Source of the DNA: Oligoflexia bacterium
Lineage (GTDB): Bacteria > Bdellovibrionota > UBA1018
NCBI GenBank assembly: GCA_023701205.1
Contig: JAMPXJ010000001.1
Coordinates: forward strand, 186,001-250,000
Direction of reading: 5' to 3'
Length of the DNA: 64,000 nt
Shown here: piece by piece, positions 1 through 64,000 of the stretch
How positions within the stretch are numbered: the first letter of the stretch is position 1
Layout of the letters: each line of letters opens with the position of its first letter
Notes under the pieces: model-generated
Database searches by the model: none
What the model was told of the DNA's origin: nothing
The model's input: only the letters and a program-made list of their open reading frames with translations
Translations under genes and position numbers: made by a program

Positions 1-1
1 C

Positions 2-799
2 AGTTGGGATCGGTTCGCCGCCCGGGAGTCGCTGAGTCCGTCCGGTTGGCGCATCTGGGGCCTCGCGGGGCTGAGTTTCGGGGCTTTCGTGACCGCACTT
101 GCGGCCGTCCTGATCGTGTCGCTGCGAAGAATCCGGCAGCGCAAACAGGAGGACGAGCGGAGGCTTTTCGTCCTGCAGATGCTGACTCATGAGCTCAGGA
201 CTCCCGCGGCCTCTTTGCGGCTTTCGCTTGAGGAGCTGAGGCGCGAGTTCGATCACCTGCCCGAAGGCTCGCAAAGGGCCTTTCTCCGGATGTGCGATGA
301 GCTCCAGCGACTGGGAAGGATCACTGAGGCCAGCAAGAATTACCTGGGCACAAGCCCCGAGGGGCGCGGGCAGGGGTTGCGGTTCCGAGAGGATAGCTTG
401 CCCTCCTGCAATGACTATTTCGCGGAGCTGAGGGAACGGATTTCTCCGGAGCTGGATTTTTCTCCCTTGGCAACGGATCGGGGGTTGAAGTGTGATCCTT
501 ATTGGCTGGAGCTTTGCGTGAAGAATCTCGTGGACAACGCGTTAGCGCATGGCCAAGCGCCGGTCAGGCTGGTGCTCTCGGAGGAGCGCAGGCGTCTGAG
601 GATTGCAGTCACCGATCAAGGAAGCGCGGCACTCGAGGATTTGTCCGAGTTGACCCGGCCTTTTTCGAAAGGGAAGCGGAGCCGCGGTCTGGGCTTGGGA
701 CTTTCAATCGTCCAGAGGGCAGTATCTGGAATGGGCGGGGAGCTGGCGATTCAAAGCGCTCCAACGACTTTTTCGATTCTCCTGAAGGCGGGAGGCTAA
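2..799 (+). CDS. sensor histidine kinase, VxrA-like (5' truncated)
   Basis: This is the C-terminal part of a membrane histidine kinase; the reading frame is open at the left window edge, so the start and sensor domain are missing. The visible part begins with a hydrophobic transmembrane segment (bases about 47-120), followed by a short basic stretch, a dimerisation/phosphoacceptor H-box (MLTHELRTP, His codon at 187) and an ATPase domain with an N-box (LVDNALAHG) and a G-box (RGLGLGLSIV). The H-box context resembles VxrA (DUF3404) kinases. The response regulator starts 4 bases after the stop, so the two form a pair. The sensed signal cannot be read from this fragment. Confidence 0.9.
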   Translation, partial: SWDRFAARESLSPSGWRIWGLAGLSFGAFVTALAAVLIVSLRRIRQRKQEDERRLFVLQMLTHELRTPAASLRLSLEELRREFDHLPEGSQRAFLRMCDELQRLGRITEASKNYLGTSPEGRGQGLRFREDSLPSCNDYFAELRERISPELDFSPLATDRGLKCDPYWLELCVKNLVDNALAHGQAPVRLVLSEERRRLRIAVTDQGSAALEDLSELTRPFSKGKRSRGLGLGLSIVQRAVSGMGGELAIQSAPTTFSILLKAGG

Positions 800-802
800 A
801 GC

Positions 803-1483
803 ATGATCAGGATCCTGCTGGTCGAGGATGAGGAAAATGTCCGAATGCCGCTCGAGGATTATCTGAAGCGGGAAGGTTTCGCGCTTCGGATTGCCGGAAC
901 GCTGGCTCAGGCCGAACGCGAATTCGCGCGCGAGGCGCCGGAGCTGGTGCTTTTGGACTGGATGCTGCCGGATGGCCAGGGAATCGAGCTTCTCAGGAAA
1001 TGGAGGAGCCAGGGAAGCCGGGTTCCGGCGATTCTGCTTACCGCGCGAGCCGAGCTCGTGGACAAGGTGGTCGGCCTTGAGCTCGGGGCCAATGATTACG
1101 TCACCAAGCCGTTCGAGCCGCGGGAGCTCGTGGCGCGGATCCGGGTGCAGCTTCGTGATCGCATGGATTCCGGAGCTTCCGGAAAGAGAGGCGAACCGGT
1201 CGTGGTCGCGGGATTCCATCTGGATCCGCGGACGCGTCAGGTCCTTTTCCAGGGACAGGAGACGGAGCTCACTCGAATGGAATTCGAGCTGCTGCGCGTT
1301 TTCCTGGAGCATCCCAACGAGATCTTCTCGCGTGAGGAGCTCCTCAAGAAGGTCTGGGGCTATGAGCGATCGCCCACCACGCGAACAGTCGACACGCATG
1401 TGCTCCAGCTGAGGCAGAAATTCGGGGCAGAGCCCTTCGAGACCCTGCATGGCATCGGATATCGTTTCAGATTTCACAAATGA
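803..1483 (+). CDS. OmpR-family response regulator, VxrB-like
   Basis: A 226-residue DNA-binding response regulator. The N-terminal receiver domain has the acidic pair (EDEE), a phosphoacceptor Asp in LLDWMLPDG (about residue 52) and the conserved Lys in VTKPF. The C-terminal winged helix is of the OmpR/PhoB type (LTRMEFELL, REELLKKVWG, TRTVDTHVLQLRQKF, GIGYRF). A GGAGG ribosome site lies inside the end of the kinase gene. It should be phosphorylated by the preceding kinase. The secreted protein downstream may belong to the same regulon, but that is inference from position only. Confidence 0.95.
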   Translation: MIRILLVEDEENVRMPLEDYLKREGFALRIAGTLAQAEREFAREAPELVLLDWMLPDGQGIELLRKWRSQGSRVPAILLTARAELVDKVVGLELGANDYVTKPFEPRELVARIRVQLRDRMDSGASGKRGEPVVVAGFHLDPRTRQVLFQGQETELTRMEFELLRVFLEHPNEIFSREELLKKVWGYERSPTTRTVDTHVLQLRQKFGAEPFETLHGIGYRFRFHK

Positions 1484-1556
1484 CTTGCGAGCGTCTGACA
1501 AACTTCAAAACCCGCTATGGGAAGGTGTTTGAAAACGCCACCCAAAGGAGGGGCAA

Positions 1557-2537
1557 ATGATGAAACTGAACTGGAAGTCGGGATTTTGTGTGTTGGGTTT
1601 GTTTATGGGATCGGGCGCCCTCGCGGGAAGTTTTTTCGCCTCAGGCGAGGGTCCGGTCGTAGGCGCGCAGCAAGCATACGCGCAGGGCGATTTCAGGAAG
1701 ATGATGCTCGAGATCAAGGCTGGGCTCGAGGCAGCGCCCCAGGACCGCGCGATTCGGGAAAATCTCCTGAGCCTCTACCGCAAAGCACGGGAGGTCGCGG
1801 GTACGAACGGGCTCCCCGCCGATTGGGAGCTGCCCCCGGAGCTGACGAACTTCCGGATTTCCACGCGGCGTTCGGAGGTGGACACCTCCGGCGTGGCTTA
1901 CCTGCTCAAGGTGAACTCTTCCCAGAGTGAGTCAGGTTCCGTGCGACAGCTTCAGATCGTGCGTCATCCGGATGAGGTGGTTCTCGATAAACAGAAGGAA
2001 ATCGGCGACTGGTCAGAGAATTCCGGCGCCGGGTTTCCGCGGGGCACGCCGATGTTTTCCTTTCAGGGAGCCAGGACCAAGAGGCCGGTGCCGGCGGGTT
2101 TGTATCTCTTGAAGATCGAGCTCACGAACGGGAAAAAGGTCGATGGCTGGTTCATTCTGGATGAGCTGGCCAATGCTTCGGATGGGCCGCGGGTTTCGAG
2201 TCCGACGCCAGGCCAGATTTTCGGGAGCGGCAATCCCACCTTCCGCTGGACGGACTTCAGGTCGCCGGAATACCAGTCTCAGGAATTGCGCAGCCTTTGG
2301 GTCTCCGTATTCGATCCCGCCGCGAAAAACTATGAACAGAAATGGAGCGAGTCCTTCGGATCGCCTTCTCTTCAGCAGGAGGCGACGGTCGGCCCTTCCA
2401 AGCTGGGCCGAGCCATTGAAGCTTTGGCTCCCGGTGAGTATCGGTTCACCGTCGAATTTTCGGAGCGTCACCGGTTCGGAGATCTGCAAGTCAGCCGGGC
2501 ATCGTCGGTCAACCGTGTGTTCGCGATCAAACCCTGA
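1557..2537 (+). CDS. secreted protein with repeat-like N-terminus and Ig-like C-terminus
   Basis: A 326-residue exported protein of unknown function. It has a basic start, a hydrophobic core and an Ala-X-Ala-type end (signal peptide, about residues 1-22). A helical segment at about 35-80 (AYAQGDFRKMMLEIKAGLE) looks like a TPR-type repeat, and a C-terminal beta-rich part (about 200-326) contains PTPGQIFGSGNPTFRW as in Ig/fibronectin-like domains. AAAGGAGG stands just upstream of two consecutive ATG codons. In Vibrio, vxrAB is followed by a DUF2861 protein; this gene sits in the same place and could be its counterpart, but I cannot confirm that by similarity. Confidence 0.75.
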   Translation: MMKLNWKSGFCVLGLFMGSGALAGSFFASGEGPVVGAQQAYAQGDFRKMMLEIKAGLEAAPQDRAIRENLLSLYRKAREVAGTNGLPADWELPPELTNFRISTRRSEVDTSGVAYLLKVNSSQSESGSVRQLQIVRHPDEVVLDKQKEIGDWSENSGAGFPRGTPMFSFQGARTKRPVPAGLYLLKIELTNGKKVDGWFILDELANASDGPRVSSPTPGQIFGSGNPTFRWTDFRSPEYQSQELRSLWVSVFDPAAKNYEQKWSESFGSPSLQQEATVGPSKLGRAIEALAPGEYRFTVEFSERHRFGDLQVSRASSVNRVFAIKP

Positions 2538-2584
2538 CTTGTTCACATCGGTTCGCGACGTTCAAAAATAGCATCGATTTAACG

Positions 2585-2619
2585 CGGGCCCCCTACCAAA
2601 AGGTGGGCCCGACGTTTTT
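2585..2619 (+). terminator. rho-independent terminator
   Basis: Stem CGGGCCC...GGGCCCG with an inner ACC/GGT pairing around an AAAA loop, followed by five T residues at 2615-2619. It ends the plus-strand secreted-protein transcript and overlaps the stop codon of the convergent carboxylase gene. Confidence 0.8.
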
Positions 2620-4228
2620 ACATCCGGAACACGCCGAAGCGCGTCTCCGGCACCGGCGCGTTGAGCGAGGCCGAAAGCGCGAGCGCCAGCGCCTCGCGCG
2701 TGCGCCAGGGCACGAGAATCCCGTCGTCCCAAAGCCGCGCGGTGCTGGTGTAGGGATTGCCTTCGCGCTCGTACTGCTCGCGGATCGGCGCCTGGATGCG
2801 CTCGATCTCCTCGGGCGAGAGCTTCTTGCCCTGGCTCTCGAGCTGCTCCATCTTCACCTGCGAGAGGACGCCCGCGGCCTGCTCGCCGCCCATGACCGAG
2901 ATCCGGGAATTGGGCCACATCCAGAGCATCCGCGGCTGGTAGGCGCGACCGCACATCCCGTAGTTTCCCGCCCCGAAGCTCCCGCCGATCACGACGGTGA
3001 ACTTCGGGACCTGCGCGTTCGAGACGGCGGTGACCAGCTTGGCCCCGTCCTTGGCGATTCCCCCGGCCTCGTACTTCCGGCCGACCATGAAACCCGTGAT
3101 GTTCTGCAGGAAGAGCAGGGGAATCCCGCGCTGGGCCGCCAGCTCGATGAAATGAGCGGCCTTGAGCGCGCTTTCGCTGAAAAGAATCCCGTTATTCCCG
3201 AGGATCGCTACGGGAATCCCGTAGATGTGGGCAAAGCCGCAGACGAGTGTCGTGCCGTAAAGCGCCTTGAACTCATGGAAGCGCGAGCCATCCACCAGGC
3301 GCGCGATGATCTCGCGCACGTCAAACGGCTTGCGGAGATCGATCGGCAGGATTCCCGCGATCTCCTCGGGATCATAAAGCGGTGCCTCGGGCGTGAGGCG
3401 CTCGATCGCGGTCGGCGCCGGGCGGTTGAGGTGCGCGACGATCTCCCGCGCGATCTCCAGCGCGTGCTCGTCGTTTTCGGCCAGGTGGTCGGTCACGCCC
3501 GAGGTGCGCGAGTGCGTGTCGCCGCCGCCGAGCTCCTCGGCCGTCACGATCTCGCCGGTCGCGGCTTTCACGAGGGGAGGCCCGCCCAGAAAGATCGTGC
3601 CCTGGTTGCGCACGATGACTGTTTCGTCCGACATCGCCGGGACGTAAGCGCCGCCCGCGGTGCACGAGCCCATCACGACCGAGATCTGCGGAAGCCCGAG
3701 GGAGCTCATGCGCGCCTGGTTGTAGAAGATGCGTCCGAAATGATCGCGGTCGGGGAAGACCTCGGCCTGCATCGGCAGGAACGCCCCGCCCGAATCCACG
3801 AGATAGATGCACGGCAGGCGGTTCTCCTGCGCGATCTCCTGCGCGCGCAGATGCTTCTTCACGGTGAGCGGGAAGTAGGTCCCGCCCTTGACCGTCGCGT
3901 CGTTGGCCACGATCATGACCTCGCGCCCGTTCACGACGCCGACGCCGGTGACGACGCCCGCCGAAGGAGCGGCGCCGTCGTAGGTGTCCCAGGCCGCGAG
4001 CGGCGCGATCTCGAGGAAAGCCGTGGCCGGATCGATGAGCGCTTTCACGCGGTCGCGCACGAAGAGCTTGCCGCGCTTCTCATGGCGGTCGCGGGCTTCC
4101 TTCCCGCCGCCTTCGCGGATCCGGGCGAGGCGCTCCTCGAGCTCGGCGGCGAGCTTGCGGTGATGGGCCGCGTTAGTCTTGAACTCTTCGCTGCTGGCGT
4201 GGACGTGGGATTTGAGCACTGGGGACAT
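2618..4228 (-). CDS. mccB: methylcrotonyl-CoA carboxylase, carboxyltransferase (beta) subunit
   Basis: An acyl-CoA carboxyltransferase of 536 residues, the usual length for the MCC beta subunit. It transfers CO2 from biotin to 3-methylcrotonyl-CoA in leucine/isovalerate breakdown. Visible family features are the N-terminal carboxyltransferase half with [19 protein letters not shown] and [10 protein letters not shown], the acyl-CoA site [17 protein letters not shown], the segment [16 protein letters not shown] typical of MCC/geranyl-CoA carboxylases, and the C-terminal [19 protein letters not shown] at 4228 fits family length; a TTG at 4264 would add 12 unconserved residues. The biotin carboxylase and carrier subunits are about 4 kb away on the other strand, so this subunit is transcribed separately. 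Confidence 0.95.
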
Positions 4229-4398
4229 ATCCGCTAGTGCTATCGCAGGGTCTGGCGAAGTCAAACCGTTTTCTGTGCCACGCCAAAGCGCCGGGAGTGT
4301 CGCGACTGACGCACTTCCTGGTGGATCAGGTGGCTGTTAAAATCGACTTCAGTAGCCGCTGCCAGCTTCGCCGTGGCGCAACCGAAAGGCGGTCGTGC

Positions 4399-4902
4399 AT
4401 GAACAGATTCAGGATCAGGCGTTGCCTTCCGGCCATTGCCCTCGCGACTCTGGCGCTCGGGATGCCCGAGCGGGCGTTCGCCGACCGAATCGTCCGGAGC
4501 CGGAGCGAGGCGATCTCCTTGCTGGGAGTGACCAACGGGACCACCCTGGCGATGGCGAATCTTTACACCGCCTGCGCCTTCGTGGCCGCCAACGAATATG
4601 TGGATGCCCGCTTTCAGGCTGAGCTGACGAATAACCTGCCCGGGACTGTCGGGCTGGGGCGCGCGATCTTTCGGAACGACACCGGGCTGGCCGTTACCCG
4701 TCCCGTCATGGACAACATCACCAGGGACATGCACCACAAGGTGATCGTCGGATCGGGGATTGATGACCGAGTCGCGGTGGACGGCACTTACTGTTATGCG
4801 CTCAAGGTCTGGGCGGTCTCTTCTTATTCGGGCGTCTATGGCGGGAATCTGAACGTCGAGAAAGGTTATGGCGAACTGATTCTCATCGTTCGACAGAAGT
4901 AA
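4399..4902 (+). CDS. secreted protein of unknown function
   Basis: A 168-residue protein with a clear Sec signal peptide (MNRFRIRRCLPAIALATLAL, cleavage near AFA-DR). The mature part is compact with no recognised motif. It has two cysteines after the signal (TACAF and TYCYALK) that could form one disulfide in the periplasm. ATG 4399 is chosen because the signal peptide starts there and a GAAAGG sequence lies upstream; the longer reading frame from 4237 overlaps the divergent carboxylase gene. I do not recognise the family. Confidence 0.65.
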   Translation: MNRFRIRRCLPAIALATLALGMPERAFADRIVRSRSEAISLLGVTNGTTLAMANLYTACAFVAANEYVDARFQAELTNNLPGTVGLGRAIFRNDTGLAVTRPVMDNITRDMHHKVIVGSGIDDRVAVDGTYCYALKVWAVSSYSGVYGGNLNVEKGYGELILIVRQK

Positions 4903-4938
4903 GAGCGCTCTCGCCGGGCACGCAGGCCTTCATTTGAC

Positions 4939-4966
4939 TTGCCAACCTACCTGGCACGGCTATGAT
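4939..4966 (+). promoter_or_regulatory. sigma70-like promoter abutting the start codon
   Basis: TTGCCA (4939-4944), a 16-bp spacer, and TATGAT (4961-4966). The expected transcription start falls on the ATG at 4973, and no Shine-Dalgarno sequence is present, so the mRNA is probably leaderless. An alternative -35, TTGACT at 4934, would give a 21-bp spacer. Confidence 0.5.
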
Positions 4967-4972
4967 TTCAGT

Positions 4973-5587
4973 ATGAAAAATCTCACGGGTTTGCTTGTCG
5001 CCGTTTCCCTTGTCCTTTTGTCCCAGTCCGCCTTCGCAGGCTTCGGCGTGCATGCCGGGGGCAATATCGCAAATATCGCGACTTCGCCAGCGAGCTCGGC
5101 CGGTTCGACGAACTCGCGCTTCGGCCTCGTCTTTGGAATGCACTCCGAGCTGGGTTTTGCGGATATCGTCGCCATCGAGTCGGGCTTGCAGTACGCGCAG
5201 CGCGGCTTCACCCTCACTGAGGGCGGAATCACCGTGAGTGCCGCCTGGCACTATCTGGAGGTCCCGGTCCTGGCGAAGCTCAAGATCCCGGCGGGTATCG
5301 CCAGCCCCTTCTTCTTCGCAGGTCCCGTGGTGGGCTTCCGGGTGGGTACGACCTGTTCCATCTCGGGCGTGGCGACAGCTCCCTGCACGATCACCTTTGA
5401 CAATACTCCGAGCACAGTGTTCGGGCTCGATCTGGGCGCCGGAATGGCGCTTCCGGTCGGCGTCGCCACGGGATCGCTTTCGGTGCGTTACCATTTGGGC
5501 TTGAGCAATCTGCAGCCCAGCGCGACGACCTCGAACTCGACGACCAAGCACACCGGCATCATGATTCTGGCCGGCATCGACTTCTGA
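4973..5587 (+). CDS. outer-membrane beta-barrel protein (PorT/OmpW-like size class)
   Basis: A 204-residue exported protein. Signal peptide about residues 1-22 (KNLTGLLVAVSLVLLSQSAFA), then alternating amphipathic strands with Gly/aromatic turns (GVHAGGNIANI, FGLVFGMHSELGF, AIESGLQYAQRGF, YLEVPVLAKLKI, FFFAGPVVGFRVG, LDLGAGMALPVG, LSVRYHLGLSNL), ending in aromatic Phe as outer-membrane barrels do. The pattern matches the small eight-stranded outer-membrane beta-barrel (OMP_b-brl) group. One Cys pair (TTCSI, APCTI) may staple a loop. Function is unknown; many such barrels have no assigned substrate. The start codon lies directly downstream of a -10 element. Confidence 0.75.
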   Translation: MKNLTGLLVAVSLVLLSQSAFAGFGVHAGGNIANIATSPASSAGSTNSRFGLVFGMHSELGFADIVAIESGLQYAQRGFTLTEGGITVSAAWHYLEVPVLAKLKIPAGIASPFFFAGPVVGFRVGTTCSISGVATAPCTITFDNTPSTVFGLDLGAGMALPVGVATGSLSVRYHLGLSNLQPSATTSNSTTKHTGIMILAGIDF

Positions 5588-5593
5588 GGCCCG

Positions 5594-5634
5594 GCGATCC
5601 GGCGCTCACGCCGACTGGGCGCGCGCCGGATCGC
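5594..5634. terminator. perfect 12-bp inverted repeat between convergent genes
   Basis: GCGATCCGGCGC (5594-5605) and GCGCCGGATCGC (5623-5634) pair perfectly around a 17-base loop. The right arm lies in the 3' end of the metallothionein-like gene. There is no T-run on either strand, so it may act as a transcript barrier or 3' stabiliser and not as a classic intrinsic terminator. Confidence 0.4.
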
Positions 5635-5788
5635 AGGCACAGACTTTCCCTTCAGCGCAGTCGCGGCAGCAGTAAAGATCGCCGCGTTTCGAGACGTAGC
5701 CTTTGCCCCGTTCCGCGGTGAACTGCTCCTGCGGCAGCCCGCAGCCCGTGCAGGAAGGCTCCTCGTCCGTGTCATCGTAAGGGATCAT
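5606..5788 (-). CDS. small Cys-rich metallothionein-like protein
   Basis: A 60-residue protein with eight cysteines. The pattern CTGC...G.LYCCRDCAEGKVCAC closely recalls the metal-binding core of bacterial metallothioneins (SmtA/BmtA type, YCCEACADG). A metal-storage or metal-buffering role in the cytoplasm is therefore likely, though a structural zinc-ribbon protein is an alternative. Its ATG overlaps the stop of the upstream zinc dehydrogenase as ATGA (5785-5788), so the two are translationally coupled. No signal peptide is present. Confidence 0.65.
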   Translation of the reverse strand: MIPYDDTDEEPSCTGCGLPQEQFTAERGKGYVSKRGDLYCCRDCAEGKVCACDPARAQSA

Positions 5789-7311
5789 TTCCGTACCCGC
5801 TTTCTTCTCGGATTCCGGGAAAACACTCTCATGATTCCCGGGCGCACCGGCTCCTCGGTCGGAAGCTCCCCGCGATCCGGATTCTTGCGCCGGACCGCCG
5901 GATCGCCTTCGGGATAGCGCCGGGCGTGATCCTCGAGAATCTCGTTCTTGAGCGGCGATACCAGGCCGCTGTCGCTGGCCTCGCGGCTCGGGCCGGTGTC
6001 CGGATTGGCCCGAGGGTCCACCCAGGCTTTGCCCCGGGTTCCCCGCTGCTTCGTGAGCTGGAGCGGAGCCGGGCGCCGGGTGGCTGCCGTCCCGGTGGCC
6101 GCCGGTTCGGGCCTGAGCATCACCTTGATCCAGCCCGCCTCGTGCCGGTCGAACGCATGGTAGGCGTCGATGATCGAGGAAAAGGCCTGGCGCTGGGTGA
6201 TGATCCGCGCGGGCTGGAGCGCTCCGCTGCGGATGAGCTCAAGGCAGAGCGGGATGTACTTGCGATGGTTGCAGTTGCCTAGCTTGATCGTCAGGTTCTT
6301 GTTCATCGCCTGGCCGATCGGAAACACCATCAGCGACTCGGGGTAGACGCCGATGATTCCCAGGCTCCCGGCCTTGGCAAGGCACTCGACTTCCCAGCGC
6401 AAGGCCTGGGTGGGGGCATCCCCGGCATTCCAATTTCCGTTGCCGTGCCGCTCGGGCGCGACGAACGCGAGCTCCTGCGCGAACTGACCCGCTTTCCGCT
6501 CGCCTTCCTTTTCGGCGGGGCCCGCGTGCGCGCGGCACGCGTCGACGCCCACGGCATCGATCACGCGATCCACGCCGATCCCGCCGGTCAGCCGCCGGAT
6601 CGTTTCCACCGGGTGCTCTTTTTCGAAATCAATCGCCTCTGCGCCCTGGGCGCGCGCCGCAACGAGCCGGGAATGGACCGAATCGACCGCGAAGATCCGG
6701 TCGGCTCCGAAGTGCCGAGCGCTGGCGATCGCGAACTGGCCCACCGGCCCGCAGCCGAAGACGGCCACGGTGTCCCCGGGCTTGATTTCGGCCAGAACCG
6801 CTCCGAAATACCCCGTCGGAACGACATCCGAGAGCAGGATAGCGTCATCGTCGGTGATCTCGTCGGGAAGCTTCACGAGATTGGCCGGAGCGAAGGGAAT
6901 GCGTGCCTTCTCTGCCTGGAGACCGTGAAACGGCCCGCTGCTTTCAGGCCCGCCGTAAAACGCGGTGCCGGCCTGGGGCCCGTGGGGGTTCGCCCGATCG
7001 CACTGGGCCTGATAGCCCGCGCGGCAGTAGACGCAGAAGCCGCAGCAGATCGACGCCGGAATCACGACGCGGTCCCCGGGCTTGAGATTGCGCACGTCGG
7101 CGCCGACCTGCTCGACGATGCCGACCCCCTCGTGGCCGAGAATCGTCCCGGGCTTCATTCCCGATAAGGTGCCGTGCACCAGGTGCAGGTCCGTCCCGCA
7201 GATGGCGCTCGCGGTCAGCCGCACGATCGCGTCGGTGGGTTCCTGGATCCGGGGCTCCTCGACCTCCTCGATCCCGATCTTTCCGATCCCTTTGAATACG
7301 ACCGCTTTCAT
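5785..7311 (-). CDS. zinc-dependent alcohol/formaldehyde dehydrogenase with long C-terminal tail
   Basis: A medium-chain zinc dehydrogenase of 508 residues, about 110 longer than usual. Catalytic zinc ligands are Cys38 (AICGTDLHLVHG) and the His60-Glu61 pair (GHEG). The structural zinc lobe is CGFCVYCRAGYQAQC. The nucleotide-binding loop is GCGPVGQF. An insert after VIDAVGVDA resembles glutathione-independent formaldehyde dehydrogenases (FdhA group), so it may oxidise formaldehyde or a similar small aldehyde/alcohol with NAD. After the normal end (WIKVMLRPE) comes about 115 residues of Pro/Arg-rich, low-complexity sequence ending RKRVRK. ATG 7311 has GGAGGAA upstream. The following gene encodes a possible metal-buffer peptide. 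Confidence 0.9.
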   Translation of the reverse strand: MKAVVFKGIGKIGIEEVEEPRIQEPTDAIVRLTASAICGTDLHLVHGTLSGMKPGTILGHEGVGIVEQVGADVRNLKPGDRVVIPASICCGFCVYCRAGYQAQCDRANPHGPQAGTAFYGGPESSGPFHGLQAEKARIPFAPANLVKLPDEITDDDAILLSDVVPTGYFGAVLAEIKPGDTVAVFGCGPVGQFAIASARHFGADRIFAVDSVHSRLVAARAQGAEAIDFEKEHPVETIRRLTGGIGVDRVIDAVGVDACRAHAGPAEKEGERKAGQFAQELAFVAPERHGNGNWNAGDAPTQALRWEVECLAKAGSLGIIGVYPESLMVFPIGQAMNKNLTIKLGNCNHRKYIPLCLELIRSGALQPARIITQRQAFSSIIDAYHAFDRHEAGWIKVMLRPEPAATGTAATRRPAPLQLTKQRGTRGKAWVDPRANPDTGPSREASDSGLVSPLKNEILEDHARRYPEGDPAVRRKNPDRGELPTEEPVRPGIMRVFSRNPRRKRVRK

Positions 7312-7435
7312 CTGGAGTTCCTCCGGCTGAATTGTAGGAATTGCCCCGGGCCGGTCCTCGCGCTTGCAGACCTTGAGCCAGGAGCTCGGGGCGAGAACTT
7401 GCAACTCTCCGTCTTCCCTGATACGTCCAGAAATT

Positions 7436-8296
7436 GTGAAAAAACCTGAAAATTACGAGACTTTATCGGTCGCGCTCGACGGGCGCGGGGTCCTGACGAT
7501 CGCGCTGAGCCGGCCTGACGTGCGCAACGCGTTCAACGCAGCGGTGATCTCCGAACTGACGCGCATGTTCGAGGGCGAGGCGCTGCGCCCTGAGGTGAAG
7601 GCGATCGTGCTCAAGGGCGAGGGACCCGCGTTTTGCGCCGGCGGCGATCTCAACTGGATGAAGGCCTCGATCGAGGTCTCCTACGAGGAGAACCTCGAGG
7701 ACACCCGGCGGCTGGCGCGGATGTTCGCGCTGCTGAACGAGTGCCCGAAGCCCGTGGTGGGCGCGATTCATGGCGCCGCGATCGGGGGCGGCGTGGGCCT
7801 GGTGAGCGTCTGCGACATCGCGATCGCCACGGCGGAGACGCAGTTCAGCCTGAGCGAGGTGCGGCTGGGGATCATCCCGGCGTGCATCGGCCCGTTCGTC
7901 ATCGCGAAGATCGGTCCTTCGCAGGCGCGCGGGCTCTTCGTGAGTGCTGAGCGCTTCGGCGCCGCGCGCGCCAAGGAGATCGGGCTCGTGCACGAGGTCG
8001 TCGCGGACGCGGCCGCGCTCGAGTCGGCAGTCGAACGCGTCATCGGCAACATGCTCCAGTGCGGTCCCAACGCGATGTCCGCCGCCAAAAAGCTCGTGCT
8101 GGATCTTTCGTGGCCGGAGCGGCGCGCGCAGTGCGCCGACCCGCTCGAGTACGTCGCCGAGGTGCTGGCACGGCTTAGGATCTCGCCCGAGGGACAGGAA
8201 GGGCTGAAGGCTTTTCTCGAAAAGCGCAAACCGTCCTGGATCGGCGCGTCTCAGGGAGCAGCCCAGGGAACTGCCCAGGGAGCTGCAAAGAAATGA
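7436..8296 (+). CDS. enoyl-CoA hydratase/isomerase family (methylglutaconyl-CoA hydratase-like)
   Basis: A crotonase-fold protein of 286 residues. It shows the oxyanion-hole segments FCAGGDLNWMK and IHGAAIGGGVGLVSVCDI, and the conserved LSEVRLGIIPA. The LNWMK pattern and the neighbours (biotin carboxylase, carrier, HMG-CoA lyase) point to 3-methylglutaconyl-CoA hydratase (LiuC), the step between methylcrotonyl-CoA carboxylase and HMG-CoA lyase. GTG 7436 is the preferred start; a TTG at 7364 would add 24 unconserved residues. The C-terminus carries a 12-bp triplicate (repeat unit QG-A/T-A). It overlaps the next gene by ATGA. Confidence 0.9.
   Translation: MKKPENYETLSVALDGRGVLTIALSRPDVRNAFNAAVISELTRMFEGEALRPEVKAIVLKGEGPAFCAGGDLNWMKASIEVSYEENLEDTRRLARMFALLNECPKPVVGAIHGAAIGGGVGLVSVCDIAIATAETQFSLSEVRLGIIPACIGPFVIAKIGPSQARGLFVSAERFGAARAKEIGLVHEVVADAAALESAVERVIGNMLQCGPNAMSAAKKLVLDLSWPERRAQCADPLEYVAEVLARLRISPEGQEGLKAFLEKRKPSWIGASQGAAQGTAQGAAKK
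8252..8287 (+). repeat. 12-bp tandem repeat, three copies
   Basis: Three in-frame units (CAGGGAGCAGCC, CAGGGAACTGCC, CAGGGAGCTGCA) at the 3' end of the hydratase gene, encoding a QGAAQGTAQGAA tail. A coding minisatellite that can change length without a frameshift. Confidence 0.8.
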
Positions 8297-9774
8297 CCCG
8301 GCGGAACGTTCCGAAAGTCCTGGTCGCCAACCGTTCCGAAATCGCCTGCCGGGTTTTTCAGGCCTGCCGCGAAATGGGTCTGCGCTCCGTCGGAATCCAG
8401 GCTCCCGGCGACGAGGAGGCACGGCACGTCACCTATGCCGACGAGGTGCATTCCGTCGCGGGCTATCTCGATATCCCGTCGATCGTGGCCGTGGCCCAGC
8501 GCACGGGCGCTACGCTGATCCATCCGGGATATGGCTTTCTCTCCGAGCGCCCGGCCTTCGTCGAGGCGGTCGAGAAGGCGGGACTGGTTTTCGTCGGCCC
8601 GCGCGCCGAGACGATGGAGCTCATGGGCGGGAAGATCTCGGCCAAGGAGCTCGCCACGCGCGAGAAGATCCCGACGCTTCCGTGGGCGAAGGTCCCGCCC
8701 GGCGGCGATCTCGCGGCGGTGGCCGCGAAGGTGGGCTTTCCGCTCCTGCTCAAGGCCTCCGCCGGCGGTGGCGGCAAGGGCATGCGCCGCGTGGACCGGC
8801 GCGAGGACCTCGAGAGCGCCGCCGAGAGCGCGAGCGCCGAGGCGCTGGCCGCGTTCGGCGACGGCACGCTTTTCCTCGAGCGGTTCGTCGAGAAGCCGCG
8901 GCACATCGAGGTGCAGGTCTTCGGCGACGGCCGCGGCGGCGGCGTGCATCTGTATGACCGCGAGTGCTCGCTGCAGCGGCGCCATCAGAAGGTCTGGGAG
9001 GAGGCGACCGCGCCGCATCTTTCCGCGCAGACGCGCGAAGGGCTCTATGAAGCGGCCATGCGGCTGGTGCGCGCGGTGAAATACCGCAGCGCCGGCACCC
9101 TGGAATTCCTCGTGGACGAGGAAGGTGGCTTTTATTTCCTTGAGATGAATACCCGGCTCCAGGTCGAGCATCCCGTCACGGAGCTCGTCACGGGCGTCGA
9201 CCTGGTCTGGGCGCAGCTCGCGCAGGCGCAGGCTCCCGAGGAGTCGATCCTGCTGGATGTTCCCGCGGCGCGCGGGCATGCCATCGAGGTGCGGCTCTAC
9301 GCGGAGGATCCCGCGCAAGGATTCATCCCGACCCCCGGCCGGATCGAGAAGCTGCGTTGGCCCACGGGCCCCGGCATCCGCGTGGACAGCGGCATCGAAG
9401 AAGGGCAGTCAGTCGGAACCTCCTTCGATTCGATGCTGGGCAAGCTCATTGTCTTCGCGCAGAACCGCGATCACGCGCTCGCTCGGCTGAGCTACGCGCT
9501 CGAGGAGACGGTGATTCTCGGAATGGGAACCAACCAGAGCTATCTCAAGGCCATCGCCGAGCATCCTGCCGTGCGCGAGGGCAGGGTGCATACCGGGTTT
9601 CTTGGCTCGGAGTTTCCGGCGTTCGCGCCCCGAATCGGCGAAGAGGGTCTCAGGACCGTGGCGCTGGCCCGGGCCGCCGGGATCGCCCGCGGGCGTTCTC
9701 CCGCGGCTGCGCAAGCGGTTGTGGCGGCCGCTTCGCCGTGGGCGGATTTCGGCGCGAACTGGGGGGCCCGATGA
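8293..9774 (+). CDS. acyl-CoA carboxylase biotin carboxylase subunit
   Basis: ATP-grasp biotin carboxylase, 493 residues, which carboxylates biotin on the carrier protein at the expense of ATP and bicarbonate. Seen are the N-terminal VLVANRSEIACRVFQACREMG, the Gly-rich ATP loop GGGGKGMR (about residues 158-165), and the catalytic segments LERFVEKPRHIEVQVFGD, RECSLQRRHQKV and FLEMNTRLQVEHPVTE. In most methylcrotonyl-CoA carboxylases this domain is fused to the biotin carrier; here the chain ends after the biotin carboxylase domain and the carrier follows as a separate gene overlapping by ATGA. It most probably partners the carboxyltransferase at 2618-4228. Confidence 0.95.
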   Translation: MTRRNVPKVLVANRSEIACRVFQACREMGLRSVGIQAPGDEEARHVTYADEVHSVAGYLDIPSIVAVAQRTGATLIHPGYGFLSERPAFVEAVEKAGLVFVGPRAETMELMGGKISAKELATREKIPTLPWAKVPPGGDLAAVAAKVGFPLLLKASAGGGGKGMRRVDRREDLESAAESASAEALAAFGDGTLFLERFVEKPRHIEVQVFGDGRGGGVHLYDRECSLQRRHQKVWEEATAPHLSAQTREGLYEAAMRLVRAVKYRSAGTLEFLVDEEGGFYFLEMNTRLQVEHPVTELVTGVDLVWAQLAQAQAPEESILLDVPAARGHAIEVRLYAEDPAQGFIPTPGRIEKLRWPTGPGIRVDSGIEEGQSVGTSFDSMLGKLIVFAQNRDHALARLSYALEETVILGMGTNQSYLKAIAEHPAVREGRVHTGFLGSEFPAFAPRIGEEGLRTVALARAAGIARGRSPAAAQAVVAAASPWADFGANWGAR

Positions 9775-10283
9775 GCGAGACGTACGTTTATTCAGGGCAG
9801 AAAGCGAAATTCCCCGCGCTGACGCGTCAGGAGCTGGGTGCGTCCGAGGGGGGCTTCGAGCTTCGGCCCGGCGGATGGGTGATCTACCACTCGCCCGACG
9901 GAAGCCGGCGCCGGCTCATGGCCTTCGAGCAGCGGGGCCAGCTCAGCGTGAGCCTCGATGGCCGGCTCTTCCATGGCCGGGTCCACGCGGAGTCCCGTCA
10001 TTCGGGAGGCGCTGCCGCGGGCGGTGGCGATAGCGATCTGGTCGCGCAGTTCCCGGGAAAAGTGCGGAAGGTCCTGGTCGCCGAGGGCACGAAAGTTGCG
10101 GAAGGCGAGCCCATGGTACTGGTCGAGGCGATGAAGATGGAGTTCACGATCAAGGCCCCGTGCGACGGCAGCGTGAGCCGCATCCTGGTCAAGGAAGGGC
10201 AGCAGCTCTCGCCGGGAGATCGTTTCTTGGAATTGGCGCCTTCGGCGCCCGACTCTTCGGCAGAGGAGAGCGGGAGTGGCTGA
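9771..10283 (+). CDS. biotin carboxyl carrier protein of the acyl-CoA carboxylase
   Basis: A 170-residue carrier with the biotinyl motif EAMKME (Lys about residue 122) inside a lipoyl/biotinyl hammerhead domain (about 85-160). The first about 75 residues are beta-rich and probably correspond to the linker (BT) domain that joins carboxylase and carrier in fused MCC alpha subunits. This suggests a split alpha subunit. The start codon overlaps the stop of the biotin carboxylase (ATGA), and the 3' end overlaps HMG-CoA lyase by 8 bases. Confidence 0.93.
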   Translation: MSETYVYSGQKAKFPALTRQELGASEGGFELRPGGWVIYHSPDGSRRRLMAFEQRGQLSVSLDGRLFHGRVHAESRHSGGAAAGGGDSDLVAQFPGKVRKVLVAEGTKVAEGEPMVLVEAMKMEFTIKAPCDGSVSRILVKEGQQLSPGDRFLELAPSAPDSSAEESGSG

Positions 10284-11193
10284 TCGCGTCCGCGTATTCG
10301 AGGTCGGTCCGCGGGACGGGCTTCAGAACGAGCCTCGTCCGATCAGCTTGGAGGACAAGCTCTGGTTCGTCCGCGCGCTGGTCAGGGCGGGCGTCAAGGA
10401 GCTCGAGCTCGGCGCGTTCGTGCGCGCGGATCGGGTACCGAAGATGGCCGACACCCCGCAGATCTACCGCGCCATCACGAGCGGGGCGCTCGATCTGGGC
10501 GGGGCGCGCGCCTGGGCGCTCGTGCCGAACCGGCGAGGTCTCCGCTCGGCGCTGCGCGTGGGCGCGCGCAACATCGCGGTTTTCACGGCCGCTTCCGAGA
10601 AGTTCACCCGGCGCAACATCGGCATGACGATCTCGGAGTCGCTGCGGGAGTTCTCACGCCTTCTCGCGGATGCCCGTGCGCGCGGCGCCGAGATCCATGT
10701 CCGCGGCTATGTCTCCACCGCGTTCGGCTGTCCTTTCGAAGGCAAGGTGTCCGTCGGGCGGGTACTCAAGGTCGTCGAGAAGCTCGCCGCGCTCGGAGTC
10801 GAGCAGGTCTCCATCGGCGATACCATCGGAGTCGGAACCCCGAATCAGGTGGACGCGATCTTCAAGCCCGCGCTCGAGTTGCTCGGGCCGGAGCGAGTGG
10901 CCGGCCATTTTCACGACACCCGCGGCACCGCGCTCGCCAATGCCCTCCGTGCGCTCGAGCTGGGCGTACGCACCCTGGACAGCTCGGCCGGCGGCCTGGG
11001 CGGCTGCCCCTTCGCCCCCGGGGCAACGGGAAATCTCGCGACCGAGGACCTGGTTTATCTCCTCGACGGGCTGGGTCTGAGATCGGGCATCGATCTGACC
11101 GCGCTTTGCCGCGCGAGCCTCGAGCTCTCGCGCCGGATGGAGCGGCCGCTCACGAGCCGGTATCTCCAGGCCTTCAGCGCCTCGTGCGATTGA
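10276..11193 (+). CDS. mvaB: hydroxymethylglutaryl-CoA lyase
   Basis: A TIM-barrel lyase of 305 residues that cleaves HMG-CoA to acetoacetate and acetyl-CoA, the last step of leucine degradation. Family features are the N-terminal EVGPRDGLQNEP, the metal-ligand HFHDTRGTALAN, and the signature around the active-site Cys, GGLGGCPFAPGATGNLATED (Cys about residue 243). The start is GTG inside the end of the carrier gene. The 3' end overlaps the convergent zinc-ribbon gene by 20 bases. Confidence 0.95.
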   Translation: MADRVRVFEVGPRDGLQNEPRPISLEDKLWFVRALVRAGVKELELGAFVRADRVPKMADTPQIYRAITSGALDLGGARAWALVPNRRGLRSALRVGARNIAVFTAASEKFTRRNIGMTISESLREFSRLLADARARGAEIHVRGYVSTAFGCPFEGKVSVGRVLKVVEKLAALGVEQVSIGDTIGVGTPNQVDAIFKPALELLGPERVAGHFHDTRGTALANALRALELGVRTLDSSAGGLGGCPFAPGATGNLATEDLVYLLDGLGLRSGIDLTALCRASLELSRRMERPLTSRYLQAFSASCD

Positions 11194-11761
11194 GGCCGCG
11201 GTTGCGCCGATGGCGTGATTTGCGCGGCTTCGGCGCTCGCGCGATCTCCGGGTCGGAGTTCCAGACAACCCGCAGGAACGGCTCCTCGGTCGAGCGATGG
11301 TACTCGACCGAGCCGTTGAAGGACTTCTCCAGCATCTTCCCGATATGGCGCGCCAGCTCGGGCAGGGTCACGTAATAGCGCGTGACATTGCGGAAGCTCT
11401 GATACCAGAGCACGCGCTCCTGATCGTTGCGCTCTCGCGCGATTCGCTCCGTGTTGTCGATCATCTCGCGCACCAGGAGATCCTTCGCGCGCCAGGCGGC
11501 GCCATGCAGCTCGACCACGCCCATCGGATAGCGCTCCTCGAGCTGCAGGCAGGCGGGGCAGATCGTCCGCTTCGCGCGGGCGCGGGGCGCGGCAGGCCTG
11601 GTCCGCGCCGGAGCCGGAAGCCGCTCGCGGGCGGCCTCCTCGGAGTACCACTTGCCGCGGATGTTCACCGCGCGGCAGGCTTCGCAGCGGGGCGTACCCC
11701 TCGGCTTGGCCTCGGTGCGATAAGGATTCTGACGACTGGGTTCGCGGGTCTGTCTTTCCAT
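11174..11761 (-). CDS. BCAM0308-like protein with two CXXC sites
   Basis: A 195-residue soluble basic protein. Two CXXC pairs (PRCEACRA and TICPACLQ) probably form one zinc ribbon; between and after them come YPMGVVELHGAAW, a DNTERIARERNDQERVLWYQ helix and a C-terminal VTLPELARHIGKMLEKSFNG segment. This order matches my memory of the BCAM0308 (NMD3-related) family, often found near nucleic-acid or stress genes; molecular function is unknown. The tail is Arg/Lys-rich. ATG 11761 is preferred; another ATG at 11788 would add nine residues, and neither has a good ribosome site. It is divergent from the DksA-type gene. Confidence 0.7.
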   Translation of the reverse strand: MERQTREPSRQNPYRTEAKPRGTPRCEACRAVNIRGKWYSEEAARERLPAPARTRPAAPRARAKRTICPACLQLEERYPMGVVELHGAAWRAKDLLVREMIDNTERIARERNDQERVLWYQSFRNVTRYYVTLPELARHIGKMLEKSFNGSVEYHRSTEEPFLRVVWNSDPEIARAPKPRKSRHRRNRGLNRTRR

Positions 11762-11890
11762 GAAACGTCTCAAAGGAAGCGGCGCCATGACCGATGATCA
11801 AGCAATTGGCGTTCCGCGGCCGAGCAGGTTCTTCAATAGCTGGAATGGAATTCGCAACCACGGGTCCTTCTAGCAGGAGGGCGCATTCCG

Positions 11891-12295
11891 ATGGCGTCTA
11901 TGGATGGCAAGACGATGGATGAGATCCGGAAGGTACTGATGGAGCGCTGGCGCGATCTAGGGGGGCGCGGCGAGTCCGGAGCCGGCTCTGAAGCCCGCCC
12001 TGCCGCCGTTCCCGAGATCGATGCGGGGGCGCAAGCGGAGATCATCGACATCGCGCAGAACCTCGAGCAGCTCGATCGCGACAGCTCGCTAGCCGAGCAG
12101 GAGCGTCGGAAGCTCGTCGCCATCGAACGCGCCCTGGCGAAAATGGCGACCGGAAGCTTCGGCGTCTGCGAGGAGTGTGGGGAAGATATCCCTCCGAAGC
12201 GGCTGATGGTGCTTCCAGAAGCGCGATACTGCGCCAACTGCCAGGCATTCCAGGAAAGGCAGAGCGCCCGGATTCGCCAGGCTGCGGCGAGGTAG
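11891..12295 (+). CDS. TraR/DksA-type zinc finger protein
   Basis: A 134-residue DksA/TraR-family protein. A helical N-terminal part (LEQLDRDSSLAEQERRKLVAIERALAKM) would form the coiled coil that enters the RNA polymerase secondary channel. The C-terminal C4 zinc finger is CEECGEDIPPKRL...YCANCQ. Length and finger fit the short DksA-like regulators. The acidic tip residues of canonical DksA are not obvious, so direct ppGpp-dependent control is unproven. AGGAGG precedes ATG 11891. Confidence 0.9.
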   Translation: MASMDGKTMDEIRKVLMERWRDLGGRGESGAGSEARPAAVPEIDAGAQAEIIDIAQNLEQLDRDSSLAEQERRKLVAIERALAKMATGSFGVCEECGEDIPPKRLMVLPEARYCANCQAFQERQSARIRQAAAR

Positions 12296-12452
12296 GCGGT
12301 TTTACCCGCGATCGTGCGGCCTGCACGTTTCATTTTGCATGGAACTGATCGTGCAGAACGGGTCGGGTTGCCCAAGTAGCTGAAACAATTGGATGACGGC
12401 GCGGTATGCTCCTTGCGTTACGGTCGGCCCGGGAAGGGTTCCGGGGGGTATC

Positions 12453-13019
12453 TTGCGCTCCAGTCGATTTTGGATGGTCCTGAAGGACGCCGGCAGAACA
12501 TTGGCCTGGACCGCGTTGGTCCTGCTTTTGAGCATTTTCAGCGCCGGCTTTTACGGGAAGCTCGCGCTGCGGGACGAACGCGGTGCCTTGGTTGCGGAAG
12601 TGGTCCGGGAGCAACGGGAGATCATGGTCTCCAGGGGCCTACTGACGCGACCCGAGACCGCCGCAGCCCAGAGGCTGAACACCGCGGGGCCTTCGCAGGA
12701 TATTCTCAGGGAGGGCCGCCTGAAATATTTCCGCGCGATGGGCTATCGCCGCGTCGGACGCCGCCAGGACTCCAGGGCTCTCTTCCTTCAGTCGATCGAC
12801 GAGCTGGGAAGCTTCATCAACTCGGCGCCCGGCGACTCTCGGATGGCGGAAGCGCTCTTTCTCGTGGGTGCCGCGTATTACTACCTTGCTGATGGTACCC
12901 ATTCTCGCGACCCTCAAGCCTCTCGCCTGCTTCATCTCTGCTCGGATTACTATGCCGGGAGCGTGTGGGCCCAGCAGGCCAACGCGCTTTGGAGCGCGGG
13001 ACGGCGGGGCGAGCTATGA
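12453..13019 (+). CDS. membrane-anchored TPR-like protein, operon with the histidine kinase
   Basis: A protein of 188 residues with one N-terminal transmembrane segment (LAWTALVLLLSIFSAGFYG), then a helical periplasmic domain that looks like paired TPR helices (LREGRLKYFRAMGYRRVGRRQDSRALFLQSIDELGSFIN and MAEALFLVGAAYYYLADG). The TTG at 12453 is preferred because GGGGGG lies 4 bases upstream; ATG 12393 is possible. It overlaps the histidine kinase start as ATGA, which suggests it works with that sensor, perhaps as a periplasmic accessory. Not a recognised family. Confidence 0.6.
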   Translation: MRSSRFWMVLKDAGRTLAWTALVLLLSIFSAGFYGKLALRDERGALVAEVVREQREIMVSRGLLTRPETAAAQRLNTAGPSQDILREGRLKYFRAMGYRRVGRRQDSRALFLQSIDELGSFINSAPGDSRMAEALFLVGAAYYYLADGTHSRDPQASRLLHLCSDYYAGSVWAQQANALWSAGRRGEL

Positions 13020-15031
13020 GCGGGGCGAGGAGCTTCGAGCGGCTATCGCTCAGGACGCGGCTGATCCTGGTTTTCGCGGGCTTGTTCTGCGTGGTGAGTC
13101 TCTTCTCGGGACTGCTGCTTTTTCTGCAGAACCGCATGGCCGTGAGCGGCGCGCAGGTTGCCATCATGGCCTACCGGCAGATGGCCGAAGCCCGTGAGAT
13201 GCAGTCGTCGCTCGAGGGGCTGGATTACCGGCTTCCGGCGCGACCGGACGAGAGCGAGTCTCCGGACCTGCGCAACTTCCGCGCCGCTGTGTCGAAAGCG
13301 CGCCAGAACGGCCGGACGGTCGAGGCCGAGGGGCTTCTCAGGAAGATCGAGACGGATTTCGAGAATTATCTCGCGGCGAATCCCTCGAAGCTACCGCTGG
13401 ATGTCCGGCGGAAGCTCAAGGAGGAGGTGGCCGCCGGCGTGGGCGCGTTCATGGAGCTCAATCAGAATCTCGTCTACCGCATGGCCGACGAGCTCATGAA
13501 GAAGCAGCAGCTATCGGTCGCGCTTGCGGGCTTCTTTTTCCTGGTGCTGATCGTCCTGATGCTTTGGGGTGGGTACCGCATCATGATCATGCTCACCGTG
13601 CCGCTCTCCTCGTTGGCGAGCTTCGTGGATCAGCTGGACCTGGAAGGCGAGCTCCCGGCGAAGCTGCCGGAATTCAAGCCTCAGGTGGCCGAGGTCTCCT
13701 TCGTCGCCAAGAGCTTCGAGCGCCTGCTGATGCGCCTCAAGGGCTACCGCGCCCTCAACGTGCGGCGGTTGCTCATCGAGAAGCGTCGAGCGGATATCAT
13801 CGCCGCCTCTATTTCAGACGGAATCCTGCTGCTTCGGGGCGAGGACGTGGTTTACGCCAATCCTGTCGGTGGCCGAATCCTGGGGATCTCCCCTTCGGTC
13901 GGGTCCGGCGGAGCCCTGGCAGGCATCTCCCTCGGAAATCTGATCGGCGGCGGAAGCAACCCGCGCGGCGTCAAGGCGGTGCTCGACGCGGTCTCGCGGA
14001 CGATGCCGGTCGATCTCTCGATCGACACGGGGGAGCGCAAGGCGTACTACCTGATCCAGGCCTACCCGATCTCCTTTGATCTCATCGAGCAGGTGGAGCA
14101 TTCGGTCAGCGTCTCGATCTCGCAGATGCTCGACTCCTTCCAGGCGAATACGGTCGTGGTCGCACAGGATGTGACGCTCGTGCGCGAGGGCCAGGAGGCC
14201 AAGGGGCATTTCCTCGCGACGCTCTCTCATGAGGTGAAGACGCCGGTCACGAGTCTCACCATGGCCACGCGCCTGCTGGCGAAGGCCTCCGAGCAGTTCC
14301 CGAACGCCACTCATCGCAATCTCATCAGGACCTGTGTCGAGGACGTCGATCGCCTGCGCGGACTGCTCGACGAGCTGCTGACCGTGTCGCGGTTCGATAC
14401 GCTGACCCAGAGGCTCGAGATCCAGAACGTGGATCTTGGCAAGCTGCTGAGACACACGGTGCAGACGTTCCAGCCTGCGGCGCATGAGCGGGGGCTAACG
14501 CTGGAGCTGGCGATCCAGAGTGGCAGCAAGCCGATCCTGCTCCCGATGGATCCGGCGAAGGTCGCGTGGGCGATCTCGAACCTGCTGCTCAATGCGCTCC
14601 GGCATACTCCGCGGAACGGGCGGATCCGGGCCTCGGCGATGGTCTTCGACGATCGGGTCGAAGTGCGGATCAGCGACACCGGACCGGGCATTGACCGTCG
14701 CCGGCAAAGCAGGATTTTTGATAAATTCTCCTCGTTTTATGATATTCGTGTCGCGCGCTCGGGAAGCGCCGGGGCCGGCCTTTCGATCGCGAGAGAGATC
14801 GTCGTGGCGCATGGCGGTCGCATCTGGGTGACGAGCGAGCAGGGTCTGGGCGCCGAGTTCTGTTTCACGCTCCCGCGGAAAGCAGGTGCGGAGGCCATCC
14901 GGCTGGGTGGCGCGGCGGCCGACACTATTGCGAAGAAGCCGGGGATTCAGGAAGTTTTGGAAGCCGCGGGTGAGAGTCACTCGTCGTTGCGGAAGGGAGG
15001 CAGTGGTGGCGCGTCTGCTTGTGGTGGATGA
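13016..15031 (+). CDS. membrane sensor histidine kinase, KinB-like
   Basis: A 671-residue kinase. Transmembrane helices lie at about 14-37 and 164-187, enclosing a helical periplasmic domain of about 125 residues. Then come a HAMP-like linker, a PAS domain (ADIIAASISDGILLLRGEDVVYANPVGGRILGI), an H-box (FLATLSHEVKTPVTS, His about 404) and an ATPase domain (N-box AISNLLLNALRHTP, DTGPGIDR, GAGLSIAREIV). The architecture and the 'isDGILL...YANPV' PAS start recall Pseudomonas KinB, whose partner AlgB is also an NtrC-type regulator. It overlaps both neighbours, so the three genes form one unit. Confidence 0.92.
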   Translation: MSGARSFERLSLRTRLILVFAGLFCVVSLFSGLLLFLQNRMAVSGAQVAIMAYRQMAEAREMQSSLEGLDYRLPARPDESESPDLRNFRAAVSKARQNGRTVEAEGLLRKIETDFENYLAANPSKLPLDVRRKLKEEVAAGVGAFMELNQNLVYRMADELMKKQQLSVALAGFFFLVLIVLMLWGGYRIMIMLTVPLSSLASFVDQLDLEGELPAKLPEFKPQVAEVSFVAKSFERLLMRLKGYRALNVRRLLIEKRRADIIAASISDGILLLRGEDVVYANPVGGRILGISPSVGSGGALAGISLGNLIGGGSNPRGVKAVLDAVSRTMPVDLSIDTGERKAYYLIQAYPISFDLIEQVEHSVSVSISQMLDSFQANTVVVAQDVTLVREGQEAKGHFLATLSHEVKTPVTSLTMATRLLAKASEQFPNATHRNLIRTCVEDVDRLRGLLDELLTVSRFDTLTQRLEIQNVDLGKLLRHTVQTFQPAAHERGLTLELAIQSGSKPILLPMDPAKVAWAISNLLLNALRHTPRNGRIRASAMVFDDRVEVRISDTGPGIDRRRQSRIFDKFSSFYDIRVARSGSAGAGLSIAREIVVAHGGRIWVTSEQGLGAEFCFTLPRKAGAEAIRLGGAAADTIAKKPGIQEVLEAAGESHSSLRKGGSGGASACGG

Positions 15032-16379
15032 CGAGAAGAGTATTTGCAGCACGATCGAGGCGGCGCTCAAGAGCGTCGGTCATCAGGTCGAGGTGGCGGA
15101 CAGCGGTGAGCTCGCGCTGGCCATGATGCGCAAGACGGTTCCCGATATACTCCTGACGGACCTTCGCATGGACGGGATGAGCGGCCTGGATCTGCTAGGC
15201 AAGGCGAGGGAATATTTTCCCTCGGTCACTCCCGTCATCATGACCGCCTACGGGACGATCGATACCGCGGTGGCCGCGATGAAAACCGGTGCCTATGATT
15301 ATCTCGTCAAGCCGTTCACGCCGGAGCAGCTCGAGCACCTCGTCGAGCGCATCGAGGAGTTCCGCCGGCTGCGCGAGGAGAACACCAAGCTTCGCGATCA
15401 GGTGGACGCGCTTTCGGAGCCGTCCTCGATTGTCACGAAGAATCCGCGGATGCAGAAGGTGCTCGATACGGCCAAGAAGGTCGCGGTGACGGATTCGACG
15501 ATCCTGATCACCGGCGAGAGCGGAACGGGGAAGACCCTGCTCGCGAAGCTCATGCATGACGGCAGCGTGCGCAGCAAGGGTCCGTTCGCGGTCGTCAACT
15601 GCGCGACCCTTTCGGAAAACCTGCTCGAAAGCGAGCTCTTCGGGCATGTCCGCGGCGCCTTCACGGGAGCGGTCAAGGACAAGATCGGACGCCTGCAGGT
15701 GGCCGACTCCGGCACTGTCTTCCTCGACGAGATCGGAGAGATCTCCCCGAGTCTCCAGACGAAGCTCCTTCGGTTCCTGCAGGAACGCGAGTTCGAGCGC
15801 GTGGGTGACACCAAGACGATCCGGGTCGACGTCCGCATCATCGCGGCCACGAACAAGGACCTCGAACGCGAGGTGCGCGAAGGGCGTTTCCGCGAAGATC
15901 TGTACTTCCGCTTGAACGTGATCGAGCTGCACATGCCATCGCTGCGCCAGCGCCCCGAGGATATTCTCACGCTCGCCGATCAGCTGCTGATGAGGTCGTT
16001 CGTCGCCACCGGAAGAAAGCCGCGTCCCCTGAACGAGGCGGCCCGGAAGGCGATTCAGAGCTATGGCTGGCCCGGGAACATCCGCGAGCTGAAGAACGCG
16101 CTCGAGCGCGCCGCGATCCTGTGCGCCGCGGATCAGGTGACGCTCGAGGACCTTCCGGATCGCGTGCTCGAGCATTCGGGACATGCGCCTCTTCCGGGAG
16201 GCGGCGGAACCGTGGCGCCGCTCGCGCTGACGGGCTCCGACGTGAGCCTCGAAGATCTCGAGAAGAAACATATCCAGCACGTCCTGGCCACGGCCACGAC
16301 GCTCGAGGAGGCCGCGAGCATCCTCGGTATCAATCTGAGCACGCTCTGGCGCAAGCGCCGGAGGTACGGCCTCGAGTGA
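15006..16379 (+). CDS. NtrC-family sigma54 response regulator, AlgB-like
   Basis: A 457-residue regulator: receiver domain (LLVVDDEKSI, phosphoacceptor Asp about 52 in LLTDLRMDGMSG, Lys in VKPF), AAA+ domain (Walker A GESGTGKT, GAFTGA loop about residue 217 for sigma54 contact, Walker B VFLDEIGE, PSLRQRPEDI), and a Fis-type HTH (LEEAASILGINLSTLWRKRRRYGLE). The HTH end is very like AlgB. GTG 15006 follows GGGAGG by 5 bases and lies inside the kinase gene. It should activate sigma54 promoters, or act sigma54-independently as AlgB can; targets are unknown. Confidence 0.94.
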   Translation: MARLLVVDDEKSICSTIEAALKSVGHQVEVADSGELALAMMRKTVPDILLTDLRMDGMSGLDLLGKAREYFPSVTPVIMTAYGTIDTAVAAMKTGAYDYLVKPFTPEQLEHLVERIEEFRRLREENTKLRDQVDALSEPSSIVTKNPRMQKVLDTAKKVAVTDSTILITGESGTGKTLLAKLMHDGSVRSKGPFAVVNCATLSENLLESELFGHVRGAFTGAVKDKIGRLQVADSGTVFLDEIGEISPSLQTKLLRFLQEREFERVGDTKTIRVDVRIIAATNKDLEREVREGRFREDLYFRLNVIELHMPSLRQRPEDILTLADQLLMRSFVATGRKPRPLNEAARKAIQSYGWPGNIRELKNALERAAILCAADQVTLEDLPDRVLEHSGHAPLPGGGGTVAPLALTGSDVSLEDLEKKHIQHVLATATTLEEAASILGINLSTLWRKRRRYGLE

Positions 16380-16410
16380 ACCCCTGGGCTTGCCCGGGGT
16401 CTCAGCGGTC

Positions 16411-16460
16411 AAGGTAGGTGGCTTTCCAACCCGTTTGCCACCTGCCTTGGCCGTTTTTTT
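16411..16460 (+). terminator. strong rho-independent terminator after the kinase-regulator operon
   Basis: A 12-bp stem (AAGGTAGGTGGC / GCCACCTGCCTT, one G-T wobble) with a 14-base loop, followed by GGCCG and seven T residues (16454-16460). A smaller hairpin, CCCCTGGGC-TT-GCCCGGGG, lies just before it at 16381-16399. Confidence 0.88.
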
Positions 16461-16594
16461 CGCATTGGGAAAATGCAATGTTTCAGGACTTCCTGGCCGG
16501 AAGCGCTGGCTCCGGCGCGTCTGCCGCTGGCACCCGCGTTGCACACGTTGGCGCGCCGGACGGTTGAACGACTTAAACAGGGGGACTCAGACTC

Positions 16595-17176
16595 ATGTCT
16601 TTTACCAAGATCTTCATGGCAATGATCGTAGTGGCCGCCTTCACCTCGGGAGTGGTGTTGGCGAACGAACGCAAGGACGGCGCCTCGGGCAAGCCCGGGG
16701 GCCCGGCGGCGGCGAGCTCGGTATCCTGGGAGGAATTCCGGGACCGGTGTCTGCGGCCGACGCAGTACGAGGTCCAGAAGGCGCCGGAAAACATCCGGAT
16801 CCAGTGCGTGGATACCAGCAGTGAGTTCGTGCCCGCCGCCGCCGGGGAGATTCCGCTGGCTGCCGGACGGATGGTCGTCACCACGGTCGTTGCCGACAAG
16901 TTTTACGTGGCCGCGGGCGCGCAGAACGTCGCCGTCGCCGCGAAAGGGGGTACCTGTCTGCGCTTCAAGGAGGTCGAAAAGACTCTCGCGATCGAGCGTC
17001 CGATGAGCTGCGCGGAGGTCGTGGGGATGAAGGGCGATCCGGCGGAGTATTGCCAGGCCAGCCTCGATGCCGCCAAGAGCGCCAATCCCAAGTTGATGCA
17101 GGTCCGGGATACCGGACGCACCGTGGATACCTGCGGGGGCGTGGCGGGGAATGCCGGAAAGGATGACCGGAAATAG
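16595..17176 (+). CDS. secreted Cys-containing protein of unknown function
   Basis: A 193-residue exported protein with a signal peptide ending near GVVLA-NE, then a Gly/Ala-rich linker and a compact domain with six cysteines (RCLRPT, IQCVDT, GTCLRF, MSCAEV, EYCQAS, DTCGGV), an even number consistent with disulfides in the periplasm. An AGGGGGA ribosome site precedes ATG 16595. Strong terminators flank it on both sides, so it is a single-gene unit. Unknown family. Confidence 0.72.
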   Translation: MSFTKIFMAMIVVAAFTSGVVLANERKDGASGKPGGPAAASSVSWEEFRDRCLRPTQYEVQKAPENIRIQCVDTSSEFVPAAAGEIPLAAGRMVVTTVVADKFYVAAGAQNVAVAAKGGTCLRFKEVEKTLAIERPMSCAEVVGMKGDPAEYCQASLDAAKSANPKLMQVRDTGRTVDTCGGVAGNAGKDDRK

Positions 17177-17205
17177 CCGGCTTTCCAGGTTTTCCGCCAG
17201 GTAGC

Positions 17206-17248
17206 GGCGCCGAAAGGGGGCTGGGCCCGCTTTTCGGCGCCTTCTTTT
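17206..17248 (+). terminator. rho-independent terminator
   Basis: Perfect stem GGCGCCGAAA (17206-17215) with TTTCGGCGCC (17232-17241), followed by TTCTTTT. It closes the transcript of the Cys-containing secreted protein. Confidence 0.88.
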
Positions 17249-17269
17249 CGATCAGGCTTCGGAGGCTGC

Positions 17270-18367
17270 ATGAGCCGTTATGGCAAGGTGAGTGGGGTCG
17301 GGAGATGGGGAGTTCTCATCGGGATGCTCTTGGGCTCCTGGGGCCTGAGCGCCTGCGGAGAAGGCACGCGCGATCCGGCGGGGGCCCTCGAGCCGGCGTT
17401 TCAGAAGCCCCGGCGGGACGGTGCTTTCGTGCGCGCGACCGACGTCTACGGCCGGCTCCTGGTTCGTCCCGGAGAGGAGTCCGCCGAGTCGGCGCATCGG
17501 CCGTGGTCGGCGTGGTGGTATCCCGCGAAGGAGACTTTTCTTTTCGAGGGGAGCGAGGGAGCGCTCTCGCCTCTGGAAAAGTACGATGAGTATGTGCGCC
17601 GTACCCGCGGCAGCGAAAGCGAGGCCGCGCGTTTCGAGCGAGAGCGCCTGTATGATCCGAATGCCTCCGCCTGGGAGGGCCTCTGTAACGCCTGGGCCGA
17701 AGCCGCGGTCATGGAGCTTGAGCCCGCGCGCGAGGCCACTCTCGAGGGGATCCGGTTCGGCATCGGAGATCTCAAGGCGCTGCTCGTGAAAACCTACGAG
17801 TCGGTCAACGGTCTCCGTCAATACGGGCAACGCTTCAACGGGGATCGCGCAGGCGTTTACGACGACATCTTTCCCGAGCAGTTCCATCGGGTCCTGCAGG
17901 CGGAGCTCTTCGAGAAAGGGCATCCCATCATCATGGATCGCGACCCGGGCGTCGCCGTGTGGAATACGCCTATCTGGATGGCGCAGACCCGGATCGAGCG
18001 CGACCCCGCCAGCGCCACTCTGCTGCACGTGACGACGTGGGTGACCTGGGCCGCGCCCCGGCGCGAGCGGGGCGAGCATTCCGATGTCGGCACGCTGAGT
18101 CTCTCGCGCGAGTATACCTACGACCTCTACGGCTTCGAGCGCCCGGACGGCGCGTTCGAGATCAGTCATGGAGAGTGGACCGGAATCTCCCTGGACGATC
18201 ATCCGGACTTCCTCACAGTCCTGCCTCTCGGCGCGCCGGAGCAGCTCGAGGAAAGCCGGCGCACGCGCGCCAGCCGCAATGCCGGGATCGCCGCCGAGGT
18301 CGTCGATGAGATCCTGTCGCGTACCCGGGGCCGGCTGGAGCTCGTCGCGCTGCTTCTGGGAAGATGA
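17270..18367 (+). CDS. lipoprotein with transglutaminase-elicitor-like domain
   Basis: A 365-residue lipoprotein (lipobox LSAC, Cys about residue 29). The mature part has LSPLEKYDEYV, then WEGLCNAWAEAAVMELEP with a candidate catalytic Cys, then IRFGIGDLKALLVKTYESV, and later DRDPGVAVWNTPIW. This order is what I know from the TGase_elicitor family (Phytophthora GP42 transglutaminase and bacterial relatives), where the WEGLC..WA Cys is the nucleophile. It may cross-link or remodel protein or peptidoglycan at the envelope; activity is inference. The gene stands alone after a terminator. Confidence 0.7.
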   Translation: MSRYGKVSGVGRWGVLIGMLLGSWGLSACGEGTRDPAGALEPAFQKPRRDGAFVRATDVYGRLLVRPGEESAESAHRPWSAWWYPAKETFLFEGSEGALSPLEKYDEYVRRTRGSESEAARFERERLYDPNASAWEGLCNAWAEAAVMELEPAREATLEGIRFGIGDLKALLVKTYESVNGLRQYGQRFNGDRAGVYDDIFPEQFHRVLQAELFEKGHPIIMDRDPGVAVWNTPIWMAQTRIERDPASATLLHVTTWVTWAAPRRERGEHSDVGTLSLSREYTYDLYGFERPDGAFEISHGEWTGISLDDHPDFLTVLPLGAPEQLEESRRTRASRNAGIAAEVVDEILSRTRGRLELVALLLGR

Positions 18368-18419
18368 GGTGAGGCCTTCCCTGGCCTCGATGGCGGTCGT
18401 GAGACCTCCTTGCTCTTCC

Positions 18420-18458
18420 GTGAACACTCGGCGTGAACACTCGGCGTGAGCACTTCTC
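18420..18458 (+). repeat. 13-bp tandem repeat, two exact copies and one diverged
   Basis: GTGAACACTCGGC occurs at 18420-18432 and 18433-18445, with a diverged third copy (GTGAGCACTTCTC) at 18446-18458, in the gap between two convergent lipoprotein genes. No hairpin or T-run is evident; no function is apparent. Confidence 0.7.
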
Positions 18459-18495
18459 GGGCACACTTCGTGCGAACCGCTGGCAAAGACGGAGG

Positions 18496-19056
18496 TCAGT
18501 TGACGAGTGAGCAGTCCTCCTTGTCTGCCGCGAGCACGATCGCCGTGATCGCGGAGAACAGCTTCTCCTCGGTCGCGCGGTCGCGGATCGTCGTGCAGAC
18601 CTCCGAGTGGCCGCGCACCTCGAAAAGCAGGCGCTTGCGGCCTTCCAGGAGGGCTTCGGCGGTGCCGTCCATCTTGCTGTAGGTTTCGACTGTGCGGCAG
18701 CGCGGCTCCTCGAGCGGGGCTTCAAGCATGGCGGCGTTGAGCGATTCGGTGAACTGGTTCCAGACGCCGAGCTCGATCGCGCCATAGGCGTCGCGGCCAC
18801 AGGCGTTGCGGGTGGTCAGGAAGTGCGCGACGTGATCAACGGTGGTCTTCGCGTAGTTGGCATTGATGATGACCGTGTCCCATCCGACCGCGTAGAGCGC
18901 GCCGTTGACGTCCGGCGAGCCGGAAGGAGGGGAGGTCGCGGGGTCACCCCCTGTCGCGGGGGGCGTGCCCTGCTCGGGGCCGCGCGGATCTCCGCAGCCG
19001 GAAGCGAGAATCGAGAGGATCGCGGCAGTCGGGATGAGTATCCGGAGACACGACAT
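18496..19056 (-). CDS. lipoprotein of unknown function
   Basis: A 186-residue lipoprotein with lipobox LASGC (Cys about 21) followed by a Gly/Pro-rich spacer (about residues 22-48). The globular part has four cysteines (NACGR, PRCRT, EVCTT, EDCSL) and no recognised motif. It was probably transcribed on its own, because a minus-strand terminator separates it from the upstream lipoprotein gene. Family not recognised. Confidence 0.7.
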   Translation of the reverse strand: MSCLRILIPTAAILSILASGCGDPRGPEQGTPPATGGDPATSPPSGSPDVNGALYAVGWDTVIINANYAKTTVDHVAHFLTTRNACGRDAYGAIELGVWNQFTESLNAAMLEAPLEEPRCRTVETYSKMDGTAEALLEGRKRLLFEVRGHSEVCTTIRDRATEEKLFSAITAIVLAADKEDCSLVN

Positions 19057-19086
19057 GAGGAAGGGTCGTGCAACCGAGGTGCCATG

Positions 19087-19122
19087 AAAAAAGCCGAGGC
19101 GCCCGCAGGGAGCGTCTCGGCT
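19087..19122 (-). terminator. rho-independent terminator (minus strand)
   Basis: Stem AGCCGAGGCGC / GCGTCTCGGCT (one wobble). Read on the minus strand it is followed by a run of six T residues (A-run 19087-19092 on the plus strand). It ends the transcript of the 294-residue lipoprotein gene. Confidence 0.85.
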
Positions 19123-19152
19123 CGAGTGGGTCCGGCTTCAGCGGAGCGCGTT

Positions 19153-20037
19153 TCAGCGGAGCGGGTTCGCGTTGGGATTCGCGCGGCAGACCCCCTGCTG
19201 ACAGACCGGCGCGCCAAGCGATGAGAGGAAGCCCGACATCTCGCTGCAGTCGTCGCGGAGGATCCGATAAGAGCAGACCTCCTGTGCGTGAATCAACGCG
19301 TCGATCAGCGCCGTCTGCTGGGCTTTCACCGCTCGGGCGTTGCCTACCGCGAGCGGGCGGACCTTGCTGCAGTTATCGGTGATGACGTATTCCACGGCTT
19401 CGGTGGGAATCACGTCATAGTCATCGGTGATGTAGGCGCAGTCCATGTCGGTGGCACAGCCCTGCACCGAGGGATAGAGTCCCCGCACCAGATCGGTGGC
19501 TTCGGCGCAGGCATCCGGGAAAGGAAGCTCATAATACTTGCCCGCCAGCGCGTGGATTGCATGGTGCAAGCGCTCGCCGGACTCGCGGGTTGCGGTTTGA
19601 AAGCAGGTCCGGGTCGTTTCGGTGCGGAACAGCGTAAGCTCCTTGTCGCTGCGTTGCAGGATGACGCTATCGCTCGATTCCGGTTCCGCGTCGTTTTCCG
19701 TGAGATCGCTGCAGGATTCCGCAGCGGCAGGAGCCACGGAGACAAGAGTCGCCAGCTCGCGAAGCTCCTGCTCTGAGAGCTTCCCGGTTTTGAGCTGCCC
19801 TTGCGGGCCGGGGCCGATTTCGTAGCTGCCATCCGCCTTTACGGCAAATCCGTATTTCGCGACGCAGTTCTCCTCGGCTTCGGCGGCGCAGCTGGAACGC
19901 AGCGTAAGCGTCCAGGCCGGCTTGTCCTGCCGCAGCTCGGGCTGTTGCGAGGGCGCCTGTCCTCCCTTCGATTTCGAACAGCCGACGAGGGCTGCGCTCA
20001 AAGCGATCGTGATCGTGAATGCGGAAATGCGTTGCAT
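19153..20037 (-). CDS. Cys-rich lipoprotein of unknown function
   Basis: A 294-residue lipoprotein (lipobox ALVGC, Cys 20). The N-terminal half (about 40-140) has a beta-rich segment (WTLTLRSSCAAEAEENC, YGFAVKADGSYEIGPGPQG) and an LSEQELRELATLVS helix. The C-terminal half carries a Cys-rich part (GCATDMDCAYI, VICDNC-like spacing, CSYRILRDDCSEM, PVCQQGVCRANPN), whose end recalls 'C-x-x-GxC' tails of small secreted bacterial proteins. AGGAGG stands 5 bases before ATG 20037. Not a named family to my knowledge. Confidence 0.75.
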   Translation of the reverse strand: MQRISAFTITIALSAALVGCSKSKGGQAPSQQPELRQDKPAWTLTLRSSCAAEAEENCVAKYGFAVKADGSYEIGPGPQGQLKTGKLSEQELRELATLVSVAPAAAESCSDLTENDAEPESSDSVILQRSDKELTLFRTETTRTCFQTATRESGERLHHAIHALAGKYYELPFPDACAEATDLVRGLYPSVQGCATDMDCAYITDDYDVIPTEAVEYVITDNCSKVRPLAVGNARAVKAQQTALIDALIHAQEVCSYRILRDDCSEMSGFLSSLGAPVCQQGVCRANPNANPLR

Positions 20038-20204
20038 GGTATCCTCCTGTGAATGGCTATGAGTGGCTATGTGTAGCTGTTGAACGGCTAGGTCGCAGCA
20101 ATCGCCGCCCGGCGTGGCGGAGACTGCCGCGACGTGTGCAATCCATGTGCCGTGCGCTATTGTCCGGTGCGCCGAAGAGCGTTATTCTCGGGCAGGGAGT
20201 CACG

Positions 20205-20951
20205 ATGAACATTCGCAAATCACTGCAGCTCGTGGCGCTGCTCGTGGCGCTGCTGCTCGCGGGCTGCGCCTCGGGCGAGAAGCGCGAGCGCGAGGCGGGC
20301 TGGCATCGCCTTCATAAACTCGTTTTGGAAAATCTTCGGATTCGAAGGCCCGCGGGCCCGGGCGCCGATCCCGGGGTAGGACCCGGAGGAATGGGTTACA
20401 CTTCGCGTCCGCTGCCCGATGCGAAGTTCGATTGCCAGCCGGCGAGCGAGCTCTTTCGCGGGATGCCCCTGGATGCCGCGAGGGAGTGCCTGGCCTCGAT
20501 CAGCACGGAAGTTCACGTGAGCTATCGTCTTCGCCTCGAGGCGGTCCCTTACTGGGAGCTCGAGAAGCCGGAGCTCGCGCCGGGCTGCCTGGTGGAGCGC
20601 CTCGGCCGGATACCGGTGCCACGCGAGATCGTCTTCCAGAGTCGCGAAAGCGGAAGGCTCGAATGCTACGCTTCGCGTCTGGAGCTCGAGGCCGATGAGC
20701 TGCGGATGCTGGGCGTGAAGTGGCCGCTCAAGGCGACCCGGCTCCGACTCGGTTTCCCGCTTGCCCCCGAAGAACTTCAACTGGAAGGCTCCAGTCTGCT
20801 CGTCTCCTGGTCTTTGCGTCCCTTCTTTCAAGGAAGCCGCGAGGAGATCCTCTCCAAGGTGGTTCCGGAGCTTCTGTGCGCGGCCTGTATCGGGCGCGAA
20901 AATCTCCTTTCTCCGCTCGGGCCGCCTCCGCGACACTGGCCCGAGGAGTGA
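20205..20951 (+). CDS. lipoprotein of unknown function
   Basis: A 248-residue lipoprotein with lipobox LLAGC (Cys about 22). After a basic/Gly-rich spacer the mature domain (about 65-240) mixes beta strands and short helices, with cysteines at DCQPAS, RECLAS, PGCLVE, LECYAS and a C-terminal LLCAACIG. GGGAG lies ahead of ATG 20205; the reading frame extends further upstream but without signal-peptide character. The next gene starts 20 bases after the stop but has its own -10 box. Unknown family. Confidence 0.7.
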   Translation: MNIRKSLQLVALLVALLLAGCASGEKREREAGWHRLHKLVLENLRIRRPAGPGADPGVGPGGMGYTSRPLPDAKFDCQPASELFRGMPLDAARECLASISTEVHVSYRLRLEAVPYWELEKPELAPGCLVERLGRIPVPREIVFQSRESGRLECYASRLELEADELRMLGVKWPLKATRLRLGFPLAPEELQLEGSSLLVSWSLRPFFQGSREEILSKVVPELLCAACIGRENLLSPLGPPPRHWPEE

Positions 20952-20959
20952 ACCGGGGC

Positions 20960-20965
20960 TATAAT
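20960..20965 (+). promoter_or_regulatory. consensus -10 box directly before a start codon
   Basis: TATAAT at 20960-20965, with the ATG of the next gene at 20972, exactly where transcription should begin. There is no ribosome site between them, so the mRNA is probably leaderless. The -35 region is poor (TGGCCC at 17 bp). Confidence 0.5.
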
Positions 20966-20971
20966 CAGGCC

Positions 20972-21508
20972 ATGTGCTTCAACTTCCGCCGTTTCCCGTT
21001 TTCAATTCTGCTGCTGCTCCTGGGTTCGGGTCCCGCGATTTCGGCGCGGGCCGATATTTTCTCGAGGTCCGCGACGGATGAGGCGATGGCGTACTGCACT
21101 TTCGGCCCGAAGGTACGGATCGTCGCGACCGCGGACAAGCCCGAGGATCGCACCGGCTGCGCGGGTTCGGCCAAGATTCAGGCGGTTCAATGGGAATGCG
21201 CTTCCTTCGACGGGATCTCCGCGAGGGTGGAACGGTTCCGGAAAAAGCTGGTCTCGCTCGCCGAGGCGGAATGCGGCCGTTTCTGCGCCTCGCGCGCGAA
21301 GGGCTGCCAGGGGCGCTTCCAGGCGCCCACGCGTTGCGGCCTGCAAACGGATTACGACGAAGGCATCGCGGCGGGCAAGAAGCTGGGGTGCCGCTCCGAT
21401 TGCGCGGGCACGGCGCTGTCGTTCTGCTCATTGTATGACGCCGGTTATCGCACCGACGATCCCGCCCTGATTTCCAAGCAGGCTCCCAACTGCCTTTGCG
21501 CGCGCTGA
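20972..21508 (+). CDS. secreted Cys-rich protein
   Basis: A 178-residue exported protein with a signal peptide (FRRFPFSILLLLLGSGPAIS, cleavage near ARA-DI). The mature part has about a dozen cysteines (YCTF, TGCAG, WECAS, AECGRFCAS, GCQGRF, TRCGL, LGCRSDCAG, SFCSL, NCLCAR), implying a heavily disulfide-bonded small domain. Segments AECGRFCASRAKGCQG and YDEGIAAGKKLGC recall short secreted Cys-rich proteins of predatory/delta lineages, with no known function. The start codon is adjacent to a consensus -10 box. Confidence 0.7.
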   Translation: MCFNFRRFPFSILLLLLGSGPAISARADIFSRSATDEAMAYCTFGPKVRIVATADKPEDRTGCAGSAKIQAVQWECASFDGISARVERFRKKLVSLAEAECGRFCASRAKGCQGRFQAPTRCGLQTDYDEGIAAGKKLGCRSDCAGTALSFCSLYDAGYRTDDPALISKQAPNCLCAR

Positions 21509-21578
21509 GCTTATTGACGCCTGTTTCGAACACGGCTAAGTTGGGCGGCGAGTTTCGGCATCTAAAAAAGGGGTATTC

Positions 21579-21881
21579 ATGTCCACTTGGGTGATTGTCA
21601 GCTGGGTCGCGGTCCTTCTTCTGACCGTTCTCAATATCGTGGTCTTCCTCAAACTCAAGCAGGCGAGCGAACAGATGATGAAGATGGCCTTTCCGGGCGC
21701 CAAGAACATGAATGAAGCCGTGGCCAGCATGCAGCAGATGATGCAAGGCATGCAGGGCATGGGCGGGATGGGCGCGCGGGGTGGACGTCCTGCTCCCAAA
21801 GGCGGGGCGAACATGGATGCCCAGCTCAAAGCCGCGATGGATATGTTGCAGCAGATGCCGAAAAAAGGCGGTAAGCGGTAA
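21579..21881 (+). CDS. small single-pass membrane protein with Met-rich segment
   Basis: A 100-residue protein with an N-terminal transmembrane helix (VIVSWVAVLLLTVLNIVVFLKL) and a cytoplasmic part very rich in Met, Gln and Gly (MNEAVASMQQMMQGMQGMGG), ending in a second Met-rich helix (AAMDMLQQMPKK) and a basic tail. AAGGGG precedes ATG 21579. Met-rich helices can bind copper or a hydrophobic partner (as in the M domain of SRP), but no function is assigned. The stop lies next to the stop of the convergent tapT. Confidence 0.6.
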   Translation: MSTWVIVSWVAVLLLTVLNIVVFLKLKQASEQMMKMAFPGAKNMNEAVASMQQMMQGMQGMGGMGARGGRPAPKGGANMDAQLKAAMDMLQQMPKKGGKR

Positions 21882-21882
21882 C

Positions 21883-22503
21883 TCAGCGCTTTCCCGCCGC
21901 TCTTTTCCTGTCCAGGAGCAGAGCGAAGATCTTACGGAGCTCCTCGCCGGTCGCCGGAGGCTCTCCCAGGCTTGTGAGGCTTTCCGCGATCGATTCGATC
22001 GTGGAAAGGCATTCGCGCCGGGGCTCTTTGCGCAGCTCCCGGTAGAGCGAAGGCCGCGAGGGGACCAGGATCGCGCGTTTGAGCTTGAGCAGCCAGGCGT
22101 TGCGCCACCACAACGTCTTGGCCTGGCTCCACGTACCATCGAGCACGACGAGTCCATCGATCGACGGACGGTCTGCCTCGGGCAGGAGCGTTCCGTTTTT
22201 CGTGACGAAATGCAGGCCGGGCGCGGGCCGGGCCGTGAGCTCCTTGATGCCGCTTCCCAGGTGCAGCACCGCCCAACGCGAAGGCTGGGCCTCTCGCCCG
22301 AGCGCTTTGGCGAGGTTGGGCCAGGAGAGCCCGATCTTGAGCGTGGAATTCGGCAGCATCCGGTTGGCCAGCAGCGCCGAGCCCAGCTCTTTGTCCGGCT
22401 CCTGTGGATGCTGCAGGATCAGGACGTGGGTTTTCGTGGGTTGCGGGCGGATGGCGTCGCAGACGCAGAGCTCGGCGGGTTTCTGGCAGTTCGGGCAATT
22501 CAT
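21883..22503 (-). CDS. tapT: DTW-domain tRNA-uridine aminocarboxypropyltransferase
   Basis: A 206-residue DTW-domain protein that makes acp3U in tRNA from S-adenosylmethionine. It has an N-terminal zinc ribbon (CPNCQKPAELCVCD), the HVLILQHPQE motif, and the DTW-type core LDGTWSQAKTLWWRN, followed by a C-terminal STIESIAESLTSLGE helix. ATG 22503 starts just before the ribbon; a GTG at 22524 is a weaker choice. Confidence 0.88.
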   Translation of the reverse strand: MNCPNCQKPAELCVCDAIRPQPTKTHVLILQHPQEPDKELGSALLANRMLPNSTLKIGLSWPNLAKALGREAQPSRWAVLHLGSGIKELTARPAPGLHFVTKNGTLLPEADRPSIDGLVVLDGTWSQAKTLWWRNAWLLKLKRAILVPSRPSLYRELRKEPRRECLSTIESIAESLTSLGEPPATGEELRKIFALLLDRKRAAGKR

Positions 22504-22564
22504 GGAATTGCTCGAGCTTAACACAGGATGGTCGGGTGCGGCCAGGGTGGTGAGTTGGGGTTTT

Positions 22565-23281
22565 TCACTGCGGGACCCAGCATTCCCCCTCCGGCGCGAC
22601 GATCCCGTGCCCGAAGAAGCGGATACCGAGCTGCTGGCTCAGCTTGCGCACCCGGGACGTGAGGGTCAGGTCCTCGAACGAGGGCGCGAGCTTGCCCGAG
22701 GGGTGGTTGTGGAACAGGAAGATGCCGCCCGGACGCAGGGCGAGGACCCGTGCGAAAAGCTCAGCGGGATCGACGTTCACGTGGGTACGGACGCCTTTCT
22801 CCACGAGGCAGAGCTCGCCCACGTTTTCGTCGCGGTAGAGCGGGACGAAGCCCAGCCATTCCCGCGAGTCATAGCGCCGTTCCTGCGGAATCCTGTTCAG
22901 CGCCTGCGCGGAAATCGGAAGCCCGAGCAATGGGTCCCGGGTTCTTTCCCGGCGCTCGTTGGCGCGGTGGAGCGCGTAGCGCCGTCCGAGCTCGACGGCG
23001 GCGAGAAGGCGTGCCTGGGCCGCCGGCCCGAGGCCCCTGAGGTCCTGCAGGTGGGCACTCGCGTTTTCCTCCATCGCGAGAAAAAAGGCGCGATCCCTTT
23101 CCCGCGGCGGCAGGTCTTTTCCGGTGCGCTGCAGAAGCGCCTCTGCCAGGCCGAGTCCGCCCGTTCCGGGGGGACCGGGGCTCAAAAGAAGCGTGAGGCA
23201 TTCGCGGAGGCTGAGGGTCTCGGGGCCTTTTCCCAGACAGCGCTCGCGGGGGCGCTCGTTCACCGGAAGGAGATGAAGCAT
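22565..23281 (-). CDS. radC: RadC-family JAMM-domain protein
   Basis: About 238 residues: an N-terminal UPF0758/HhH region (LPVNERPRERCLGKGPETLSLRECL, LRGLGPAAQARLLAAVELGRRY) followed by a JAMM/MPN+ domain with the zinc motif HNHPSGKLAPSFED (HxH...S..D) and an upstream Glu in VGELCLVEKG. Despite its name RadC has no proven repair enzyme activity. ATG 23281 fits the family start, but its AGGAGG is only one base away; a TTG at 23362 overlapping the upstream stop as TTGA would add 27 basic residues. Confidence 0.85.
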   Translation of the reverse strand: MLHLLPVNERPRERCLGKGPETLSLRECLTLLLSPGPPGTGGLGLAEALLQRTGKDLPPRERDRAFFLAMEENASAHLQDLRGLGPAAQARLLAAVELGRRYALHRANERRERTRDPLLGLPISAQALNRIPQERRYDSREWLGFVPLYRDENVGELCLVEKGVRTHVNVDPAELFARVLALRPGGIFLFHNHPSGKLAPSFEDLTLTSRVRKLSQQLGIRFFGHGIVAPEGECWVPQ

Positions 23282-23358
23282 TCCTCCTCGCCTCGCAAGG
23301 CGCGGGCCGCCCTTTTTGCGAAAGGCCGCTTCGCGGGCGAGGAACCGGACCGCGCGTC

Positions 23359-24297
23359 TCAAACCCCGAGCTTCAGGATCCGTACGGCCTTGTCATGCTT
23401 GTCGGGATCGAACTTCGTGAAGAAGCGCTCGTCGAGCTTCATGAGCGCCGCGCGCTGGCGCTCGTGAAGGGAGCCGCGCCCCTCGGCGACCAGGTGATCG
23501 AACGTGTTGGCGATCGAAACGATCCGAGCGAGGTCGTAGATGTTGTTGCCCCGGAGTTTCTTCGGAAAGCCGCTGCCGTCGTGGAACTCGTGATGTTGGG
23601 CCACGATGAGCAGGACTTCCTTGGGAACGTTCTCGAGCTGCTCGAGAAGACGCAGTCCCAGGGTAGGGTGCTCGCGGAGCTTGGCTTTGGCGCTCTCCGG
23701 GGTGTCGGAATCCAGGATGTCGATCTTGCGCTTGCCGATGTCGTGGAGGAGCCCGCCCAGGCAGACGTTCTGCAGGATGACGCTGCTGGTGTAGCCCATC
23801 TGCATGGCCAGGTAGATCGCAAGCACGCTCACGTTCACCGAATGATCGACGGTGCCCCGGGAGAAAGTCTGAAGCTGGGCCAGGGATTGGGCGGCGAAAG
23901 GGGTTTTGGCCACTTCGGCGACGAGCTTGCGCGAGGAGGAAAGCACGGAGGCAACGTGCTGGTCTGGATGAGCCGTCTGGAAGATGTCGAGCGTCTTGCG
24001 ATGGGCGCTCTTCCAGGCCGCGATGAACTCACGGTTCTCGGGCGTCGGAGCGGGGCCTTCGGCGGCCGGAGGCGCGGCTTTCCTTCCCCACTCGGCGAAC
24101 TTCGCCTGATCGGCGGCGGTGATGTAGAGGTTGGAGACCTTCTTGAACTGAAGACGGTCGAACAGAAGCGCATCGATCACGTCGCCTTCGCCTCGGAACG
24201 TGACGAATCTCCCGTCGATGTTGAGGTAAATCGGACCCGGCAAGGGCTCACCCACGGCGATCCGCTCGAGTGAAAGGCTGACATGCTTATCGGACAT
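23359..24297 (-). CDS. HD-GYP-type phosphohydrolase (c-di-GMP phosphodiesterase-like)
   Basis: A 312-residue cytoplasmic protein. The N-terminal part (about 1-65) resembles the small domain preceding many HD-GYP modules. The HD part includes VDHSVNVSVLAIYLA, the metal motif LHDIGKRKID and HPTLGLRLLEQLENVP; the GYP region reads HHEFHDGSGFPKKLRGNNI, so the diagnostic Gly-Tyr-Pro is Gly-Phe-Pro. Metal His and Asp residues are kept, so phosphodiesterase activity on c-di-GMP or a related dinucleotide is plausible. It lies 30 bases downstream of lexA on the same strand and just upstream of radC. Confidence 0.88.
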   Translation of the reverse strand: MSDKHVSLSLERIAVGEPLPGPIYLNIDGRFVTFRGEGDVIDALLFDRLQFKKVSNLYITAADQAKFAEWGRKAAPPAAEGPAPTPENREFIAAWKSAHRKTLDIFQTAHPDQHVASVLSSSRKLVAEVAKTPFAAQSLAQLQTFSRGTVDHSVNVSVLAIYLAMQMGYTSSVILQNVCLGGLLHDIGKRKIDILDSDTPESAKAKLREHPTLGLRLLEQLENVPKEVLLIVAQHHEFHDGSGFPKKLRGNNIYDLARIVSIANTFDHLVAEGRGSLHERQRAALMKLDERFFTKFDPDKHDKAVRILKLGV

Positions 24298-24327
24298 CAA
24301 ACATGATTTTAATTGGTTTTACCGAAG

Positions 24328-24948
24328 TCAGTCCAGCGTCGAATAGTATCTTTGCACCGAAACCACCTTGCCCTGGATCAGGTTCTCGGAGCCTGGACCC
24401 AGCTCGATCGGCGAGAAGCGCGGGTTCGCGGGAAGAAGCCGGATGCGGCCGCGCTTTTTCTCCAGAAATTTGACGGTCGCCTCGCCATCGATCAAGGCGA
24501 CGACGATCTCGCCGTTCTGGGCGTCCTCCTGTTTGCGAACGATGACGTAATCCCCGTCCAGGATTCCGGCTTCGATCATGCTCTCGCCTTTCACTTTGAG
24601 CGCGAAGAGCGGACCCTTGAGGCGTGAAGGCGCGGCGAGCGAGCCGTGCGCCGACTCGATCGCCTCGAGCGGATGTCCCGCCGGCACTGCACCCAGGATC
24701 GGTACGTCCGTGGACTCGCTCCGATGCGAAAGCTGCAGGCCGCGCGCGACGCCTGGCTCCTTCCGCAGATAGCCTTTGCGGATCAGGGCGCGGACATGGT
24801 CCTGCACGGTTCCGACCGCCTCGTAGCCGCAGCTTCGGGCGATATCCCGGTAGGTGGGCGGGCGGCCTTCGCGGGTGATCCCCTCCTGGATGACTCGGAG
24901 GACTTCGGCTTGTTTTGCGGATAATTTCCCATCGCCGCTTTGATCCAT
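24328..24948 (-). CDS. lexA: LexA repressor
   Basis: A 206-residue SOS repressor. The N-terminal winged HTH is KQAEVLRVIQEGITREGRPPTYRDIARSCGY (split about residues 9-40). The self-cleavage site is the Ala-Gly bond in GAVPAGHPLEA; the catalytic Ser is in VKGESMIEAGILDGDYV and the Lys in GEATVKFLEK. ATG 24948 is chosen because the conserved N-terminus begins there; the start codon lies inside a 14-bp palindrome shared with imuA, so it should repress both itself and the mutagenesis cassette. Confidence 0.96.
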   Translation of the reverse strand: MDQSGDGKLSAKQAEVLRVIQEGITREGRPPTYRDIARSCGYEAVGTVQDHVRALIRKGYLRKEPGVARGLQLSHRSESTDVPILGAVPAGHPLEAIESAHGSLAAPSRLKGPLFALKVKGESMIEAGILDGDYVIVRKQEDAQNGEIVVALIDGEATVKFLEKKRGRIRLLPANPRFSPIELGPGSENLIQGKVVSVQRYYSTLD

Positions 24949-24959
24949 ACAAGTGTATG
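24946..24959. promoter_or_regulatory. probable LexA operator (14-bp palindrome)
   Basis: CATACAAGTGTATG: half-sites CATACA and TGTATG with a 2-bp centre. It covers the lexA start codon and sits 17 bases before the imuA ATG, immediately upstream of a TATACT -10 box (24961-24966). It is not the E. coli CTGT-N8-ACAG box. LexA binding is inferred from position and symmetry. Confidence 0.6.
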
Positions 24960-24960
24960 G

Positions 24961-24966
24961 TATACT
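24961..24966 (+). promoter_or_regulatory. -10 box of the imuA-imuB-dnaE2 promoter
   Basis: TATACT, 10 bases before the imuA ATG at 24977, gives a leader of only about 4 nt. The palindrome occupies the -10/-35 spacer, a good position for repression. Confidence 0.45.
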
Positions 24967-24976
24967 CGTGGACAGC

Positions 24977-25501
24977 ATGGATGGCAACTTGTTTCACTCG
25001 AATTTGCAGTCTCTTTCGACCCAAGTCGAGCGGGGGGCGCTCAGCGAGCTCAGTGGCCCGCGTGGCGAGGGGAAAACCCTGGCCGCGCTCCATTATCTTG
25101 CCGGCAGCCCCGGACGCATCGCCTGGATCGAGCGTGCGCTCACGATTTATCCTTGCGCCCTGGCGCAGCGGGACGTGGCGCTCGAACGCGTGCTTTTCGT
25201 CGAGGCCGGCGCGCCGGAGGGGCTGCTCTGGGCCGCGCAGCAGGTGCTCGCAAGCCAGGTCTTCGGAAGCGTCGTGCTCGACCTCGGCGCGCCGCTCGAG
25301 GACGCGGTCTGCCTGCGCCGGCTGCAGCTCGCGGCTGAGAAATCCCAGGCCGCGGTGCTCCTGCTTTCGGAGCGGGCGACGCGGGAGAGCTGGCCGCTGC
25401 GATTCCAGGCCCGGGTCGAGGGTCACGAGATCAGGATTTTGAAATCCCGGCAGGGGCGGGCCCAGAGAGGAACTGAATGGCTTCAGAGAAGTCCCGCGTA
25501 G
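24977..25501 (+). CDS. imuA: ImuA, RecA-like accessory factor of translesion synthesis
   Basis: A short RecA-like protein (174 residues; many ImuA are 200-270). A Walker A-like loop SGPRGEGKT lies near residue 35, and the rest follows a RecA-type beta-alpha pattern (FGSVVLDLGAPLEDAVCLRRLQLAAEKSQAAVLLLSE). ImuA acts with ImuB and DnaE2 in SOS mutagenesis. ATG 24977 is favoured; an in-frame start at 24953 would lie within the operator. It overlaps imuB by 25 bases, and the family assignment rests partly on this context. Confidence 0.85.
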   Translation: MDGNLFHSNLQSLSTQVERGALSELSGPRGEGKTLAALHYLAGSPGRIAWIERALTIYPCALAQRDVALERVLFVEAGAPEGLLWAAQQVLASQVFGSVVLDLGAPLEDAVCLRRLQLAAEKSQAAVLLLSERATRESWPLRFQARVEGHEIRILKSRQGRAQRGTEWLQRSPA

Positions 25502-26862
25502 TCTGCGTGCTCTTTCCGGCGGCGACCGGTGCGAAATCCCTTCGCGCCTTCGCGGAGGCGTCGCTGCGCTTCACGCCGCTGGTCGCGCTGCGGACGGAGG
25601 AGCGCGCGGTTTTTCTCGAGATCTCCGCTTGCGGACGGCTTTATACGGAGGATGGCCTGAGGGCACGGTTGCTCGCGCTCGCGCGGAGGCTCGCGCCCTC
25701 GGCCGGGCCCGGCGCGCCCTGCCGCGTGGTCATCGCGCGCGATGCGGCGACCGCGCTCGCGCTCGCGCGGTTCGATCCGCGCTGCGGCGCGGATCCCGAG
25801 GCCTGGCGCGCGCTTCCGCTTCAGGCGCTTCGGGGCTTTGCCGGCGCGGGTCCCGATACGTCCGGTACGGCCAGTCAGGATCACGAAAAGAGCGTCGAGC
25901 GGATCATCTCTCTTTTGAAGGTCCTGGGCATCCGCAATCTCGGGGAGTTCGCGCTGCTGCCTTCGGCGAGCCTCGCCGCGCGGCTCGGCAAAGAAGCCAT
26001 CGAGCTCAGCGCGCGCGTGCAGGGAAAGCTGCCGCAGGCCTGGGAAGGCTTTCACCCGGAACCCGCGATCATCGAGCGGGCGCAGGAGAGCGCCGAGAAT
26101 CTCGAGGCGATCCTCTTCGTCCTGAAGGGCGTGCTCGATCGCGCGATGGCCCGGCTGCGCGGGCGCGGGGAGCGGGTGCTCGCGCTCGAGGCGCGGCTGG
26201 AGCTCGAGAGCTGGTCCGTCGCCGCGGAGGCGTGGAGGCGCGCTTTCGGGATCGTGTTCCCGCTCCCGCAGGGCTCCGCCGCGGGGATCATCCCGATCCT
26301 GCGCGATCGGCTCGCGCATGAGCTCGCGCGCGCGCCGCTCGGGGCGCCGGTCGAGGCGCTCGAGGTGGAGATCCGTGAGACCGCGCCGGGGCGGGGCGCG
26401 CAGCGGGATTTCTTCTCGAAAAAAGAAGAGGAGGACGAGGCGGTCGAGAGCCTCATGGCCCGGCTCGCGCAGAAGTTCGGCGAGCGCAATGTCTTCGTCG
26501 CGCGGCCCGTGGACCGGTATCTTCCCGAGAAAGCCTACGAGCGAACGCTTCAGGTCGCCTCCGTGACCGACGCAGGGGAGGGCAGCGTGCGAGCGCTGCC
26601 CTCGCCCGAGCGGCCCACGCGGCTCCTGGGGGCGCCCGAGCGGCTCGTCGCGCGCGGCAATCTCCTGCAGCTGCCGCTCAACGGAAAGCATTGGCGAATC
26701 CGGGGCTGGGAAGGGCCCGAGCGTCTCTCGGGCGAGTGGTGGAAGGAAGGTTTCGATCGCGACTACTATCGCGTGGCGACCGAAAACGGCGAGCGCCTCT
26801 GGATCTTCCAGGAGCGCGGGCGCGACGAGGCCCCGCTTTACCTGCACGGTTTTTTCGATTGA
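25477..26862 (+). CDS. imuB: ImuB, Y-family polymerase-like mutasome protein
   Basis: A 461-residue Y-family polymerase homologue that lacks the catalytic acidic N-terminus: the first strand reads VVCVLFPAATG, not the D-x-D/FASVE type of active polymerases. It is expected to be a scaffold linking ImuA, the beta clamp and DnaE2. Recognisable segments are ALRTEERAVFLEISACGRLY, a helix-hairpin-like VLGIRNLGEFALLPSASLAARLG and the characteristic C-terminal RLWIFQERG...LYLHGFFD. AGAGGAACTG precedes the ATG, inside the imuA 3' end; 11 bases separate its stop from dnaE2. Confidence 0.93.
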   Translation: MASEKSRVVCVLFPAATGAKSLRAFAEASLRFTPLVALRTEERAVFLEISACGRLYTEDGLRARLLALARRLAPSAGPGAPCRVVIARDAATALALARFDPRCGADPEAWRALPLQALRGFAGAGPDTSGTASQDHEKSVERIISLLKVLGIRNLGEFALLPSASLAARLGKEAIELSARVQGKLPQAWEGFHPEPAIIERAQESAENLEAILFVLKGVLDRAMARLRGRGERVLALEARLELESWSVAAEAWRRAFGIVFPLPQGSAAGIIPILRDRLAHELARAPLGAPVEALEVEIRETAPGRGAQRDFFSKKEEEDEAVESLMARLAQKFGERNVFVARPVDRYLPEKAYERTLQVASVTDAGEGSVRALPSPERPTRLLGAPERLVARGNLLQLPLNGKHWRIRGWEGPERLSGEWWKEGFDRDYYRVATENGERLWIFQERGRDEAPLYLHGFFD

Positions 26863-26873
26863 AAGGGGGATCG

Positions 26874-29800
26874 TTGCGCTACGCCGAGCTGCAGTGCCGC
26901 ACGCATTACTCCTTCCTTCGCGGGGCCTCGCATCCCGAGGAGCTCGTCGAGCGCGCGGCCGAGCTGGGGCTCGCGGGAATCGCGATCACGGATCTCGACG
27001 GCGTGTACGGCATTCCCAAGGCTTACGCCGCCGCGAAGCGGTTTCCGCAGCTCAAGCTGATCGTGGGCTCGGAGCTCACGGTCCTGCATCCGACCCTGCC
27101 GAAGGCGGGCTGGGGCCTGGGCCTGCTTGCGCTCGATCGCGCGGGTTACGGGCTTTTGTGCCGGCTCATCACCGCGAGCCGTGCCGATAAGCCCAAAGGC
27201 GAGGCGGGGCTCGGGTGGGAGGAGCTGCTCACGCTGCTCGGGCGCCCGGAGTCCCGGGGGCTCGTCGCGATTCCCCGCGTTTCGCTCGAGGAGGAGATTC
27301 CCAAGGGATTCTACGCGGAGCTGAAGCCATTCTTTCCGGAAAGGCTTTTCCTCCCGGTCTCCCGTTTTCTCGACGGGCTCGATGCCGCGCGGGTCGCGGG
27401 TTCCGTGAGGCTCGCGCGGGAGCTCGGGCTCCCGCTGCTCGCGACGAATGACGTGCATTATCACGCTCCCGAGCGGCGCGCGCTCCAGGACGCGCTCACG
27501 GCCACGCGCCATCTCTGTCCGCTCGAGGAGTCGGGCCGGCGCCTCTTCTCCAACGGCGAACGCTACCTCAAGGCGCCCGCGCGCATGGCGGAGCTTTTTG
27601 CCGATTTTCCGGAAGCTCTCGAGAATACGGCTCGCATCGCCGAGCTCTGCCGATTCTCCCCTTCGGAGCTGCGTTATCGCTATCCTTCGGAGTGGATCCC
27701 GCGCGGCGAGACGGCGCAAAGCCATCTCGCGAGCCTGACCTGGGAAGGCGCCGGGCGCCGTTACGCGGGCGAGGTGCCGCCGGACGTGCGCCGGCAGCTC
27801 GAGCATGAGCTCCGGCTCGTCGAGGAGCTGGGCTTCGCCGATTATTTCCTCACGATCTGGGAGATCGTGGAATTCGCCCGTTCCCGCGACATCCTCTGCC
27901 AGGGGCGCGGCTCGGCCGCGAACTCGGCGATCTGCTATTGCCTGGGGATCACCGCGGTCGATCCGGTGCGGATGCGGCTGCTCTTCGAGCGTTTCCTCTC
28001 GGCCGAGCGGGGGGAGCCGCCGGACATCGACGTGGACTTCGAGCACGAGCGCCGCGAGGAGGTGATCCAGCACGTCTACGAGAAGTACGGGCGCGACCGC
28101 GCGGGCATGGTCTCGGCGATCATCACCTACCGGACGAAGTCCGTGAAGCGCGATCTGGCGAAGGCGCTCGGACTCGGGCCCGAGGAGGTCCCCGAGGAAT
28201 CCGGGAAGTCCGCGCTTTTCGCGAAGCTCGCCGAGGAGCTCAAGGGCTTTCCGCGGCATCTGTCGATCCATTCCGGCGGGTTCACTCTTTCGGCCGATCC
28301 CCTCATCGAGACCGTGCCCATCGAGCCCGCGCGGATGGAAGGCCGCACGATCGTCCAGTGGGACAAGGAGGATCTCGCGGTGATCGGGCTTCTCAAGGTC
28401 GATCTCCTGGCGCTCGGGATGCTCTCGGCGTTGCACAAGACGCTCGACCTGGTCAATGCCCGCCCAAAAGCCGGAAAAACGGGCCACGCGAGCCCGGCCG
28501 CGCTTGCGGACGAGGCGGCGCCGGGACGAAAGCTCACGCTCGCGACGATCCCGGCCGAGGACGCACGCACCTACGAGATGATCCGGCGGGCGGATACGGT
28601 GGGGGTCTTCCAGATCGAGTCGCGCGCGCAGATGAGCATGCTCCCGCGCCTGCTGCCGCGCACGTTCTACGATCTCGTCGTGCAGGTGGCGATCGTGCGG
28701 CCGGGACCGATCGTGGGCCAGATGGTGCATCCGTTTTTGCGCCGGCGCCGGGGGGAGGAGCCGATCCACTACCCGCATCCCGCGCTCGAGCCGATCCTGG
28801 GCCGCACCCTGGGCGTCCCGCTCTTCCAGGAGCAGGTGATGAAGATCGCGATCGTGCTCGCGGGCTTCACCCCCGGCGAGGCGGATGAGCTCCGACGCGC
28901 GATCGGGGCGTGGCGTTCCACCGGTAGTATTGAAAAAATGGGGCGGCGCCTGATGGACGGGCTTCTGGCCTGCGGGCTCCCGCTCGAATGGGTGGAGCGG
29001 GTCTTTCTTCAGATCCAGGGTTTCGCCGAGTACGGCTTCCCCGAGTCCCATGCCGCGTCGTTCGCCCTCCTGGCGTATGCGTCGTCCTATCTGAAGTGCC
29101 ATTACCCGGCGGAGTTCGCCTGCGCGCTCCTGAACTCCCAGCCCATGGGTTTTTATTCCCCGCACACGATCATCGAGGACGCAAGACGGCACGGCGTGCG
29201 CGTTCTGCCTGTCGATCCCAACCGTTCGGACTGGGACTGCACGCTCGGCAAGGATGGGCTTCGCGTCGGGCTGCGCGTGGTGCGGGGCTTTGGCGAGGCG
29301 GCCGCACGGCGGCTGATCGCGGAGCGTGAACGGCGCCCCTTCGCAAGCCTCGGGGATTTCTTCGCGCGCGCGCGCCTGGGCTTCGAAGTGCTTCAGAATC
29401 TCGCGCTCGGGGGCGCGTTCTCGGGCTTCGGCTTCACGCAACGCGAGGCGCTTTGGGAGCTTCTGGCCTGCCATGCGCCCCAGGGAGACCAGCTCGAGCT
29501 CTTCGCGGACGCGGGACGCGCGGGAGCGGGCGCAGGCGCCGCTGCCGAAGCCGCCTTTCCGCGACTGGACGAATACCAGGCGATTCAGGCGGAATACCGT
29601 TCGTACGGGCTTTCGACCCGAGGGCACCCGATGGGCGCGCTTCGAAGGATTTTGCGCGGAAGGATTCCTCCCGCAACCACCCTGGCCGCCAGGAAGGAGG
29701 CTCTCCGTCATGAAAATGGCAGGGGCTTCCGCCTGGCGGGCCTGGTGATCGTCCGGCAGCGTCCGCCCACGGCCAAAGGAACGGTCTTCGCCACGCTCGA

Positions 29801-30005
29801 GGACGATGCGGGTTTCCTGGATCTGATTCTTCATCGCGATACTTACGAGAGGTATGGCGAGGTGTTTAATGACGCGCCTTTCGTGATCGTCTCCGGAAAT
29901 CTTCAGCGGGACGGCGAGGCGATCAATCTCATCGTGAGGCGCGCCGAGCGATTGGACCTTTCCGTTTTGGGAGAGCTGACTGTCTCATCACGGGATTATC
30001 ATTGA
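26874..30005 (+). CDS. dnaE2: error-prone DNA polymerase DnaE2
   Basis: A C-family polymerase of 1043 residues, the normal DnaE2 length. Order: PHP domain (AELQCRTHYSFLRGASHPEEL, ITDLDGVYG, LLATNDVHYH), palm with the catalytic acidic triad region PDIDVDFEHERREEV (about 383-395), fingers (RPGPIVGQMVHPFLRRR), helix-hairpin-helix region, and a C-terminal OB fold (GLVIVRQRPPTAKGTVFATLEDD). The start is TTG 26874, preceded by AAAGGGGGA at 4 bases; no ATG or GTG lies nearby in frame. It is the polymerase of SOS-induced mutagenesis together with ImuA and ImuB. Confidence 0.96.
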   Translation: MRYAELQCRTHYSFLRGASHPEELVERAAELGLAGIAITDLDGVYGIPKAYAAAKRFPQLKLIVGSELTVLHPTLPKAGWGLGLLALDRAGYGLLCRLITASRADKPKGEAGLGWEELLTLLGRPESRGLVAIPRVSLEEEIPKGFYAELKPFFPERLFLPVSRFLDGLDAARVAGSVRLARELGLPLLATNDVHYHAPERRALQDALTATRHLCPLEESGRRLFSNGERYLKAPARMAELFADFPEALENTARIAELCRFSPSELRYRYPSEWIPRGETAQSHLASLTWEGAGRRYAGEVPPDVRRQLEHELRLVEELGFADYFLTIWEIVEFARSRDILCQGRGSAANSAICYCLGITAVDPVRMRLLFERFLSAERGEPPDIDVDFEHERREEVIQHVYEKYGRDRAGMVSAIITYRTKSVKRDLAKALGLGPEEVPEESGKSALFAKLAEELKGFPRHLSIHSGGFTLSADPLIETVPIEPARMEGRTIVQWDKEDLAVIGLLKVDLLALGMLSALHKTLDLVNARPKAGKTGHASPAALADEAAPGRKLTLATIPAEDARTYEMIRRADTVGVFQIESRAQMSMLPRLLPRTFYDLVVQVAIVRPGPIVGQMVHPFLRRRRGEEPIHYPHPALEPILGRTLGVPLFQEQVMKIAIVLAGFTPGEADELRRAIGAWRSTGSIEKMGRRLMDGLLACGLPLEWVERVFLQIQGFAEYGFPESHAASFALLAYASSYLKCHYPAEFACALLNSQPMGFYSPHTIIEDARRHGVRVLPVDPNRSDWDCTLGKDGLRVGLRVVRGFGEAAARRLIAERERRPFASLGDFFARARLGFEVLQNLALGGAFSGFGFTQREALWELLACHAPQGDQLELFADAGRAGAGAGAAAEAAFPRLDEYQAIQAEYRSYGLSTRGHPMGALRRILRGRIPPATTLAARKEALRHENGRGFRLAGLVIVRQRPPTAKGTVFATLEDDAGFLDLILHRDTYERYGEVFNDAPFVIVSGNLQRDGEAINLIVRRAERLDLSVLGELTVSSRDYH

Positions 30006-30332
30006 AAATTCATCCCGGGAGTCTTGTTGACGGGCCGCTTGTTTAGTATTTTACTTTAAGCAAGTTTTGAAGAATCGAGTCCGTCTTGCGCGTAGCGAAG
30101 GGGAATATTCCTTGATTTTCGCTGACGTTTGGCTGACTTTGTTCGCTCATTTCGCAGTACCCTTCGAGAGGCGCGGCAAGGGCGCCATCGATGCGGCAGC
30201 AGCAGTAATTGAAATCCGATTTCAGTTTTGAAGTGCAAGGTCGACGGGCGGACGCGCGAGCGCGTTCATTTGTCGGTGTTTCAACCCGATTCCGGAGGAG
30301 GTTGCCTTCGGGGTCGCCATGAGGAGAAGAAA
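30006..30332 (+). promoter_or_regulatory. intergenic region upstream of the decaheme cytochrome
   Basis: A 327-bp gap, more AT-rich than the surroundings. A weak hairpin CGGGAT/ATCCCG spans the dnaE2 stop (29991-30017). A candidate promoter is TTGACG (30027-30032), 17 bp, TTTACT (30050-30055), which would leave a leader of about 270 nt. A perfect 15-bp palindrome lies at 30210-30224. GAGGAG at 30321-30326 is the ribosome site of the cytochrome gene. No protein-like reading frame is convincing. Confidence 0.5.
30210..30224. promoter_or_regulatory. perfect palindrome, candidate operator
   Basis: TGAAATC-C-GATTTCA: 7-bp arms around one base, 108 bp before the decaheme cytochrome start. Size and symmetry suit a dimeric repressor or activator site; the cognate protein is unknown. 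Confidence 0.4.
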
Positions 30333-31256
30333 GTGAAAAAATACGTACTTTTGCCGGTGTTTTGCTTGCTGGCAGCGGGAGCTCTGCTCCTTCCGGGCGC
30401 GGCTTTGGCCGCCGACGAGCCCCAGAGCTGCGCCAAGTGCCACGAGGACGAGGTCGCGGGCTTCAAGGGCAGTCATCACGTGCGCGCCTGGTCTTCGAAG
30501 GAAGACCAGGCCAAGAACTCCTGCTCCACCTGTCACGGGGACGGAGCGGAGCACATCAAGGCCGAAGGCAAGGCCCCGATGCCGATCCCGATGAAAGGGA
30601 AGAACATCGATGCGGCCAAGGCGAACGACTCTTGCCTGAAGTGCCATAATCAGACCGGCAATCTCGCGTTCTGGGGCGCTGGCAAGCACGGAAAGAACGA
30701 CCTGACCTGCGCCAGCTGCCACAGCATGCATGGCAAGGGCACGGTCAAGCCGGGCCCAGATGTCTGCTTCACCTGCCATAAGGACGTGAAGCACGACTCG
30801 ATGAAGCTCTCGCATCACCCGATCATCGAGGGCAAGGTTTCGTGCAGCGACTGCCACAACCCGCACGGCACGCTGAACCACGGGATGTTGCGCGCGGAGA
30901 GCACGAACCAGCTCTGCTACAAGTGTCACACCGACAAGCGCGGCCCGTATGTGTGGGAACACCCGCCCGTCGAGGAGAACTGCCTGAGCTGCCACGTCTC
31001 GCACGGCAGCCGCAACCAGAAGCTCCTGGTCGAGAAGACCCCGAACCTCTGCCAGAACTGCCACGAGTGGTCGCGCCATCCCAGCACGGCCTACCAGGGC
31101 AATGGTGGCTTCGAGAACGTGAAGACCAGCACCTTCAAATCGCAGCTCGCGGCGCGGTCGTGCCAGAACTGCCATCCGAAAATCCACGGAAGCTTCGCTC
31201 CGCATAACCCGGCCAGCGGTCGTGGTTATAACGGCGGCAAGTACTTCGTCCGGTAA
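30333..31256 (+). CDS. decaheme c-type cytochrome, DmsE/MtrA family
   Basis: A 307-residue periplasmic cytochrome with a signal peptide (about 1-25, ending ALA-AD) and ten CXXCH sites (CAKCH, CSTCH, CLKCH, CASCH, CFTCH, CSDCH, CYKCH, CLSCH, CQNCH, CQNCH), the number and spacing of DmsE/MtrA proteins. Such proteins thread an MtrB-type porin and carry electrons across the outer membrane. Start GTG 30333 is 6 bases after GAGGAG. The porin gene follows by 17 bases, and cytochrome maturation genes come soon after. Confidence 0.95.
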   Translation: MKKYVLLPVFCLLAAGALLLPGAALAADEPQSCAKCHEDEVAGFKGSHHVRAWSSKEDQAKNSCSTCHGDGAEHIKAEGKAPMPIPMKGKNIDAAKANDSCLKCHNQTGNLAFWGAGKHGKNDLTCASCHSMHGKGTVKPGPDVCFTCHKDVKHDSMKLSHHPIIEGKVSCSDCHNPHGTLNHGMLRAESTNQLCYKCHTDKRGPYVWEHPPVEENCLSCHVSHGSRNQKLLVEKTPNLCQNCHEWSRHPSTAYQGNGGFENVKTSTFKSQLAARSCQNCHPKIHGSFAPHNPASGRGYNGGKYFVR

Positions 31257-31273
31257 CAGAGGAGAATGATTCG

Positions 31274-33436
31274 ATGAGAAATCTCAAATATCTTACGGGA
31301 ATCGCTCTTCTGGCGTCGACAGGCGCCTGGGCGGAGACGGAGTACAGCGCGAATGCCGGCGTGGGCCTGAGGCTCTCGAAAGGCGACGAGGTCAGCGCGC
31401 GCTTCACGGAATACCAGGATTTGAGTTCGGGCGTCGTCTCGAACCTCGAGGCCGCGTATTTCGACGGTGCTTACCACATGCAGCTGTTCGCGCAGAACAT
31501 TGGCCGAAACGATCAGGGCTACTCCCTGTCGGGCGGACGCTATCACCAGTTCACCTACAAGGCCTGGTTCGATGAGCTGCCGCATAACCTGTCGTTCAAC
31601 AGCCTGCAGTTCTATACGAGCGGACTGGGCACTAACACGCTGACCTATACGGCGGCGGGAGCGGGCGGGGCGACCTCGACGACGTTCCTCGATACGAACG
31701 TGTCTGACATGAGCAAGTGGCTCCCGCACGACTACAAACTCGAGCGGAAGGACCTCGGCGCCAGCGTGCTCATCTCGATGGACACGCCGTTCTTCGGGGA
31801 TCTCTCGGTGAGCCGTGTTTCGATGACGGGAACGCGTCCGATCGCGACCGCGAGCGGCGTCTATCCCACGGGCGGCGGTACCTCCGGATTCGCGCCGTTC
31901 GAGTTCCCCGAGCCAGTGGATCAGAACACGACCACGACGAACCTCGAAGCGGGCTACAAGACCGACATGGTTTATCTGTCGGCCACGGGCACGCTGAGCA
32001 AGTTCAACTCGGAGTGGGATTATCTCACCTTCCGCAACCCGATGGTCGGCACGACCGAGCTGAACGAGAAGCTCTCGCTCAGCCCTGACAGCGACTCCAA
32101 GAAGCTGGCGGTGCAGGCAACGGTCTACAAGCTGCCGTTCGATTCGACCTTCCAGGCGCGGGGAAGCACGGAGGAGATCACCAATACGATCCCGTTGGAG
32201 ACCTCACTCGCACCGGGCGGAACGGGTACTTACACTCCCGTGACCCTGGGCGTGAACGAACCGGACTTCAAAGGCGACATCAGCTACAAGAACGCTTCAG
32301 CGGTCTGGAGTGCCCGGCCTTTCGAGCACCTCGATGCGGATGTCTTCTATCGCTTCCTCGACAAGAAGAACCATTCGACCAAGGTCATCTACTCGGATTC
32401 GCCGACGGCCCCCACGGCCACGCAGGCCAACGAGCACTTCGGTTACCGCAAGAACAACATCGGCGGCGAGCTGGGGTACCTCTTCCCGGCGCGGACGAAG
32501 GTTCGCGGCGGGTACGAGTATGAGGCCCGGGTGCGCGAGGAGCGGACGGACGCGAACGCGAGCTTCGAGAAGTCGCTCTTCGCGGAGGTGAAGAACTCGT
32601 TCTTCGACTTCGCGACGGCCAAGGTGAAGTACGGCTATCTCCGCCGGACCTCCGAGTGGGGCAAGGCCGAGACCGCCGGCACCACCAAGACGGCCACGTC
32701 GTACGTGCTGAACTTCGTACGTCGCTTCGACGTCAACGAGAAGCGCCAGAACAGCATTCTGGCCGCGGTCACGCTGACGCCGATGGATGATGTCGATCTC
32801 GGCGTGGGCTATCGATGGAAGAAGAGCGTCTATGACCAGACCCAGATCGGTCTGCAGGACGACTTCGGCCGCGAGTGGAACTTCGACGCGAGCTTCCGCC
32901 TGCCCGAGGTCTTCAAGATCACGGCGTTCGCGGACATCGAGAAGGTCAATCGTCACGCGTTCCACCGGCAGTTCACCAACGCTCCGGATCCGTTCGGCGC
33001 GACCCAGAACACGACGAACTTCAACTTCGACGAGACCTGGACCGACAACAACTACCGGTACGGCTTGATCCTGCAGGTCCCGGTGATCGAGGATCTGCTG
33101 GACTTCGAAACCTCCTATGCACAGGAAGTGGCGAACGCCTTCGCGGATCTCGAAGCCCAGACAGGCGGCCCGACCCTCGTGGATATCCAGAACTTTGGAA
33201 ATTATCGCAAGAACAGCCTGAGCGCGAAGTTCAGCTACAAGGTGAACGAGAGCCTCTCGGCCGCTTTGGCGGGCTTTTGGGAACGGCTGCGGAGCGATGA
33301 CGTCCAGTTCAACCAGTATGTCTACAACGGGGTGGCGGGCTCCAATGGCGCGCAGCGGTTCCTTTTCACCGGCGCGTACAAGGACAACGAGTACTCCGCG
33401 ACTACCGGCGTAGTTACGGTTTCTTACAAGTTCTGA
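31274..33436 (+). CDS. MtrB/PioB-family outer-membrane porin
   Basis: A 720-residue outer-membrane beta-barrel with a signal peptide ending GAWA-ET and long alternating strands through to a C-terminal aromatic (VSYKF). Segments such as NAGVGLRLSKGDEVSARFTEYQDL and LERKDLGASVLISMDTPFFGDLSVSR are typical of the MtrB/PioB sheath that encloses a decaheme cytochrome. There is no N-terminal CXXC pair as in Shewanella MtrB. The AGAGGAG site precedes ATG. A strong terminator follows, so the cytochrome and porin form a two-gene unit. Confidence 0.92.
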   Translation: MRNLKYLTGIALLASTGAWAETEYSANAGVGLRLSKGDEVSARFTEYQDLSSGVVSNLEAAYFDGAYHMQLFAQNIGRNDQGYSLSGGRYHQFTYKAWFDELPHNLSFNSLQFYTSGLGTNTLTYTAAGAGGATSTTFLDTNVSDMSKWLPHDYKLERKDLGASVLISMDTPFFGDLSVSRVSMTGTRPIATASGVYPTGGGTSGFAPFEFPEPVDQNTTTTNLEAGYKTDMVYLSATGTLSKFNSEWDYLTFRNPMVGTTELNEKLSLSPDSDSKKLAVQATVYKLPFDSTFQARGSTEEITNTIPLETSLAPGGTGTYTPVTLGVNEPDFKGDISYKNASAVWSARPFEHLDADVFYRFLDKKNHSTKVIYSDSPTAPTATQANEHFGYRKNNIGGELGYLFPARTKVRGGYEYEARVREERTDANASFEKSLFAEVKNSFFDFATAKVKYGYLRRTSEWGKAETAGTTKTATSYVLNFVRRFDVNEKRQNSILAAVTLTPMDDVDLGVGYRWKKSVYDQTQIGLQDDFGREWNFDASFRLPEVFKITAFADIEKVNRHAFHRQFTNAPDPFGATQNTTNFNFDETWTDNNYRYGLILQVPVIEDLLDFETSYAQEVANAFADLEAQTGGPTLVDIQNFGNYRKNSLSAKFSYKVNESLSAALAGFWERLRSDDVQFNQYVYNGVAGSNGAQRFLFTGAYKDNEYSATTGVVTVSYKF

Positions 33437-33480
33437 TCGGTTCGGCCCGGGCCCCCTGGGTTCGGGGTGAATCACTCGGG

Positions 33481-33506
33481 AAAGGGGGCGGCAACGCCCC
33501 CTTTTT
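33481..33506 (+). terminator. rho-independent terminator
   Basis: Stem AAAGGGGGCG / CGCCCCCTTT with loop GCAA, continuing into TTTTT. It closes the cytochrome-porin unit. Confidence 0.92.
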
Positions 33507-33631
33507 CGTTTATGGCATAAAAAACTGTCAAAAACGTCGTTTTCACGTTGGCCCCCGAGAGATCTTGAGCTAGCTTGTGTTCCGGATTTATGGTTTTATG
33601 CGCCCAATCATCAGCATTCGGGAGTGACTTC

Positions 33632-34234
33632 ATGAAACGATTTCCTGCCTTGTTTTTTCTCTCGCTAGCCCTTGTTTTCTGCCTTTTTTCCTGCACCCGC
33701 AATGATCTGAAAATCGAAACGTATCAGACCGAAAAGCAGCCGGTCGTATCCAACGAGTCGATGACTCAGCAGATGATGTCGCCGCAGGGCGGAATGCCTG
33801 AGCAAGTTTCGGCTCCCGCTTCGCAGGAGCCGTCCGCTTATGGCTGGGACATCCCCAAAGGCTGGGGCTCGGAGCCCGGCTCTTCGATGCGCCTCGTGAG
33901 CTTCAAGGCGGATGGGCATACCGGCTCGATCATCGTGCTCGAAGGCGAGGCCGGCGGCCTGGTCGCGAACGTGAACCGCTGGCGCGAACAGGTGGGGCTT
34001 CCCGCGCAGGACGAGGCCGCCGTGCTCAAGGCCGCGCGCAAAGGCAAGAGCGCGCTGGGCGAGTTCAGGTGGTTCGAGATCGTGAACGACTCGTCACCCG
34101 GGCAGTCGATGCTCGTCGCCGTGGTCCCGGCCGACGGCAAGACGCTTTTCGTGAAACTCATGGCGCCCAAAGCCGCGTTGCAGAAGAATCAGGAGAAGTT
34201 TCTCTCCCTGTGCAGGTCCCTGCGGCGGGCGTAA
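33632..34234 (+). CDS. lipoprotein of unknown function in the cytochrome locus
   Basis: A 200-residue lipoprotein (lipobox LFSC, Cys about 20). After a Gln/Pro/Ser-rich spacer (to about residue 65), the domain begins YGWDIPKGWGSEPGSSMRLVSF and contains GGLVANVNRWREQVGLPAQDE and a C-terminal KFLSLCRSLR. Proteins with this WDIP..W / NVNRWR pattern occur as uncharacterised envelope proteins in several phyla. Position 40 bases before resB suggests one transcript with the cytochrome maturation genes. GGGAG precedes ATG 33632. Confidence 0.7.
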   Translation: MKRFPALFFLSLALVFCLFSCTRNDLKIETYQTEKQPVVSNESMTQQMMSPQGGMPEQVSAPASQEPSAYGWDIPKGWGSEPGSSMRLVSFKADGHTGSIIVLEGEAGGLVANVNRWREQVGLPAQDEAAVLKAARKGKSALGEFRWFEIVNDSSPGQSMLVAVVPADGKTLFVKLMAPKAALQKNQEKFLSLCRSLRRA

Positions 34235-34274
34235 GCCAGCCGTCGCTCATCCTTAGCAAAAGGAGTTCGCCACC

Positions 34275-35414
34275 ATGATCCCCCTTCCGGAGAAAGCAAA
34301 AAAGTACGTCCTCTTCCTGGCCAAGACCGAGATCTTCACCTTCGCGGTCTTCTGGCTGATGTGCCTGACGGTGGCGGGCACGCTCGCGCAGCGTTCGATG
34401 GGCCTGTTCCGGGCGCAGGAGCTGTTCTTCTCCTCGTTCATCTACTGGGTCGGGTACATCCCGCTCCCCGGCGGCTACACGACGATGGGCGTGATCTTCA
34501 TCGGCCTTCTCATCAAGCTGCTCTTTGACAGCACGCTGAAGAACGGCAAGCTCGGCATCTGGATCACGCACGTGGGCGCTCTCCTGCTGCTGCTCGGGGG
34601 GTTCCTGACCGCGGCCTTCAGCCAGGAAGGCGCGATGGTGATCCCGCCCAACCAGACGGTCAACTTCGTGAACGACTACCACAAGCTCGAGCTCGCCGTG
34701 ACCGACACCTCGCCGGCGGATCACGACCAGGTGACCGCCTTCGGCGCCGGTTGGCTCAAGCCGGGTTCGGTGATGAAGGCGCCCGTTCTTCCTTTCGAGA
34801 TCGAGGTGGTGCGGTATTTCAAGAACGTGCGGTTTGACCGGCGCAACGGCATGATCGCGGCCGCGCCGGATCTCCGGGGCTTCGCCGCGAACTTCGAGCT
34901 GCGGGGTGCGCCCGAGGCGAAAGAGGCCGAGCAGAACCAGGCCGGAGCGCTCCTCCGCATCCGCGGCGCGGGCGCGGGCAAGGACGGCACCTACGCACTC
35001 TTCGAGGAGATGCCGGTCCGGCAGACCCTGGAGGCCAATGGCAAGACCTACGCGCTGGATCTGCGCCGCGCGCGCACGATCCTGCCGTTCAAGCTCCATC
35101 TCATCCAATTCGAGAAGAAGATGCATCCCGGAACCGGGATGGCCAAGAGCTACAAGTCAGTGGTCACGCTCCAGGACGGCGGGATCTCCCAGCGGGCTTT
35201 GATCCAGATGAACGAGCCGCTCCGTCATCGCGGCTACACCTTCTACCAGTCCTCCTTCATCGAGCATCCCGCGGGCGACACGACGGTTCTCGCCGTCGTG
35301 AAGAACGCCGGCCGGACGTTTCCCTATATCTCGAGCATCATCATGTGCATCGGGCTGCTGGTTCACCTCATGATCCAGGCGCCCAAGCTCATCCGCAACC
35401 GGCAGGGAGAATGA
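34275..35414 (+). CDS. resB: cytochrome c biogenesis protein ResB (CcsB)
   Basis: A 379-residue membrane protein of the system II cytochrome c maturation pathway. Transmembrane segments lie at about 15-37 (TEIFTFAVFWLMCLTVAGTLA), 60-92 and 97-117, with a large periplasmic beta domain (about 120-345) and a final helix (ISSIIMCIGLLVHLMIQ). In the C-terminal part, LRHRGYTFYQSSFIEHP is a typical ResB motif. It works with CcsA/ResC to hand heme to apocytochromes in the periplasm. AGGAG precedes ATG 34275, and ccsA starts one base after its stop. Confidence 0.93.
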   Translation: MIPLPEKAKKYVLFLAKTEIFTFAVFWLMCLTVAGTLAQRSMGLFRAQELFFSSFIYWVGYIPLPGGYTTMGVIFIGLLIKLLFDSTLKNGKLGIWITHVGALLLLLGGFLTAAFSQEGAMVIPPNQTVNFVNDYHKLELAVTDTSPADHDQVTAFGAGWLKPGSVMKAPVLPFEIEVVRYFKNVRFDRRNGMIAAAPDLRGFAANFELRGAPEAKEAEQNQAGALLRIRGAGAGKDGTYALFEEMPVRQTLEANGKTYALDLRRARTILPFKLHLIQFEKKMHPGTGMAKSYKSVVTLQDGGISQRALIQMNEPLRHRGYTFYQSSFIEHPAGDTTVLAVVKNAGRTFPYISSIIMCIGLLVHLMIQAPKLIRNRQGE

Positions 35415-35415
35415 C

Positions 35416-37314
35416 ATGAAACGTTTACTGAGTTCCATCCTTCTGCTTTCCAGCGTCGTCGCGGCGGCGAGCCCTACGCCGGATTTCACGTTCAAGGAGC
35501 TGGGCCTGGTGCCGATGCTCCACGAGGGCCGGATCAAGCCGCTGGACACCTTCGCGCGCATTCATCTCCTGGCCTTTTACGGCCGGAGCAAGCTGCCGGA
35601 TCAGAGCGCGATGCAGTGGCTGGCAGAGCTGCTTTTCGACGAGTCGCGGGCGTATGATCGGCGGGTTTTCAACGTGTCGGATTACGCGGTGGTCGAGGCG
35701 CTGGGCCTGGAGCGCACCGAAGGCCACAAATATTCGTTCTACGAGCTGACCCAGGGATTCCAATCGCAGGCGGAGACTTTCTCGCAGCTCCTGAACAAGA
35801 AGGAAGAGGAGCGCACTTCGGTCCAGAACCACATGGTCGAGGTGTACGAGAAGTACCTTCGTTATCTGGAGATCAGCCGCTCGTTCTCGGTCTTCCTGCC
35901 CCAGTTCGAGGTTTCCTCGCCGAAGCTCGCGCTGGCGCTGACGGTGCAGCCGGGGGAGCGGCTGAGCTTCCGGGATCTCATGAAGCGCAAGCAGTTCGAG
36001 GAGGGAATCCGCCGCCTGGTGACCTCCAAGGGCGCCGGACTCACGGATGACGAGAAACGGGAACTCGCGGAGCTTTCCATCCGGTACGATCGCGCCCAGC
36101 GCGATGTCCAGACGGAGATCTTCCGGATCATCCCGCCGCAGTGGCAGCATGCCTCGGATCTCTGGCTTGCGCCCACAGCATTGATGGGTTCGGGTCTCGG
36201 CTCGCCCGAAAGCACGCAGTACCTGAATCTGTGGAAAGGCCTGTACGAGGCCTATCATTCGGGCGACGGGCGGAAGTGGAACGAGACGAGCGCCCGGATC
36301 CTCGTCGAGTCGCAGCAGCACGCGGCGAAGGTCATTAGCCCCTGGAAGATCCGCCTCGAGAACGCTTATAACCGTTTCGACTTCTTCACCTACAGCCTGG
36401 CGCTGTACATCGCTTCCTTCCTGGCGCTCGCTTTCAGCTGGATGATCTGGCCGCAGGCGCTGGCGCGCTGGAGCTTCGGGCTTCTCGCGGCAGGGGGCGT
36501 ATTCCATCTGGCCGGAATGGTCATGAGGGTGGTTATCATGGGGCGCCCACCGGTGGCGACGCTCTACGAGTCGATCATCTTCGTGGGCCTCACGGCGGTG
36601 GTGTTCGGCCTGGTCCTGGAACGGATGCGCCGCAACGGCCTGGGCACGCTGATCGGCGCGGTGTCGGGCGCGATCCTGCAGTTCATGGGCACCCGGTACG
36701 AGACCTCGGGCGATACCATGGGCATGCTGGTGGCGGTGCTGAACACCAACTTCTGGCTGGCCACTCACGTGGTCACGATCACGATCGGCTACGGCTCCTG
36801 CTTCGTCGGCGGGGTGCTCGGGCATGTCTATCTGCTGTCCCGCATCTTCAAGCCCAAGGATCAGGCGAAAGCGGACGAGGTGAGCCGCAACATCGTCGGC
36901 GTGAGCCTGGTTTCGCTTTTCTTCACGATGTTCGGGACGATCCTGGGCGGGATCTGGGCGGACCAGTCCTGGGGCCGCTTCTGGGGCTGGGATCCCAAGG
37001 AAAACGGCGCGCTCTGGATCGTGCTGTGGCTGCTTTTCCTGCTCCATGCGCGCCTTTGCGGGATCGTCGGCAAGATCGGCATGGCCGTCGGCATGGTGCT
37101 CACGAACGTGATCGTGGCGCTGGCCTGGTTCGGCGTGAACCTCCTGAACGTGGGCCTGCACTCGTACGGCTTCACTTCGAACATCGCCACGAATCTCGCG
37201 CTATTCTGCGGGGCGGAGATCCTGTTCTCGATCGTGACCTATGCAATGGCGAAGCAGAAAGAACAGCTTCTGGACAAGGATGAATCGCTCCGGAAAGGGA
37301 TCGTCCAAACCTGA
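35416..37314 (+). CDS. ccsA: cytochrome c biogenesis protein CcsA/ResC
   Basis: A 632-residue heme-handling membrane protein. An N-terminal hydrophobic signal/anchor is followed by an unusually long periplasmic domain (about 25-315), then eight or so transmembrane helices (from YSLALYIASFLALAFSWMIW). The tryptophan-rich heme-binding WWD motif is WGRFWGWDPKENGALW (about residues 518-533); conserved His residues lie in flanking helices (NFWLATHVVTI, LLNVGLHSYG). Together with ResB it attaches heme to CXXCH sites, here very probably those of the neighbouring cytochromes. A long hairpin covers the stop codon. Confidence 0.94.
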   Translation: MKRLLSSILLLSSVVAAASPTPDFTFKELGLVPMLHEGRIKPLDTFARIHLLAFYGRSKLPDQSAMQWLAELLFDESRAYDRRVFNVSDYAVVEALGLERTEGHKYSFYELTQGFQSQAETFSQLLNKKEEERTSVQNHMVEVYEKYLRYLEISRSFSVFLPQFEVSSPKLALALTVQPGERLSFRDLMKRKQFEEGIRRLVTSKGAGLTDDEKRELAELSIRYDRAQRDVQTEIFRIIPPQWQHASDLWLAPTALMGSGLGSPESTQYLNLWKGLYEAYHSGDGRKWNETSARILVESQQHAAKVISPWKIRLENAYNRFDFFTYSLALYIASFLALAFSWMIWPQALARWSFGLLAAGGVFHLAGMVMRVVIMGRPPVATLYESIIFVGLTAVVFGLVLERMRRNGLGTLIGAVSGAILQFMGTRYETSGDTMGMLVAVLNTNFWLATHVVTITIGYGSCFVGGVLGHVYLLSRIFKPKDQAKADEVSRNIVGVSLVSLFFTMFGTILGGIWADQSWGRFWGWDPKENGALWIVLWLLFLLHARLCGIVGKIGMAVGMVLTNVIVALAWFGVNLLNVGLHSYGFTSNIATNLALFCGAEILFSIVTYAMAKQKEQLLDKDESLRKGIVQT

Positions 37315-37327
37315 TCCCTTTCCGGAG
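37288..37327 (+). terminator. 15-bp perfect hairpin over the ccsA stop codon
   Basis: CTCCGGAAAGGGATC (37288-37302) pairs perfectly with GATCCCTTTCCGGAG (37313-37327) around a 10-base loop. There is no T-run, but it lies between convergent operons; it could terminate or protect both mRNA ends. Confidence 0.6.
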
Positions 37328-37349
37328 GGTTAAATCGGGGTTCCGACAG

Positions 37350-37586
37350 TCAGAGAGGGCGTTTTTTCAGGACGTTCTCGAGGTCGCTTGAGATCTCCTT
37401 GGACTCGCGCAGGAGCTGCACGAGCCAGAGGGCGACCGCGGCCAGGATGAAGAGCATCCCGAAGGTGAACGCCGCCGCGATTCCCAACGGGCTGTGCATG
37501 CTGCCGGCGATGACGAGCAGGAACAGTCCGATGAACTGCAGGGCCAGGATCTGGATGACGTGACTGGGTGGATATTTATTGCTCAT
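37350..37586 (-). CDS. small two-helix membrane protein
   Basis: A 78-residue protein with two transmembrane helices (VIQILALQFIGLFLLVIAGSM and GIAAAFTFGMLFILAAVALWLV) and a charged C-terminal tail (LLRESKEISSDLENVLKKRPL). It follows the tetraheme cytochrome gene by 15 bases on the same strand, so it may be an accessory of that quinol-oxidising module. Family unknown; conservation next to napC-type genes would support it. Confidence 0.6.
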   Translation of the reverse strand: MSNKYPPSHVIQILALQFIGLFLLVIAGSMHSPLGIAAAFTFGMLFILAAVALWLVQLLRESKEISSDLENVLKKRPL

Positions 37587-37601
37587 GGTCGGTCTCCGTT
37601 C

Positions 37602-38267
37602 TCATTCGTCCGCCGACGGCTTCGCGCCCTCGGCTGAAGGTGAAGCGACGGTCTCAGGCTCTTCCGCGTCCTCGGCGGCCTCCCGCACTCCGTGCGCGAT
37701 GTCATGGCAACCGGCGACGAGGCAGCCTTTTTCGCCGCTCAGGATCTTCTCGAGGTAGCCGGGCTCCTTGTTGTGGTTTTTCTTCGCGCGGAACCGCTTG
37801 GACTCCGCGTGGCAGTAGAGGCAGTTGTTCACGTCATAAGGCTTGTAGGTCTTGATCTCCTCGGGTTTGGGCGGCGTCGTGAAGTAATAGACCCAGAGGT
37901 GCTTGAGGCCGCTGAGCTTGGCCCGCACGCCGCCGAAGAGATCGTAATCGGTATGGCAGGTGTAACAGGCCTTTTCCTTGGGGACGTAGTTGTTCGCCCA
38001 GTGGACCGCGGCGACGATCTCCTCGTCCTCGGACTTGAGGCTATCACCGTGCTTTTCCATCGTGTGGCAGCGCAGGCAGAAGTCGACGTTTTTCATCGAC
38101 TCGATCGTATGGACGTTGGCCGGAACGGCTCCGAGAACGGGAAAGATCACTACGATCAGGCCGATCATCAGGCGCCGGGTGATTCGGCCGAAGCTGTGCC
38201 AGCCGAAGATCAGCATTGAGATCAGCAGCAGGTCCGCCGCGAGAATGAACCAAAGGAGTATGCTCAT
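37602..38267 (-). CDS. NapC/NrfH-type membrane-anchored tetraheme cytochrome
   Basis: A 221-residue cytochrome with two hydrophobic N-terminal stretches (about 2-21 and 30-52) and a periplasmic heme domain. Heme sites are CLRCH, CYTCH, CLYCH and CLVAGCH, the last being CX4CH where the family normally has CX2CH. NapC/NrfH/CymA proteins oxidise menaquinol and pass electrons to periplasmic partners; here the decaheme conduit converging on this operon is the obvious candidate. The C-terminal about 35 residues are Glu/Ala/Pro-rich and probably disordered. AAGGA is present 8 bases before the ATG. Confidence 0.85.
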   Translation of the reverse strand: MSILLWFILAADLLLISMLIFGWHSFGRITRRLMIGLIVVIFPVLGAVPANVHTIESMKNVDFCLRCHTMEKHGDSLKSEDEEIVAAVHWANNYVPKEKACYTCHTDYDLFGGVRAKLSGLKHLWVYYFTTPPKPEEIKTYKPYDVNNCLYCHAESKRFRAKKNHNKEPGYLEKILSGEKGCLVAGCHDIAHGVREAAEDAEEPETVASPSAEGAKPSADE

Positions 38268-38281
38268 GGAAGGGTTCCTTT

Positions 38282-38314
38282 AAAAAAGGGCCGGCGGAGG
38301 TTCCCGCCAGCCCT
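38282..38314 (-). terminator. hairpin with T-run on the minus strand
   Basis: GGGCCGGCGG pairs with the CCCGCCAGCCC arm (one mismatch); on the minus strand it is followed by six T residues (A-run 38282-38287). It lies between the monoheme cytochrome and the tetraheme cytochrome gene, so read-through here would set the ratio of the two products. Confidence 0.75.
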
Positions 38315-38326
38315 TCGTTTTAACGC

Positions 38327-38728
38327 TTATTTGCCTTTCTTTTCCGATTTTTCCGGCTTGGTCTTGAGAGTCTCGAGCCAGGTGGTGATCGTCTCGAGCT
38401 CGGACTTGGAACCCTTGAACCGCTTGCGGTGCTCCTTGCCTTCCTTCTTGACGCTCTTCTTCAGATACTTGCGCATCCAGGCGGCGTCGTGCTCCAGCCC
38501 GGCTCCGGAGAGATCCGGCGGCTCCTTTTCGTCCTTGTCCTTCTCGTCTTTTTTCTCCGAGGCGGAGAGCTTCACTCCGAGCGAGTTGATGGTGTGGCAC
38601 TCGTCGCAGTGCTGCGCCTTGAAGATCTTCAATCCTTCGGGCTCCTCCGCGCCGGCCAGGCCGGGTGCCGCCAGGCTCGCCGCGAGGACGAGCGAGAGCG
38701 ATATGATCAGTTGGGGTCGAATCGACAT
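38327..38728 (-). CDS. periplasmic monoheme c-type cytochrome
   Basis: A 133-residue protein with a signal peptide ending LAGA-EE and one heme site CDECH. A Lys/Glu/Asp-rich insert (about residues 60-78) is followed by PPDLSGAGLEHDAAWMRKYL and a C-terminal RFKGSKSELETITTWLETL. The distal Met ligand usual in class I cytochromes is not evident near the C-terminus, where HRKRFKG is found. It may shuttle electrons between the tetraheme and decaheme proteins. GGAG lies before ATG 38728. Confidence 0.85.
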   Translation of the reverse strand: MSIRPQLIISLSLVLAASLAAPGLAGAEEPEGLKIFKAQHCDECHTINSLGVKLSASEKKDEKDKDEKEPPDLSGAGLEHDAAWMRKYLKKSVKKEGKEHRKRFKGSKSELETITTWLETLKTKPEKSEKKGK

Positions 38729-38871
38729 CGTGCATGCTCCTATCAGTGGAAATGCGTTGAATACAAAAAGACAGCAATTTGCCTGTCCTGCGATTTTCAC
38801 ATGGTTTGATACGTTCAGCAATAAGAGCAAGGATTGCGCCGGCACCGCGCTTGCGATATCACGGGAAGCGT

Positions 38872-39609
38872 ATGCGGCATCTGATGACCACTCGCACGAT
38901 CGCGTTCCTGAGCCTTTTGTTCGTCATGGTTCCGATCAGCCCCCGGGGTGCGTCGGCATCACCGCGCTGCGAAGAGGTGGTCGAGCGCGTCGGTGCGCTG
39001 CAGGTGCAGGTGATTCGGAGCTCCGACCGTTGCTTCGTGAACCTGACGCCCACGAACATCTCCGGAATGGTCTACCGCTCCTTTCTGGTGACGAGTGAAG
39101 GAAAGCTGCTGGTCTTTAATTCCTACGGCGACGGGCCTGATTCCGAGGATACGGGGGCGCGCGAGTTTTTCTTCTTTCCGCGCGTACGGGAAACGGGTTT
39201 TGCCTGGCGCGACGACGGGACCTTGGGGCTGCTGCTGGTGAACGGCGAGGAGCTCCGCGTGGATACCGCCACGGCGCGCCTGCGCGGGCTTACTGGCGGA
39301 GAGCTGGTCGAAGCGGAGGCGGTGGACCGCCGTAACCAGGGCGGCGTGGAGATCCCGCGGCATTCGGGCATCCTGCTGGATGCGGGATATCGCCGCGGCG
39401 GATCCCCGATCCTGCGGCGACAGGGGAGCTCGCGCTTCAGCGATCCCGATGGAAAATCCTGCACCGTGCGCAACGAGGAGGTCTTCCGTTACCCTTCGAC
39501 GCCCGACGGAGAGGTCGGCCTCCGTCATGAAACTGACGCTGAGCTTGCCGGGTTCCTGCGCGCGCGCTGTCCCGGCTTGAGAGCTGAGCTCCTGCAGCAA
39601 GGCCAGTGA
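38872..39609 (+). CDS. secreted protein of unknown function
   Basis: A 245-residue exported protein: signal peptide (RTIAFLSLLFVMVPISPRGASA, then SPRCEE) and a beta-rich mature domain (LQVQVIRSSDRCFVNLTPTN, YRSFLVTSEGKLLVFNSYGDG, FAWRDDGTLGLLLVNGEEL). Four cysteines are present in the mature part. GGGAAG precedes ATG 38872. Its stop overlaps the start of the YcxB-like gene (TGATG). No known family. Confidence 0.65.
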   Translation: MRHLMTTRTIAFLSLLFVMVPISPRGASASPRCEEVVERVGALQVQVIRSSDRCFVNLTPTNISGMVYRSFLVTSEGKLLVFNSYGDGPDSEDTGAREFFFFPRVRETGFAWRDDGTLGLLLVNGEELRVDTATARLRGLTGGELVEAEAVDRRNQGGVEIPRHSGILLDAGYRRGGSPILRRQGSSRFSDPDGKSCTVRNEEVFRYPSTPDGEVGLRHETDAELAGFLRARCPGLRAELLQQGQ

Positions 39610-40118
39610 TGAGAACGGGCGAGTGTCGCGTTGCCTTCGTTCTGAGCGAGTCCGAGTTCGTGCGCGCGCATCGGGTCCATCTGCGGCGATCGCTGCTCAC
39701 CTTCAAGAACGCGCTCGCCTTGACCTTCGCGCTGGGCTTGGGGATGGTTCAGGCGGCGATCTTCGGAGGGGAGGACTGGGCGCTTCGGGTCTTCGGTTTG
39801 CTCTGGGTGATGGTGATCGGTTTTGCGGCCTATTCCTTCGTGCAGCTGCCCCGGACGCTGTTTCGGCGCCAGTCGCGCTATTCAGGGCCGCAGGAGGCGG
39901 TCCTGGCGAGCGACGGGGTCCGGCTGCGGTTTCAAGGCGGGCCCGAGGAGCTTCGGTCCTGGTCGGAGCTTACGGAAACCTTCGAGGACCACGAGTTCTT
40001 CTTTTTCCGACTTCGGCACGGGGTGCCCTGGATAGTTCCCAAGCGCGCGTTCGCGAGCCCGGCCGAGGCGGCCCGGTTCCGCTCCTTTCTCGAATCCGAC
40101 GCCGCAGTTATGCCATAA
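39609..40118 (+). CDS. YcxB-like membrane protein
   Basis: A 169-residue protein with two transmembrane helices (about 28-50 and 56-75, ALALTFALGLGMVQAAIFGG and VFGLLWVMVIGFAAYSFV) and a C-terminal PH-like domain (VLASDGVRLRFQGGPEELRSWSELTETFEDHEFFFFRL...WIVPKRAF). The layout and the 'iPKRAF...FRSFLES' ending match the YcxB family of unknown function. It may be co-transcribed with the preceding secreted protein. Confidence 0.6.
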   Translation: MRTGECRVAFVLSESEFVRAHRVHLRRSLLTFKNALALTFALGLGMVQAAIFGGEDWALRVFGLLWVMVIGFAAYSFVQLPRTLFRRQSRYSGPQEAVLASDGVRLRFQGGPEELRSWSELTETFEDHEFFFFRLRHGVPWIVPKRAFASPAEAARFRSFLESDAAVMP

Positions 40119-40127
40119 TGGCTGCGG

Positions 40128-42632
40128 ATGAATCATCGCGACTGGTACCAGCGAAACGCACCGGAGCTGCAGCAGGAAGGCCTCTGGCTTCGTGGCGGCG
40201 AGCTCAATACCTTGCCCCTTTCGGAGTACGACTCGCGCCCGTTCCGCGCGCTTTTCGCGCGGCTCTCGACTTATCTCGACACGGGCTATTCCTTCACGCA
40301 CCAGCTTCTTTACCAGCTCGCGGCCGGAACGCCGGGGGTTTTCCCGGATCTGGCCTATCTTCCGCCGCGGGGGGATGCCGCGATTTTCGATCGCGATGGA
40401 GTCCCTTGGCTGCTCGGCACGCAGACGAAGCGGGGCCCCGAGGGCTTCGATCTGATCGGCTTTTCCAACTCGATCGTGCAGGAGCTCATCAATCTGCGCA
40501 TAATGCTCGCGCGGAGCGGGATACCGCTCTCGAAAGCCGAGCGGCTCGAGCGACCCGAGGTCCCTCTGCTTTTGCTCGGGGGGGCTAACGCGCTGTATTC
40601 CTCGGCGGCCTGGCTCGACGCGCCGCTCGTGGACGCGATCTTCGTCGGCGAAAGCGATCAGGCGATCAGGGAGATCCTGGAGCTGTGTCGCGACGGCAAG
40701 GCCGCGGGCCGGCCGAAAAGTGAGCTTCTTTCGGAGCTCGCGCGGCTTCCGGGCGTCTTCGAGCCGGATCGGCCCGGACCCACGCGCAAGAGCTTCGTCT
40801 GGGACCTGAATCGTTCCATGGCGCTCGAACGCGCGCCGATCCCTTACGTGCCCGAGCAGGCGGGCGCGGCGCATCTGCAGATCAGCGAAGGTTGCCCCTG
40901 CTTCTGCAGCTTCTGCGCGGAAAGCTGGGAGCGACGCCCCTATCGTGAGCGCTCGAGCGAAGTGCTGCGCGAGAAGGCGCTCAGGCTCAAGGCTTCGATG
41001 GGCCTCGATACGGTGGATCTCTACAGCTTCAATTTCAACCTGCACTCGGAGCTCTATGGGATTCTCTGGGAGCTCGCGCCGAACTTCCGGCATATCGGTC
41101 TCAAGAGCCAGCGTTTCGACCTGCTCGCGCACGATCCGGAGATGCTCCGGTTCCAGCAGGTGCTTGACAAGACGAGCCTCACCTGCGGCCTCGAGGGGAT
41201 CTCCCCCCGGATGAGGCGCTACCTGCACAAGAACCTCGACGACGGGGAGCTGCACCGGAGTCTCGAGGCGATCTTCAAGGTCAAGGCGCGCGAGCTGAAG
41301 GTCTTCATGATCGCCACGGGACTGGAGGAGGAGCAGGACTTCGAAGAGCTCGGTGGGCTGCTTGAGCACCTGAATCAGGCGCGGCGGCGGACGGACGCGC
41401 GCACGCGGGTGATCTTCTCGATGACGCCGCTGGTGCGCTTTCCGTGGACGCCGCTCGAGTTCGAGGATGCCTTTCCGATGGCCCGCTTCGAGCCGATCCT
41501 GCGCAAGACGGCGGGCCGGGTGCGGGCGGCGGGCTTCGAGTTTCGGGAAGCGGCGGACCTCCCTGAATACTGGGTCTCCCAGGTGCTCGTGCGCGCGGCG
41601 GAGCCGGCGGTCGCGCGCGCGCTGGGACGGGCGATCGAGCGCACGGACTTCGTGTATTACCGCGAGATTCCGGAGGGGTTCCGGGCGACGCTCGAAAGCG
41701 CGCTTCGCGAGGAGGGTCTTGAGCCCGAGCGCCTGCTTCTCGGCTTCAGTCTCGAGGAAAGTCGCGCGAAGCCCTGGGCGACGATCGAGACCGGAGTCAA
41801 GCGGGAGTTCCTCTGGGAGCGGGCGCAGCTTGCCCGCCGGTTCGGCGAGATCGACTACTGCCTGGGCCGCAGCTGGACGAAGGCGCGCTGCTCGCATTGC
41901 GGCGGCTGCCCCACGCGGCATCACGTGCGCGCGATCGTGCTGGCCGACCAGAAGCGCGGCTATTCCGTGGACGACTTCAAAGCGCGACGGCTCGCGGCCC
42001 AGAGGCTCGAACGAAAGCTCGGCTTCCTCGTCGAGGTGGGCGCGCCCGCGCGGGGCCTGCCTCGCAAGATGATGGGCGTGGCTCTCGCGCGCGCGCTCAT
42101 GCTGAGCGCCTCGGAGCTCGTGCCCCTTTTTCGTGGATTCGCCGGGGCGCACTGGTCGAAGGAGGACGAGCCGGTCTGGGTGACGGGCAAGGACGCGCTG
42201 ACGCTCGTGTGGAGCGAGCCAGCGCTCGCGCTGCTGGCGAGCCGCTTGGCGGACCCGGCCTGGCTTGCGCGGGTGAACGCGGAGCTGGGCGAGTGGGGGA
42301 AGTTGCTGGGAGCCGTACCTCCTTCCGGTTGGGCGCCTTCAGGCCTGCGTCTCGTGACCTCCTGGGAGCCCAGGCTGGAGGCCTATCTCAAAGCGCGCGG
42401 GCTCAAGCATACGTTGCGCAAGGACGGCGATGGCGGCTATGTTTTCGAGCTGACGCCTGAGTCCGTTCGTAGGGGCTTCTTGCGGAAACTTTCCCGGAAA
42501 AAGCTCGAAGACGGGGCATTTGGCTGCGAACTCGCGACCGGGCCGAAGTTCGAGCTGACCGAATTCCTCGCGCAGGGAGTTCTCGGCGGAAAAGGCGCCC
42601 GAGCTTCGAGAATTCGGCTCGAGGCGTTTTGA
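40128..42632 (+). CDS. large radical SAM protein with a second Cys cluster
   Basis: An 834-residue radical SAM enzyme. The N-terminal about 240 residues look like a cobalamin-binding-type Rossmann region (YLPPRGDAAIF, FDLIGFSNSIVQELINL, LLLLGGANALYSSAAW, IFVGESDQAI). The [4Fe-4S] site is CX3CX2C (Cys 256, 260, 263). The TIM-barrel part has LGLE-type LTCGLEGISPRMRRYLHKNL. A second cluster CSHCGGC (about 588-594) is preceded by CLGRSWTKARC. Two further C-terminal domains recall the tail-end of tRNA-modifying or elongator-type B12/SAM enzymes, but no substrate can be named. A CATAAT sequence lies 9-14 bases before the ATG. Confidence 0.85.
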   Translation: MNHRDWYQRNAPELQQEGLWLRGGELNTLPLSEYDSRPFRALFARLSTYLDTGYSFTHQLLYQLAAGTPGVFPDLAYLPPRGDAAIFDRDGVPWLLGTQTKRGPEGFDLIGFSNSIVQELINLRIMLARSGIPLSKAERLERPEVPLLLLGGANALYSSAAWLDAPLVDAIFVGESDQAIREILELCRDGKAAGRPKSELLSELARLPGVFEPDRPGPTRKSFVWDLNRSMALERAPIPYVPEQAGAAHLQISEGCPCFCSFCAESWERRPYRERSSEVLREKALRLKASMGLDTVDLYSFNFNLHSELYGILWELAPNFRHIGLKSQRFDLLAHDPEMLRFQQVLDKTSLTCGLEGISPRMRRYLHKNLDDGELHRSLEAIFKVKARELKVFMIATGLEEEQDFEELGGLLEHLNQARRRTDARTRVIFSMTPLVRFPWTPLEFEDAFPMARFEPILRKTAGRVRAAGFEFREAADLPEYWVSQVLVRAAEPAVARALGRAIERTDFVYYREIPEGFRATLESALREEGLEPERLLLGFSLEESRAKPWATIETGVKREFLWERAQLARRFGEIDYCLGRSWTKARCSHCGGCPTRHHVRAIVLADQKRGYSVDDFKARRLAAQRLERKLGFLVEVGAPARGLPRKMMGVALARALMLSASELVPLFRGFAGAHWSKEDEPVWVTGKDALTLVWSEPALALLASRLADPAWLARVNAELGEWGKLLGAVPPSGWAPSGLRLVTSWEPRLEAYLKARGLKHTLRKDGDGGYVFELTPESVRRGFLRKLSRKKLEDGAFGCELATGPKFELTEFLAQGVLGGKGARASRIRLEAF

Positions 42633-42634
42633 GC

Positions 42635-43090
42635 TCAGTGGAGCAGGTCTCCGATCGTGGTGTCGACCGTGAGGAAATATCTGAAAGGATCGATGAAGCT
42701 GCCGCCGATGTAGACGCCGCTGCCCCGAACGGCCAACGCGTAGGTGTTGGAGCCGGAACCCGGGGGATTCCAATTCGGAATGAATCTCGCGCGGCACGTT
42801 CCCGCCGAACGCCAGATCCGCCGTGGGCGTCGCGGTGCCGATGCCGATGCTTCCGTTGGTGTAGGTGATGCCGGAGCCCAGTTTCTGGCTCGAGGAGCTG
42901 CCCGAGCGGAGATATAGCGAGTCATGGTGGTGAAGCGCGGAAGCATCCGAGCCGTCCGTCAGCGTGGCCAGGGTGCCTTGGGAGACGTTGCCCGAGACCT
43001 GGATCAGCTCATCCGCGCTCAGGCCCTGCAACGACCACATCCGTCAACGGGTTTACGCCTCCGGAGTCATACAGCCTGCCAAAAAGCACT
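42635..43090 (-). pseudogene. decayed tail-fibre/surface-type protein remnant
   Basis: Three minus-strand frames in succession carry pieces of one protein: LYDSGGVNPLTDVVVAGP near 43090-43030; then LQGLSADELIQVSGN, DGSDASALHHHDSLYL and NGSIGIGTATPTADLAFGG at about 43035-42795; then NTYALAVRGSGVYIGG and the C-terminal DPFRYFLTVDTTIGDLLH ending at the stop at 42635. The 'GIGTATPTA' and 'DASALHHH' motifs are typical of tail-fibre-like surface proteins. At least two frame changes show it is broken. It overlaps no other gene. Confidence 0.7.
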
Positions 43091-43149
43091 TGGCCCTGGG
43101 GAATGATCTAATCCGGCAGAATGATGAAGGAGCGGTCGCTGGGCAATGC

Positions 43150-43311
43150 TCACTGAATCGCGGGCGTTCTGACGGCATGGAGTGGGGGTCTTCCACCGCG
43201 TCGCGCTCGGGCATTGCGAGCAAGCTCACGGAGCTGTTTGCGGTTGCGCCAGACGAGATAAGCGACGCCTCCGATCAGGCCAAATTTTCGAAGCAAGAAG
43301 CGATAGACCAT
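43150..43311 (-). CDS. possible 53-residue membrane peptide
   Basis: An ATG-to-stop frame encoding a basic peptide with one short hydrophobic helix (FGLIGGVAYLVWRNRKQ), preceded by an in-frame stop. A GAGCGGG lies directly against the ATG, which is too close to be ideal. It sits between a pseudogene and a secreted-protein gene; it could be a real small protein or part of the degraded region. Confidence 0.3.
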   Translation of the reverse strand: MVYRFLLRKFGLIGGVAYLVWRNRKQLRELARNARARRGGRPPLHAVRTPAIQ

Positions 43312-43375
43312 TCCCGCTCAGGCTGCAAGAGCAAGGCCGGCTAGCATTGCCAGCTCGTTTCGCGATCTCATCTCG

Positions 43376-43789
43376 CTAATCTCGAAAGACGCTCGCGCTA
43401 TAATAGTCCGCTGCTTCAACATAAATCTCAAGATGGCATCCCGGCTCCATACGGATCGCAACCCGATTATCGCGTCCCGCGGGATTCACTCCGTCAGGCT
43501 TCACGAGCACCAGATCGGAGCCCAGCTCCGGAAAAGGGCAGTCGTTCGCCTTCATCTCGAGAACGATCGTCTGAACTCCGGGTAAGCCGGTCTCCGACAG
43601 GTAATCGAAGCGATGCCCGGCTTCGAAGCGAACGGGGGCGTCCAGCACGAGCTCCTGAAGCAGAAAGTACTTGATCCCCCAGTGGAGGTCGCCCCATTCC
43701 ATCCGTTCTCCCGCATCCGCTCGCACCGGGAAGCACTGTAAAAGCGAGGCCAGCAGCAGCACCGTACAAAAGAAGGGATTTTTTGCCAT
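43376..43789 (-). CDS. small secreted protein of unknown function
   Basis: A 137-residue exported protein: signal peptide (AKNPFFCTVLLLASLLQCF, cleavage near VRA-DA), then a beta-rich domain (MEWGDLHWGIKYFLLQELVLDAPVRFEAGHRFDYLSETGLPGVQ, given here only as a guide in parts). Two cysteines remain in the mature part (NDCPFP, PGCHLE). No family is recognised. Divergent from the SRAP gene, with a 109-bp gap. Confidence 0.65.
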   Translation of the reverse strand: MAKNPFFCTVLLLASLLQCFPVRADAGERMEWGDLHWGIKYFLLQELVLDAPVRFEAGHRFDYLSETGLPGVQTIVLEMKANDCPFPELGSDLVLVKPDGVNPAGRDNRVAIRMEPGCHLEIYVEAADYYSASVFRD

Positions 43790-43898
43790 GGCAGGAGCAC
43801 ACCATAGGGTCGGTCCGTTGGCAAGACGCCCCGCCGCGCATACCCAATTCTGAAGTCGCCAGGAACGAGCCGATAGGATATGGAAATCGGAATTCCTT

Positions 43899-44573
43899 AT
43901 GTGCGGCCGGGCATACGAAACCTACACTGACGAGGAGCTGGCATTCCGTTATCTCGGGCGGAATCCGCTGAATCTACCCAAACGCGCGCCCAACTACAAT
44001 TTCGCGCCCACGCAGCTCTCGCCCGTGGTCCGGGTGGTCGATGGCGAACGTCGCGTCGAACTCATGCATTGGCAGCTCATTCCCGCGTGGGAGCCGGAGT
44101 TCAAGACCCGGCTCTCTACGATCAATGCTCGCAGCGAGAGCGTTTTTGAGAGCCGCCTCTACAAGGACCTGGTCCTTCGCCAGCGCTGCATCGTGCCGCT
44201 CAGCGGGTTTTTCGAGTGGAAGCGCGAGCCGGACGGCAAGCATCCCTATGCCATCCGCTTGAAAGACGAGCCCATCATGAGTGTCGCGGGAATCTGGAAT
44301 GCCTGGCACAAAGGCTCCTCTTCGGAACGGCTTTCGTTCTCGATTCTGACGACGGAGGCCAACTCCTTCATGAGTTCCATTCATGATCGGATGCCGCTGA
44401 TCCTCTCCAGGGAAAACGAGGAGGGCTGGCTCGATCCGGAGCTGCGCGAGCCGCGGGCGATCCGGGAGCTGCTGAGGCCCTGTCCGGAGGATTGGCTCGA
44501 GGCCTGCGAGATTTCAACCCGGGTGAACGCGCCTCGAAACAACGATCCGGAGATCCTGAAGGCGGTGAGATAG
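43899..44573 (+). CDS. yedK: SRAP-domain protein (YedK/HMCES family)
   Basis: A 224-residue SOS response-associated peptidase. After removal of Met1 the invariant Cys2 (MCGR) can form a covalent thiazolidine link with abasic sites in single-stranded DNA. Other conserved parts are NYNFAPTQ, LIPAW, INARSE (with the key Asn), IVPLSGFFEW with the catalytic Glu, and HDRMPLIL. It shields abasic sites at replication forks. It is not linked to the lexA cassette and shows no obvious CATACA-type operator upstream. Confidence 0.95.
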   Translation: MCGRAYETYTDEELAFRYLGRNPLNLPKRAPNYNFAPTQLSPVVRVVDGERRVELMHWQLIPAWEPEFKTRLSTINARSESVFESRLYKDLVLRQRCIVPLSGFFEWKREPDGKHPYAIRLKDEPIMSVAGIWNAWHKGSSSERLSFSILTTEANSFMSSIHDRMPLILSRENEEGWLDPELREPRAIRELLRPCPEDWLEACEISTRVNAPRNNDPEILKAVR

Positions 44574-44581
44574 CTCCCGCG

Positions 44582-45619
44582 TCACCATTGCACGCCGATC
44601 CCGAGCGACAGCGTCCGGGCCTCCAGGGAAACTTCCCTTCCGGCGCGCGAATCCGGATGGATCAGCCGCAGCGAGGACAGGTCCAGATTCACGCTCAGGG
44701 AGCGTCCGCTCCGCCAATGCCAATGGTGGGCCAGGCCGAGGGCGGTCTCGCGGCTGCGCAGGGACAAGGGAACGATGCCGTCCGTGATGGGCGAGAACTT
44801 CAGATAGCCCGAAATGGAGCGCCTGAGTCCGGTGAAGTAGCGGAACTGGGGGTAGAGCTGCGGTCCGGCGATGTTTCGAAAGCCGAACTCCGCCGAAGGA
44901 ACGCTCATGGTGAGGAAGTAGATGCCGCCGAGCAGGGAAACAGAAAGGCGATCCGACTCGAGCATCTCCCAGCCGGCACGGAGATTCACGCCGAAAAAAC
45001 GAGCCTGGTCGGTCTCGCGCTCCGCGCCGAACGGGAGAAGATTCGCGAAGCCGCTGGCTTGAAGTTCCCATTGTCGTGGCACGAGCGTCGTGCGGACGTT
45101 CAGCTGGAGTGTCGGGCTGAACCAGCCGCGGCGGCTCAGGTCGGTTTCGGAGTAGCTCAACGAAGTGATCGCCAGGCCGAGATGAGTGCGGATCCGCGAG
45201 GCCGCGGTGGTCTGGATTTCGAGGCGATCCCGTCGCTCCTCGAAATCCGGGACGACGACGGTGACTTCCTGGGTCTCGACTTCTCCAAGGAGCCCGACGG
45301 CGCGCAACGTGATCCGTGTTTCGACGCTTTCGAGGGGGAGCTCCAATACGAAGTTCCCTTGGGAATCCGTCGGGATCTCCTCTTCCCAGAGGAGCTGCCA
45401 TTGGGCCCGCGCGAAGTGGCCGGGAATCCGGGCGAGCAGGGCCGGCCCGTGCGCCAGGTTCACGGTGGAGATTTCGAGCTTTTCCGGATGGATACTGAGA
45501 CCCGCGATCCCGGGTCGGGAAGCCGGGGCTGCCGGCGTGACGTCAGTTGCGGAAAAGGCCGGTGCCCCGGGTAGGGCAAGAAGCAACAATAGTGAAAGCA
45601 ATCTTTTCTGCTCTCTCAT
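44582..45619 (-). CDS. exported protein with Ig-like N-terminus and C-terminal beta-barrel
   Basis: A 345-residue protein with a signal peptide (about 1-23, ending AFSA). Residues about 40-125 form an Ig-like strand pattern ending in EVTVVVPDFEERRD; residues 135-345 alternate as membrane strands (LGLAITSLSYSETDLSRRGW, SPTLQLNVRTTL, FFGVNLRAGWEML, LSVSLLGGIYFL) and end in Trp (GIGVQW), as outer-membrane barrels do. Its ATG overlaps the stop of the SpoIIE-type phosphatase (ATGA), so both belong to one signalling unit. Function unknown; perhaps the outer-membrane sensor or output. Confidence 0.7.
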   Translation of the reverse strand: MREQKRLLSLLLLLALPGAPAFSATDVTPAAPASRPGIAGLSIHPEKLEISTVNLAHGPALLARIPGHFARAQWQLLWEEEIPTDSQGNFVLELPLESVETRITLRAVGLLGEVETQEVTVVVPDFEERRDRLEIQTTAASRIRTHLGLAITSLSYSETDLSRRGWFSPTLQLNVRTTLVPRQWELQASGFANLLPFGAERETDQARFFGVNLRAGWEMLESDRLSVSLLGGIYFLTMSVPSAEFGFRNIAGPQLYPQFRYFTGLRRSISGYLKFSPITDGIVPLSLRSRETALGLAHHWHWRSGRSLSVNLDLSSLRLIHPDSRAGREVSLEARTLSLGIGVQW

Positions 45620-47520
45620 ACCGCCTCCGTGAGTCGCTGGTTTCTGGGTACGCGGCCGACGACCAGAGTGACGTCATCCGAGAGCGAGCTCGCGGCGCTC
45701 CCGAGGAATTCGGAAAAGCCCGCCAGCACCCGATCGCGCGCCTGTTCGGGGGAGCACTCCTCGTCCCGCGCCCTGACCAGCAGGTCCAGCAGGAGCGACT
45801 TGGGCCAGCGCTGCTCGTTGGTATTATGGCACTCGAAGAGCCCATCCGTCGCCCAAAAGATCAGGTCATCTTCCTGAAGACGAAAGGACGAGACTTCCAC
45901 CTCGGGATCGGGGCCTTCTCCCAGGGCGGATCCGCCGCCCGCGGCCGCCGGCACGAATTCCCGCGAGCCGGATCGAAGCACGAGCGGCGGTCGATGGCCC
46001 GCATTGGCGGAGAGGAGCTCTCCCGTGCGCAAGTCAAGGATCGCACCTGTCATTGGCAGCGAGGCCGATCCTTTGGCGGACCGAAGGGTCGCGGAGTTGA
46101 GGCTTCGCATCGTCTCGAGAAGCCAGCGGCGCGCCTCGTCGGGGCTGCCCAGCTCCTGGTCGATCCGGGTGAGAAAGGCCCCCTGGACAGCGGCGGTCAG
46201 CAACGCAGCTGAGACGCCGTGTCCCGTGACGTCGCCGATCAGGATCGCGAGAAAGTTCCCCATCCGGCTGAACTGCCACCAGTCGCCGGCGCACTCCGTG
46301 CTGGGAAGCAGCGTGCCCGACAGCTCGAAACGCCCATCCCGGAACGCTTCCTGAGGAAGAAATCGCGTTTGAAGACTTCGGGCCGTCTCGAGCTCAAGCT
46401 GCATGCGCGCTTTCTGCGCGGTCGCGGCGAGCAGCTCCTGGATCCGGCCGGACATGAGGTCGAACGCGGAAGCCAGCCCGCTCACCTCGTCGGCGACCCA
46501 GACCGGAGCATGGACTCGCCCCGAGAAGTTCCCTTCGGCGATTCGATGCGTGGCCTGCCAGATCTCGCGGAGGCGCGCCGTGAGGCGGCGGGCGAGCACG
46601 ACGGCGATCCCGATTCCGATGATCAGGATTCCGGCTCCCGCCCAGGCGAAGCGCCGGCGCAGAAGATCGAGGGCTTCGAACGCGGCATCCTTCGGAAGAA
46701 AGCCGATCGCCATGAGCTCTCGGCCTCCGAGCCGTCGATAGGAGGCAAGCCATGCCTGGCCTTCAGGCGTGACCAGCTCGCGTGCGCCTTCCTCGAAATC
46801 CGAGCGCGCGAGCTCCTTCTGTGCCGCGGCGAAATCGGAATTCCTCATTCCCGGCGGATCGAGCGAAACGACCTCCCGGCCGTCCTGCTGGACCAGTCGG
46901 AAGGAGAGGTCCCTCCGGAACCGCCAGTTCTTCGCGAGGGGGCTGAGATCCAGCAGCACGATCATCATCAGCGGTTCGCCCGTGGCGGCATGCCCTTTGA
47001 CGCCGATCGGGATGAGGTGTTCCTCGAGCTTCCCCCCGATCAGCTCCCCGGAGTCGGGGAACCGCGCGGGTGTCCAGCCCAGAAGGCCGGGCAGGGCCGG
47101 CAGCGCGAGCCGCTGCGCGCGCGTTTCCGGCAGGAACTGCTCGAGAACTTCGAAGCGCTCTCCCGCGGGCTTGAGCAGGATCGCCGACTGGATATGAAAG
47201 GCTTCCCGTCCGCGCTCGAAGGTCGCGCGCAGGCCGTCGGTCCCTGCGGCGGGGCTGGCCAGGCTCTCGAGCCAGCGCGCGAAGAGCGCCGCGCGCCGGA
47301 TCGCATTGTCGGCGCCTTCGGCCGCGCTTCGCAGCTCGGCCAGATTGTGCTCGAAAAGATAAGAGGTCTTGTCCTCCACGAGCAGGGAGGTCGCGATCCA
47401 GAGGTAGGCCCAGAGGCTTGCGCCCAGGCTCGCCGCGAGGAGTGCCACGAATTTGCTTCTGAGGGAGAGATGGAGCTTAGGGCTAGTCACTCGGATATTC
47501 CAGTACTTGCTGTTCGGCAC
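45616..47520 (-). CDS. membrane sensor phosphatase, HAMP-SpoIIE (PP2C)
   Basis: A 634-residue protein: transmembrane helix about 24-46, a periplasmic sensor of about 230 residues, a second helix (WAGAGILIIGIGIAVVLARRL, about 290-312), HAMP (LREIWQATHRIAEGNFSGRV), a linking coiled coil, and a C-terminal PP2C/SpoIIE domain with metal-binding segments CAGDWW, IGDVTGHGVSAALLT, SANAGHRPPLV and ATDGLFE. Such phosphatases dephosphorylate STAS anti-anti-sigma proteins; a STAS protein is encoded 2 kb away. The GTG start at 47520 is uncertain; a GTG at 47490 is also possible. Confidence 0.9.
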   Translation of the reverse strand: MPNSKYWNIRVTSPKLHLSLRSKFVALLAASLGASLWAYLWIATSLLVEDKTSYLFEHNLAELRSAAEGADNAIRRAALFARWLESLASPAAGTDGLRATFERGREAFHIQSAILLKPAGERFEVLEQFLPETRAQRLALPALPGLLGWTPARFPDSGELIGGKLEEHLIPIGVKGHAATGEPLMMIVLLDLSPLAKNWRFRRDLSFRLVQQDGREVVSLDPPGMRNSDFAAAQKELARSDFEEGARELVTPEGQAWLASYRRLGGRELMAIGFLPKDAAFEALDLLRRRFAWAGAGILIIGIGIAVVLARRLTARLREIWQATHRIAEGNFSGRVHAPVWVADEVSGLASAFDLMSGRIQELLAATAQKARMQLELETARSLQTRFLPQEAFRDGRFELSGTLLPSTECAGDWWQFSRMGNFLAILIGDVTGHGVSAALLTAAVQGAFLTRIDQELGSPDEARRWLLETMRSLNSATLRSAKGSASLPMTGAILDLRTGELLSANAGHRPPLVLRSGSREFVPAAAGGGSALGEGPDPEVEVSSFRLQEDDLIFWATDGLFECHNTNEQRWPKSLLLDLLVRARDEECSPEQARDRVLAGFSEFLGSAASSLSDDVTLVVGRVPRNQRLTEAV

Positions 47521-47599
47521 CTCGGGCGGCTGAATTGAGTGGCAAAGATTGCGGCCGGACAGCAGTTGAATTCATGGCCCGAACGACCGATAGCGTGGA

Positions 47600-49486
47600 G
47601 TGGGAGTTGCGCGCGAAGTTCTCAAGGCCCGGGCTCTGGATGCCGGGATTCTGGCGATCTGCCTGGCCCTGGGCGGGAGCGCCATTTTTCTGGCGATCTC
47701 CGGCGGGTACTGGGTCGGAGAGCACTCGGCGGGATGGTATCCCCGCGCGGAGACCGGTCTGACGGCGGTGTTGTCGCGGATTTCGGGGACGGTGCGGTAT
47801 CGCCCTGCAGCCACTCCGCTATGGCGGGATCTCTTCGGCGAGCCGAAGGTCATTCAGGACGGATCCTCTGTTTTCACGGGTGCGCAAAGTCGGGCGCGCC
47901 TTCAGATCCGGGAGCTGGTGCTTGAGCTCATGCCCGACTCGCTCGTGAGCCTGGAGAGCCCGCGCCAATCAGAGGGCTTCGAGGCTTTCCGGATCGGCAA
48001 CGGCCGCGTGCGGCTCGCTTTGCCTTCGCGCCAGGGCGCCCTGCGCGTGGCTACGGGCTCGAAAAGCTATCTCCTGCGCTTTGATTCGCGCGCGGATCTT
48101 TCGGAATCCACGCGTACGGTGGAACTGGAGGCGGAGAAGGACGGTGCGCCGCTTCTGTTGCGCAGCGACTTCCCGTTGCGGATCGGCCCCGAGGGCGCGC
48201 TCCTCGAAAAAGGAATGGAAGCCGTGTTGAGCGAGGGGAGGGCGGCGATCCACGCCCCGCTCGCCGAGCTCCAGGCGCCCTTGGCAGGAGCACGGATTCT
48301 GGCTGCCGGGGACGCGCCCGCGCCGGTTGAGTTTCGTTTCGCGCGCGTTGGCGAGAAGCCGGTAGTCGTCGAGATCCAAGGTCCGCTGCCCGCGGAGGCT
48401 TTCCGTAGGCTCAGCGTGCCTGCGGGCGGGGCGGGCGCGAAAATCGAGCTGGGCGTAGGCGCCTATCGCTGGCGGGTCGTTGGGCAGGACGCTGCGCGCG
48501 CGACAGGCTGGGCGGATTTCGAGGTGCTCCCCCTGGCGCCTCCCGGAGTGATCGGCCCTTTGGATGGGGCCACGGTCGGTTTCGAGAAGGCGACGGTTCG
48601 TCTTACCTGGGAGCCTCTGGCGCCGGGCTTGGTCCCGGAGGTCCGGTTTTCCGGAATCTCCGAGCCGATACGCGGAGAGCTCGATGGCCTCACGCTGGAG
48701 CTGCCGCCGGGCGAGCACACCTGGCAGGTTCGCACTCGAGCGGAGAGTGGCGCCGTTTCGGAGTGGAGCGCGCCGAGAATGGTGTTCGTGCATCCTTCGG
48801 CTTCGGCGATCCCTGCGGGCATCGTATATCCCGCCATCGCGATCGCGGCCCCATCGCCCAGGAAGCTCCAGGCATCGCCTCTCGCGCGGGGAGTGATCGA
48901 GATTCTCCCAGCGATCAAGAGACTGACCCGCGATGGTCCGGGCTCGCGCTATTCGGAGGTCGTGGAGTTCCGGTGGAAGCGGCTGGCGGGCGCCAACGCA
49001 TACGAGGTGGAGATCTTTGACCGGAAGGGCGGGCGCATCGGCCCTTACCGGACCGCAACAGCGCAGGTGACGGTTCCTTCGCTGATCGATCCGGAAAAGG
49101 GGGGCTATTCCTGGCGGGTCACGGCCATCTTTTCAGACGGTTCGCGCCTGACGGGCTCTCGGCAGTTCGTTCGCGTCGAGGTCGCGCCTCCGGTCCTGAA
49201 GTTTCCCGAAGCGGGTGCGCGCGAGCGCGCCGGCGGACTCGTGATCCTGACTTGGGAGAGCCGCTCCTTCCGGGAGCGTTACCGGGTGGAGCTGGCCCGG
49301 GATGCGGGGTTCCTGCGTCGATTCGTTCCCGAGTCGGCGCAGACCCGGACAGAAGGAAAGCGTAATTACCTGAAGCTTCGTCCGCGGGAGCCAGGCGCGT
49401 ATTATTGGCGCGTGAAGGTCCTGACCGAGGGCACGGAGAGCGCCTGGAGCGAGGGTCGGCACTTTCTGCTCGAAGCGCCTCGTTGA
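47600..49486 (+). CDS. FecR-domain protein with fibronectin-like repeats
   Basis: A 628-residue membrane-anchored protein. A transmembrane helix (about 13-36) is followed by a FecR domain (about 55-150: LTAVLSRISGTVRYRP, VIQDGSSVFTGAQSRARLQI, VLELMPDSLVSLE), then a long beta region with at least three Ig/FN3-like units marked by W..Y..V patterns (GAYRWRVVGQDA, EHTWQVRTRAESG, GGYSWRVTAIFSDG, GAYYWRVKVLTEG). This architecture is common among FecR proteins of predatory and delta-type bacteria. It is divergent from the phosphatase by 79 bp. GTG 47600 is the likely start. Confidence 0.85.
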   Translation: MGVAREVLKARALDAGILAICLALGGSAIFLAISGGYWVGEHSAGWYPRAETGLTAVLSRISGTVRYRPAATPLWRDLFGEPKVIQDGSSVFTGAQSRARLQIRELVLELMPDSLVSLESPRQSEGFEAFRIGNGRVRLALPSRQGALRVATGSKSYLLRFDSRADLSESTRTVELEAEKDGAPLLLRSDFPLRIGPEGALLEKGMEAVLSEGRAAIHAPLAELQAPLAGARILAAGDAPAPVEFRFARVGEKPVVVEIQGPLPAEAFRRLSVPAGGAGAKIELGVGAYRWRVVGQDAARATGWADFEVLPLAPPGVIGPLDGATVGFEKATVRLTWEPLAPGLVPEVRFSGISEPIRGELDGLTLELPPGEHTWQVRTRAESGAVSEWSAPRMVFVHPSASAIPAGIVYPAIAIAAPSPRKLQASPLARGVIEILPAIKRLTRDGPGSRYSEVVEFRWKRLAGANAYEVEIFDRKGGRIGPYRTATAQVTVPSLIDPEKGGYSWRVTAIFSDGSRLTGSRQFVRVEVAPPVLKFPEAGARERAGGLVILTWESRSFRERYRVELARDAGFLRRFVPESAQTRTEGKRNYLKLRPREPGAYYWRVKVLTEGTESAWSEGRHFLLEAPR

Positions 49487-49511
49487 CACGCTCAGGCTGG
49501 CGCTCTAACGT
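49483..49511 (+). promoter_or_regulatory. promoter for the STAS protein, probably leaderless
   Basis: TTGACA (49483-49488), 17-bp spacer, TAACGT (49506-49511); the ATG is at 49519, within a base or two of the predicted transcription start. The -35 box overlaps the FecR stop codon. No ribosome site is present. Confidence 0.6.
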
Positions 49512-49518
49512 ATTCAGG

Positions 49519-50067
49519 ATGTCGATCATCGCCGCTCTCGGCTCCGGCAGGAGCATCAAGATCGAAGCTCAGGTCTCTCTCGAGGAGAAGAGGGTGACGT
49601 TCGCTTTCCGGGGCGTGCTCGAGGAAGAGAAGCCCTTGGATGCCGTCGCCGAATACCTCAATGGGATGCGGCAGACGATCGAGGAGGTCGTGTTCGACCT
49701 CTCCGGGGTCGAGCGCATCAATTCTTCCGGAGTGCGCTGCTGGCTGGATTTCATGAAGAGGATCCAAGGGTATCCGTTCCGCTTCCGTTTCGGCGGGGTG
49801 AGCGAGTTCTTCCTCGAACAGGCCAACGCGAAACCTTGGATGCTCGGCAAGCGCCCCCTCCCGATCGACAGCTTCGAAGCCCCCTACTTCTGCGAGACCT
49901 GCTCAAGCCGGACCGTGCGCACGCTGCGGACGGCGGAGCTGGATCTCAAAGCCGAGCCGTTCAGGGCGCCATCCGCCTCGTGCGAAAGCTGCGGCAAGCC
50001 CATGCGGCTTGACGAATCGGAAGAATATTTCTTTCAGTTCCTCAAACGCCTCAGCTCGCTCCGTTGA
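49519..50067 (+). CDS. STAS-like protein with C-terminal zinc ribbon
   Basis: A 182-residue cytoplasmic protein. Residues about 10-110 follow a STAS fold (KIEAQVSLEEKRVTFAFRG, EEVVFDLSGVERINSSGVRCWLDFM), with the Ser pair in RINSSGV where anti-anti-sigma factors are phosphorylated. The C-terminus has two CXXC pairs (FCETCSS, SCESCGKP) that should bind zinc. It is a natural substrate for the SpoIIE-type phosphatase encoded on the other strand. Its 3' end overlaps the convergent lipoprotein gene by 17 bases. Confidence 0.8.
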   Translation: MSIIAALGSGRSIKIEAQVSLEEKRVTFAFRGVLEEEKPLDAVAEYLNGMRQTIEEVVFDLSGVERINSSGVRCWLDFMKRIQGYPFRFRFGGVSEFFLEQANAKPWMLGKRPLPIDSFEAPYFCETCSSRTVRTLRTAELDLKAEPFRAPSASCESCGKPMRLDESEEYFFQFLKRLSSLR

Positions 50068-52252
50068 TCGGATAGGCATACAGGGTCACGCCGCTGATCG
50101 TCCCGTCCTGAAAGGCGCAGGCGCCCGGCGCAGTGTAGTCCCCTTCGCCTTGATACGCGCCGAAGTTGGGCGCATAGACGCAGGCCTCGTTGCTCTCGCA
50201 AAGCCCGTCCTCGTCACCGATCTCGTCGCCGAGGATCTCAAAGGCGTTTCGCAGGAAGAGCCTTCCGGCGAGATCCTGCGTGGTGACGTTGCCATGGGCG
50301 GCCGCGGGGCAAGGGGCGCCCGGGATAAAAGCGTCGTTTTGCGTGTTGCCCGTGCCCGTGGTGTTTCGCAAAACCATATCGAGCGCTTTGAGGCGCCAAT
50401 CGAAGATACGGCAGCTTCCCGCGGAGCAAAGCCTGTTCTGCGAGTCCGTCCAGCCTCGAAAGGGGGTTTCGAAGTTCAGCCAGTCGGCGATCGACACGTA
50501 AGGCGCTTCGCCCAGGGTATCGGAGGCGTTTTTTGAGTCGTCGCGGTAGATCGGGCCGAAAAAGGAATTCAGGGTATCCACACCGCCGACGCGATTGAAA
50601 TCAGAAGCTCCCTGAGGAGTGCAGGAGGCCCCCACGCCAGGATCCGTGCCGCCCAAGGCCTCACAAGCTTCAGGCGTGGAGAGCAGCAGATTGCCGGTGA
50701 GCTTTCCGCGCGCGACGTTAGCAAGTGTGACTGCATAGTGGGCGCCTTGAGCTATTGTCAAATCCGAGCAGTTACTGAAATACGCGCTACCCAGAGTATG
50801 ACTGATCGTAACTTTGGCATGATTGCCACCGTCTTGGTTCCCGGTCAGTCCAAAAAAAACTGAATTATCCGAAAATGAGAGCTCGACGCCACCCGTGGCC
50901 AGCACCTCGCGAAAGTAACTTGTATCAACATCGAGCTGCAGCCCCCTCATTAGAGTGGTGGCAGAAGCTTGAATTCGGGTTCCCAGGGTGTTTCTGAATT
51001 TCAAGATTGATCCAAACATAGATGTGATCTGAACCTGATCCAACCGCGCGGAACGTACCGACTGTTGCATCAGAAGTGGCCCGCCCCAGGTCGACAGGCG
51101 GCGAAATACGGGAAAAGCGCCGGCCTGATAGTAGAGTAGGAAGGCATTGGTCGCGATTTCCGGACTGATCATCTTGCCTTCGAGCCACGTGAATTTTGGA
51201 TCTTGAGAGGCGGCGACGTGGATCAGGCAAAGGGCAGGGGAGGTAGCGATACCACACCATTCGCTATTATCCGACTGATAGGACAGCACGGCCCCCGGCA
51301 AGGTGACGATGCCGATGCGATCGGCTCCGATGAGATAGCCGGCCGAGGTGCGCGAGGACTCCAGCGTGTAGATCGCGCCGGCGGTGCTGAGGGTTGCATA
51401 GGGCCCAACGGGATTCGCTGGCAGCGGGAGCACCGGATTGGTCCACCAGCGGGCAGGGAGGCTTGAGGCGATGGGCTGGCCGTCCCGCCGGAGAATGACG
51501 CGATTCTCCTTCCAGGCAGCGGGCTCGAGCAGGTCGGCGAGCCCCTTGGAATCCTTGAGCCCCCGCGAGCGAAAGACGACGCCCGCTCCGCCGACCGCGC
51601 AGGTCCAGTCGAAGGCCGCAAGCTCATCCGTGGCGGAAAGTCCCGTGCAGTTCGATGCGCCCGCGTACTCGAGCTCCCGCTTCTCGCCGCCATGCAGACA
51701 GGAATAATAGCCTGTCTCGGTTCCCGCGCAAGGAGTCGAGGGAGAGGCGGCATTGACGTAGTCATTCCAGTTCGGGGCGATGGCGAAGCGGGCATTCACG
51801 TTGACGGACGAGACCGGCCTCCAACCGGCCGAAAGTGTGACGGACGAGACCTGGCCCGCGCTATCGATCGCGCGTACGGCCGCGTAATAGGTTTTCGTAG
51901 GGTCGAGATTCAGTCCGCCCAGGCTCGGGGCCTGCGTCGCGGTTCCCGCGCTCTGCCAGTCCTTGAGGTCCGTTTCTCCCGGCGTGGTTCCCAGGGCGAA
52001 TTCAAAACGATCGAGCGCATGGCTGTTTCCCGTTCCCGGATAGGTCCACCGAAGGAGGGGCGAAGAAGTCAGCGATGGCCAGGCCTCTCCATCAGAAAGC
52101 GCTGAGACCGGTGCCGGTGGGCTTCGGTCCCGGATGAAGTCGATGCAGCCGCTTCCGCCGGTCAAGGCTCCCAGAGCCAGGGCCAGGAGAGTGGCCCGGA
52201 TGGAAGTCAGTGTCGTCCGGAATCGCGATCGCGGCTTAAAAGGCGATTTCAT
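50051..52252 (-). CDS. large lipoprotein with FN3-like and beta-helix-like regions
   Basis: A 733-residue lipoprotein (lipobox GGSGC, Cys about 36). Residues about 45-145 form an FN3-like domain (SSPLLRWTYPGTG, FEFALGTTPGETDL, YYAAVRAIDSAGQVSS). The middle (about 330-540) has short repeating hydrophobic strands typical of a right-handed beta-helix (LDQVQITSMFGSILKFRNTLG, ELSFSDNSVFFGLTGN). The C-terminal part has many cysteines. The beta-helix stretch (bases about 50700-51200) is visibly lower in GC than its flanks. No enzymatic motif seen; possibly a surface or adhesion protein. Confidence 0.75.
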   Translation of the reverse strand: MKSPFKPRSRFRTTLTSIRATLLALALGALTGGSGCIDFIRDRSPPAPVSALSDGEAWPSLTSSPLLRWTYPGTGNSHALDRFEFALGTTPGETDLKDWQSAGTATQAPSLGGLNLDPTKTYYAAVRAIDSAGQVSSVTLSAGWRPVSSVNVNARFAIAPNWNDYVNAASPSTPCAGTETGYYSCLHGGEKRELEYAGASNCTGLSATDELAAFDWTCAVGGAGVVFRSRGLKDSKGLADLLEPAAWKENRVILRRDGQPIASSLPARWWTNPVLPLPANPVGPYATLSTAGAIYTLESSRTSAGYLIGADRIGIVTLPGAVLSYQSDNSEWCGIATSPALCLIHVAASQDPKFTWLEGKMISPEIATNAFLLYYQAGAFPVFRRLSTWGGPLLMQQSVRSARLDQVQITSMFGSILKFRNTLGTRIQASATTLMRGLQLDVDTSYFREVLATGGVELSFSDNSVFFGLTGNQDGGNHAKVTISHTLGSAYFSNCSDLTIAQGAHYAVTLANVARGKLTGNLLLSTPEACEALGGTDPGVGASCTPQGASDFNRVGGVDTLNSFFGPIYRDDSKNASDTLGEAPYVSIADWLNFETPFRGWTDSQNRLCSAGSCRIFDWRLKALDMVLRNTTGTGNTQNDAFIPGAPCPAAAHGNVTTQDLAGRLFLRNAFEILGDEIGDEDGLCESNEACVYAPNFGAYQGEGDYTAPGACAFQDGTISGVTLYAYPINGAS

Positions 52253-52541
52253 GAGTTCTTTTCATAGAATCCCATGGAAATAAGGGAATGGAAATAAAAG
52301 TTGACTCTTGTGATCAGGTATGTAAAAGTAATCTTACAGGGCGTGAAAACTGATGCTGCCTTCGGACAGCACCTCACACTGCCCCTGAAAAAATCCCAAA
52401 CAATCTGATTTTTTGTCGCGCCTGTTTCAGGCCAGGACCCCACGGCATTTCTCTTCTGCTGGACGTCCCTGCCCGGAATCCCCTGAAAAGACTCAGCGAC
52501 GCAGCTGGAGCGGTTTGTCCGCTTCGGAAAGGCAGTGTCTT

Positions 52542-53258
52542 ATGAAAAGCAAGACCCCGCAGTTCTTCACTTCTCAGGGAGAAGGCCTTTGGGCCGGTGA
52601 TTCCTATGATCTTTGCATCGAGCTGGGCCCTCGCTCGGACGTGCGGACGAACGCAGCGCTCCGGGCGCTCTGGGGCCAGCCCTGCCTGACCGGCTGCTAT
52701 CTGAAAGGCGACTGCGAACCCGATGCCCAGGCGCGGGTCGCTCCCCAGCTCCAATCCCCGGAGCAGCACCAGGAGGTGCTCCTGGGTCTGATCGCCCTGC
52801 CCAACGGGGCGGTGGTTCCTTGCGGCAGCCGCGTCGTCCATCAGGCCGATGGCCGCGATTGGCTCATCTTCTTCATGCCGATGGCGGCGCTCTCCAAGGC
52901 TTTCGGACTCGGAGGCTTTCCTTTCCTGGATCGCGACGAAACCGAAGGGAAGCGCGCGGAGCTCGACCAGCTGCTCCTGGGCCTGGCCAGAGGCGTCCGA
53001 TCCTACGTGAGTTTCGATCTCGGTCTCGTCGGCTATGACCTTCTCGCTCGAGTGTATGGGGGGGTGAATCTGGAAATCGCGCGGCGCATGGCCCCGCAGG
53101 ATCGCCAGGAGTTGGCCCTGCTCGTGGCCGGAGAGTGGCGTCCTCGGGTTTCCGGGGCGGCGGTTTCGGTGAAGCCGAAGGACGAGGCTTCCGAGGAAAA
53201 GCCTCGGCGCCGCTTCTTTCCTGGCAAGATCCTGAGCCTGCTGCTTTCCCGCTTTTGA
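52542..53258 (+). CDS. hypothetical cytoplasmic protein
   Basis: A 238-residue protein without signal peptide or membrane helix. It starts MKSKTPQFFTSQGEGLWAG (19 residues), has four cysteines (DLCIEL, PCLTGCYLKGDC) and hydrophobic segments such as LLGLIALPNGAVVPCGS and DWLIFFMPMAALSKAFGLGG. A basic tail (KPRRRFFPGKILSLLLSRF) could touch the membrane. GGAAAGG stands upstream of ATG 52542. No homology is recognised. The 290-bp stretch before it, shared with the divergent lipoprotein gene, is AT-rich and should hold both promoters. Confidence 0.6.
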   Translation: MKSKTPQFFTSQGEGLWAGDSYDLCIELGPRSDVRTNAALRALWGQPCLTGCYLKGDCEPDAQARVAPQLQSPEQHQEVLLGLIALPNGAVVPCGSRVVHQADGRDWLIFFMPMAALSKAFGLGGFPFLDRDETEGKRAELDQLLLGLARGVRSYVSFDLGLVGYDLLARVYGGVNLEIARRMAPQDRQELALLVAGEWRPRVSGAAVSVKPKDEASEEKPRRRFFPGKILSLLLSRF

Positions 53259-53389
53259 TCCAGTCAGTCTGATGAGGTATGGCGTGAAGACGGATGCGTA
53301 ACGTCGGCCCGCGATTCACGCTTCCTGGAGAGCCGATCATCATCAAAGCGCGCAACCAAGCGAGCTTTGACTTCGAGGGGGTAATTGTC

Positions 53390-54553
53390 ATGAAGTTCAA
53401 ACCAGGGTTCCGGTTCCTTTGGCGGGCGCTCGCCTGCGCGCTAATCGTCGGCTTCGCCGCAAGTCCCGCATCCGCGGCGATGCAGCCCATGTACTCGAAC
53501 GGCGAAGGCCCGGTTATTTCGATTACGCCATCGGCCGAGGTGCTTCCCGCGGGAATAGTCGAATTCAAGGTCGAAGCGAGCGATCCTGATGGCCTGGGGT
53601 GCGCGAATTTCTCTTACCCATACATTGGACGGGCAATGGTCGACTGCGAGCTGCCTTTCAGTTTTTTCGTGGATACGCGCAGAATCCCGATCCCTTCAGG
53701 CGCGGACAGACGCAATGTCACCATCACCGTCAGTGACAGCAAGGGGAACTCCACGGGGGTCTGGTACCTCTTTGACCTCGACCCGAACGTAGCGGGACTG
53801 CCTCCGCTGGATACCACCCCGCCGGTTCTCCGCTGGGTGACGCCAACGATCGATACGACCACTTACGGGCGCATGTCCGGGAGTTACTCGTATATTCCGG
53901 TCGACAGCGGCAAGGTCATCGCAAGCTTCAATGCCTCGGATGATACCGGAGTACAGCGAGTCGAGCTGCTCCTCAGTATCTGTGGCCGAGGAAAGGTACT
54001 CACCAAAGAAGCCGCCCCTTACTCGTTTGAGCTGGATGCGGCGAAGCTGTATGCCGAGATGCCCGCCGGCTGCACTGGAGGGGTGAGTCTCCTGGGGTAT
54101 ATCTGGGACAAGTCGGGGATCTGGGCAGGGGTTTCGGATTCTTACAGCTCTTCCCGAACCTTGGTCTATGACAATCATGGAGATGTGACCGGCCCGAGCC
54201 TCAAGATCCTGAGCCCCGTGGATGGCAGCACCCTGCCGTCCAACCGGGTGCTGACGATCGAGCTGGAAGCCACGGATCCGGCAGGCGTGAGTTCGGTTGT
54301 GGTCTCGATCAACAGCGGTACTGGAGGAGGATGCACTTTCGTAGCTCCGCCCTATACCTGTACCGTGACCGTTCCCGTGCCGGGGCCGTACTACCCATAC
54401 ACGGGCACTCTGATCGCGGTCAGTGCCCTGGACTTTTACCATAACCAGACTAAGGCCGGGGTGAGGCTGATCGACCCGGCCCAGACGACGGATACCTCGA
54501 GTCCGTCGGGCGATACGAGCTACGCAAAGCCGGGGAAAGGACGCAAGAAGTAA
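53390..54553 (+). CDS. secreted protein with Ig-like domains
   Basis: A 387-residue exported protein: signal peptide (about 1-30, cleavage near ASA-AM), three Ig/cadherin-like domains marked by GPVISITPSAEVLPAG, TTPPVLRWVTPT and GPSLKILSPVDGSTLP with 'DxxGVxxVE' strands (DDTGVQRVELLL, DPAGVSSVVVSI). The tail is Ser/Thr/Lys-rich. Such Ig-stack proteins are usually surface-exposed or adhesive. GAGGGGG lies before ATG 53390; the upstream extension to 53294 lacks signal character. Confidence 0.72.
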   Translation: MKFKPGFRFLWRALACALIVGFAASPASAAMQPMYSNGEGPVISITPSAEVLPAGIVEFKVEASDPDGLGCANFSYPYIGRAMVDCELPFSFFVDTRRIPIPSGADRRNVTITVSDSKGNSTGVWYLFDLDPNVAGLPPLDTTPPVLRWVTPTIDTTTYGRMSGSYSYIPVDSGKVIASFNASDDTGVQRVELLLSICGRGKVLTKEAAPYSFELDAAKLYAEMPAGCTGGVSLLGYIWDKSGIWAGVSDSYSSSRTLVYDNHGDVTGPSLKILSPVDGSTLPSNRVLTIELEATDPAGVSSVVVSINSGTGGGCTFVAPPYTCTVTVPVPGPYYPYTGTLIAVSALDFYHNQTKAGVRLIDPAQTTDTSSPSGDTSYAKPGKGRKK

Positions 54554-54572
54554 GCTCCATTCCGCAAGAAAC

Positions 54573-54622
54573 TAAAAAGAGCGACGCGGCGGCGAAGGGT
54601 CGGACCCGGCGCCGCCGTCCGC
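54573..54622 (-). terminator. GC-rich hairpin with T-run on the minus strand
   Basis: CGGCGGCG and CGCCGCCG arms with a long loop, then CTCTTTTTAG on the minus strand, directly downstream of the minus-strand secreted-protein gene and between convergent stops. Confidence 0.55.
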
Positions 54623-54623
54623 A

Positions 54624-55070
54624 TCAGGGGGCTCGGCAGTGCCGCTCCACCGTGAGCGTGAGGACCTGCCCGTTGTTTTCGAGCCGGAACACCTGGGGCT
54701 TCGGCAGCTCCGTCACGCAAGAAGAGCCGCGAAGCGCGCGCGTACGCCGATCCTTCAGAATCGAGGCGCGGTAGGTCTGCTTCGGAAGATGGAACTGGCG
54801 CGCGCCGGAAGCGACGTTCCGGAAGGTCTTCTTTTGCCGGCATTTGGCCTGATCATTTTTGCAGTTCCATTCGAGCAGGGCCCCCAGGTCGACTGGCGCG
54901 CACTGCCGCGGCGCGGGTCGGGCATCCGGGACTCCACCCGCGACGGTCTCACAGCTCTCGATGCGGATCCAGAAGCTGAGCGGCTTTTTCGCGGCTTGGG
55001 CCGGAGCCGCGAGCGTGGACGCGAGCAGCGCGATCGCGACTGGCCATCTCCATACGAGGATCTTCTTCAT
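54624..55070 (-). CDS. small secreted protein
   Basis: A 148-residue exported protein with a signal peptide (KKILVWRWPVAIALLASTLA, cleavage near AQA-AK). The mature domain is basic and has six cysteines (ESCETV, RQCAPV, WNCKND, AKCRQK, SSCVTE, RHCRAP), an even number suited to disulfides. Strand-like segments are PLSFWIRIESC and VFRLENNGQVLTLTVERHC. Not recognised. Confidence 0.65.
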   Translation of the reverse strand: MKKILVWRWPVAIALLASTLAAPAQAAKKPLSFWIRIESCETVAGGVPDARPAPRQCAPVDLGALLEWNCKNDQAKCRQKKTFRNVASGARQFHLPKQTYRASILKDRRTRALRGSSCVTELPKPQVFRLENNGQVLTLTVERHCRAP

Positions 55071-55111
55071 TTCGGAATAGTTTCAGCCGACGTGCGCCCT
55101 CGTCAAGAAGA

Positions 55112-55309
55112 GCTTCCGATGGATTCCACTCGGCGCTGATCCGCGAAGATCTCCTGAAATCCCTCGGTCATTTGGAATATAGCTACAGGAAGGTTCAGGC
55201 CATCGATCTTTCGAAGTCTCCCTGGAGCGAGGAAGAGCTCGAGACCCTGGAGAGCTTTTCGTCCCGATTCGCGCGGACCGGCGGGCTATTCAGCTCTAGG
55301 GAAGGTTGA
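55112..55309 (+). pseudogene. remnant of a HEPN-family protein
   Basis: An open frame of 65 codons without a start codon reads ALIREDLLKSLGHLEYSYRKV, PWSEEELETLESFSSRFAR (parts given) and stops. This matches the N-terminal helices of HEPN-domain proteins that pair with minimal nucleotidyltransferases in toxin-antitoxin systems; the usual continuation with the RX4-6H RNase motif is absent. No nucleotidyltransferase gene lies beside it. Confidence 0.5.
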
Positions 55310-55343
55310 ATTCCCTCGTGATTCAGGTTGGGTTTCTGATTTA

Positions 55344-55370
55344 TTGACTAAAAAAGTCGATAAATATAAG
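55344..55370 (+). promoter_or_regulatory. AT-rich promoter before the HELAH protein
   Basis: TTGACT (55344-55349), 15-bp spacer, TATAAG (55365-55370), 9 bases before ATG 55380. The spacer includes GACT-N5-AGTC dyad symmetry (55346-55358). The leader would be about 3 nt. Confidence 0.45.
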
Positions 55371-55379
55371 TTCCGTGCG

Positions 55380-56345
55380 ATGCGAATTATTGCGGCATGC
55401 AACTCAGTCATTTCATCAACCTTGATCTCTGCGCTGGCGGTTTTAGCCACTCTTGCAGCCGCAAGCGCGGGGGAGCGTTTCAGTACGCGCTATTCCGCCA
55501 GCCTGACAGCCTTCCTGGGTCTCGATACGCTCCGAATCGAACAGGCGGCGCGGGATGTGTGGCTCGCGCATCCCAGCCTGCTCAAGCAATGGGAGCTCAT
55601 CAGCGCTGAAGCGAACGCTACCTATAACGGCGCGCTCAACACCATCGAGGTGTCGCCGGCGCTGACGCTGCCGGCCGGCTCGCTGGAATCCGGCAAGCGG
55701 CGCCTGAAGACCGTGCCGGAGCTGCTTGCGGACTCTCCGGCCTATGCGGTGCATGTCACGACCGTATTCCACGAGCTGGCCCACGCCGAATACGATGTCC
55801 TGGTCGAGGAAGGCGCGACAGCCGCCGATCGCCGGCTCTTTTCGCTGATCGAGCGGGAGATCCGCCCTTCGTTCGCGAGCCGCTTCCCGAGGGTGTCGAG
55901 CGAGGTCGCTGTTTCGGAGTACTTTGCGTATTTTCACGGCGCGGTGCTGGAGCTGCTTTTCGAGGAACGTCACCAGCTGCTGTTTTATAACGGCATCGAT
56001 CCGCTGACGGGCGCGTGCCTTCCGCTGAGGTCGCTGCGCGAGAAGGCGCGCGAGCTCCCTTTGCGCGAGTTCCTTGAGCTGAACGGGCTGGGAGCCGGCG
56101 ATGAAACTCCTTATGCCGAGCGCATCCAGGTCGATTACGTTTTCGTGCAGGGCAGGGATCTGGCGCTTTCCATCGGAGAGCCCGGCCATTTCCGGCCGGA
56201 ATGGAAGGCGGAGTTCTGGCGGCATTTCGAGGCTTTCTACCAGCCTCCGCGCAATCGTCTCGCGCTCCTTCAGGCGCTTCGCGAGGATGCCGCGCTCTCC
56301 GCGCAAGTCGCGCGGTGCCGGGCCACGCTGCTGGTGGAGAGATGA
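55380..56345 (+). CDS. exported protein with a HELAH zinc-metalloprotease-like motif
   Basis: A 321-residue protein with a hydrophobic N-terminal segment (about 5-35, ending AASA-GE, probable signal peptide). The motif TTVFHELAHAEYD (HExxH, about residues 131-135) is followed by SEYFAYFHGAVLELLFEE, whose Glu residues could complete a gluzincin-like zinc site. It may be a periplasmic metallopeptidase, but no known family is recognised outside the motif. ATG 55380 follows a promoter by 9 bases; an in-frame TTG at 55344 lies inside the -35. Confidence 0.7.
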   Translation: MRIIAACNSVISSTLISALAVLATLAAASAGERFSTRYSASLTAFLGLDTLRIEQAARDVWLAHPSLLKQWELISAEANATYNGALNTIEVSPALTLPAGSLESGKRRLKTVPELLADSPAYAVHVTTVFHELAHAEYDVLVEEGATAADRRLFSLIEREIRPSFASRFPRVSSEVAVSEYFAYFHGAVLELLFEERHQLLFYNGIDPLTGACLPLRSLREKARELPLREFLELNGLGAGDETPYAERIQVDYVFVQGRDLALSIGEPGHFRPEWKAEFWRHFEAFYQPPRNRLALLQALREDAALSAQVARCRATLLVER

Positions 56346-56587
56346 CAAATGATCGCGGACGGCTGTTGCCGGATTGCGCGGCGAGCGCCCGACCTGGGCC
56401 GGGCCGCGCCGTTCTCGATCATGGCGTAGGACGTGAGCCAGAGTGCCGCCGTCATCCATGTGTAGGCGATGAAAACCACTTGGATCTGTAGGGCTCGGCG
56501 GACGAACGGGCTCTGGGGGGCTGGCCGCAGCGAATTCCCCGATGGGCACTCCAAAACCGGCCAGTGACTGGACCAGGACGAAGCGCG

Positions 56588-56905
56588 TTACTCGGCGGAC
56601 TTCTCTTTGACAAGCTTGCCGTCGGTGGACCGCTCCGCAGCCTGCTTGAGGCGGTAGCTCCGGCCCTCAAACTTGAGCAGATGTCCACGGTGGAGAAGTC
56701 GATCGAGGATCGCACTGGCGATCGTCTGGTCTCCAAGGACCTTGCCTCAGTCCTCGAGAATCCGGTTCGAGGTGATCAGAGTGCTGCGCTCGCCATACCG
56801 GTTCATGACGACTTCGAGTAGCTCCTCTCCGGCGTGCGGAGGGAGCTTGCGCAGAGCCAGATCATCAATGACGAGGAGGATCAAGAGGGCATCTTCGTGG
56901 CATCA
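56588..56905 (-). pseudogene. istB remnant of an IS21-family element
   Basis: The minus strand encodes the C-terminal third of IstB: ALLILLVIDDLALRKLPPH (Walker B region), GEELLEVVMNRYGERSTLI, TSNRILED, then a TGA in place of the usual Trp, and GKVLGDQTIASAILDRLLH, HLLKFEGRSYRLK. The start, Walker A part and istA are missing, so the element is dead. About 240 bp between the HELAH gene and this remnant, and about 290 bp from it to the tRNA, hold no clear gene. Confidence 0.8.
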
Positions 56906-57192
56906 ATCCACCGAAGCGCGACGAGCTCCAGTGCGGATTTCTTCGGGAGCGTTGTATTGTAGTGCCAATCAAATCATCCAGTCCTTGCGGGCAAATGCCT
57001 TCTCGATTTGAGAAGACGAAATTGGGTGGGCCGCGCAGGAAGCATCGAGGAAGCAAAAAGGAAGCATACTCACGAAATTTTCTGAAATTTCGCGAAAGAT
57101 TCAGGCCGTGACCGCCAGGCCCGTGATTGTGATTTCAACTACTTGGTTTGCTTTGACTTGCTGACGACTTGCTTGGAACTTGACTCGAAAAA
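56906..57192. other. non-coding gap next to the IS remnant
   Basis: About 290 bp with only short frames, lower in GC than the flanks, probably scar sequence from the IS21 element. No inverted terminal repeat or target duplication could be matched by eye. The region 56346-56587 on the other side also lacks a recognised gene; one minus frame there has a membrane-like segment (IQVVFIAYTWMTAALWLTSY) that may be another remnant. Confidence 0.4.
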
Positions 57193-57282
57193 TGGCGGAG
57201 AGAGTGGGATTCGAACCCACGGTACAGTTTCCTGTACACACGCTTTCCAAGCGTGCGCCTTCAACCGCTCGGCCATCTCTCC
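57193..57282 (-). tRNA. tRNA-Ser (GGA)
   Basis: A 90-nt class II tRNA on the minus strand: acceptor stem GGAGAGA/TCTCTCC with encoded CCA, D-arm GCCGAGCGGTTGAAGGC, anticodon loop CTTGGAAAG with anticodon GGA, a long variable arm, and TTCGAATCC in the T-arm. It reads UCC/UCU serine codons. It lies beside a dead IS21 element. Confidence 0.97.
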
Positions 57283-57480
57283 GCATTTTAAAAGAACGGC
57301 ACCTGGAGCAGATCCGGGTGCCAGCAATTGTGTTTGGCTGCTTTCTTAGCGAGCCGCATTCAATGCTTGAAGAGTTTGTCTCCCAAAAGCTTCAGGCCGC
57401 GTCAAGGGGATTTCCACTTTTGAACAGAGGCTTGCGGCATCGGTCCGGGTAGTGGGCCGCGCGTTGCACGTTTTCGCTCC

Positions 57481-58107
57481 ATGCGGCTCCCCCCTGGCTG
57501 GCGGAGGCTCGAAAACTGGCGCAACTGGGCCGGCTGGATCGTACTGAACTTCTCGGCGCCGATCGGTTTTTTCTGGACCTTTCGGACCTTTGGACCGCGG
57601 CCGGCCATCCTACTTGCGATCGTCCTCACATTCGCACAGGCGCTCTATCACCGAATCCGCGGGCTTCGGTTCTCGCCGTTTTTCCTGGTCGCCTCGGGCT
57701 TCACGATCGTCTTCGGTTCGATCGATCTGCTGCTCGTCGCGCACCCGCGTTTCTTTCGGTTCGGGCCTTTCGCCCAGAACTTCCTGCTCGGGATCGCCTT
57801 TTTGGGGACGTTGCTGTCCCGCGCCCCGGCGATCGCGTGGTTCGCCGCCGCGTTGCCGCGGGAGCTCCGATCCGATCTCGATCGCGTCGGTAACCGGTAT
57901 CTTCACCGGGTGACCCTGGTCTGGGGGCTATACTTCCTGCTCAAGGCTTTTCTGTTCCTGTATTTGGCTTTTCGCGTGGACCTGGGGGTCTTAATCCTGC
58001 TGCGGTCCGTGATCGGAGGCGGCAGCCTGGTGCTGATGTTCGTGGGGGAGCTCGCTTATCGGAAGTGGCTTTTGCCCGCGCGTACGCGCCGGCCCGAAAA
58101 AGCTTGA
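57481..58107 (+). CDS. VC0807-like polytopic membrane protein
   Basis: A 208-residue inner-membrane protein with about six transmembrane helices (GWIVLNFSAPIGFFWTF, AILLAIVLTFAQALYH, FFLVASGFTIVFGSIDLLL, NFLLGIAFLGTLLS, LVWGLYFLLKAFLFLYLAF, VIGGGSLVLMFVGEL). The order and the 'AQALYHRIRG' loop match the VC0807/septation-protein-A-like family of unknown function. No ribosome site is obvious before ATG 57481. Confidence 0.7.
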   Translation: MRLPPGWRRLENWRNWAGWIVLNFSAPIGFFWTFRTFGPRPAILLAIVLTFAQALYHRIRGLRFSPFFLVASGFTIVFGSIDLLLVAHPRFFRFGPFAQNFLLGIAFLGTLLSRAPAIAWFAAALPRELRSDLDRVGNRYLHRVTLVWGLYFLLKAFLFLYLAFRVDLGVLILLRSVIGGGSLVLMFVGELAYRKWLLPARTRRPEKA

Positions 58108-58114
58108 TTTCGAG

Positions 58115-58140
58115 TGCATAAATGCATAAGCATCCGTTTA
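58115..58140. promoter_or_regulatory. AT-rich operator region of the arsR-feoAB operon
   Basis: TGCATAA occurs twice (58115-58121 and 58123-58129), and TGCAT-AA-ATGCA forms a palindrome within it; ATAAA...TTTAT symmetry extends to 58140. TTGATT at 58104 is a possible -35. The location just before the arsR ATG suits autoregulation by the ArsR protein. Confidence 0.45.
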
Positions 58141-58141
58141 T

Positions 58142-58567
58142 ATGTTTCAGACGAAGTCCCAGAGCCCAGCCGGCGGCCGAGTTCCCCTTCAGCGACGGGG
58201 CGCGGCTGCAGTCCCAAGTCCGGCGGGACGCGCCGTCAAGCCGAGGCGCCGGGCGGCCGGCCAAAGCGGACTTCGCAATCCCGAGCGCCTCTTCGCGCTG
58301 CTGGCGGAGACTTTCCAGGCGCTCGGCGATCCCACGCGGGTGCAGATCGTCTGGACGCTCTCGCAGGGCGAGCTTTGCGTCGGCGATCTCGCGCGCAAGG
58401 TCGGGATGAGCCAGCCCGCGGTGAGCCATCATCTGCGCACGCTGCGGAACCTCAAGCTCGTGCGCGTGCGCCGCGACGGGCGCACTTCTTATTACGCTAT
58501 CGACGATGACCATATCGGGCGGCTTCTGAGCGAAGGCATCGAGCATGTGGAGGATCTGATCGGATGA
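58142..58567 (+). CDS. ArsR/SmtB-family metalloregulator
   Basis: A 141-residue winged-helix repressor. After a Pro/Arg-rich N-terminal extension (about 1-48), the domain reads LAETFQALGDPTRVQIVWTL, LCVGDLARKVGMSQPAVSHHL and RDGRTSYYAI. The last helix has DDHIGRLLSEGIEHVED, close to the D-x-H-x10-H-x2-(H/E) zinc site of SmtB/CzrA. It overlaps feoA by ATGA, so it probably controls the ferrous-iron uptake genes, in response to zinc or another metal. The recognition-helix Cys pair of arsenic sensors is absent. Confidence 0.9.
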   Translation: MFQTKSQSPAGGRVPLQRRGAAAVPSPAGRAVKPRRRAAGQSGLRNPERLFALLAETFQALGDPTRVQIVWTLSQGELCVGDLARKVGMSQPAVSHHLRTLRNLKLVRVRRDGRTSYYAIDDDHIGRLLSEGIEHVEDLIG

Positions 58568-58833
58568 AAGCGCCAATCAGCAAGTTGGGGCAACTGAGGA
58601 AGGGACAGGGCGGCCGGATCGTGGCGATCGAAGCCGTCGCGCATCACGAGGAGCTCGCGCAGCGCCTGATGGAAATGGGCCTGCTCGAAGGCTGCAGCGT
58701 GGAGGTGATCCACGAGGCGCCGTTCGGGCGCGATCCGATTGCCGTGCGCGTGCGTGGCGCGCTCGTGGCGCTGCGGCGGAACGAGGCGGATCAGATCACC
58801 GTCGAACTCGACTCCGGTCGGAAGGGCGCCTGA
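58564..58833 (+). CDS. feoA: FeoA, ferrous iron transport accessory protein
   Basis: An 89-residue SH3-like protein with the FeoA pattern LGQLRKGQGGRIVAIE, RLMEMGLLEGCSVEVIHEAPFG (parts) and DPIAVRVRGALVALRRNEA. FeoA is thought to assist FeoB at the membrane. ATGA overlap with arsR upstream; feoB starts 3 bases downstream. Confidence 0.94.
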   Translation: MKAPISKLGQLRKGQGGRIVAIEAVAHHEELAQRLMEMGLLEGCSVEVIHEAPFGRDPIAVRVRGALVALRRNEADQITVELDSGRKGA

Positions 58834-58835
58834 CC

Positions 58836-60773
58836 ATGTCGGCCGATACTCCCCGGATCGCGCTGGCCGGCAACCCCAACTGCGGAAAAACCGCGCTCTT
58901 CAACGCGCTTACCGGAGGTCGGCAGAAGGTCGGCAACTATCCGGGCGTCACCGTGGAACGCAAGGAGGGGACCCTCACGATGCCTTCGGGCCTGAGCCTG
59001 AGCGTGCTGGACCTTCCGGGCACCTACAGCCTGGACGCGAGCAGTCCCGATGAGCTGATCACGCGCGACGTGATCCTGGGGCTGCAGCCTTCCGAAAGGC
59101 GCCCGGAGATCCTCGTGGCCGTCGCCGACGCGACGAACCTCGAGCGAAACCTGGGCCTCGTGCTCGAGCTGCGCGCCCTGGGCAAAGGCGTCCTGCTCGC
59201 GCTGAACATGATGGATCTCGCCGAGCAGCGAGGGATCGAGCTGGATCTCGCGGTTCTTTCGAAGGAGCTCGGCGTTCCGATCGTTCCTACGGTCGCGGTG
59301 CGCGGCAAGGGAATCCCCGAGCTCCTCAAGCAGGTCGAGGAGCTGCTCCAATCCCTGAACAGCGGGCTTAACGGCAAAAGCAGCGCCGGAGTGAGCGCGA
59401 AAGCCGCCGAGACCGCTCAGTCGGTCGCGCCCGAGTCCTGGCGCAAGCCCTCCTCGGAGGAGATCCGCTCGCGCTTCGCCGAAGTGGATCGCGTGCTCAA
59501 GCTCGCGCTGCGTAGGCCTCCCAAGCCCGCGCTGTGGACCGAGCGGATCGACCGCGTGGTGCTGCATCCTCTTTGGGGCTCGCTGCTCCTGGGCGCGGTC
59601 CTGGTGATCATGTTCCAGGCGATCTTCAGCTGGGCTTCGGCTCCGGCGGATCTGATCGAAGCCGGCGTGGGCTGGCTCGGCGAAACCGTCCAGGCGGGAA
59701 TGGCCGAAGGCCCGCTCCGCAGCCTGATCGTCGACGGCGCGATCGCGGGCGTCGGCTCGGTGCTCGTGTTCCTGCCGCAGATCCTGCTGCTCTTCCTTTT
59801 CATCCTGCTGCTCGAGGATTCAGGCTACATGTCGCGCGCGGCGTTCCTGATGGATCGCCTGATGAGCCGCGTGGGCCTGCATGGGCGGGCCTTCATTCCG
59901 CTGCTTTCGTCCTATGCGTGCGCGGTGCCGGGGATCATGGCCGCGCGCACGATCTCGAGCCGGCGCGACCGGCTGACGACGATCCTCGTGGCACCGCTCA
60001 CCACCTGCTCGGCGCGCCTGCCGGTCTACTCGCTGCTGATCGCGGCGTTTATCCCCAACGTCGTGGTCGTCGGGCCATTGCGCCTCCAGGGGCTCGTGAT
60101 GTTCGGCCTGTACCTGGGCGGAATCCTGGCCACGCTCGTGATGGCCATGATCTTCCGCAAGAGCGTGTTTCGCGGGCCCAAGTCGCCGCTGCTCATGGAG
60201 CTTCCGTCCTACAAGTGGCCGAGCGTGCGCAACATCGTGCTGGGCCTTCTGGAGCGCGCGAAAATTTTCGTTCGTCGCGCGGGCACCGTGATCCTGCTGC
60301 TCTCGGTGGTGCTGTGGTTCCTGGCGGCTTATCCCAAGCCCGGCGCCGAGGACGCGGTGGATCCCGCGCATCCGGCGATCACCTACAGCTACGCGGGCAA
60401 GATCGGCCGGGCGATCGAGCCCCTGATGAGACCGCTGGGTTTTGACTGGCGCGTCTCGATCGCGTTGATTCCGGGCTTTGCCGCGCGCGAGGTGATGGTG
60501 AGCGCGCTGGCCACCGTCTACTCGATCGAGGGAGGGGAGGACGAGGCCGCGACTGCGCTCGGCGAGCGGCTGGCCAGGGACTGGACTCTGCCGGTCGCGC
60601 TGAGCCTGCTTGTCTGGTACGTGCTGGCCTGTCAGTGTCTTTCCACGCTGGCGGTAACCCGTCGGGAGACGAACTCCTGGCTCTGGCCGATGGTGATGCT
60701 GGGCTACATGACCGCGCTCGCTTACCTGGGATCCTTTGCCACCTATCGTCTGGCGCTTTGGCTGGGCTTGTAA
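58836..60773 (+). CDS. feoB: FeoB, ferrous iron transporter
   Basis: A 645-residue GTP-dependent Fe(II) permease (shorter than the about 770 of E. coli, within family range). The G domain shows G1 GNPNCGKT, G2 GVTVERKEG, G3 DLPGTYSL and G4 NMMD. Gate helices include VLVFLPQILLLFLFILLLEDSGYMSRAAFLMDR (in parts), the Cys-containing SSYACAVPGIMAARTI and TTCSARLPVYSLL, and C-terminal VWYVLACQCLSTLAVTRRET. It is in an operon with arsR and feoA. The stop is 11 bases before a small Cys-tailed gene. Confidence 0.96.
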   Translation: MSADTPRIALAGNPNCGKTALFNALTGGRQKVGNYPGVTVERKEGTLTMPSGLSLSVLDLPGTYSLDASSPDELITRDVILGLQPSERRPEILVAVADATNLERNLGLVLELRALGKGVLLALNMMDLAEQRGIELDLAVLSKELGVPIVPTVAVRGKGIPELLKQVEELLQSLNSGLNGKSSAGVSAKAAETAQSVAPESWRKPSSEEIRSRFAEVDRVLKLALRRPPKPALWTERIDRVVLHPLWGSLLLGAVLVIMFQAIFSWASAPADLIEAGVGWLGETVQAGMAEGPLRSLIVDGAIAGVGSVLVFLPQILLLFLFILLLEDSGYMSRAAFLMDRLMSRVGLHGRAFIPLLSSYACAVPGIMAARTISSRRDRLTTILVAPLTTCSARLPVYSLLIAAFIPNVVVVGPLRLQGLVMFGLYLGGILATLVMAMIFRKSVFRGPKSPLLMELPSYKWPSVRNIVLGLLERAKIFVRRAGTVILLLSVVLWFLAAYPKPGAEDAVDPAHPAITYSYAGKIGRAIEPLMRPLGFDWRVSIALIPGFAAREVMVSALATVYSIEGGEDEAATALGERLARDWTLPVALSLLVWYVLACQCLSTLAVTRRETNSWLWPMVMLGYMTALAYLGSFATYRLALWLGL

Positions 60774-60784
60774 GGAGCGGAGCG

Positions 60785-60997
60785 GTGAGTACTTCGCTTC
60801 AGGAAGGGATCGCTCTAACGCTCGTGGCGCTCGCCGCGCTCGTGCTGGTTAGCCGGGCTTTCCGAAAGCTCCTGGCGGAACCCCTGGCGCGCTGGCTGCT
60901 CGCCCGGGGAAAGGTGAAATGGGCGATGCGGATTTATCCGAAATTTCGCCCGGGCTTGCGCAAAAATTCCGGCACGGAGACGGATTGCTGCGGGTAA
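60785..60997 (+). CDS. small FeoB-associated membrane protein with DCCG tail
   Basis: A 70-residue protein with one transmembrane helix (GIALTLVALAALVLVSRAF), a basic middle and the C-terminal TETDCCG. Small membrane proteins ending in a Cys pair often follow feoB (the FeoB-associated Cys-rich group) and may help Fe(II) transfer. GTG 60785 is chosen because AAGGAG lies just upstream and the feoB stop is near. Confidence 0.65.
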   Translation: MSTSLQEGIALTLVALAALVLVSRAFRKLLAEPLARWLLARGKVKWAMRIYPKFRPGLRKNSGTETDCCG

Positions 60998-61008
60998 TCA
61001 AATCAGCC

Positions 61009-61037
61009 TTGACGACGGTTTGGAGCCTTGTTAACGA
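61009..61037 (+). promoter_or_regulatory. candidate promoter of the small secreted protein
   Basis: TTGACG (61009-61014), 17-bp spacer, TAACGA (61032-61037). A good AGGGAGG ribosome site follows at 61054-61060. Confidence 0.4.
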
Positions 61038-61065
61038 CTCCCTGCTTTAAAAAAGGGAGGAATTC

Positions 61066-61380
61066 ATGCTTTTCAGAAAATGGGCCCCGATGGCTTTACT
61101 TTTCGCCTTGGTTTCCGGCAGTGCCTGGGCGTTTCCCGTCCCGACCTACATCACGCTGAATCCCTTCCAGGCCACTGCCCACGTCAGCAATCCGTATGGT
61201 CATCCGATCGCGTGCATGGTGAGTATCCAGGCCATGCGCAGCGATGGCTTCGTTCAATATGCGAACGTCAATCTGGGCTACATCCCTTACGGCTTCACGG
61301 AATACGCCTACGTTTATACGGGCGCGCCGTTTTACTTCGTGAATGCCAATGCTTGGGCCGACTGCGGCTACCTTTATTAA
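61066..61380 (+). CDS. small secreted protein
   Basis: A 104-residue exported protein: signal peptide (RKWAPMALLFALVSGSAWA, cleavage before FP). The mature 80 residues are rich in Tyr, Phe and Asn with a beta-sandwich-like pattern (ITLNPFQATAHVSNPYGHPIACMVSIQAM, in parts; FVQYANVNLGYIP) and two Cys (ACMV, DCGY). Strong ribosome site. Function unknown. Confidence 0.68.
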   Translation: MLFRKWAPMALLFALVSGSAWAFPVPTYITLNPFQATAHVSNPYGHPIACMVSIQAMRSDGFVQYANVNLGYIPYGFTEYAYVYTGAPFYFVNANAWADCGYLY

Positions 61381-61431
61381 TGCTTGTCTGATTTCCCCGG
61401 GAATGCTCCCTTGAGGTAGAATCCCAGGAGC

Positions 61432-62964
61432 GTGGGGAAATTCCTGATCATCGTCGCACTGCTTGCCGCTCCGATGGCGATGGCCGCCAATCGGGCTGGA
61501 CGGGCCACGTCCGAAAAGGCGTATTTCGCCGCCGTTCTGCGCGCGGTCGAGGCCCGGAACTACCCTTATGGCAAGCGAGTGTTGGAATATCTCGTACGAG
61601 TCCAGCCCGGTAAGGGGCTCTATTGGTTCAACCTCGGGAACGTGCTCTTTCTTTCAGGGGATCAGCGGGGCGCGCTCGCGGCCTACCGGAAGGTCGTCGA
61701 CCTCGGCAGTCCGCTGGCCCCGGTCGCGTGGCTTTATTCAGCCAAGTGTTACCGCGGGCTGCAGGAGTACTCTTTTGCCGCGCGCGCGCTGGCGCTTGCC
61801 AATCAGGCGCCGCTTCCGCCCCGCCTGGCGAGCGAGGCGGGCGCGGAACGCGCGGCGCTGGCGCGGGACCTGGAGGCGCGCAGCGTCGACAGATACCGCG
61901 CCGGTGATTACGATGGCGCCCTGAGGTCGCTTCAAGAGCTGGAAAGTTTGAGCCCGCTCTCGGCCGAAGCGCACGTGCTGCGCGGGCTTTGCCTGACCAG
62001 GAAAGGCGAGGGCGCCTCGGCGCGCGCGGCATTTCGATCCGCGGCCGTGCTGTCGCGGACGGACCGGAATGCCGGGGCGACGGAGGTTCGCCAGCTGCTC
62101 TCGGAACAAAGTTCGCAGGCGGGGGCGACCACGCTGCAGCTCGGGGCTTTCTCGGGTTACGACGACAACATTTATGCCGATGGCGAGAGCGAATTGAGGA
62201 CTGCCGCGCCCGTGCTGGAGCTGACGGGGAGCGTGGAGCATGAGCTCGGTCCGGACTCGTTGCTGCTGGGCTCGCTTCAGCTCAATGAACGCGTGGGGCT
62301 GCCGGCGGAACGTTTCCTGCGCATCGACGGCCTTGGAGCGACGAGCGCGGGCTGGGGAGCGTTCCGGTTTTATCTATATCCGAGGGCGGGCGCTGATTTC
62401 GCCGGGAGCGAGCTTTTCGCCACGAACTTCGGCTTGGGTTTCGGCGTGGAGACCGGAGAGTCCACTCGTTGGGGAGTGCTGCTTTCGCAGACGCGCACTT
62501 TGCCTTTCGCGGACGAGGTGGCCTATCTTTTCGGCAACTCGCAGCTTCGAAAGGTCTACGTCTCGGCGAAACGGGGAGCCACCTCGATCGTCTTGAGCCT
62601 GACGGACCAGTGGGATGGCGGCCTGGATCTGAGCACCGGCGACGGCATCCTGCCGATGGCCGGAAGGACTTTGGGCCCTTCGCTTTCATTATCCTGGAGT
62701 TCGCCTCGATTCGAGCTCGGCGCGTTGGCATCTTACTTTTGGCAGCGCTTCGATCGTCCGGCCTGGCCCGAGAATGCGTTGCGCGAGGATCGGCGCTTCG
62801 AGGCGCAGACTCGCTTCTCCTGGCGCCTGAGGCGCGGGCTTGAGGCCCATTTTTCCGTGAATTATGTCCGCAATCGCTCTACTCTGGGAGAGGCGAGCGT
62901 GGACGACAAGAATTACGCGCAGTGGCTCACGAGGGGGGGGATCTCTTGGCAGGCGTCTTGGTAG
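61432..62964 (+). CDS. TPR protein with C-terminal outer-membrane barrel
   Basis: A 510-residue exported protein with a signal peptide (KFLIIVALLAAPMAMA). Residues about 25-215 are TPR repeats (YFAAVLRAVEARNYPYGKRVLEYL, LYWFNLGNVLFLSGDQRGALAAYRKVV, in parts). Residues about 225-510 are beta-barrel strands beginning LQLGAFSGYDDNIYAD and ending in Trp (GISWQASW). This TPR-plus-barrel layout resembles surface-assembly or polysaccharide-secretion barrels. GTG 61432 is used as start, with AGGAG very near. The ECF sigma gene starts 6 bases after the stop. Confidence 0.78.
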   Translation: MGKFLIIVALLAAPMAMAANRAGRATSEKAYFAAVLRAVEARNYPYGKRVLEYLVRVQPGKGLYWFNLGNVLFLSGDQRGALAAYRKVVDLGSPLAPVAWLYSAKCYRGLQEYSFAARALALANQAPLPPRLASEAGAERAALARDLEARSVDRYRAGDYDGALRSLQELESLSPLSAEAHVLRGLCLTRKGEGASARAAFRSAAVLSRTDRNAGATEVRQLLSEQSSQAGATTLQLGAFSGYDDNIYADGESELRTAAPVLELTGSVEHELGPDSLLLGSLQLNERVGLPAERFLRIDGLGATSAGWGAFRFYLYPRAGADFAGSELFATNFGLGFGVETGESTRWGVLLSQTRTLPFADEVAYLFGNSQLRKVYVSAKRGATSIVLSLTDQWDGGLDLSTGDGILPMAGRTLGPSLSLSWSSPRFELGALASYFWQRFDRPAWPENALREDRRFEAQTRFSWRLRRGLEAHFSVNYVRNRSTLGEASVDDKNYAQWLTRGGISWQASW

Positions 62965-62969
62965 GGGTC

Positions 62970-63527
62970 GTGCAAGCGGATGAAACGCAGGAGGCCGAGC
63001 TGCAGCAGCTCATCCGCCAGGCGCAAAAGGGCGAGGAGGCCGCGTTGAGCGCGCTCGTGGATCGCTTCCAGAGCAAGGTTTTCCGCTTCTGCTTTCATCT
63101 ATGCGGCGAGAAGGGCATGGCCGAGGATCTCTGCCAGGAGGTACTGGTCAAGGCGCTCAAGCAGCTTTCCAAGCTCGACGATCCGGCCAAGTTCACGAGC
63201 TGGATCATGAGAATCGCCAAGAATCAATTCCTCGATGAGGTGCGGCGTCCCGGACATACCCAGGAGCTCCTGGAGGTGGAGCGTGAGGATGGCGTGCCGA
63301 TGCGTGAAACCGCTGACACAGGGGCGACTCCGGCTGACGTGAGCATGGAAGTACGCGAAGCTCTGGAAAAATTGAAGCCGGACGATCGGATGCTCCTGGT
63401 GATGATCGATATTGAGGAGTGGAGTTATGCGGAAGCGGCGGAAATCATTAGCGTCTCTGAAAACGCTGTCCGTTCGCGGCTTCACCGGGCTCGGAACGCT
63501 TTCTTAAAGGTTTTTAACCGAGAGTGA
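62970..63527 (+). CDS. ECF RNA polymerase sigma factor
   Basis: A 185-residue sigma70-family protein: region 2 (ELQQLIRQAQKGEEAALSALVDRF, FCFHLCGEKGMAEDLCQEVLVKALKQL, in parts; WIMRIAKNQFLDEVRR) and region 4 (LEKLKPDDRMLLVMIDIEEWSYAEAAEIISVSENAVRSRLHRARNAF, in parts). GTG 62970 follows the preceding stop; earlier in-frame starts overlap the barrel gene. The anti-sigma factor follows. Confidence 0.93.
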   Translation: MQADETQEAELQQLIRQAQKGEEAALSALVDRFQSKVFRFCFHLCGEKGMAEDLCQEVLVKALKQLSKLDDPAKFTSWIMRIAKNQFLDEVRRPGHTQELLEVEREDGVPMRETADTGATPADVSMEVREALEKLKPDDRMLLVMIDIEEWSYAEAAEIISVSENAVRSRLHRARNAFLKVFNRE

Positions 63528-63574
63528 AACGAAACCCCGTTCTGGCCCGTCAGGCGAGTAGGAGACCCCAGATT

Positions 63575-64000
63575 ATGTCGGATCCAACCAAGCCACCTAC
63601 CCACCTAGCGGATCAAAAGCTTGAGGAGCAGGTTCGGAGCCTCTTGAAGCCCTTGCGGCACTCCGTGCCCGAGGCCAGCCCCTTCATGAAGACGCGAGTG
63701 ATGGCCCGGCTGCGGGAAGAGGAGCGCGCAAAGGCGGGTTGGAGTCTTTCGACCTTCTGGAAGCCGGCACTGGCCTCTTCGGCCGCGGCCGCGCTGCTGG
63801 TCATCGTCTGGAACGGACGCGAGGCTCAAGGCCCGGTCTTCCCGGCCACTGCAGGACAGCCGGTCGCGGTCAAGGTGGAGATGCCTGAGAAGAGCGCCCG
63901 CAAGGTCGTCTTCGCCCAGGTCGAGCTCCCGCGCGGCGTGCGCTTTTATTCGAAGAGCTTCCCGGCGATCGGCGAGAAAACATCGCTGGACCTCGCCTGG
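63575..64000 (+). CDS. probable anti-sigma factor (3' truncated)
   Basis: An open frame from ATG 63575 to the window end (142 codons), preceded by TAGGAG. The N-terminal 55 residues are helical and charged (LEEQVRSLLKPLRHSV, FMKTRVMARLREEERAK), then a transmembrane helix (PALASSAAAALLVIVW) and the start of a periplasmic beta domain (VAVKVEMPEKSARKVVFAQVELP in parts, RGVRFYS). Position directly after an ECF sigma gene and the single helix suggest an anti-sigma factor. The zinc HxxxCxxC motif of ZAS proteins is absent. Confidence 0.8.
   Translation, partial: MSDPTKPPTHLADQKLEEQVRSLLKPLRHSVPEASPFMKTRVMARLREEERAKAGWSLSTFWKPALASSAAAALLVIVWNGREAQGPVFPATAGQPVAVKVEMPEKSARKVVFAQVELPRGVRFYSKSFPAIGEKTSLDLAW

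Follow-up and report, generated by a model that had tools for sequence, protein, structure and literature searches.

A lipoprotein of the PF16683 family with a predicted GP42 transglutaminase fold, its conserved sigma54-type promoter sequences and its candidate substrates in an Oligoflexia bacterium

Genes and conserved features at the locus

The window, by which we mean the whole 64,000-nucleotide stretch of Oligoflexia DNA that was analysed, carries on its forward strand a gene for a sensor histidine kinase (12965-15031; HisKA and HATPase_c domains) and, after it, one for an NtrC-type response regulator (15006-16379), recognized by matches to receiver, Sigma54_activat and Fis HTH domains. 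The mechanical reading frame of the regulator opens at 14886, and the start at 15006 is an estimate. Next in order are a sigma54-type site, a gene for a secreted protein of 193 residues with a signal sequence and six conserved cysteines (16595-17176, forward strand), which we call the partner, and a gene for a lipoprotein of the PF16683 (GP42-type, transglutaminase-like) family (17270-18367, forward strand). The site, TGGCACCCGCGTTGCA (16528-16543, forward strand), begins 67 bp ahead of the partner ATG and has no mismatch to the sigma54 consensus.

The lipoprotein gene runs exactly as in the original prediction, from an ATG and encoding 365 residues, with a GGAGG, spotted by eye, immediately 5' of the start codon. 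Its signal sequence ends in a lipobox, L-S-A-C29 (Cys29 codon at 17354-17356), and C29 is invariant in all 13 rows of an alignment of the window protein with 12 orthologues (alignment A1). Signal sequence, lipobox and conserved cysteine thus agree with the earlier description of a bacterial lipoprotein, for which we infer an outer-membrane location. Some relatives (e.g. L053, L054 and L057), among 23 related named loci, had no lipobox in a scripted test.

These loci were compared together with 35 genomes of the same taxonomic family (G numbers), 58 of the class (own genome included) and 368 of the phylum; the genomes are related and mostly drafts, and counts across them are not independent. 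Eighteen of the 23 named loci come from MAGs labelled Oligoflexia, Bdellovibrionales, Bacteriovorax or similar. Relatives also come from bins named as Methanosarcinales archaeon (L068) and Streptomyces griseus (L058), and these MAGs are likely mislabelled or contaminated.

A recognizable partner homologue is the immediate upstream neighbour of the lipoprotein gene in 16 of the 23 named loci, and in 11 of the 23 the partner is itself preceded by a homologue of the NtrC-type regulator. The partner matched no Pfam or PHROGs family. Across 17 rows (alignment A3), its six cysteines are conserved, Gln61 is near-invariant and Lys102 is invariant. Its structure model was of moderate confidence (pLDDT 74.9) and gave no convincing match in the PDB (best Foldseek E 0.10; best Z 2.9), which speaks neither for nor against an inhibitor fold.

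Between the partner and lipoprotein genes, an inverted repeat (I8) could form a hairpin followed by a T-rich stretch (17206-17249, forward strand). This is possibly a partial terminator, and a hint only: the window held one such site against 2.0 in shuffled sequences, and a stricter script found none in the window. A hairpin with a T-rich tail also separates the two genes at L048, L050, L051 and L052. At L061, L062 and L066 the gap is 4-7 nt (starts as chosen), which favours co-transcription of partner and enzyme.

Two further lipoproteins with no named family are encoded downstream on the reverse strand (18496-19056 and 19153-20037). Upstream of the former is TGGCACCTCGGTTGCA (19069-19084, reverse strand), again with no mismatch to the consensus. 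Only 12 bp separate this site from the ATG, so that the message would start almost at the ATG; the gene possibly belongs to the same sigma54 regulon as the PF16683 gene. The latter gene has a sigma54-like site with one mismatch (20137-20152, reverse strand).

Family, predicted fold and active site of the lipoprotein

The lipoprotein is a firm member of PF16683 (TGase_elicitor), its sole Pfam family, scoring 65.8 bits where the cut-off is 25 (E 3.9e-18) over residues 133-324 and profile positions 116-337 of 361. The proposed likeness to the oomycete transglutaminase elicitor was therefore borne out in the profile search; neither NCBIfam nor PHROGs assigned a family to the protein at E ≤1. All three motifs singled out beforehand are present, namely EKYD (residues 103-106; 17576-17587), WEGLCNAWA (residues 135-143; 17672-17698) and VWNTP (residues 230-234; 17957-17971), but the original prediction had listed them out of order, since EKYD precedes WEGLCNAWA. 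Among PDB sequences, 3TW5 alone matched at E ≤10 (1.6e-10 in a single-sequence search), and a profile built from 24 rows, the window protein and 23 relatives (alignment A2), matched the same entry with E 1.5e-27 across profile positions 78-340.

An AlphaFold2 model with A2 as input (mean pLDDT 86.8, pTM 0.81) shows a confidently predicted GP42 fold in the kind of structure comparison that the original prediction had proposed as a check. In Foldseek, 3TW5 alone fell below E 0.001 (1.7e-14), and VIA-align superposed the model on it with Z 24.8 and rmsd 2.8 over 277 residues at 22% identity. The nine entries after 3TW5, at Z 7.0-7.8, were papain-like proteases from different families. They include IdeS/Mac-1 and TDE0362, which share a papain-like core but match weakly, over 156-197 residues, and did not appear in the sequence search at E ≤10. 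In the model, Cys139 (codon at 17684-17686) is the first residue of the core helix (139-148). In the sequence alignment, V230-W231-N232-T233-P234 lines up with the VWNQP stretch of 3TW5, the Pep-13 segment (Pep-13 sequence from an excerpt of PMC9879208).

The likeness to GP42 of Phytophthora sojae (PF16683, 3TW5), the source of Pep-13, thus takes in the predicted fold, the position of the catalytic cysteine, the VWN.P segment and a PW...EKY N-terminal region. In contrast to GP42, the window protein is a lipoprotein, lacks counterparts to some inserted stretches of 3TW5 and is encoded with a six-cysteine partner behind a sigma54 site. A further difference lies next to the catalytic cysteine, where GP42 has a histidine (the CH motif; excerpt of PMC10318531). 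In the alignment, W-F-G-I-S-H-A-W of 3TW5 faces W135-E-G-L-C139-N140-A-W142 of the lipoprotein. The serine of this stretch in 3TW5 is presumably the mutated catalytic cysteine.

The GP42 histidine therefore corresponds to Asn140, and the Cys-His-Asp triad anticipated in the original prediction is not supported in that form. Among the 15 members of the window clade, the residue after the cysteine is Asn in eight, Asp in six, Gly in one and His in none. With Asn or Asp here, catalytic activity is uncertain. The cysteine itself is kept in 14 of the 15 members, which were gathered without any Cys motif in the search. In A2, His206, Asp223 and Trp231 are invariant (24 of 24 rows); the invariance of Cys139, Ala141 and Trp142 there is partly a product of selection, because the motif of the gathering scan contained Cys followed by Asn or Asp. 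Over 45 aligned rows of the whole family, one of them a fragment, Cys and Asp223 are each present in 43, Trp231 and Asn232 in 41, His311 in 35 and His206 in 34.

The residue after the cysteine follows subfamily. The long GP42-like group mostly has His (Asp in L001, a paralogue in the own genome), and the lipobox test found none in this group; the GHCN group has Asn, and lipoboxes are present. A 44-row tree recovers both the window clade (99/93) and the GHCN group (100/99) as monophyletic. Among the matches in the 58 class genomes, those of the window clade stand well apart, at E ≤1.5e-79, and no other match is stronger than 3.6e-42. The own genome has four PF16683 matches. The other groups in these bacteria (WMG(I/L)CHGW and WWGHCNGW motifs) belong to the same family, but they lie outside the window clade and possess neither a promoter-position sigma54 site nor a partner-gene copy of their own. 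The second subfamily, with His before Cys (GHCNGW), was seen at L003, L031, L032, L033 and L041-L045, most of them with a lipobox.

One clade member, L025 (G030:C2:23478-24485), has Leu in place of the catalytic cysteine, a natural loss worth study.

Sigma54-type sites and Gln-Lys repeat proteins

The window has three sites with at most one mismatch to the sigma54 consensus, a number that is not unusual in shuffled sequences (average 1.22; 12 of 100 shuffles reach three), so what argues for these promoters is their conservation, together with the perfect sites. Every one of the 14 readable orthologous loci has a site with no more than one mismatch upstream (11 perfect, three with one mismatch). 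For the fifteenth orthologue, L021, the contig stops before the upstream DNA; a perfect site does stand ahead of its partner gene, which lies on a different contig. Eleven named loci duplicate promoters of the genome set and were counted once: L046, L047, L048, L049, L050 and L051 correspond to G001, G006, G020, G003, G022 and G007, and L052, L056, L061, L062 and L066 to G021, G004, G019, G029 and G033. Outside the 15 genomes, the enzyme-partner pairs at L053, L055, L057 and L059 have no site with zero or one mismatch upstream. Among the paralogues, 13 long GP42-like and nine GHCN loci showed no sigma54 site in promoter position within 1-1.5 kb upstream; L003, a GHCN paralogue, has a one-mismatch site more than 700 bp upstream of its open frame. 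With a conserved -24/-12 sequence and sigma54 (RpoN) encoded in the own genome, the partner-lipoprotein pair reads, at the level of sequence, as a putative sigma54 operon. The DNA upstream of the sigma54 sites was searched for a common activator-binding motif, and none emerged.

Fifteen of the 35 family genomes carry a member of the window clade (here, the enzyme-positive genomes). The partner gene occurs in 14 of the 35, all of them enzyme-positive, and no second copy was found in any genome of the family. The sole enzyme-positive genome with no partner gene found is G030, whose enzyme has also lost its cysteine; a perfect sigma54 site nevertheless stands directly upstream of L025. In G018 the partner and enzyme genes are on separate contigs, with the enzyme gene at a contig end.

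Perfect sites were more frequent than expected from a reversed control in these genomes. The own genome has five perfect TGGCACNNNNNTTGCA sites (control, two). Two belong to the window locus; of the remaining three, two stand ahead of genes for Gly-Gln-Lys repeat proteins and the third ahead of a gene for a secreted protein of 74 residues. Over all 35 genomes there were 83 perfect sites (control, 30), with 51 versus nine in the 15 enzyme-positive genomes and 32 versus 21 in the other 20. These 83 comprise 57 that were read downstream by eye, 15 seen separately and 11 unread, all in enzyme-negative genomes; the reading frames behind sites were chosen with a script favouring ATG starts and hydrophobic N-termini. 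The 57 sites preceded 14 repeat proteins, 12 secreted proteins of 70-89 residues, five relatives of the 18496-19056 lipoprotein, one partner and 25 other or no genes. Sixteen of the 57 are in enzyme-negative genomes outside one exceptional genus (G026, G031 and G034), and they preceded no repeat protein and three small secreted proteins.

The secreted proteins of 70-89 residues, grouped by eye, have a single cysteine and stand behind perfect sites in 12 genomes (L176, at G000:C44, and L150, L153, L157, L166, L175, L177, L180, L185, L187, L194 and L197); three of these genomes (G005, G014 and G017) have no enzyme. Proteins resembling the 18496-19056 lipoprotein, again by eye, are found behind perfect sites in G007, G021, G022, G030 and G031.

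The two repeat proteins of the own genome are encoded outside the window. L080 (G000:C40:46349) is a secreted protein of 162 residues, mostly (GQKA)n, with 33 Gln and 28 Lys, and L079 (G000:C12:43925) is a secreted Gly-Gln-Lys repeat protein of 144 residues with 17 Gln and 26 Lys; each is behind a perfect sigma54 site. A search with the repeat alone (GQKAGQK codons) found 21 loci in 13 of the 35 genomes, with one hit overall in the reversed control. Four of the loci are cut by contig ends ahead of the start codon, and among the 17 that can be read, 15 show a sigma54-type site with zero or one mismatch, at 57-99 bp from the chosen ATG in 14 and at 207 bp in G016. The two readable loci with no such site are G030:C44, the one readable repeat gene of G030, and G021:C34. 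In the repeat unit Gln is kept beside Lys while the flanking letters vary (GQK, EQK, PGQK, AQK). The strict pattern GQKAGQKAGQK occurs in 11 of the 368 phylum genomes, all within the own taxonomic family, and a search with one repeat pattern found no Gln-Lys repeat reading frame in the window or at the 23 named loci.

Repeat genes and the enzyme co-occur. In the 35 genomes, 14 of 15 enzyme-positive genomes have repeat genes against three of 20 enzyme-negative ones (Fisher p 4e-6), and by genus the counts are 11 of 11 and one of 15. The count of 14 allows other letters (EQK, PGQK) and includes the G007 gene, which came to light behind a sigma54 site; leaving G007 aside gives 13 of 15. G019 has the enzyme, and no repeat gene was found there, whereas G030 has repeat genes and a Cys-less clade protein. 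The three enzyme-negative genomes with repeat genes behind sigma54-type sites (G026, G031 and G034) belong to one genus, and G031 and G034 hold a GHCN-type paralogue. The G029 repeat gene is cut before its start and showed no signal sequence for that reason, and G020:C47 and G020:C73 may be halves of one gene.

Several hits to GQK-like patterns were left out of the count of secreted repeat proteins. At G019:C23 the match is interrupted by an in-frame stop, the frame at G001:C70:2334 has no ATG-led secreted start, G026:C4, G031:C166 and G020:C38 resemble other proteins, and G020:C9:26819 has no reading frame that passed the scripted test.

A possible cross-linking system and its alternatives

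A lipid-anchored member of a transglutaminase family and secreted proteins with Gln next to Lys, encoded behind a common promoter type, are most simply read as enzyme and substrate. We consider it an even call that the lipoprotein is an outer-membrane transglutaminase of the GP42 type that cross-links co-regulated Gln/Lys-repeat proteins into a protease-resistant layer. The adjacent histidine kinase would sense a signal and activate the NtrC-type regulator, and RNA polymerase with sigma54 would then make enzyme, partner and repeat proteins together. Control of the repeat genes by the adjacent regulator is suggested by its position, and it is an inference because the sigma54-activator domain is matched 22 times in the own genome, in some cases by pieces of a single gene. 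Cys139 would attack a protein glutamine and pass the acyl group to lysine, giving epsilon-(gamma-glutamyl)lysine cross-links; transglutaminases are described as joining Gln to Lys in protease-resistant bonds (excerpt of PMC4915311). The candidate substrates are the secreted (G/E/P/A)QK-repeat proteins behind the same type of sigma54 promoter, which the lipid-anchored enzyme would weld into a protease-resistant layer at the envelope. With its near-invariant Gln and invariant Lys, the six-cysteine partner is perhaps a substrate too, or else a nucleator or regulator.

Co-regulation is, however, no proof of an enzyme and its substrate. A fuller and more tentative version, which we hold to be somewhat less than an even bet, is a protein cement made under its own two-component sigma54 circuit, in which the enzyme is active without the GP42 histidine (for example with Cys139, Asp223 and Asn232 in the active site) and cross-links secreted (GQK)n proteins, together with the six-cysteine partner, into an isopeptide-bonded coat.

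The missing GP42 histidine and the papain-like proteases that follow 3TW5 in the structure comparison also suit a papain-like protease, amidase or deamidase, which would trim or deamidate the repeat proteins or the partner. The partner might instead be its inhibitor, as in staphopain-staphostatin pairs, where a cysteine protease is made with a partner inhibitor; the adjacent and co-occurring genes of partner and enzyme would suit this. We regard this rival as unlikely. The match to the transglutaminase is far higher (Z 24.8 against at most 7.8), and a transglutaminase needs the Gln beside Lys found in the co-regulated repeats, while a protease does not. The possible terminator between the two genes argues weakly against the protease with its inhibitor, as it would favour more partner than enzyme. 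Slightly less probable is that the clade is catalytically dead, an envelope lipoprotein scaffold that binds Gln-Lys repeats or the partner. All 15 clade members lack His after Cys, and the G030 member has kept its perfect upstream site despite losing the cysteine, as a scaffold might; but retention of Cys139 in the 14 other members, and of His206, Asp223 and Trp231 in every row of A2, counts against this, and the Cys-less member is also the one without a partner gene.

The perfect sites also precede lipoproteins and the secreted proteins of 70-89 residues, and repeat genes occur in three genomes that lack the enzyme. Both facts would fit a general sigma54 envelope or stress regulon in which co-regulation is incidental, the repeat proteins being a polycationic coat (e.g. 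one binding LPS or DNA) and the enzyme having its target elsewhere, perhaps in host or prey. We think this improbable, given the strong association of repeats and enzyme by genome and by genus and the retention of Gln beside Lys among varying neighbours. The original prediction had allowed for action on host or prey as well as on envelope proteins, but nothing pointing to such a target was seen at the locus. Cross-linking of the cell's own envelope or secreted proteins fits better, since the sigma54 promoter sequences are shared with secreted Gln-Lys repeat proteins.

Bacterial transglutaminase systems include Tgl of Bacillus subtilis with its spore-coat protein GerQ and MTG of Streptomyces. 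Like these, the window system would cross-link proteins into a resistant structure. To our knowledge, Tgl and MTG belong to enzyme families unrelated to PF16683, and we know of no dedicated Gln-Lys repeat polymer or sigma54 control in either system. The window gene encodes a variant within a known enzyme family and sits in a putative, apparently undescribed cross-linking system with candidate substrates; a literature search on GP42 and PF16683, bacterial transglutaminases, sigma54 and Gln-Lys repeats gave no title on such a system among the matches listed. If the cross-linking reading is true, it would provide natural candidate substrates for the bacterial branch of the PF16683 family, a GP42-like active site that works without its histidine, and a Gram-negative route to a covalently cross-linked protein layer. 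The enzyme and a repeat protein could then serve as a protein glue.

The family itself is widespread in these bacteria. PF16683 matches occur in 47 of the 58 genomes of this Bdellovibrionota-type class, in contrast to a 2016 review that confines GP42 relatives to oomycetes and some Vibrio (PMC4915311). The family is expanded in genus g30, to which G048 and G049 belong, with up to 17 matches in one genome.

Follow-up and report, generated by a model that had tools for sequence, protein, structure and literature searches.

A probable MtrAB/MtoAB-type outer-membrane conduit with quinol-side feeders beside the cytochrome c maturation genes of a Bdellovibrionota genome

Bdellovibrionota are known for their predators. 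We analyzed a stretch of 64,000 nucleotides (hereafter, the window) from an uncultured Oligoflexia bacterium of this phylum, a relative of the predatory Bdellovibrio, whose family is that of RIFOXYD1_FULL_55_31. The rest of its genome was covered by targeted stretches and searches. All eight genes that an earlier sequence-only reading had proposed for one part of the window were found there (Table 1), and they fall into three modules: the decaheme-porin pair; a lipoprotein with ResB and CcsA; and a quinol-side module made up of a NapC-like tetraheme cytochrome, a small two-helix protein, and a monoheme cytochrome. The gene-family matches are far beyond chance, since E-values reach 8e-72 and the order from the decaheme gene to CcsA is kept in a congener. 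The quinol-side module lies on the minus strand, convergent with the plus-strand genes, and is not co-transcribed with them here. Because a promoter scan of the locus found none and terminators occurred at chance level, operon boundaries cannot be derived from the scan.

Table 1. Genes of the locus, in window coordinates
Feature	Position	Strand	Supporting detail
Decaheme cytochrome, MtrA/DmsE family	30333..31256	+	307 aa, 10 CXXCH
MtrB/PioB outer-membrane porin, 26 strands	31274..33436	+	PF11854 188.8 bits
Lipoprotein of the Ccs module	33632..34234	+	lipobox Cys21 conserved
ResB, system II cytochrome c synthetase subunit	34275..35414	+	PF05140 E 1.4e-19
CcsA, system II haem lyase/exporter subunit, N-terminal extension	35416..37314	+	PF01578 E 3.9e-21
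Small two-TM membrane protein, partner of the NapC-like cytochrome	37350..37586	-	78 aa, two predicted TM/hydrophobic segments
NapC/NrfH-like tetraheme inner-membrane cytochrome	37602..38267	-	221 aa, PF03264 E 4e-9
Periplasmic monoheme c-type cytochrome (putative shuttle)	38327..38728	-	PF00034 E 1.2e-4

Our profile, solved-structure, and fold searches identify the decaheme and the porin as homologs of MtrA and MtrB. The decaheme scored 241.8 bits against TIGR03508 (cut-off 192.2), and a profile search of the PDB matched it to MtrA (6r2q_A, E 1e-53). The same kind of search gave MtrB (6r2q_B) as the top match of the porin, whose predicted model (pLDDT 80) has 26 strands of at least 8 residues and again finds MtrB 6r2q_B as its best Foldseek match (E 8e-33, TM 0.75/0.83); against the stricter NCBIfam profile TIGR03509, the porin scored 175, below the cut-off of 240. 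The structure models made here are of single chains. The two genes are separated by 17 bp, and decaheme-porin pairs stay adjacent across Bdellovibrionota. In our tree, the decaheme falls in a clade with Bdellovibrionota, one Geobacter MAG, and two betaproteobacterial MAGs. Set against Shewanella MtrCAB (6r2q), the window locus has a homologous decaheme and a homologous 26-strand porin, by sequence as well as by fold, whereas it lacks MtrC/OmcA and has a different quinol-side protein. A separate porin-like protein family in three genomes (f23; G346, G347, and G348) has no Pfam match and weak similarity to the MtrB profile (67%), and was not counted as MtrB.

The decaheme also exceeds the cut-off of the DmsE family, which would fit a pair that, in the manner of DmsE and DmsF, serves an extracellular DMSO reductase-family enzyme rather than a metal or an electrode. 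We regard this as very improbable: TIGR03508 is broad and matches other multihemes too, molybdopterin genes are absent from the locus and from its decaheme-porin counterparts in relatives, and no DmsA or DmsB molybdoenzyme, as expected of a DmsEFAB system, was recognized among the called window genes around the locus. Elsewhere, the genome encodes a TtrA/TtrB-like molybdopterin enzyme together with a triheme protein (C6), which could be taken in favor of such a role, but this enzyme is closer to tetrathionate reductase and is unlinked to the locus. The earlier statement that neither a DMSO reductase nor a surface cytochrome is present is true of this stretch.

On the quinol side, the NapC-like protein scored 36.9 bits against PF03264 (cut-off 24.1) and carries three CXXCH motifs and one CX4CH motif; four extra histidines (H89, H123, H165, and H192) are kept in its closest homologs. 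Two N-terminal TM segments are predicted for it, as for its counterparts at three other loci (L140, L070, and L167), while one is predicted for the G346 copies; a single N-terminal helix is typical of NapC/NirT/NrfH proteins. A PDB search found no relative. The protein is probably a quinol dehydrogenase, a quinone-binding role being suggested by its weak similarity to PF03264 (E 4e-9) together with synteny. It does not appear to be an ImcH: ImcH proteins have three TM helices, 5-9 CX2CH motifs, and an atypical CX3CH motif (PMC6295460), whereas the window protein has two TM segments, a different set of haem motifs, and 221 residues. The small membrane protein that the sequence-only reading had pointed out is real and conserved, since a two-TM protein of 58-80 aa adjoins the NapC-like gene in all seven loci found; this constant company of the tetraheme makes it a concrete candidate component. 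The monoheme is 30-47% identical to monohemes beside decaheme-porin pairs at four other loci (L032, L139, L140, and L070); its His100 is conserved, and a conserved Met is absent. Because the PDB search gave no match to MtoD, it was rejected as an MtoD.

How far the set holds together in relatives differs by module. The NapC-like, small TM, decaheme, porin, and monoheme genes form one operon in a genome of another Bdellovibrionota family (G118, L140) and a divergent operon pair in Acidobacteriota OFTM328 (L070), so that this part of the proposed set does recur together. As a whole, the set is modular: the decaheme-porin pair occurs with none of the other genes nearby in two genomes (G003 and G006), and ResB/CcsA are about 6 kb off in a third (G018). 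In a congener (G001), the flanks and the five genes from the decaheme to CcsA are kept, and the monoheme, NapC-like, and small TM genes are replaced by a gene for a 13-heme CbcL/MtoC-like protein. This protein has a formate-dehydrogenase-gamma-like b-type domain and about five C-terminal TM helices, by which we rejected it as a surface cytochrome. On the quinone side, MtrAB/MtoAB are known to work with CbcL/MtoC/MtrH proteins (PMC6295460), and the congener has one of these exactly where the window has the NapC-like module; the window locus has none, although one is encoded elsewhere in the genome (C40). The congeners thus provide a natural swap experiment, in which the outer-membrane conduit is shared and the quinol-side plug differs (NapC-like pair versus CbcL-like protein), so that what sets the potential or the direction of the wire becomes testable. 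In a further genome (G119), the NapC-like pair lies near a molybdopterin oxidoreductase instead of a decaheme-porin pair, as would be expected of a general quinol-side protein. We put forward tentatively, at somewhat less than even weight, that the NapC-like and small two-helix proteins form an undescribed two-subunit quinone:cytochrome oxidoreductase. It would be a third swappable plug for MtrAB-type conduits, with the cassette changing while the locus stays the same. The other two inner-membrane plugs in that reading are CymA/ImoA and CbcL/MtoC.

In the middle module, ResB (PF05140) and CcsA (PF01578) are both over the cut-offs used to recognize system II. No Pfam or NCBIfam family matched the lipoprotein, and its ordered C-terminal domain resembles PsbP/DcrB (Foldseek, PsbP E 3e-4 and DcrB TM(target) about 0.5). 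The lipoprotein-ResB-CcsA trio is also present in the congener and in two other genomes (G104 and G295), and in these last two, both Bdellovibrionota, there is no decaheme-porin pair nearby. Judged from gene neighborhoods, the lipoprotein belongs with ResB and CcsA, with which it travels away from decaheme-porin pairs. The window CcsA is the sole PF01578 match over the cut-off in the genome and the only full-length CcsA of the assembly, which argues for a general rather than a dedicated system; ResB-CcsA would most likely serve all c-type cytochromes of the cell and not the conduit alone. This runs against the earlier proposal that the conduit has its own cytochrome maturation, with ResB, CcsA, and the lipoprotein dedicated to it in one functional locus. 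In its favor, ResB/CcsA lie near a decaheme-porin or similar multiheme-barrel pair in the genome studied here and in four others (G001, G117, G118, and G346), a CcsA fragment lies near such a pair in G348, the genes in G018 are at the distance given above, and the Ccs subtypes differ among those Bdellovibrionota loci. The genome also encodes another ResB, accompanied by a CcsA-like protein of 126 aa (C14); this pair might conceivably act as the general system, and it is what keeps dedicated maturation a rival. We nevertheless consider it unlikely, because the assembly encodes many other c-type cytochromes for its one full-length CcsA, and because the trio occurs apart from decaheme-porin pairs. 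Similarly, in Proteobacteria, ccmA-I maturation genes adjoin the porin-cytochrome locus mtrCAB, and there, too, they are usually without duplicates elsewhere (PMC8805035); those genes are system I, whereas the window has system II, ResB-CcsA with the lipoprotein.

Taking these results together, we think it likely that the locus encodes an MtrAB/MtoAB-type outer-membrane conduit with inner-membrane and periplasmic feeders, and that the genes next to it are those by which the cell matures its c-type cytochromes. The quinol-to-periplasm-to-outer-membrane wiring first proposed is thereby supported as one of the Mtr/Mto kind, with no MtrC in the cluster. Sequence, model, or synteny establishes which families the proteins belong to, how many haems they carry, the topology of the barrel, the co-occurrence of the genes, and the quinol-side swap in the congener; complex formation, quinol oxidation, flow direction, and substrate are inferences. 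In the proposed scheme, electrons would be exchanged between the quinone pool and the NapC-like tetraheme, which would sit next to the small two-helix protein in the membrane. A soluble carrier, the monoheme cytochrome, would then hand the electrons on to the decaheme, and the decaheme, inside its sheath of the 26-strand porin, would provide the passage through the outer membrane. Haem attachment to these proteins, and probably to all remaining c-type cytochromes of the cell, would fall to ResB, CcsA, and the lipoprotein. On the outside, the wire could end at a metal, at a mineral, at some other redox partner, or at a multiheme lipoprotein whose gene lies elsewhere. A genome-wide profile search for the MtrC/OmcA family (TIGR03507) gave no match over the cut-off, in the locus or elsewhere, but the genome does encode other multiheme lipoproteins.

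The conduit might instead run inwards, as Mto does, with electrons from Fe(II) or a mineral passing through the porin-decaheme pair and the monoheme to the quinone pool or a terminal oxidase. The gene content fits the Mto cluster (MtoA, MtoB, monohemes, and the tetraheme ImoA; PMC13390432), and the monoheme keeps its conserved His, which recalls the bis-His MtoD. At another place in the genome, a second set of decaheme, porin, and monoheme genes has near it an MtoD homolog (C33 monoheme; 4xxl, E 5e-40) and a NapC that shares 57% identity with a NapC from an mto-like cluster of Sideroxydans; heme-copper oxidases (terminal oxidases) are encoded in the genome, and FeoAB in the window. The second locus and the oxidases also count in favor of the conduit as such. 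Inward flow seems to us less likely than not all the same: no RuBisCO large subunit was found in the assembly, the decaheme is outside the Sideroxydans/MtoA clade, the window monoheme lacks a match to MtoD, and NapC-like and CbcL-like proteins function in both directions. The MtoAB/ImoA/PmcA/MtoD system of Sideroxydans lithotrophicus ES-1 (PMC13390432, PMC4412085) shares with our locus the decaheme, the MtrB-type porin, a NapC/NirT-family tetraheme, and periplasmic monohemes, and both are without MtrC. It differs in that the window tetraheme combines two N-terminal helices with a CX4CH haem and is only a distant relative of the NapC-type homolog, and in that the window adds the small two-TM protein and has Ccs genes alongside. 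With its decaheme in a different clade and its monoheme unmatched to MtoD, the locus was not assigned to the Mto pathway proper.

The locus is thus a variation on the known Mtr/Mto porin-cytochrome conduit, and MtrAB without MtrC has already been reported in this phylum: mtrAB without mtrC was described in 2026 in magnetotactic Bdellovibrionota from Fontaine Goyon, for which iron reduction was proposed (PMC13200544). Phylum, core pair, and lack of MtrC are common to both. The class probably differs (UBA1018), to judge from the label Bdellovibrionales carried by the family of the window, and neither a quinol-side module nor maturation genes come up in the text of that paper. Our locus extends the genes for extracellular electron wiring to one more family of Bdellovibrionota, which probably belongs to a class other than that of the 2026 report.

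Based on the protein families, haem counts, barrel topology and synteny observed, we propose a scheme for electron transfer in which the quinone pool would feed the NapC-like protein acting with the small membrane protein, and electrons would then pass to the monoheme cytochrome, to the decaheme in the porin and to the outside; complex formation, quinone contact, direction and the substrate of the conduit are what we infer. The existence and positions of the eight genes named in the sequence-only reading were confirmed (table below), the minus-strand trio being convergent with the five plus-strand genes. Directly upstream of the decaheme gene, at positions 24328-30005, the genes for LexA and a DnaE-type polymerase flank two ImuA/ImuB-like genes (no Pfam match); together they are probably an SOS mutagenesis cassette. 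The window also holds genes for the ferrous iron transporter proteins FeoA and FeoB, at 58564-60773.

Genes of the electron-conduit locus in the window
Gene	Position	Strand	Features
Decaheme	30333-31256	+	10 CXXCH motifs; above TIGR03508 cut-off
Porin	31274-33436	+	above PF11854 cut-off, below NCBIfam's stricter TIGR03509
Lipoprotein	33632-34234	+	
ResB	34275-35414	+	
CcsA	35416-37314	+	
Monoheme	38728-38327	-	
NapC-like tetraheme	38267-37602	-	
Small membrane protein	37586-37350	-	

In PDB searches the decaheme and the porin came closest to MtrA and MtrB, respectively, from the Mtr complex (6r2q). In an AlphaFold2 model the porin forms 26 strands of at least 8 residues, and the fold search placed MtrB on top (E 8e-33, TM 0.75/0.83), with TonB-dependent receptors next, far behind. 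In a quickly built tree of 91 sequences, supported by SH-aLRT only, the decaheme falls with an SH-aLRT of 99 into a clade of Bdellovibrionota, one MAG of Geobacter and two of betaproteobacteria, separate from the Sideroxydans and Shewanella groups; by this placement it is not a strict MtoA, MtrA or DmsE ortholog. Of 369 Bdellovibrionota genomes, 13 have a porin that scores above the MtrB-family cut-off, and the trait is therefore patchy. The decaheme and porin genes adjoin in every case, with or without further cytochromes, and MtrAB without MtrC is already known, this phylum included (PMC13200544).

The NapC-like protein carries three CXXCH motifs and one CX4CH motif; with another four histidines that its closest homologs share, this pattern would fit four bis-His haems. 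At the N-terminus two TM segments are predicted, against a single one in NapC, NrfH and CymA. In a profile search, 6 out of 369 Bdellovibrionota genomes gave a match, and the protein is also present in one Acidobacteriota genome. In all seven loci its gene adjoins one for a small protein of 58-80 aa, likewise with two predicted TM segments; among about 300 genes checked outside these loci, neighbours of this type are rare. With 13-24% identity and one invariant proline, these small proteins are highly divergent, so that the case for a common origin comes mostly from position and topology. In genome G119 (L167:9887-15652), the pair lies near genes for a molybdopterin oxidoreductase, a ferredoxin-type subunit and a probable chaperone, without decaheme-porin.

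The locus had been read as a single set. The decaheme-porin-tetraheme-monoheme combination does recur: G118, from another family of the phylum, has NapC-like, small TM, decaheme, porin and monoheme genes in one operon, and in Acidobacteriota OFTM328 (L070) the small TM, NapC-like and monoheme genes are divergent from decaheme-porin. The locus is not one unit, however, but three modules: decaheme-porin, lipoprotein-ResB-CcsA, and a quinol-side module of the NapC-like, small TM and monoheme genes; the first two also occur separately in relatives. Decaheme-porin is without nearby quinol-side or system II maturation (Ccs) genes in G003 and in G006, the latter from the window's family; in G018 a ResB/CcsA pair is about 6 kb away. 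The congener G001 keeps the gene order and both flanks of the window, but in place of the quinol-side module it encodes a protein of 709 aa that belongs to the CbcL/MtoC/MtrH kind (PMC6295460) and combines 13 c-haem motifs with a membrane domain resembling formate dehydrogenase gamma; the profile search did not find the NapC-like protein in its 88% complete assembly. Within about 11 kb, G346 has both feeder types, monohemes, Ccs genes, a heptaheme and a diverged barrel-like protein weakly related to MtrB. Rhodocyclaceae (L050) and betaproteobacterial (L088, L101) loci combine decahemes, CbcL-like proteins and MtoD-like monohemes. As far as the open-access literature shows, the conserved pairing of a two-helix tetraheme with a small protein, the exchange between congeners of this pair and a CbcL-like protein, and the repeated proximity of system II genes are new.

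That the maturation genes are the locus's own was not borne out: apart from the window CcsA, no protein in the genome (4.1 Mb, 51 contigs, 94.7% complete) scores above the PF01578 cut-off, and lipoprotein-ResB-CcsA occurs without nearby decaheme-porin in G104 and G295 (short contig in G295). The simplest reading is that this module serves the maturation of every c-type cytochrome in the cell. Since ResB/CcsA lie repeatedly near decaheme-porin (own genome, G001, G117, G118) or a similar multiheme-barrel pair (G346, G348), with different Ccs subtypes, the neighbourhood may be under selection, as suggested for system I genes adjoining mtrCAB (PMC8805035). In the lipoprotein, residues 18-83 are disordered and the C-terminal domain is ordered; its modelled resemblance to PsbP and DcrB, with low TM scores, is suggestive only. 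On contig C14 (L147:444-2148), the gene for a second ResB-like protein precedes one for a protein of 126 aa that has a WSWE motif and matches CcsA below threshold; the two are possibly a miniature system II.

A second decaheme-porin-monoheme locus lies on contig C33 (L032). About 3 kb from it, adjoining prepilin-like genes, are an MtoD homolog (4xxl, E 5e-40) and a NapC 57% identical to one from a Sideroxydans mto-like cluster (L032:6122-7020). Since monohemes of the Mto system differ in potential and role (PMC13390432), the monohemes of the genome's two loci may, by analogy, likewise differ. The genome has two heme-copper oxidases; a RuBisCO large subunit was not found in the assembly. No protein of the genome passes the MtrC/OmcA-family cut-off; multiheme lipoproteins of other families, with 18 haems on C44 and 10 on C23, are candidate surface cytochromes. 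The C44 cluster (C44:57821-64840; L033:5821-12840) comprises proteins with 7, 2, 4 and 11 haems (the 11-haem one also has an NHL repeat), an NrfH-like 6-haem protein, the 18-haem lipoprotein and a possible barrel protein of 403 aa that has no Pfam match; it is possibly a second, unrelated porin-cytochrome system. Contig C40 (L164:6414-11286) encodes a CbcL-like protein, which has 9 haems and a b-type domain, and an octahaem cytochrome of family PF11783; genes for two membrane proteins lie between them. Contig C6 (L036:2082-6379) has a TtrA/TtrB-like molybdopterin enzyme, far under curated tetrathionate reductase cut-offs, and a triheme protein, and C29 (L165:3590-11180) has several 3-4-haem proteins and a 10-haem distant relative of the decaheme.
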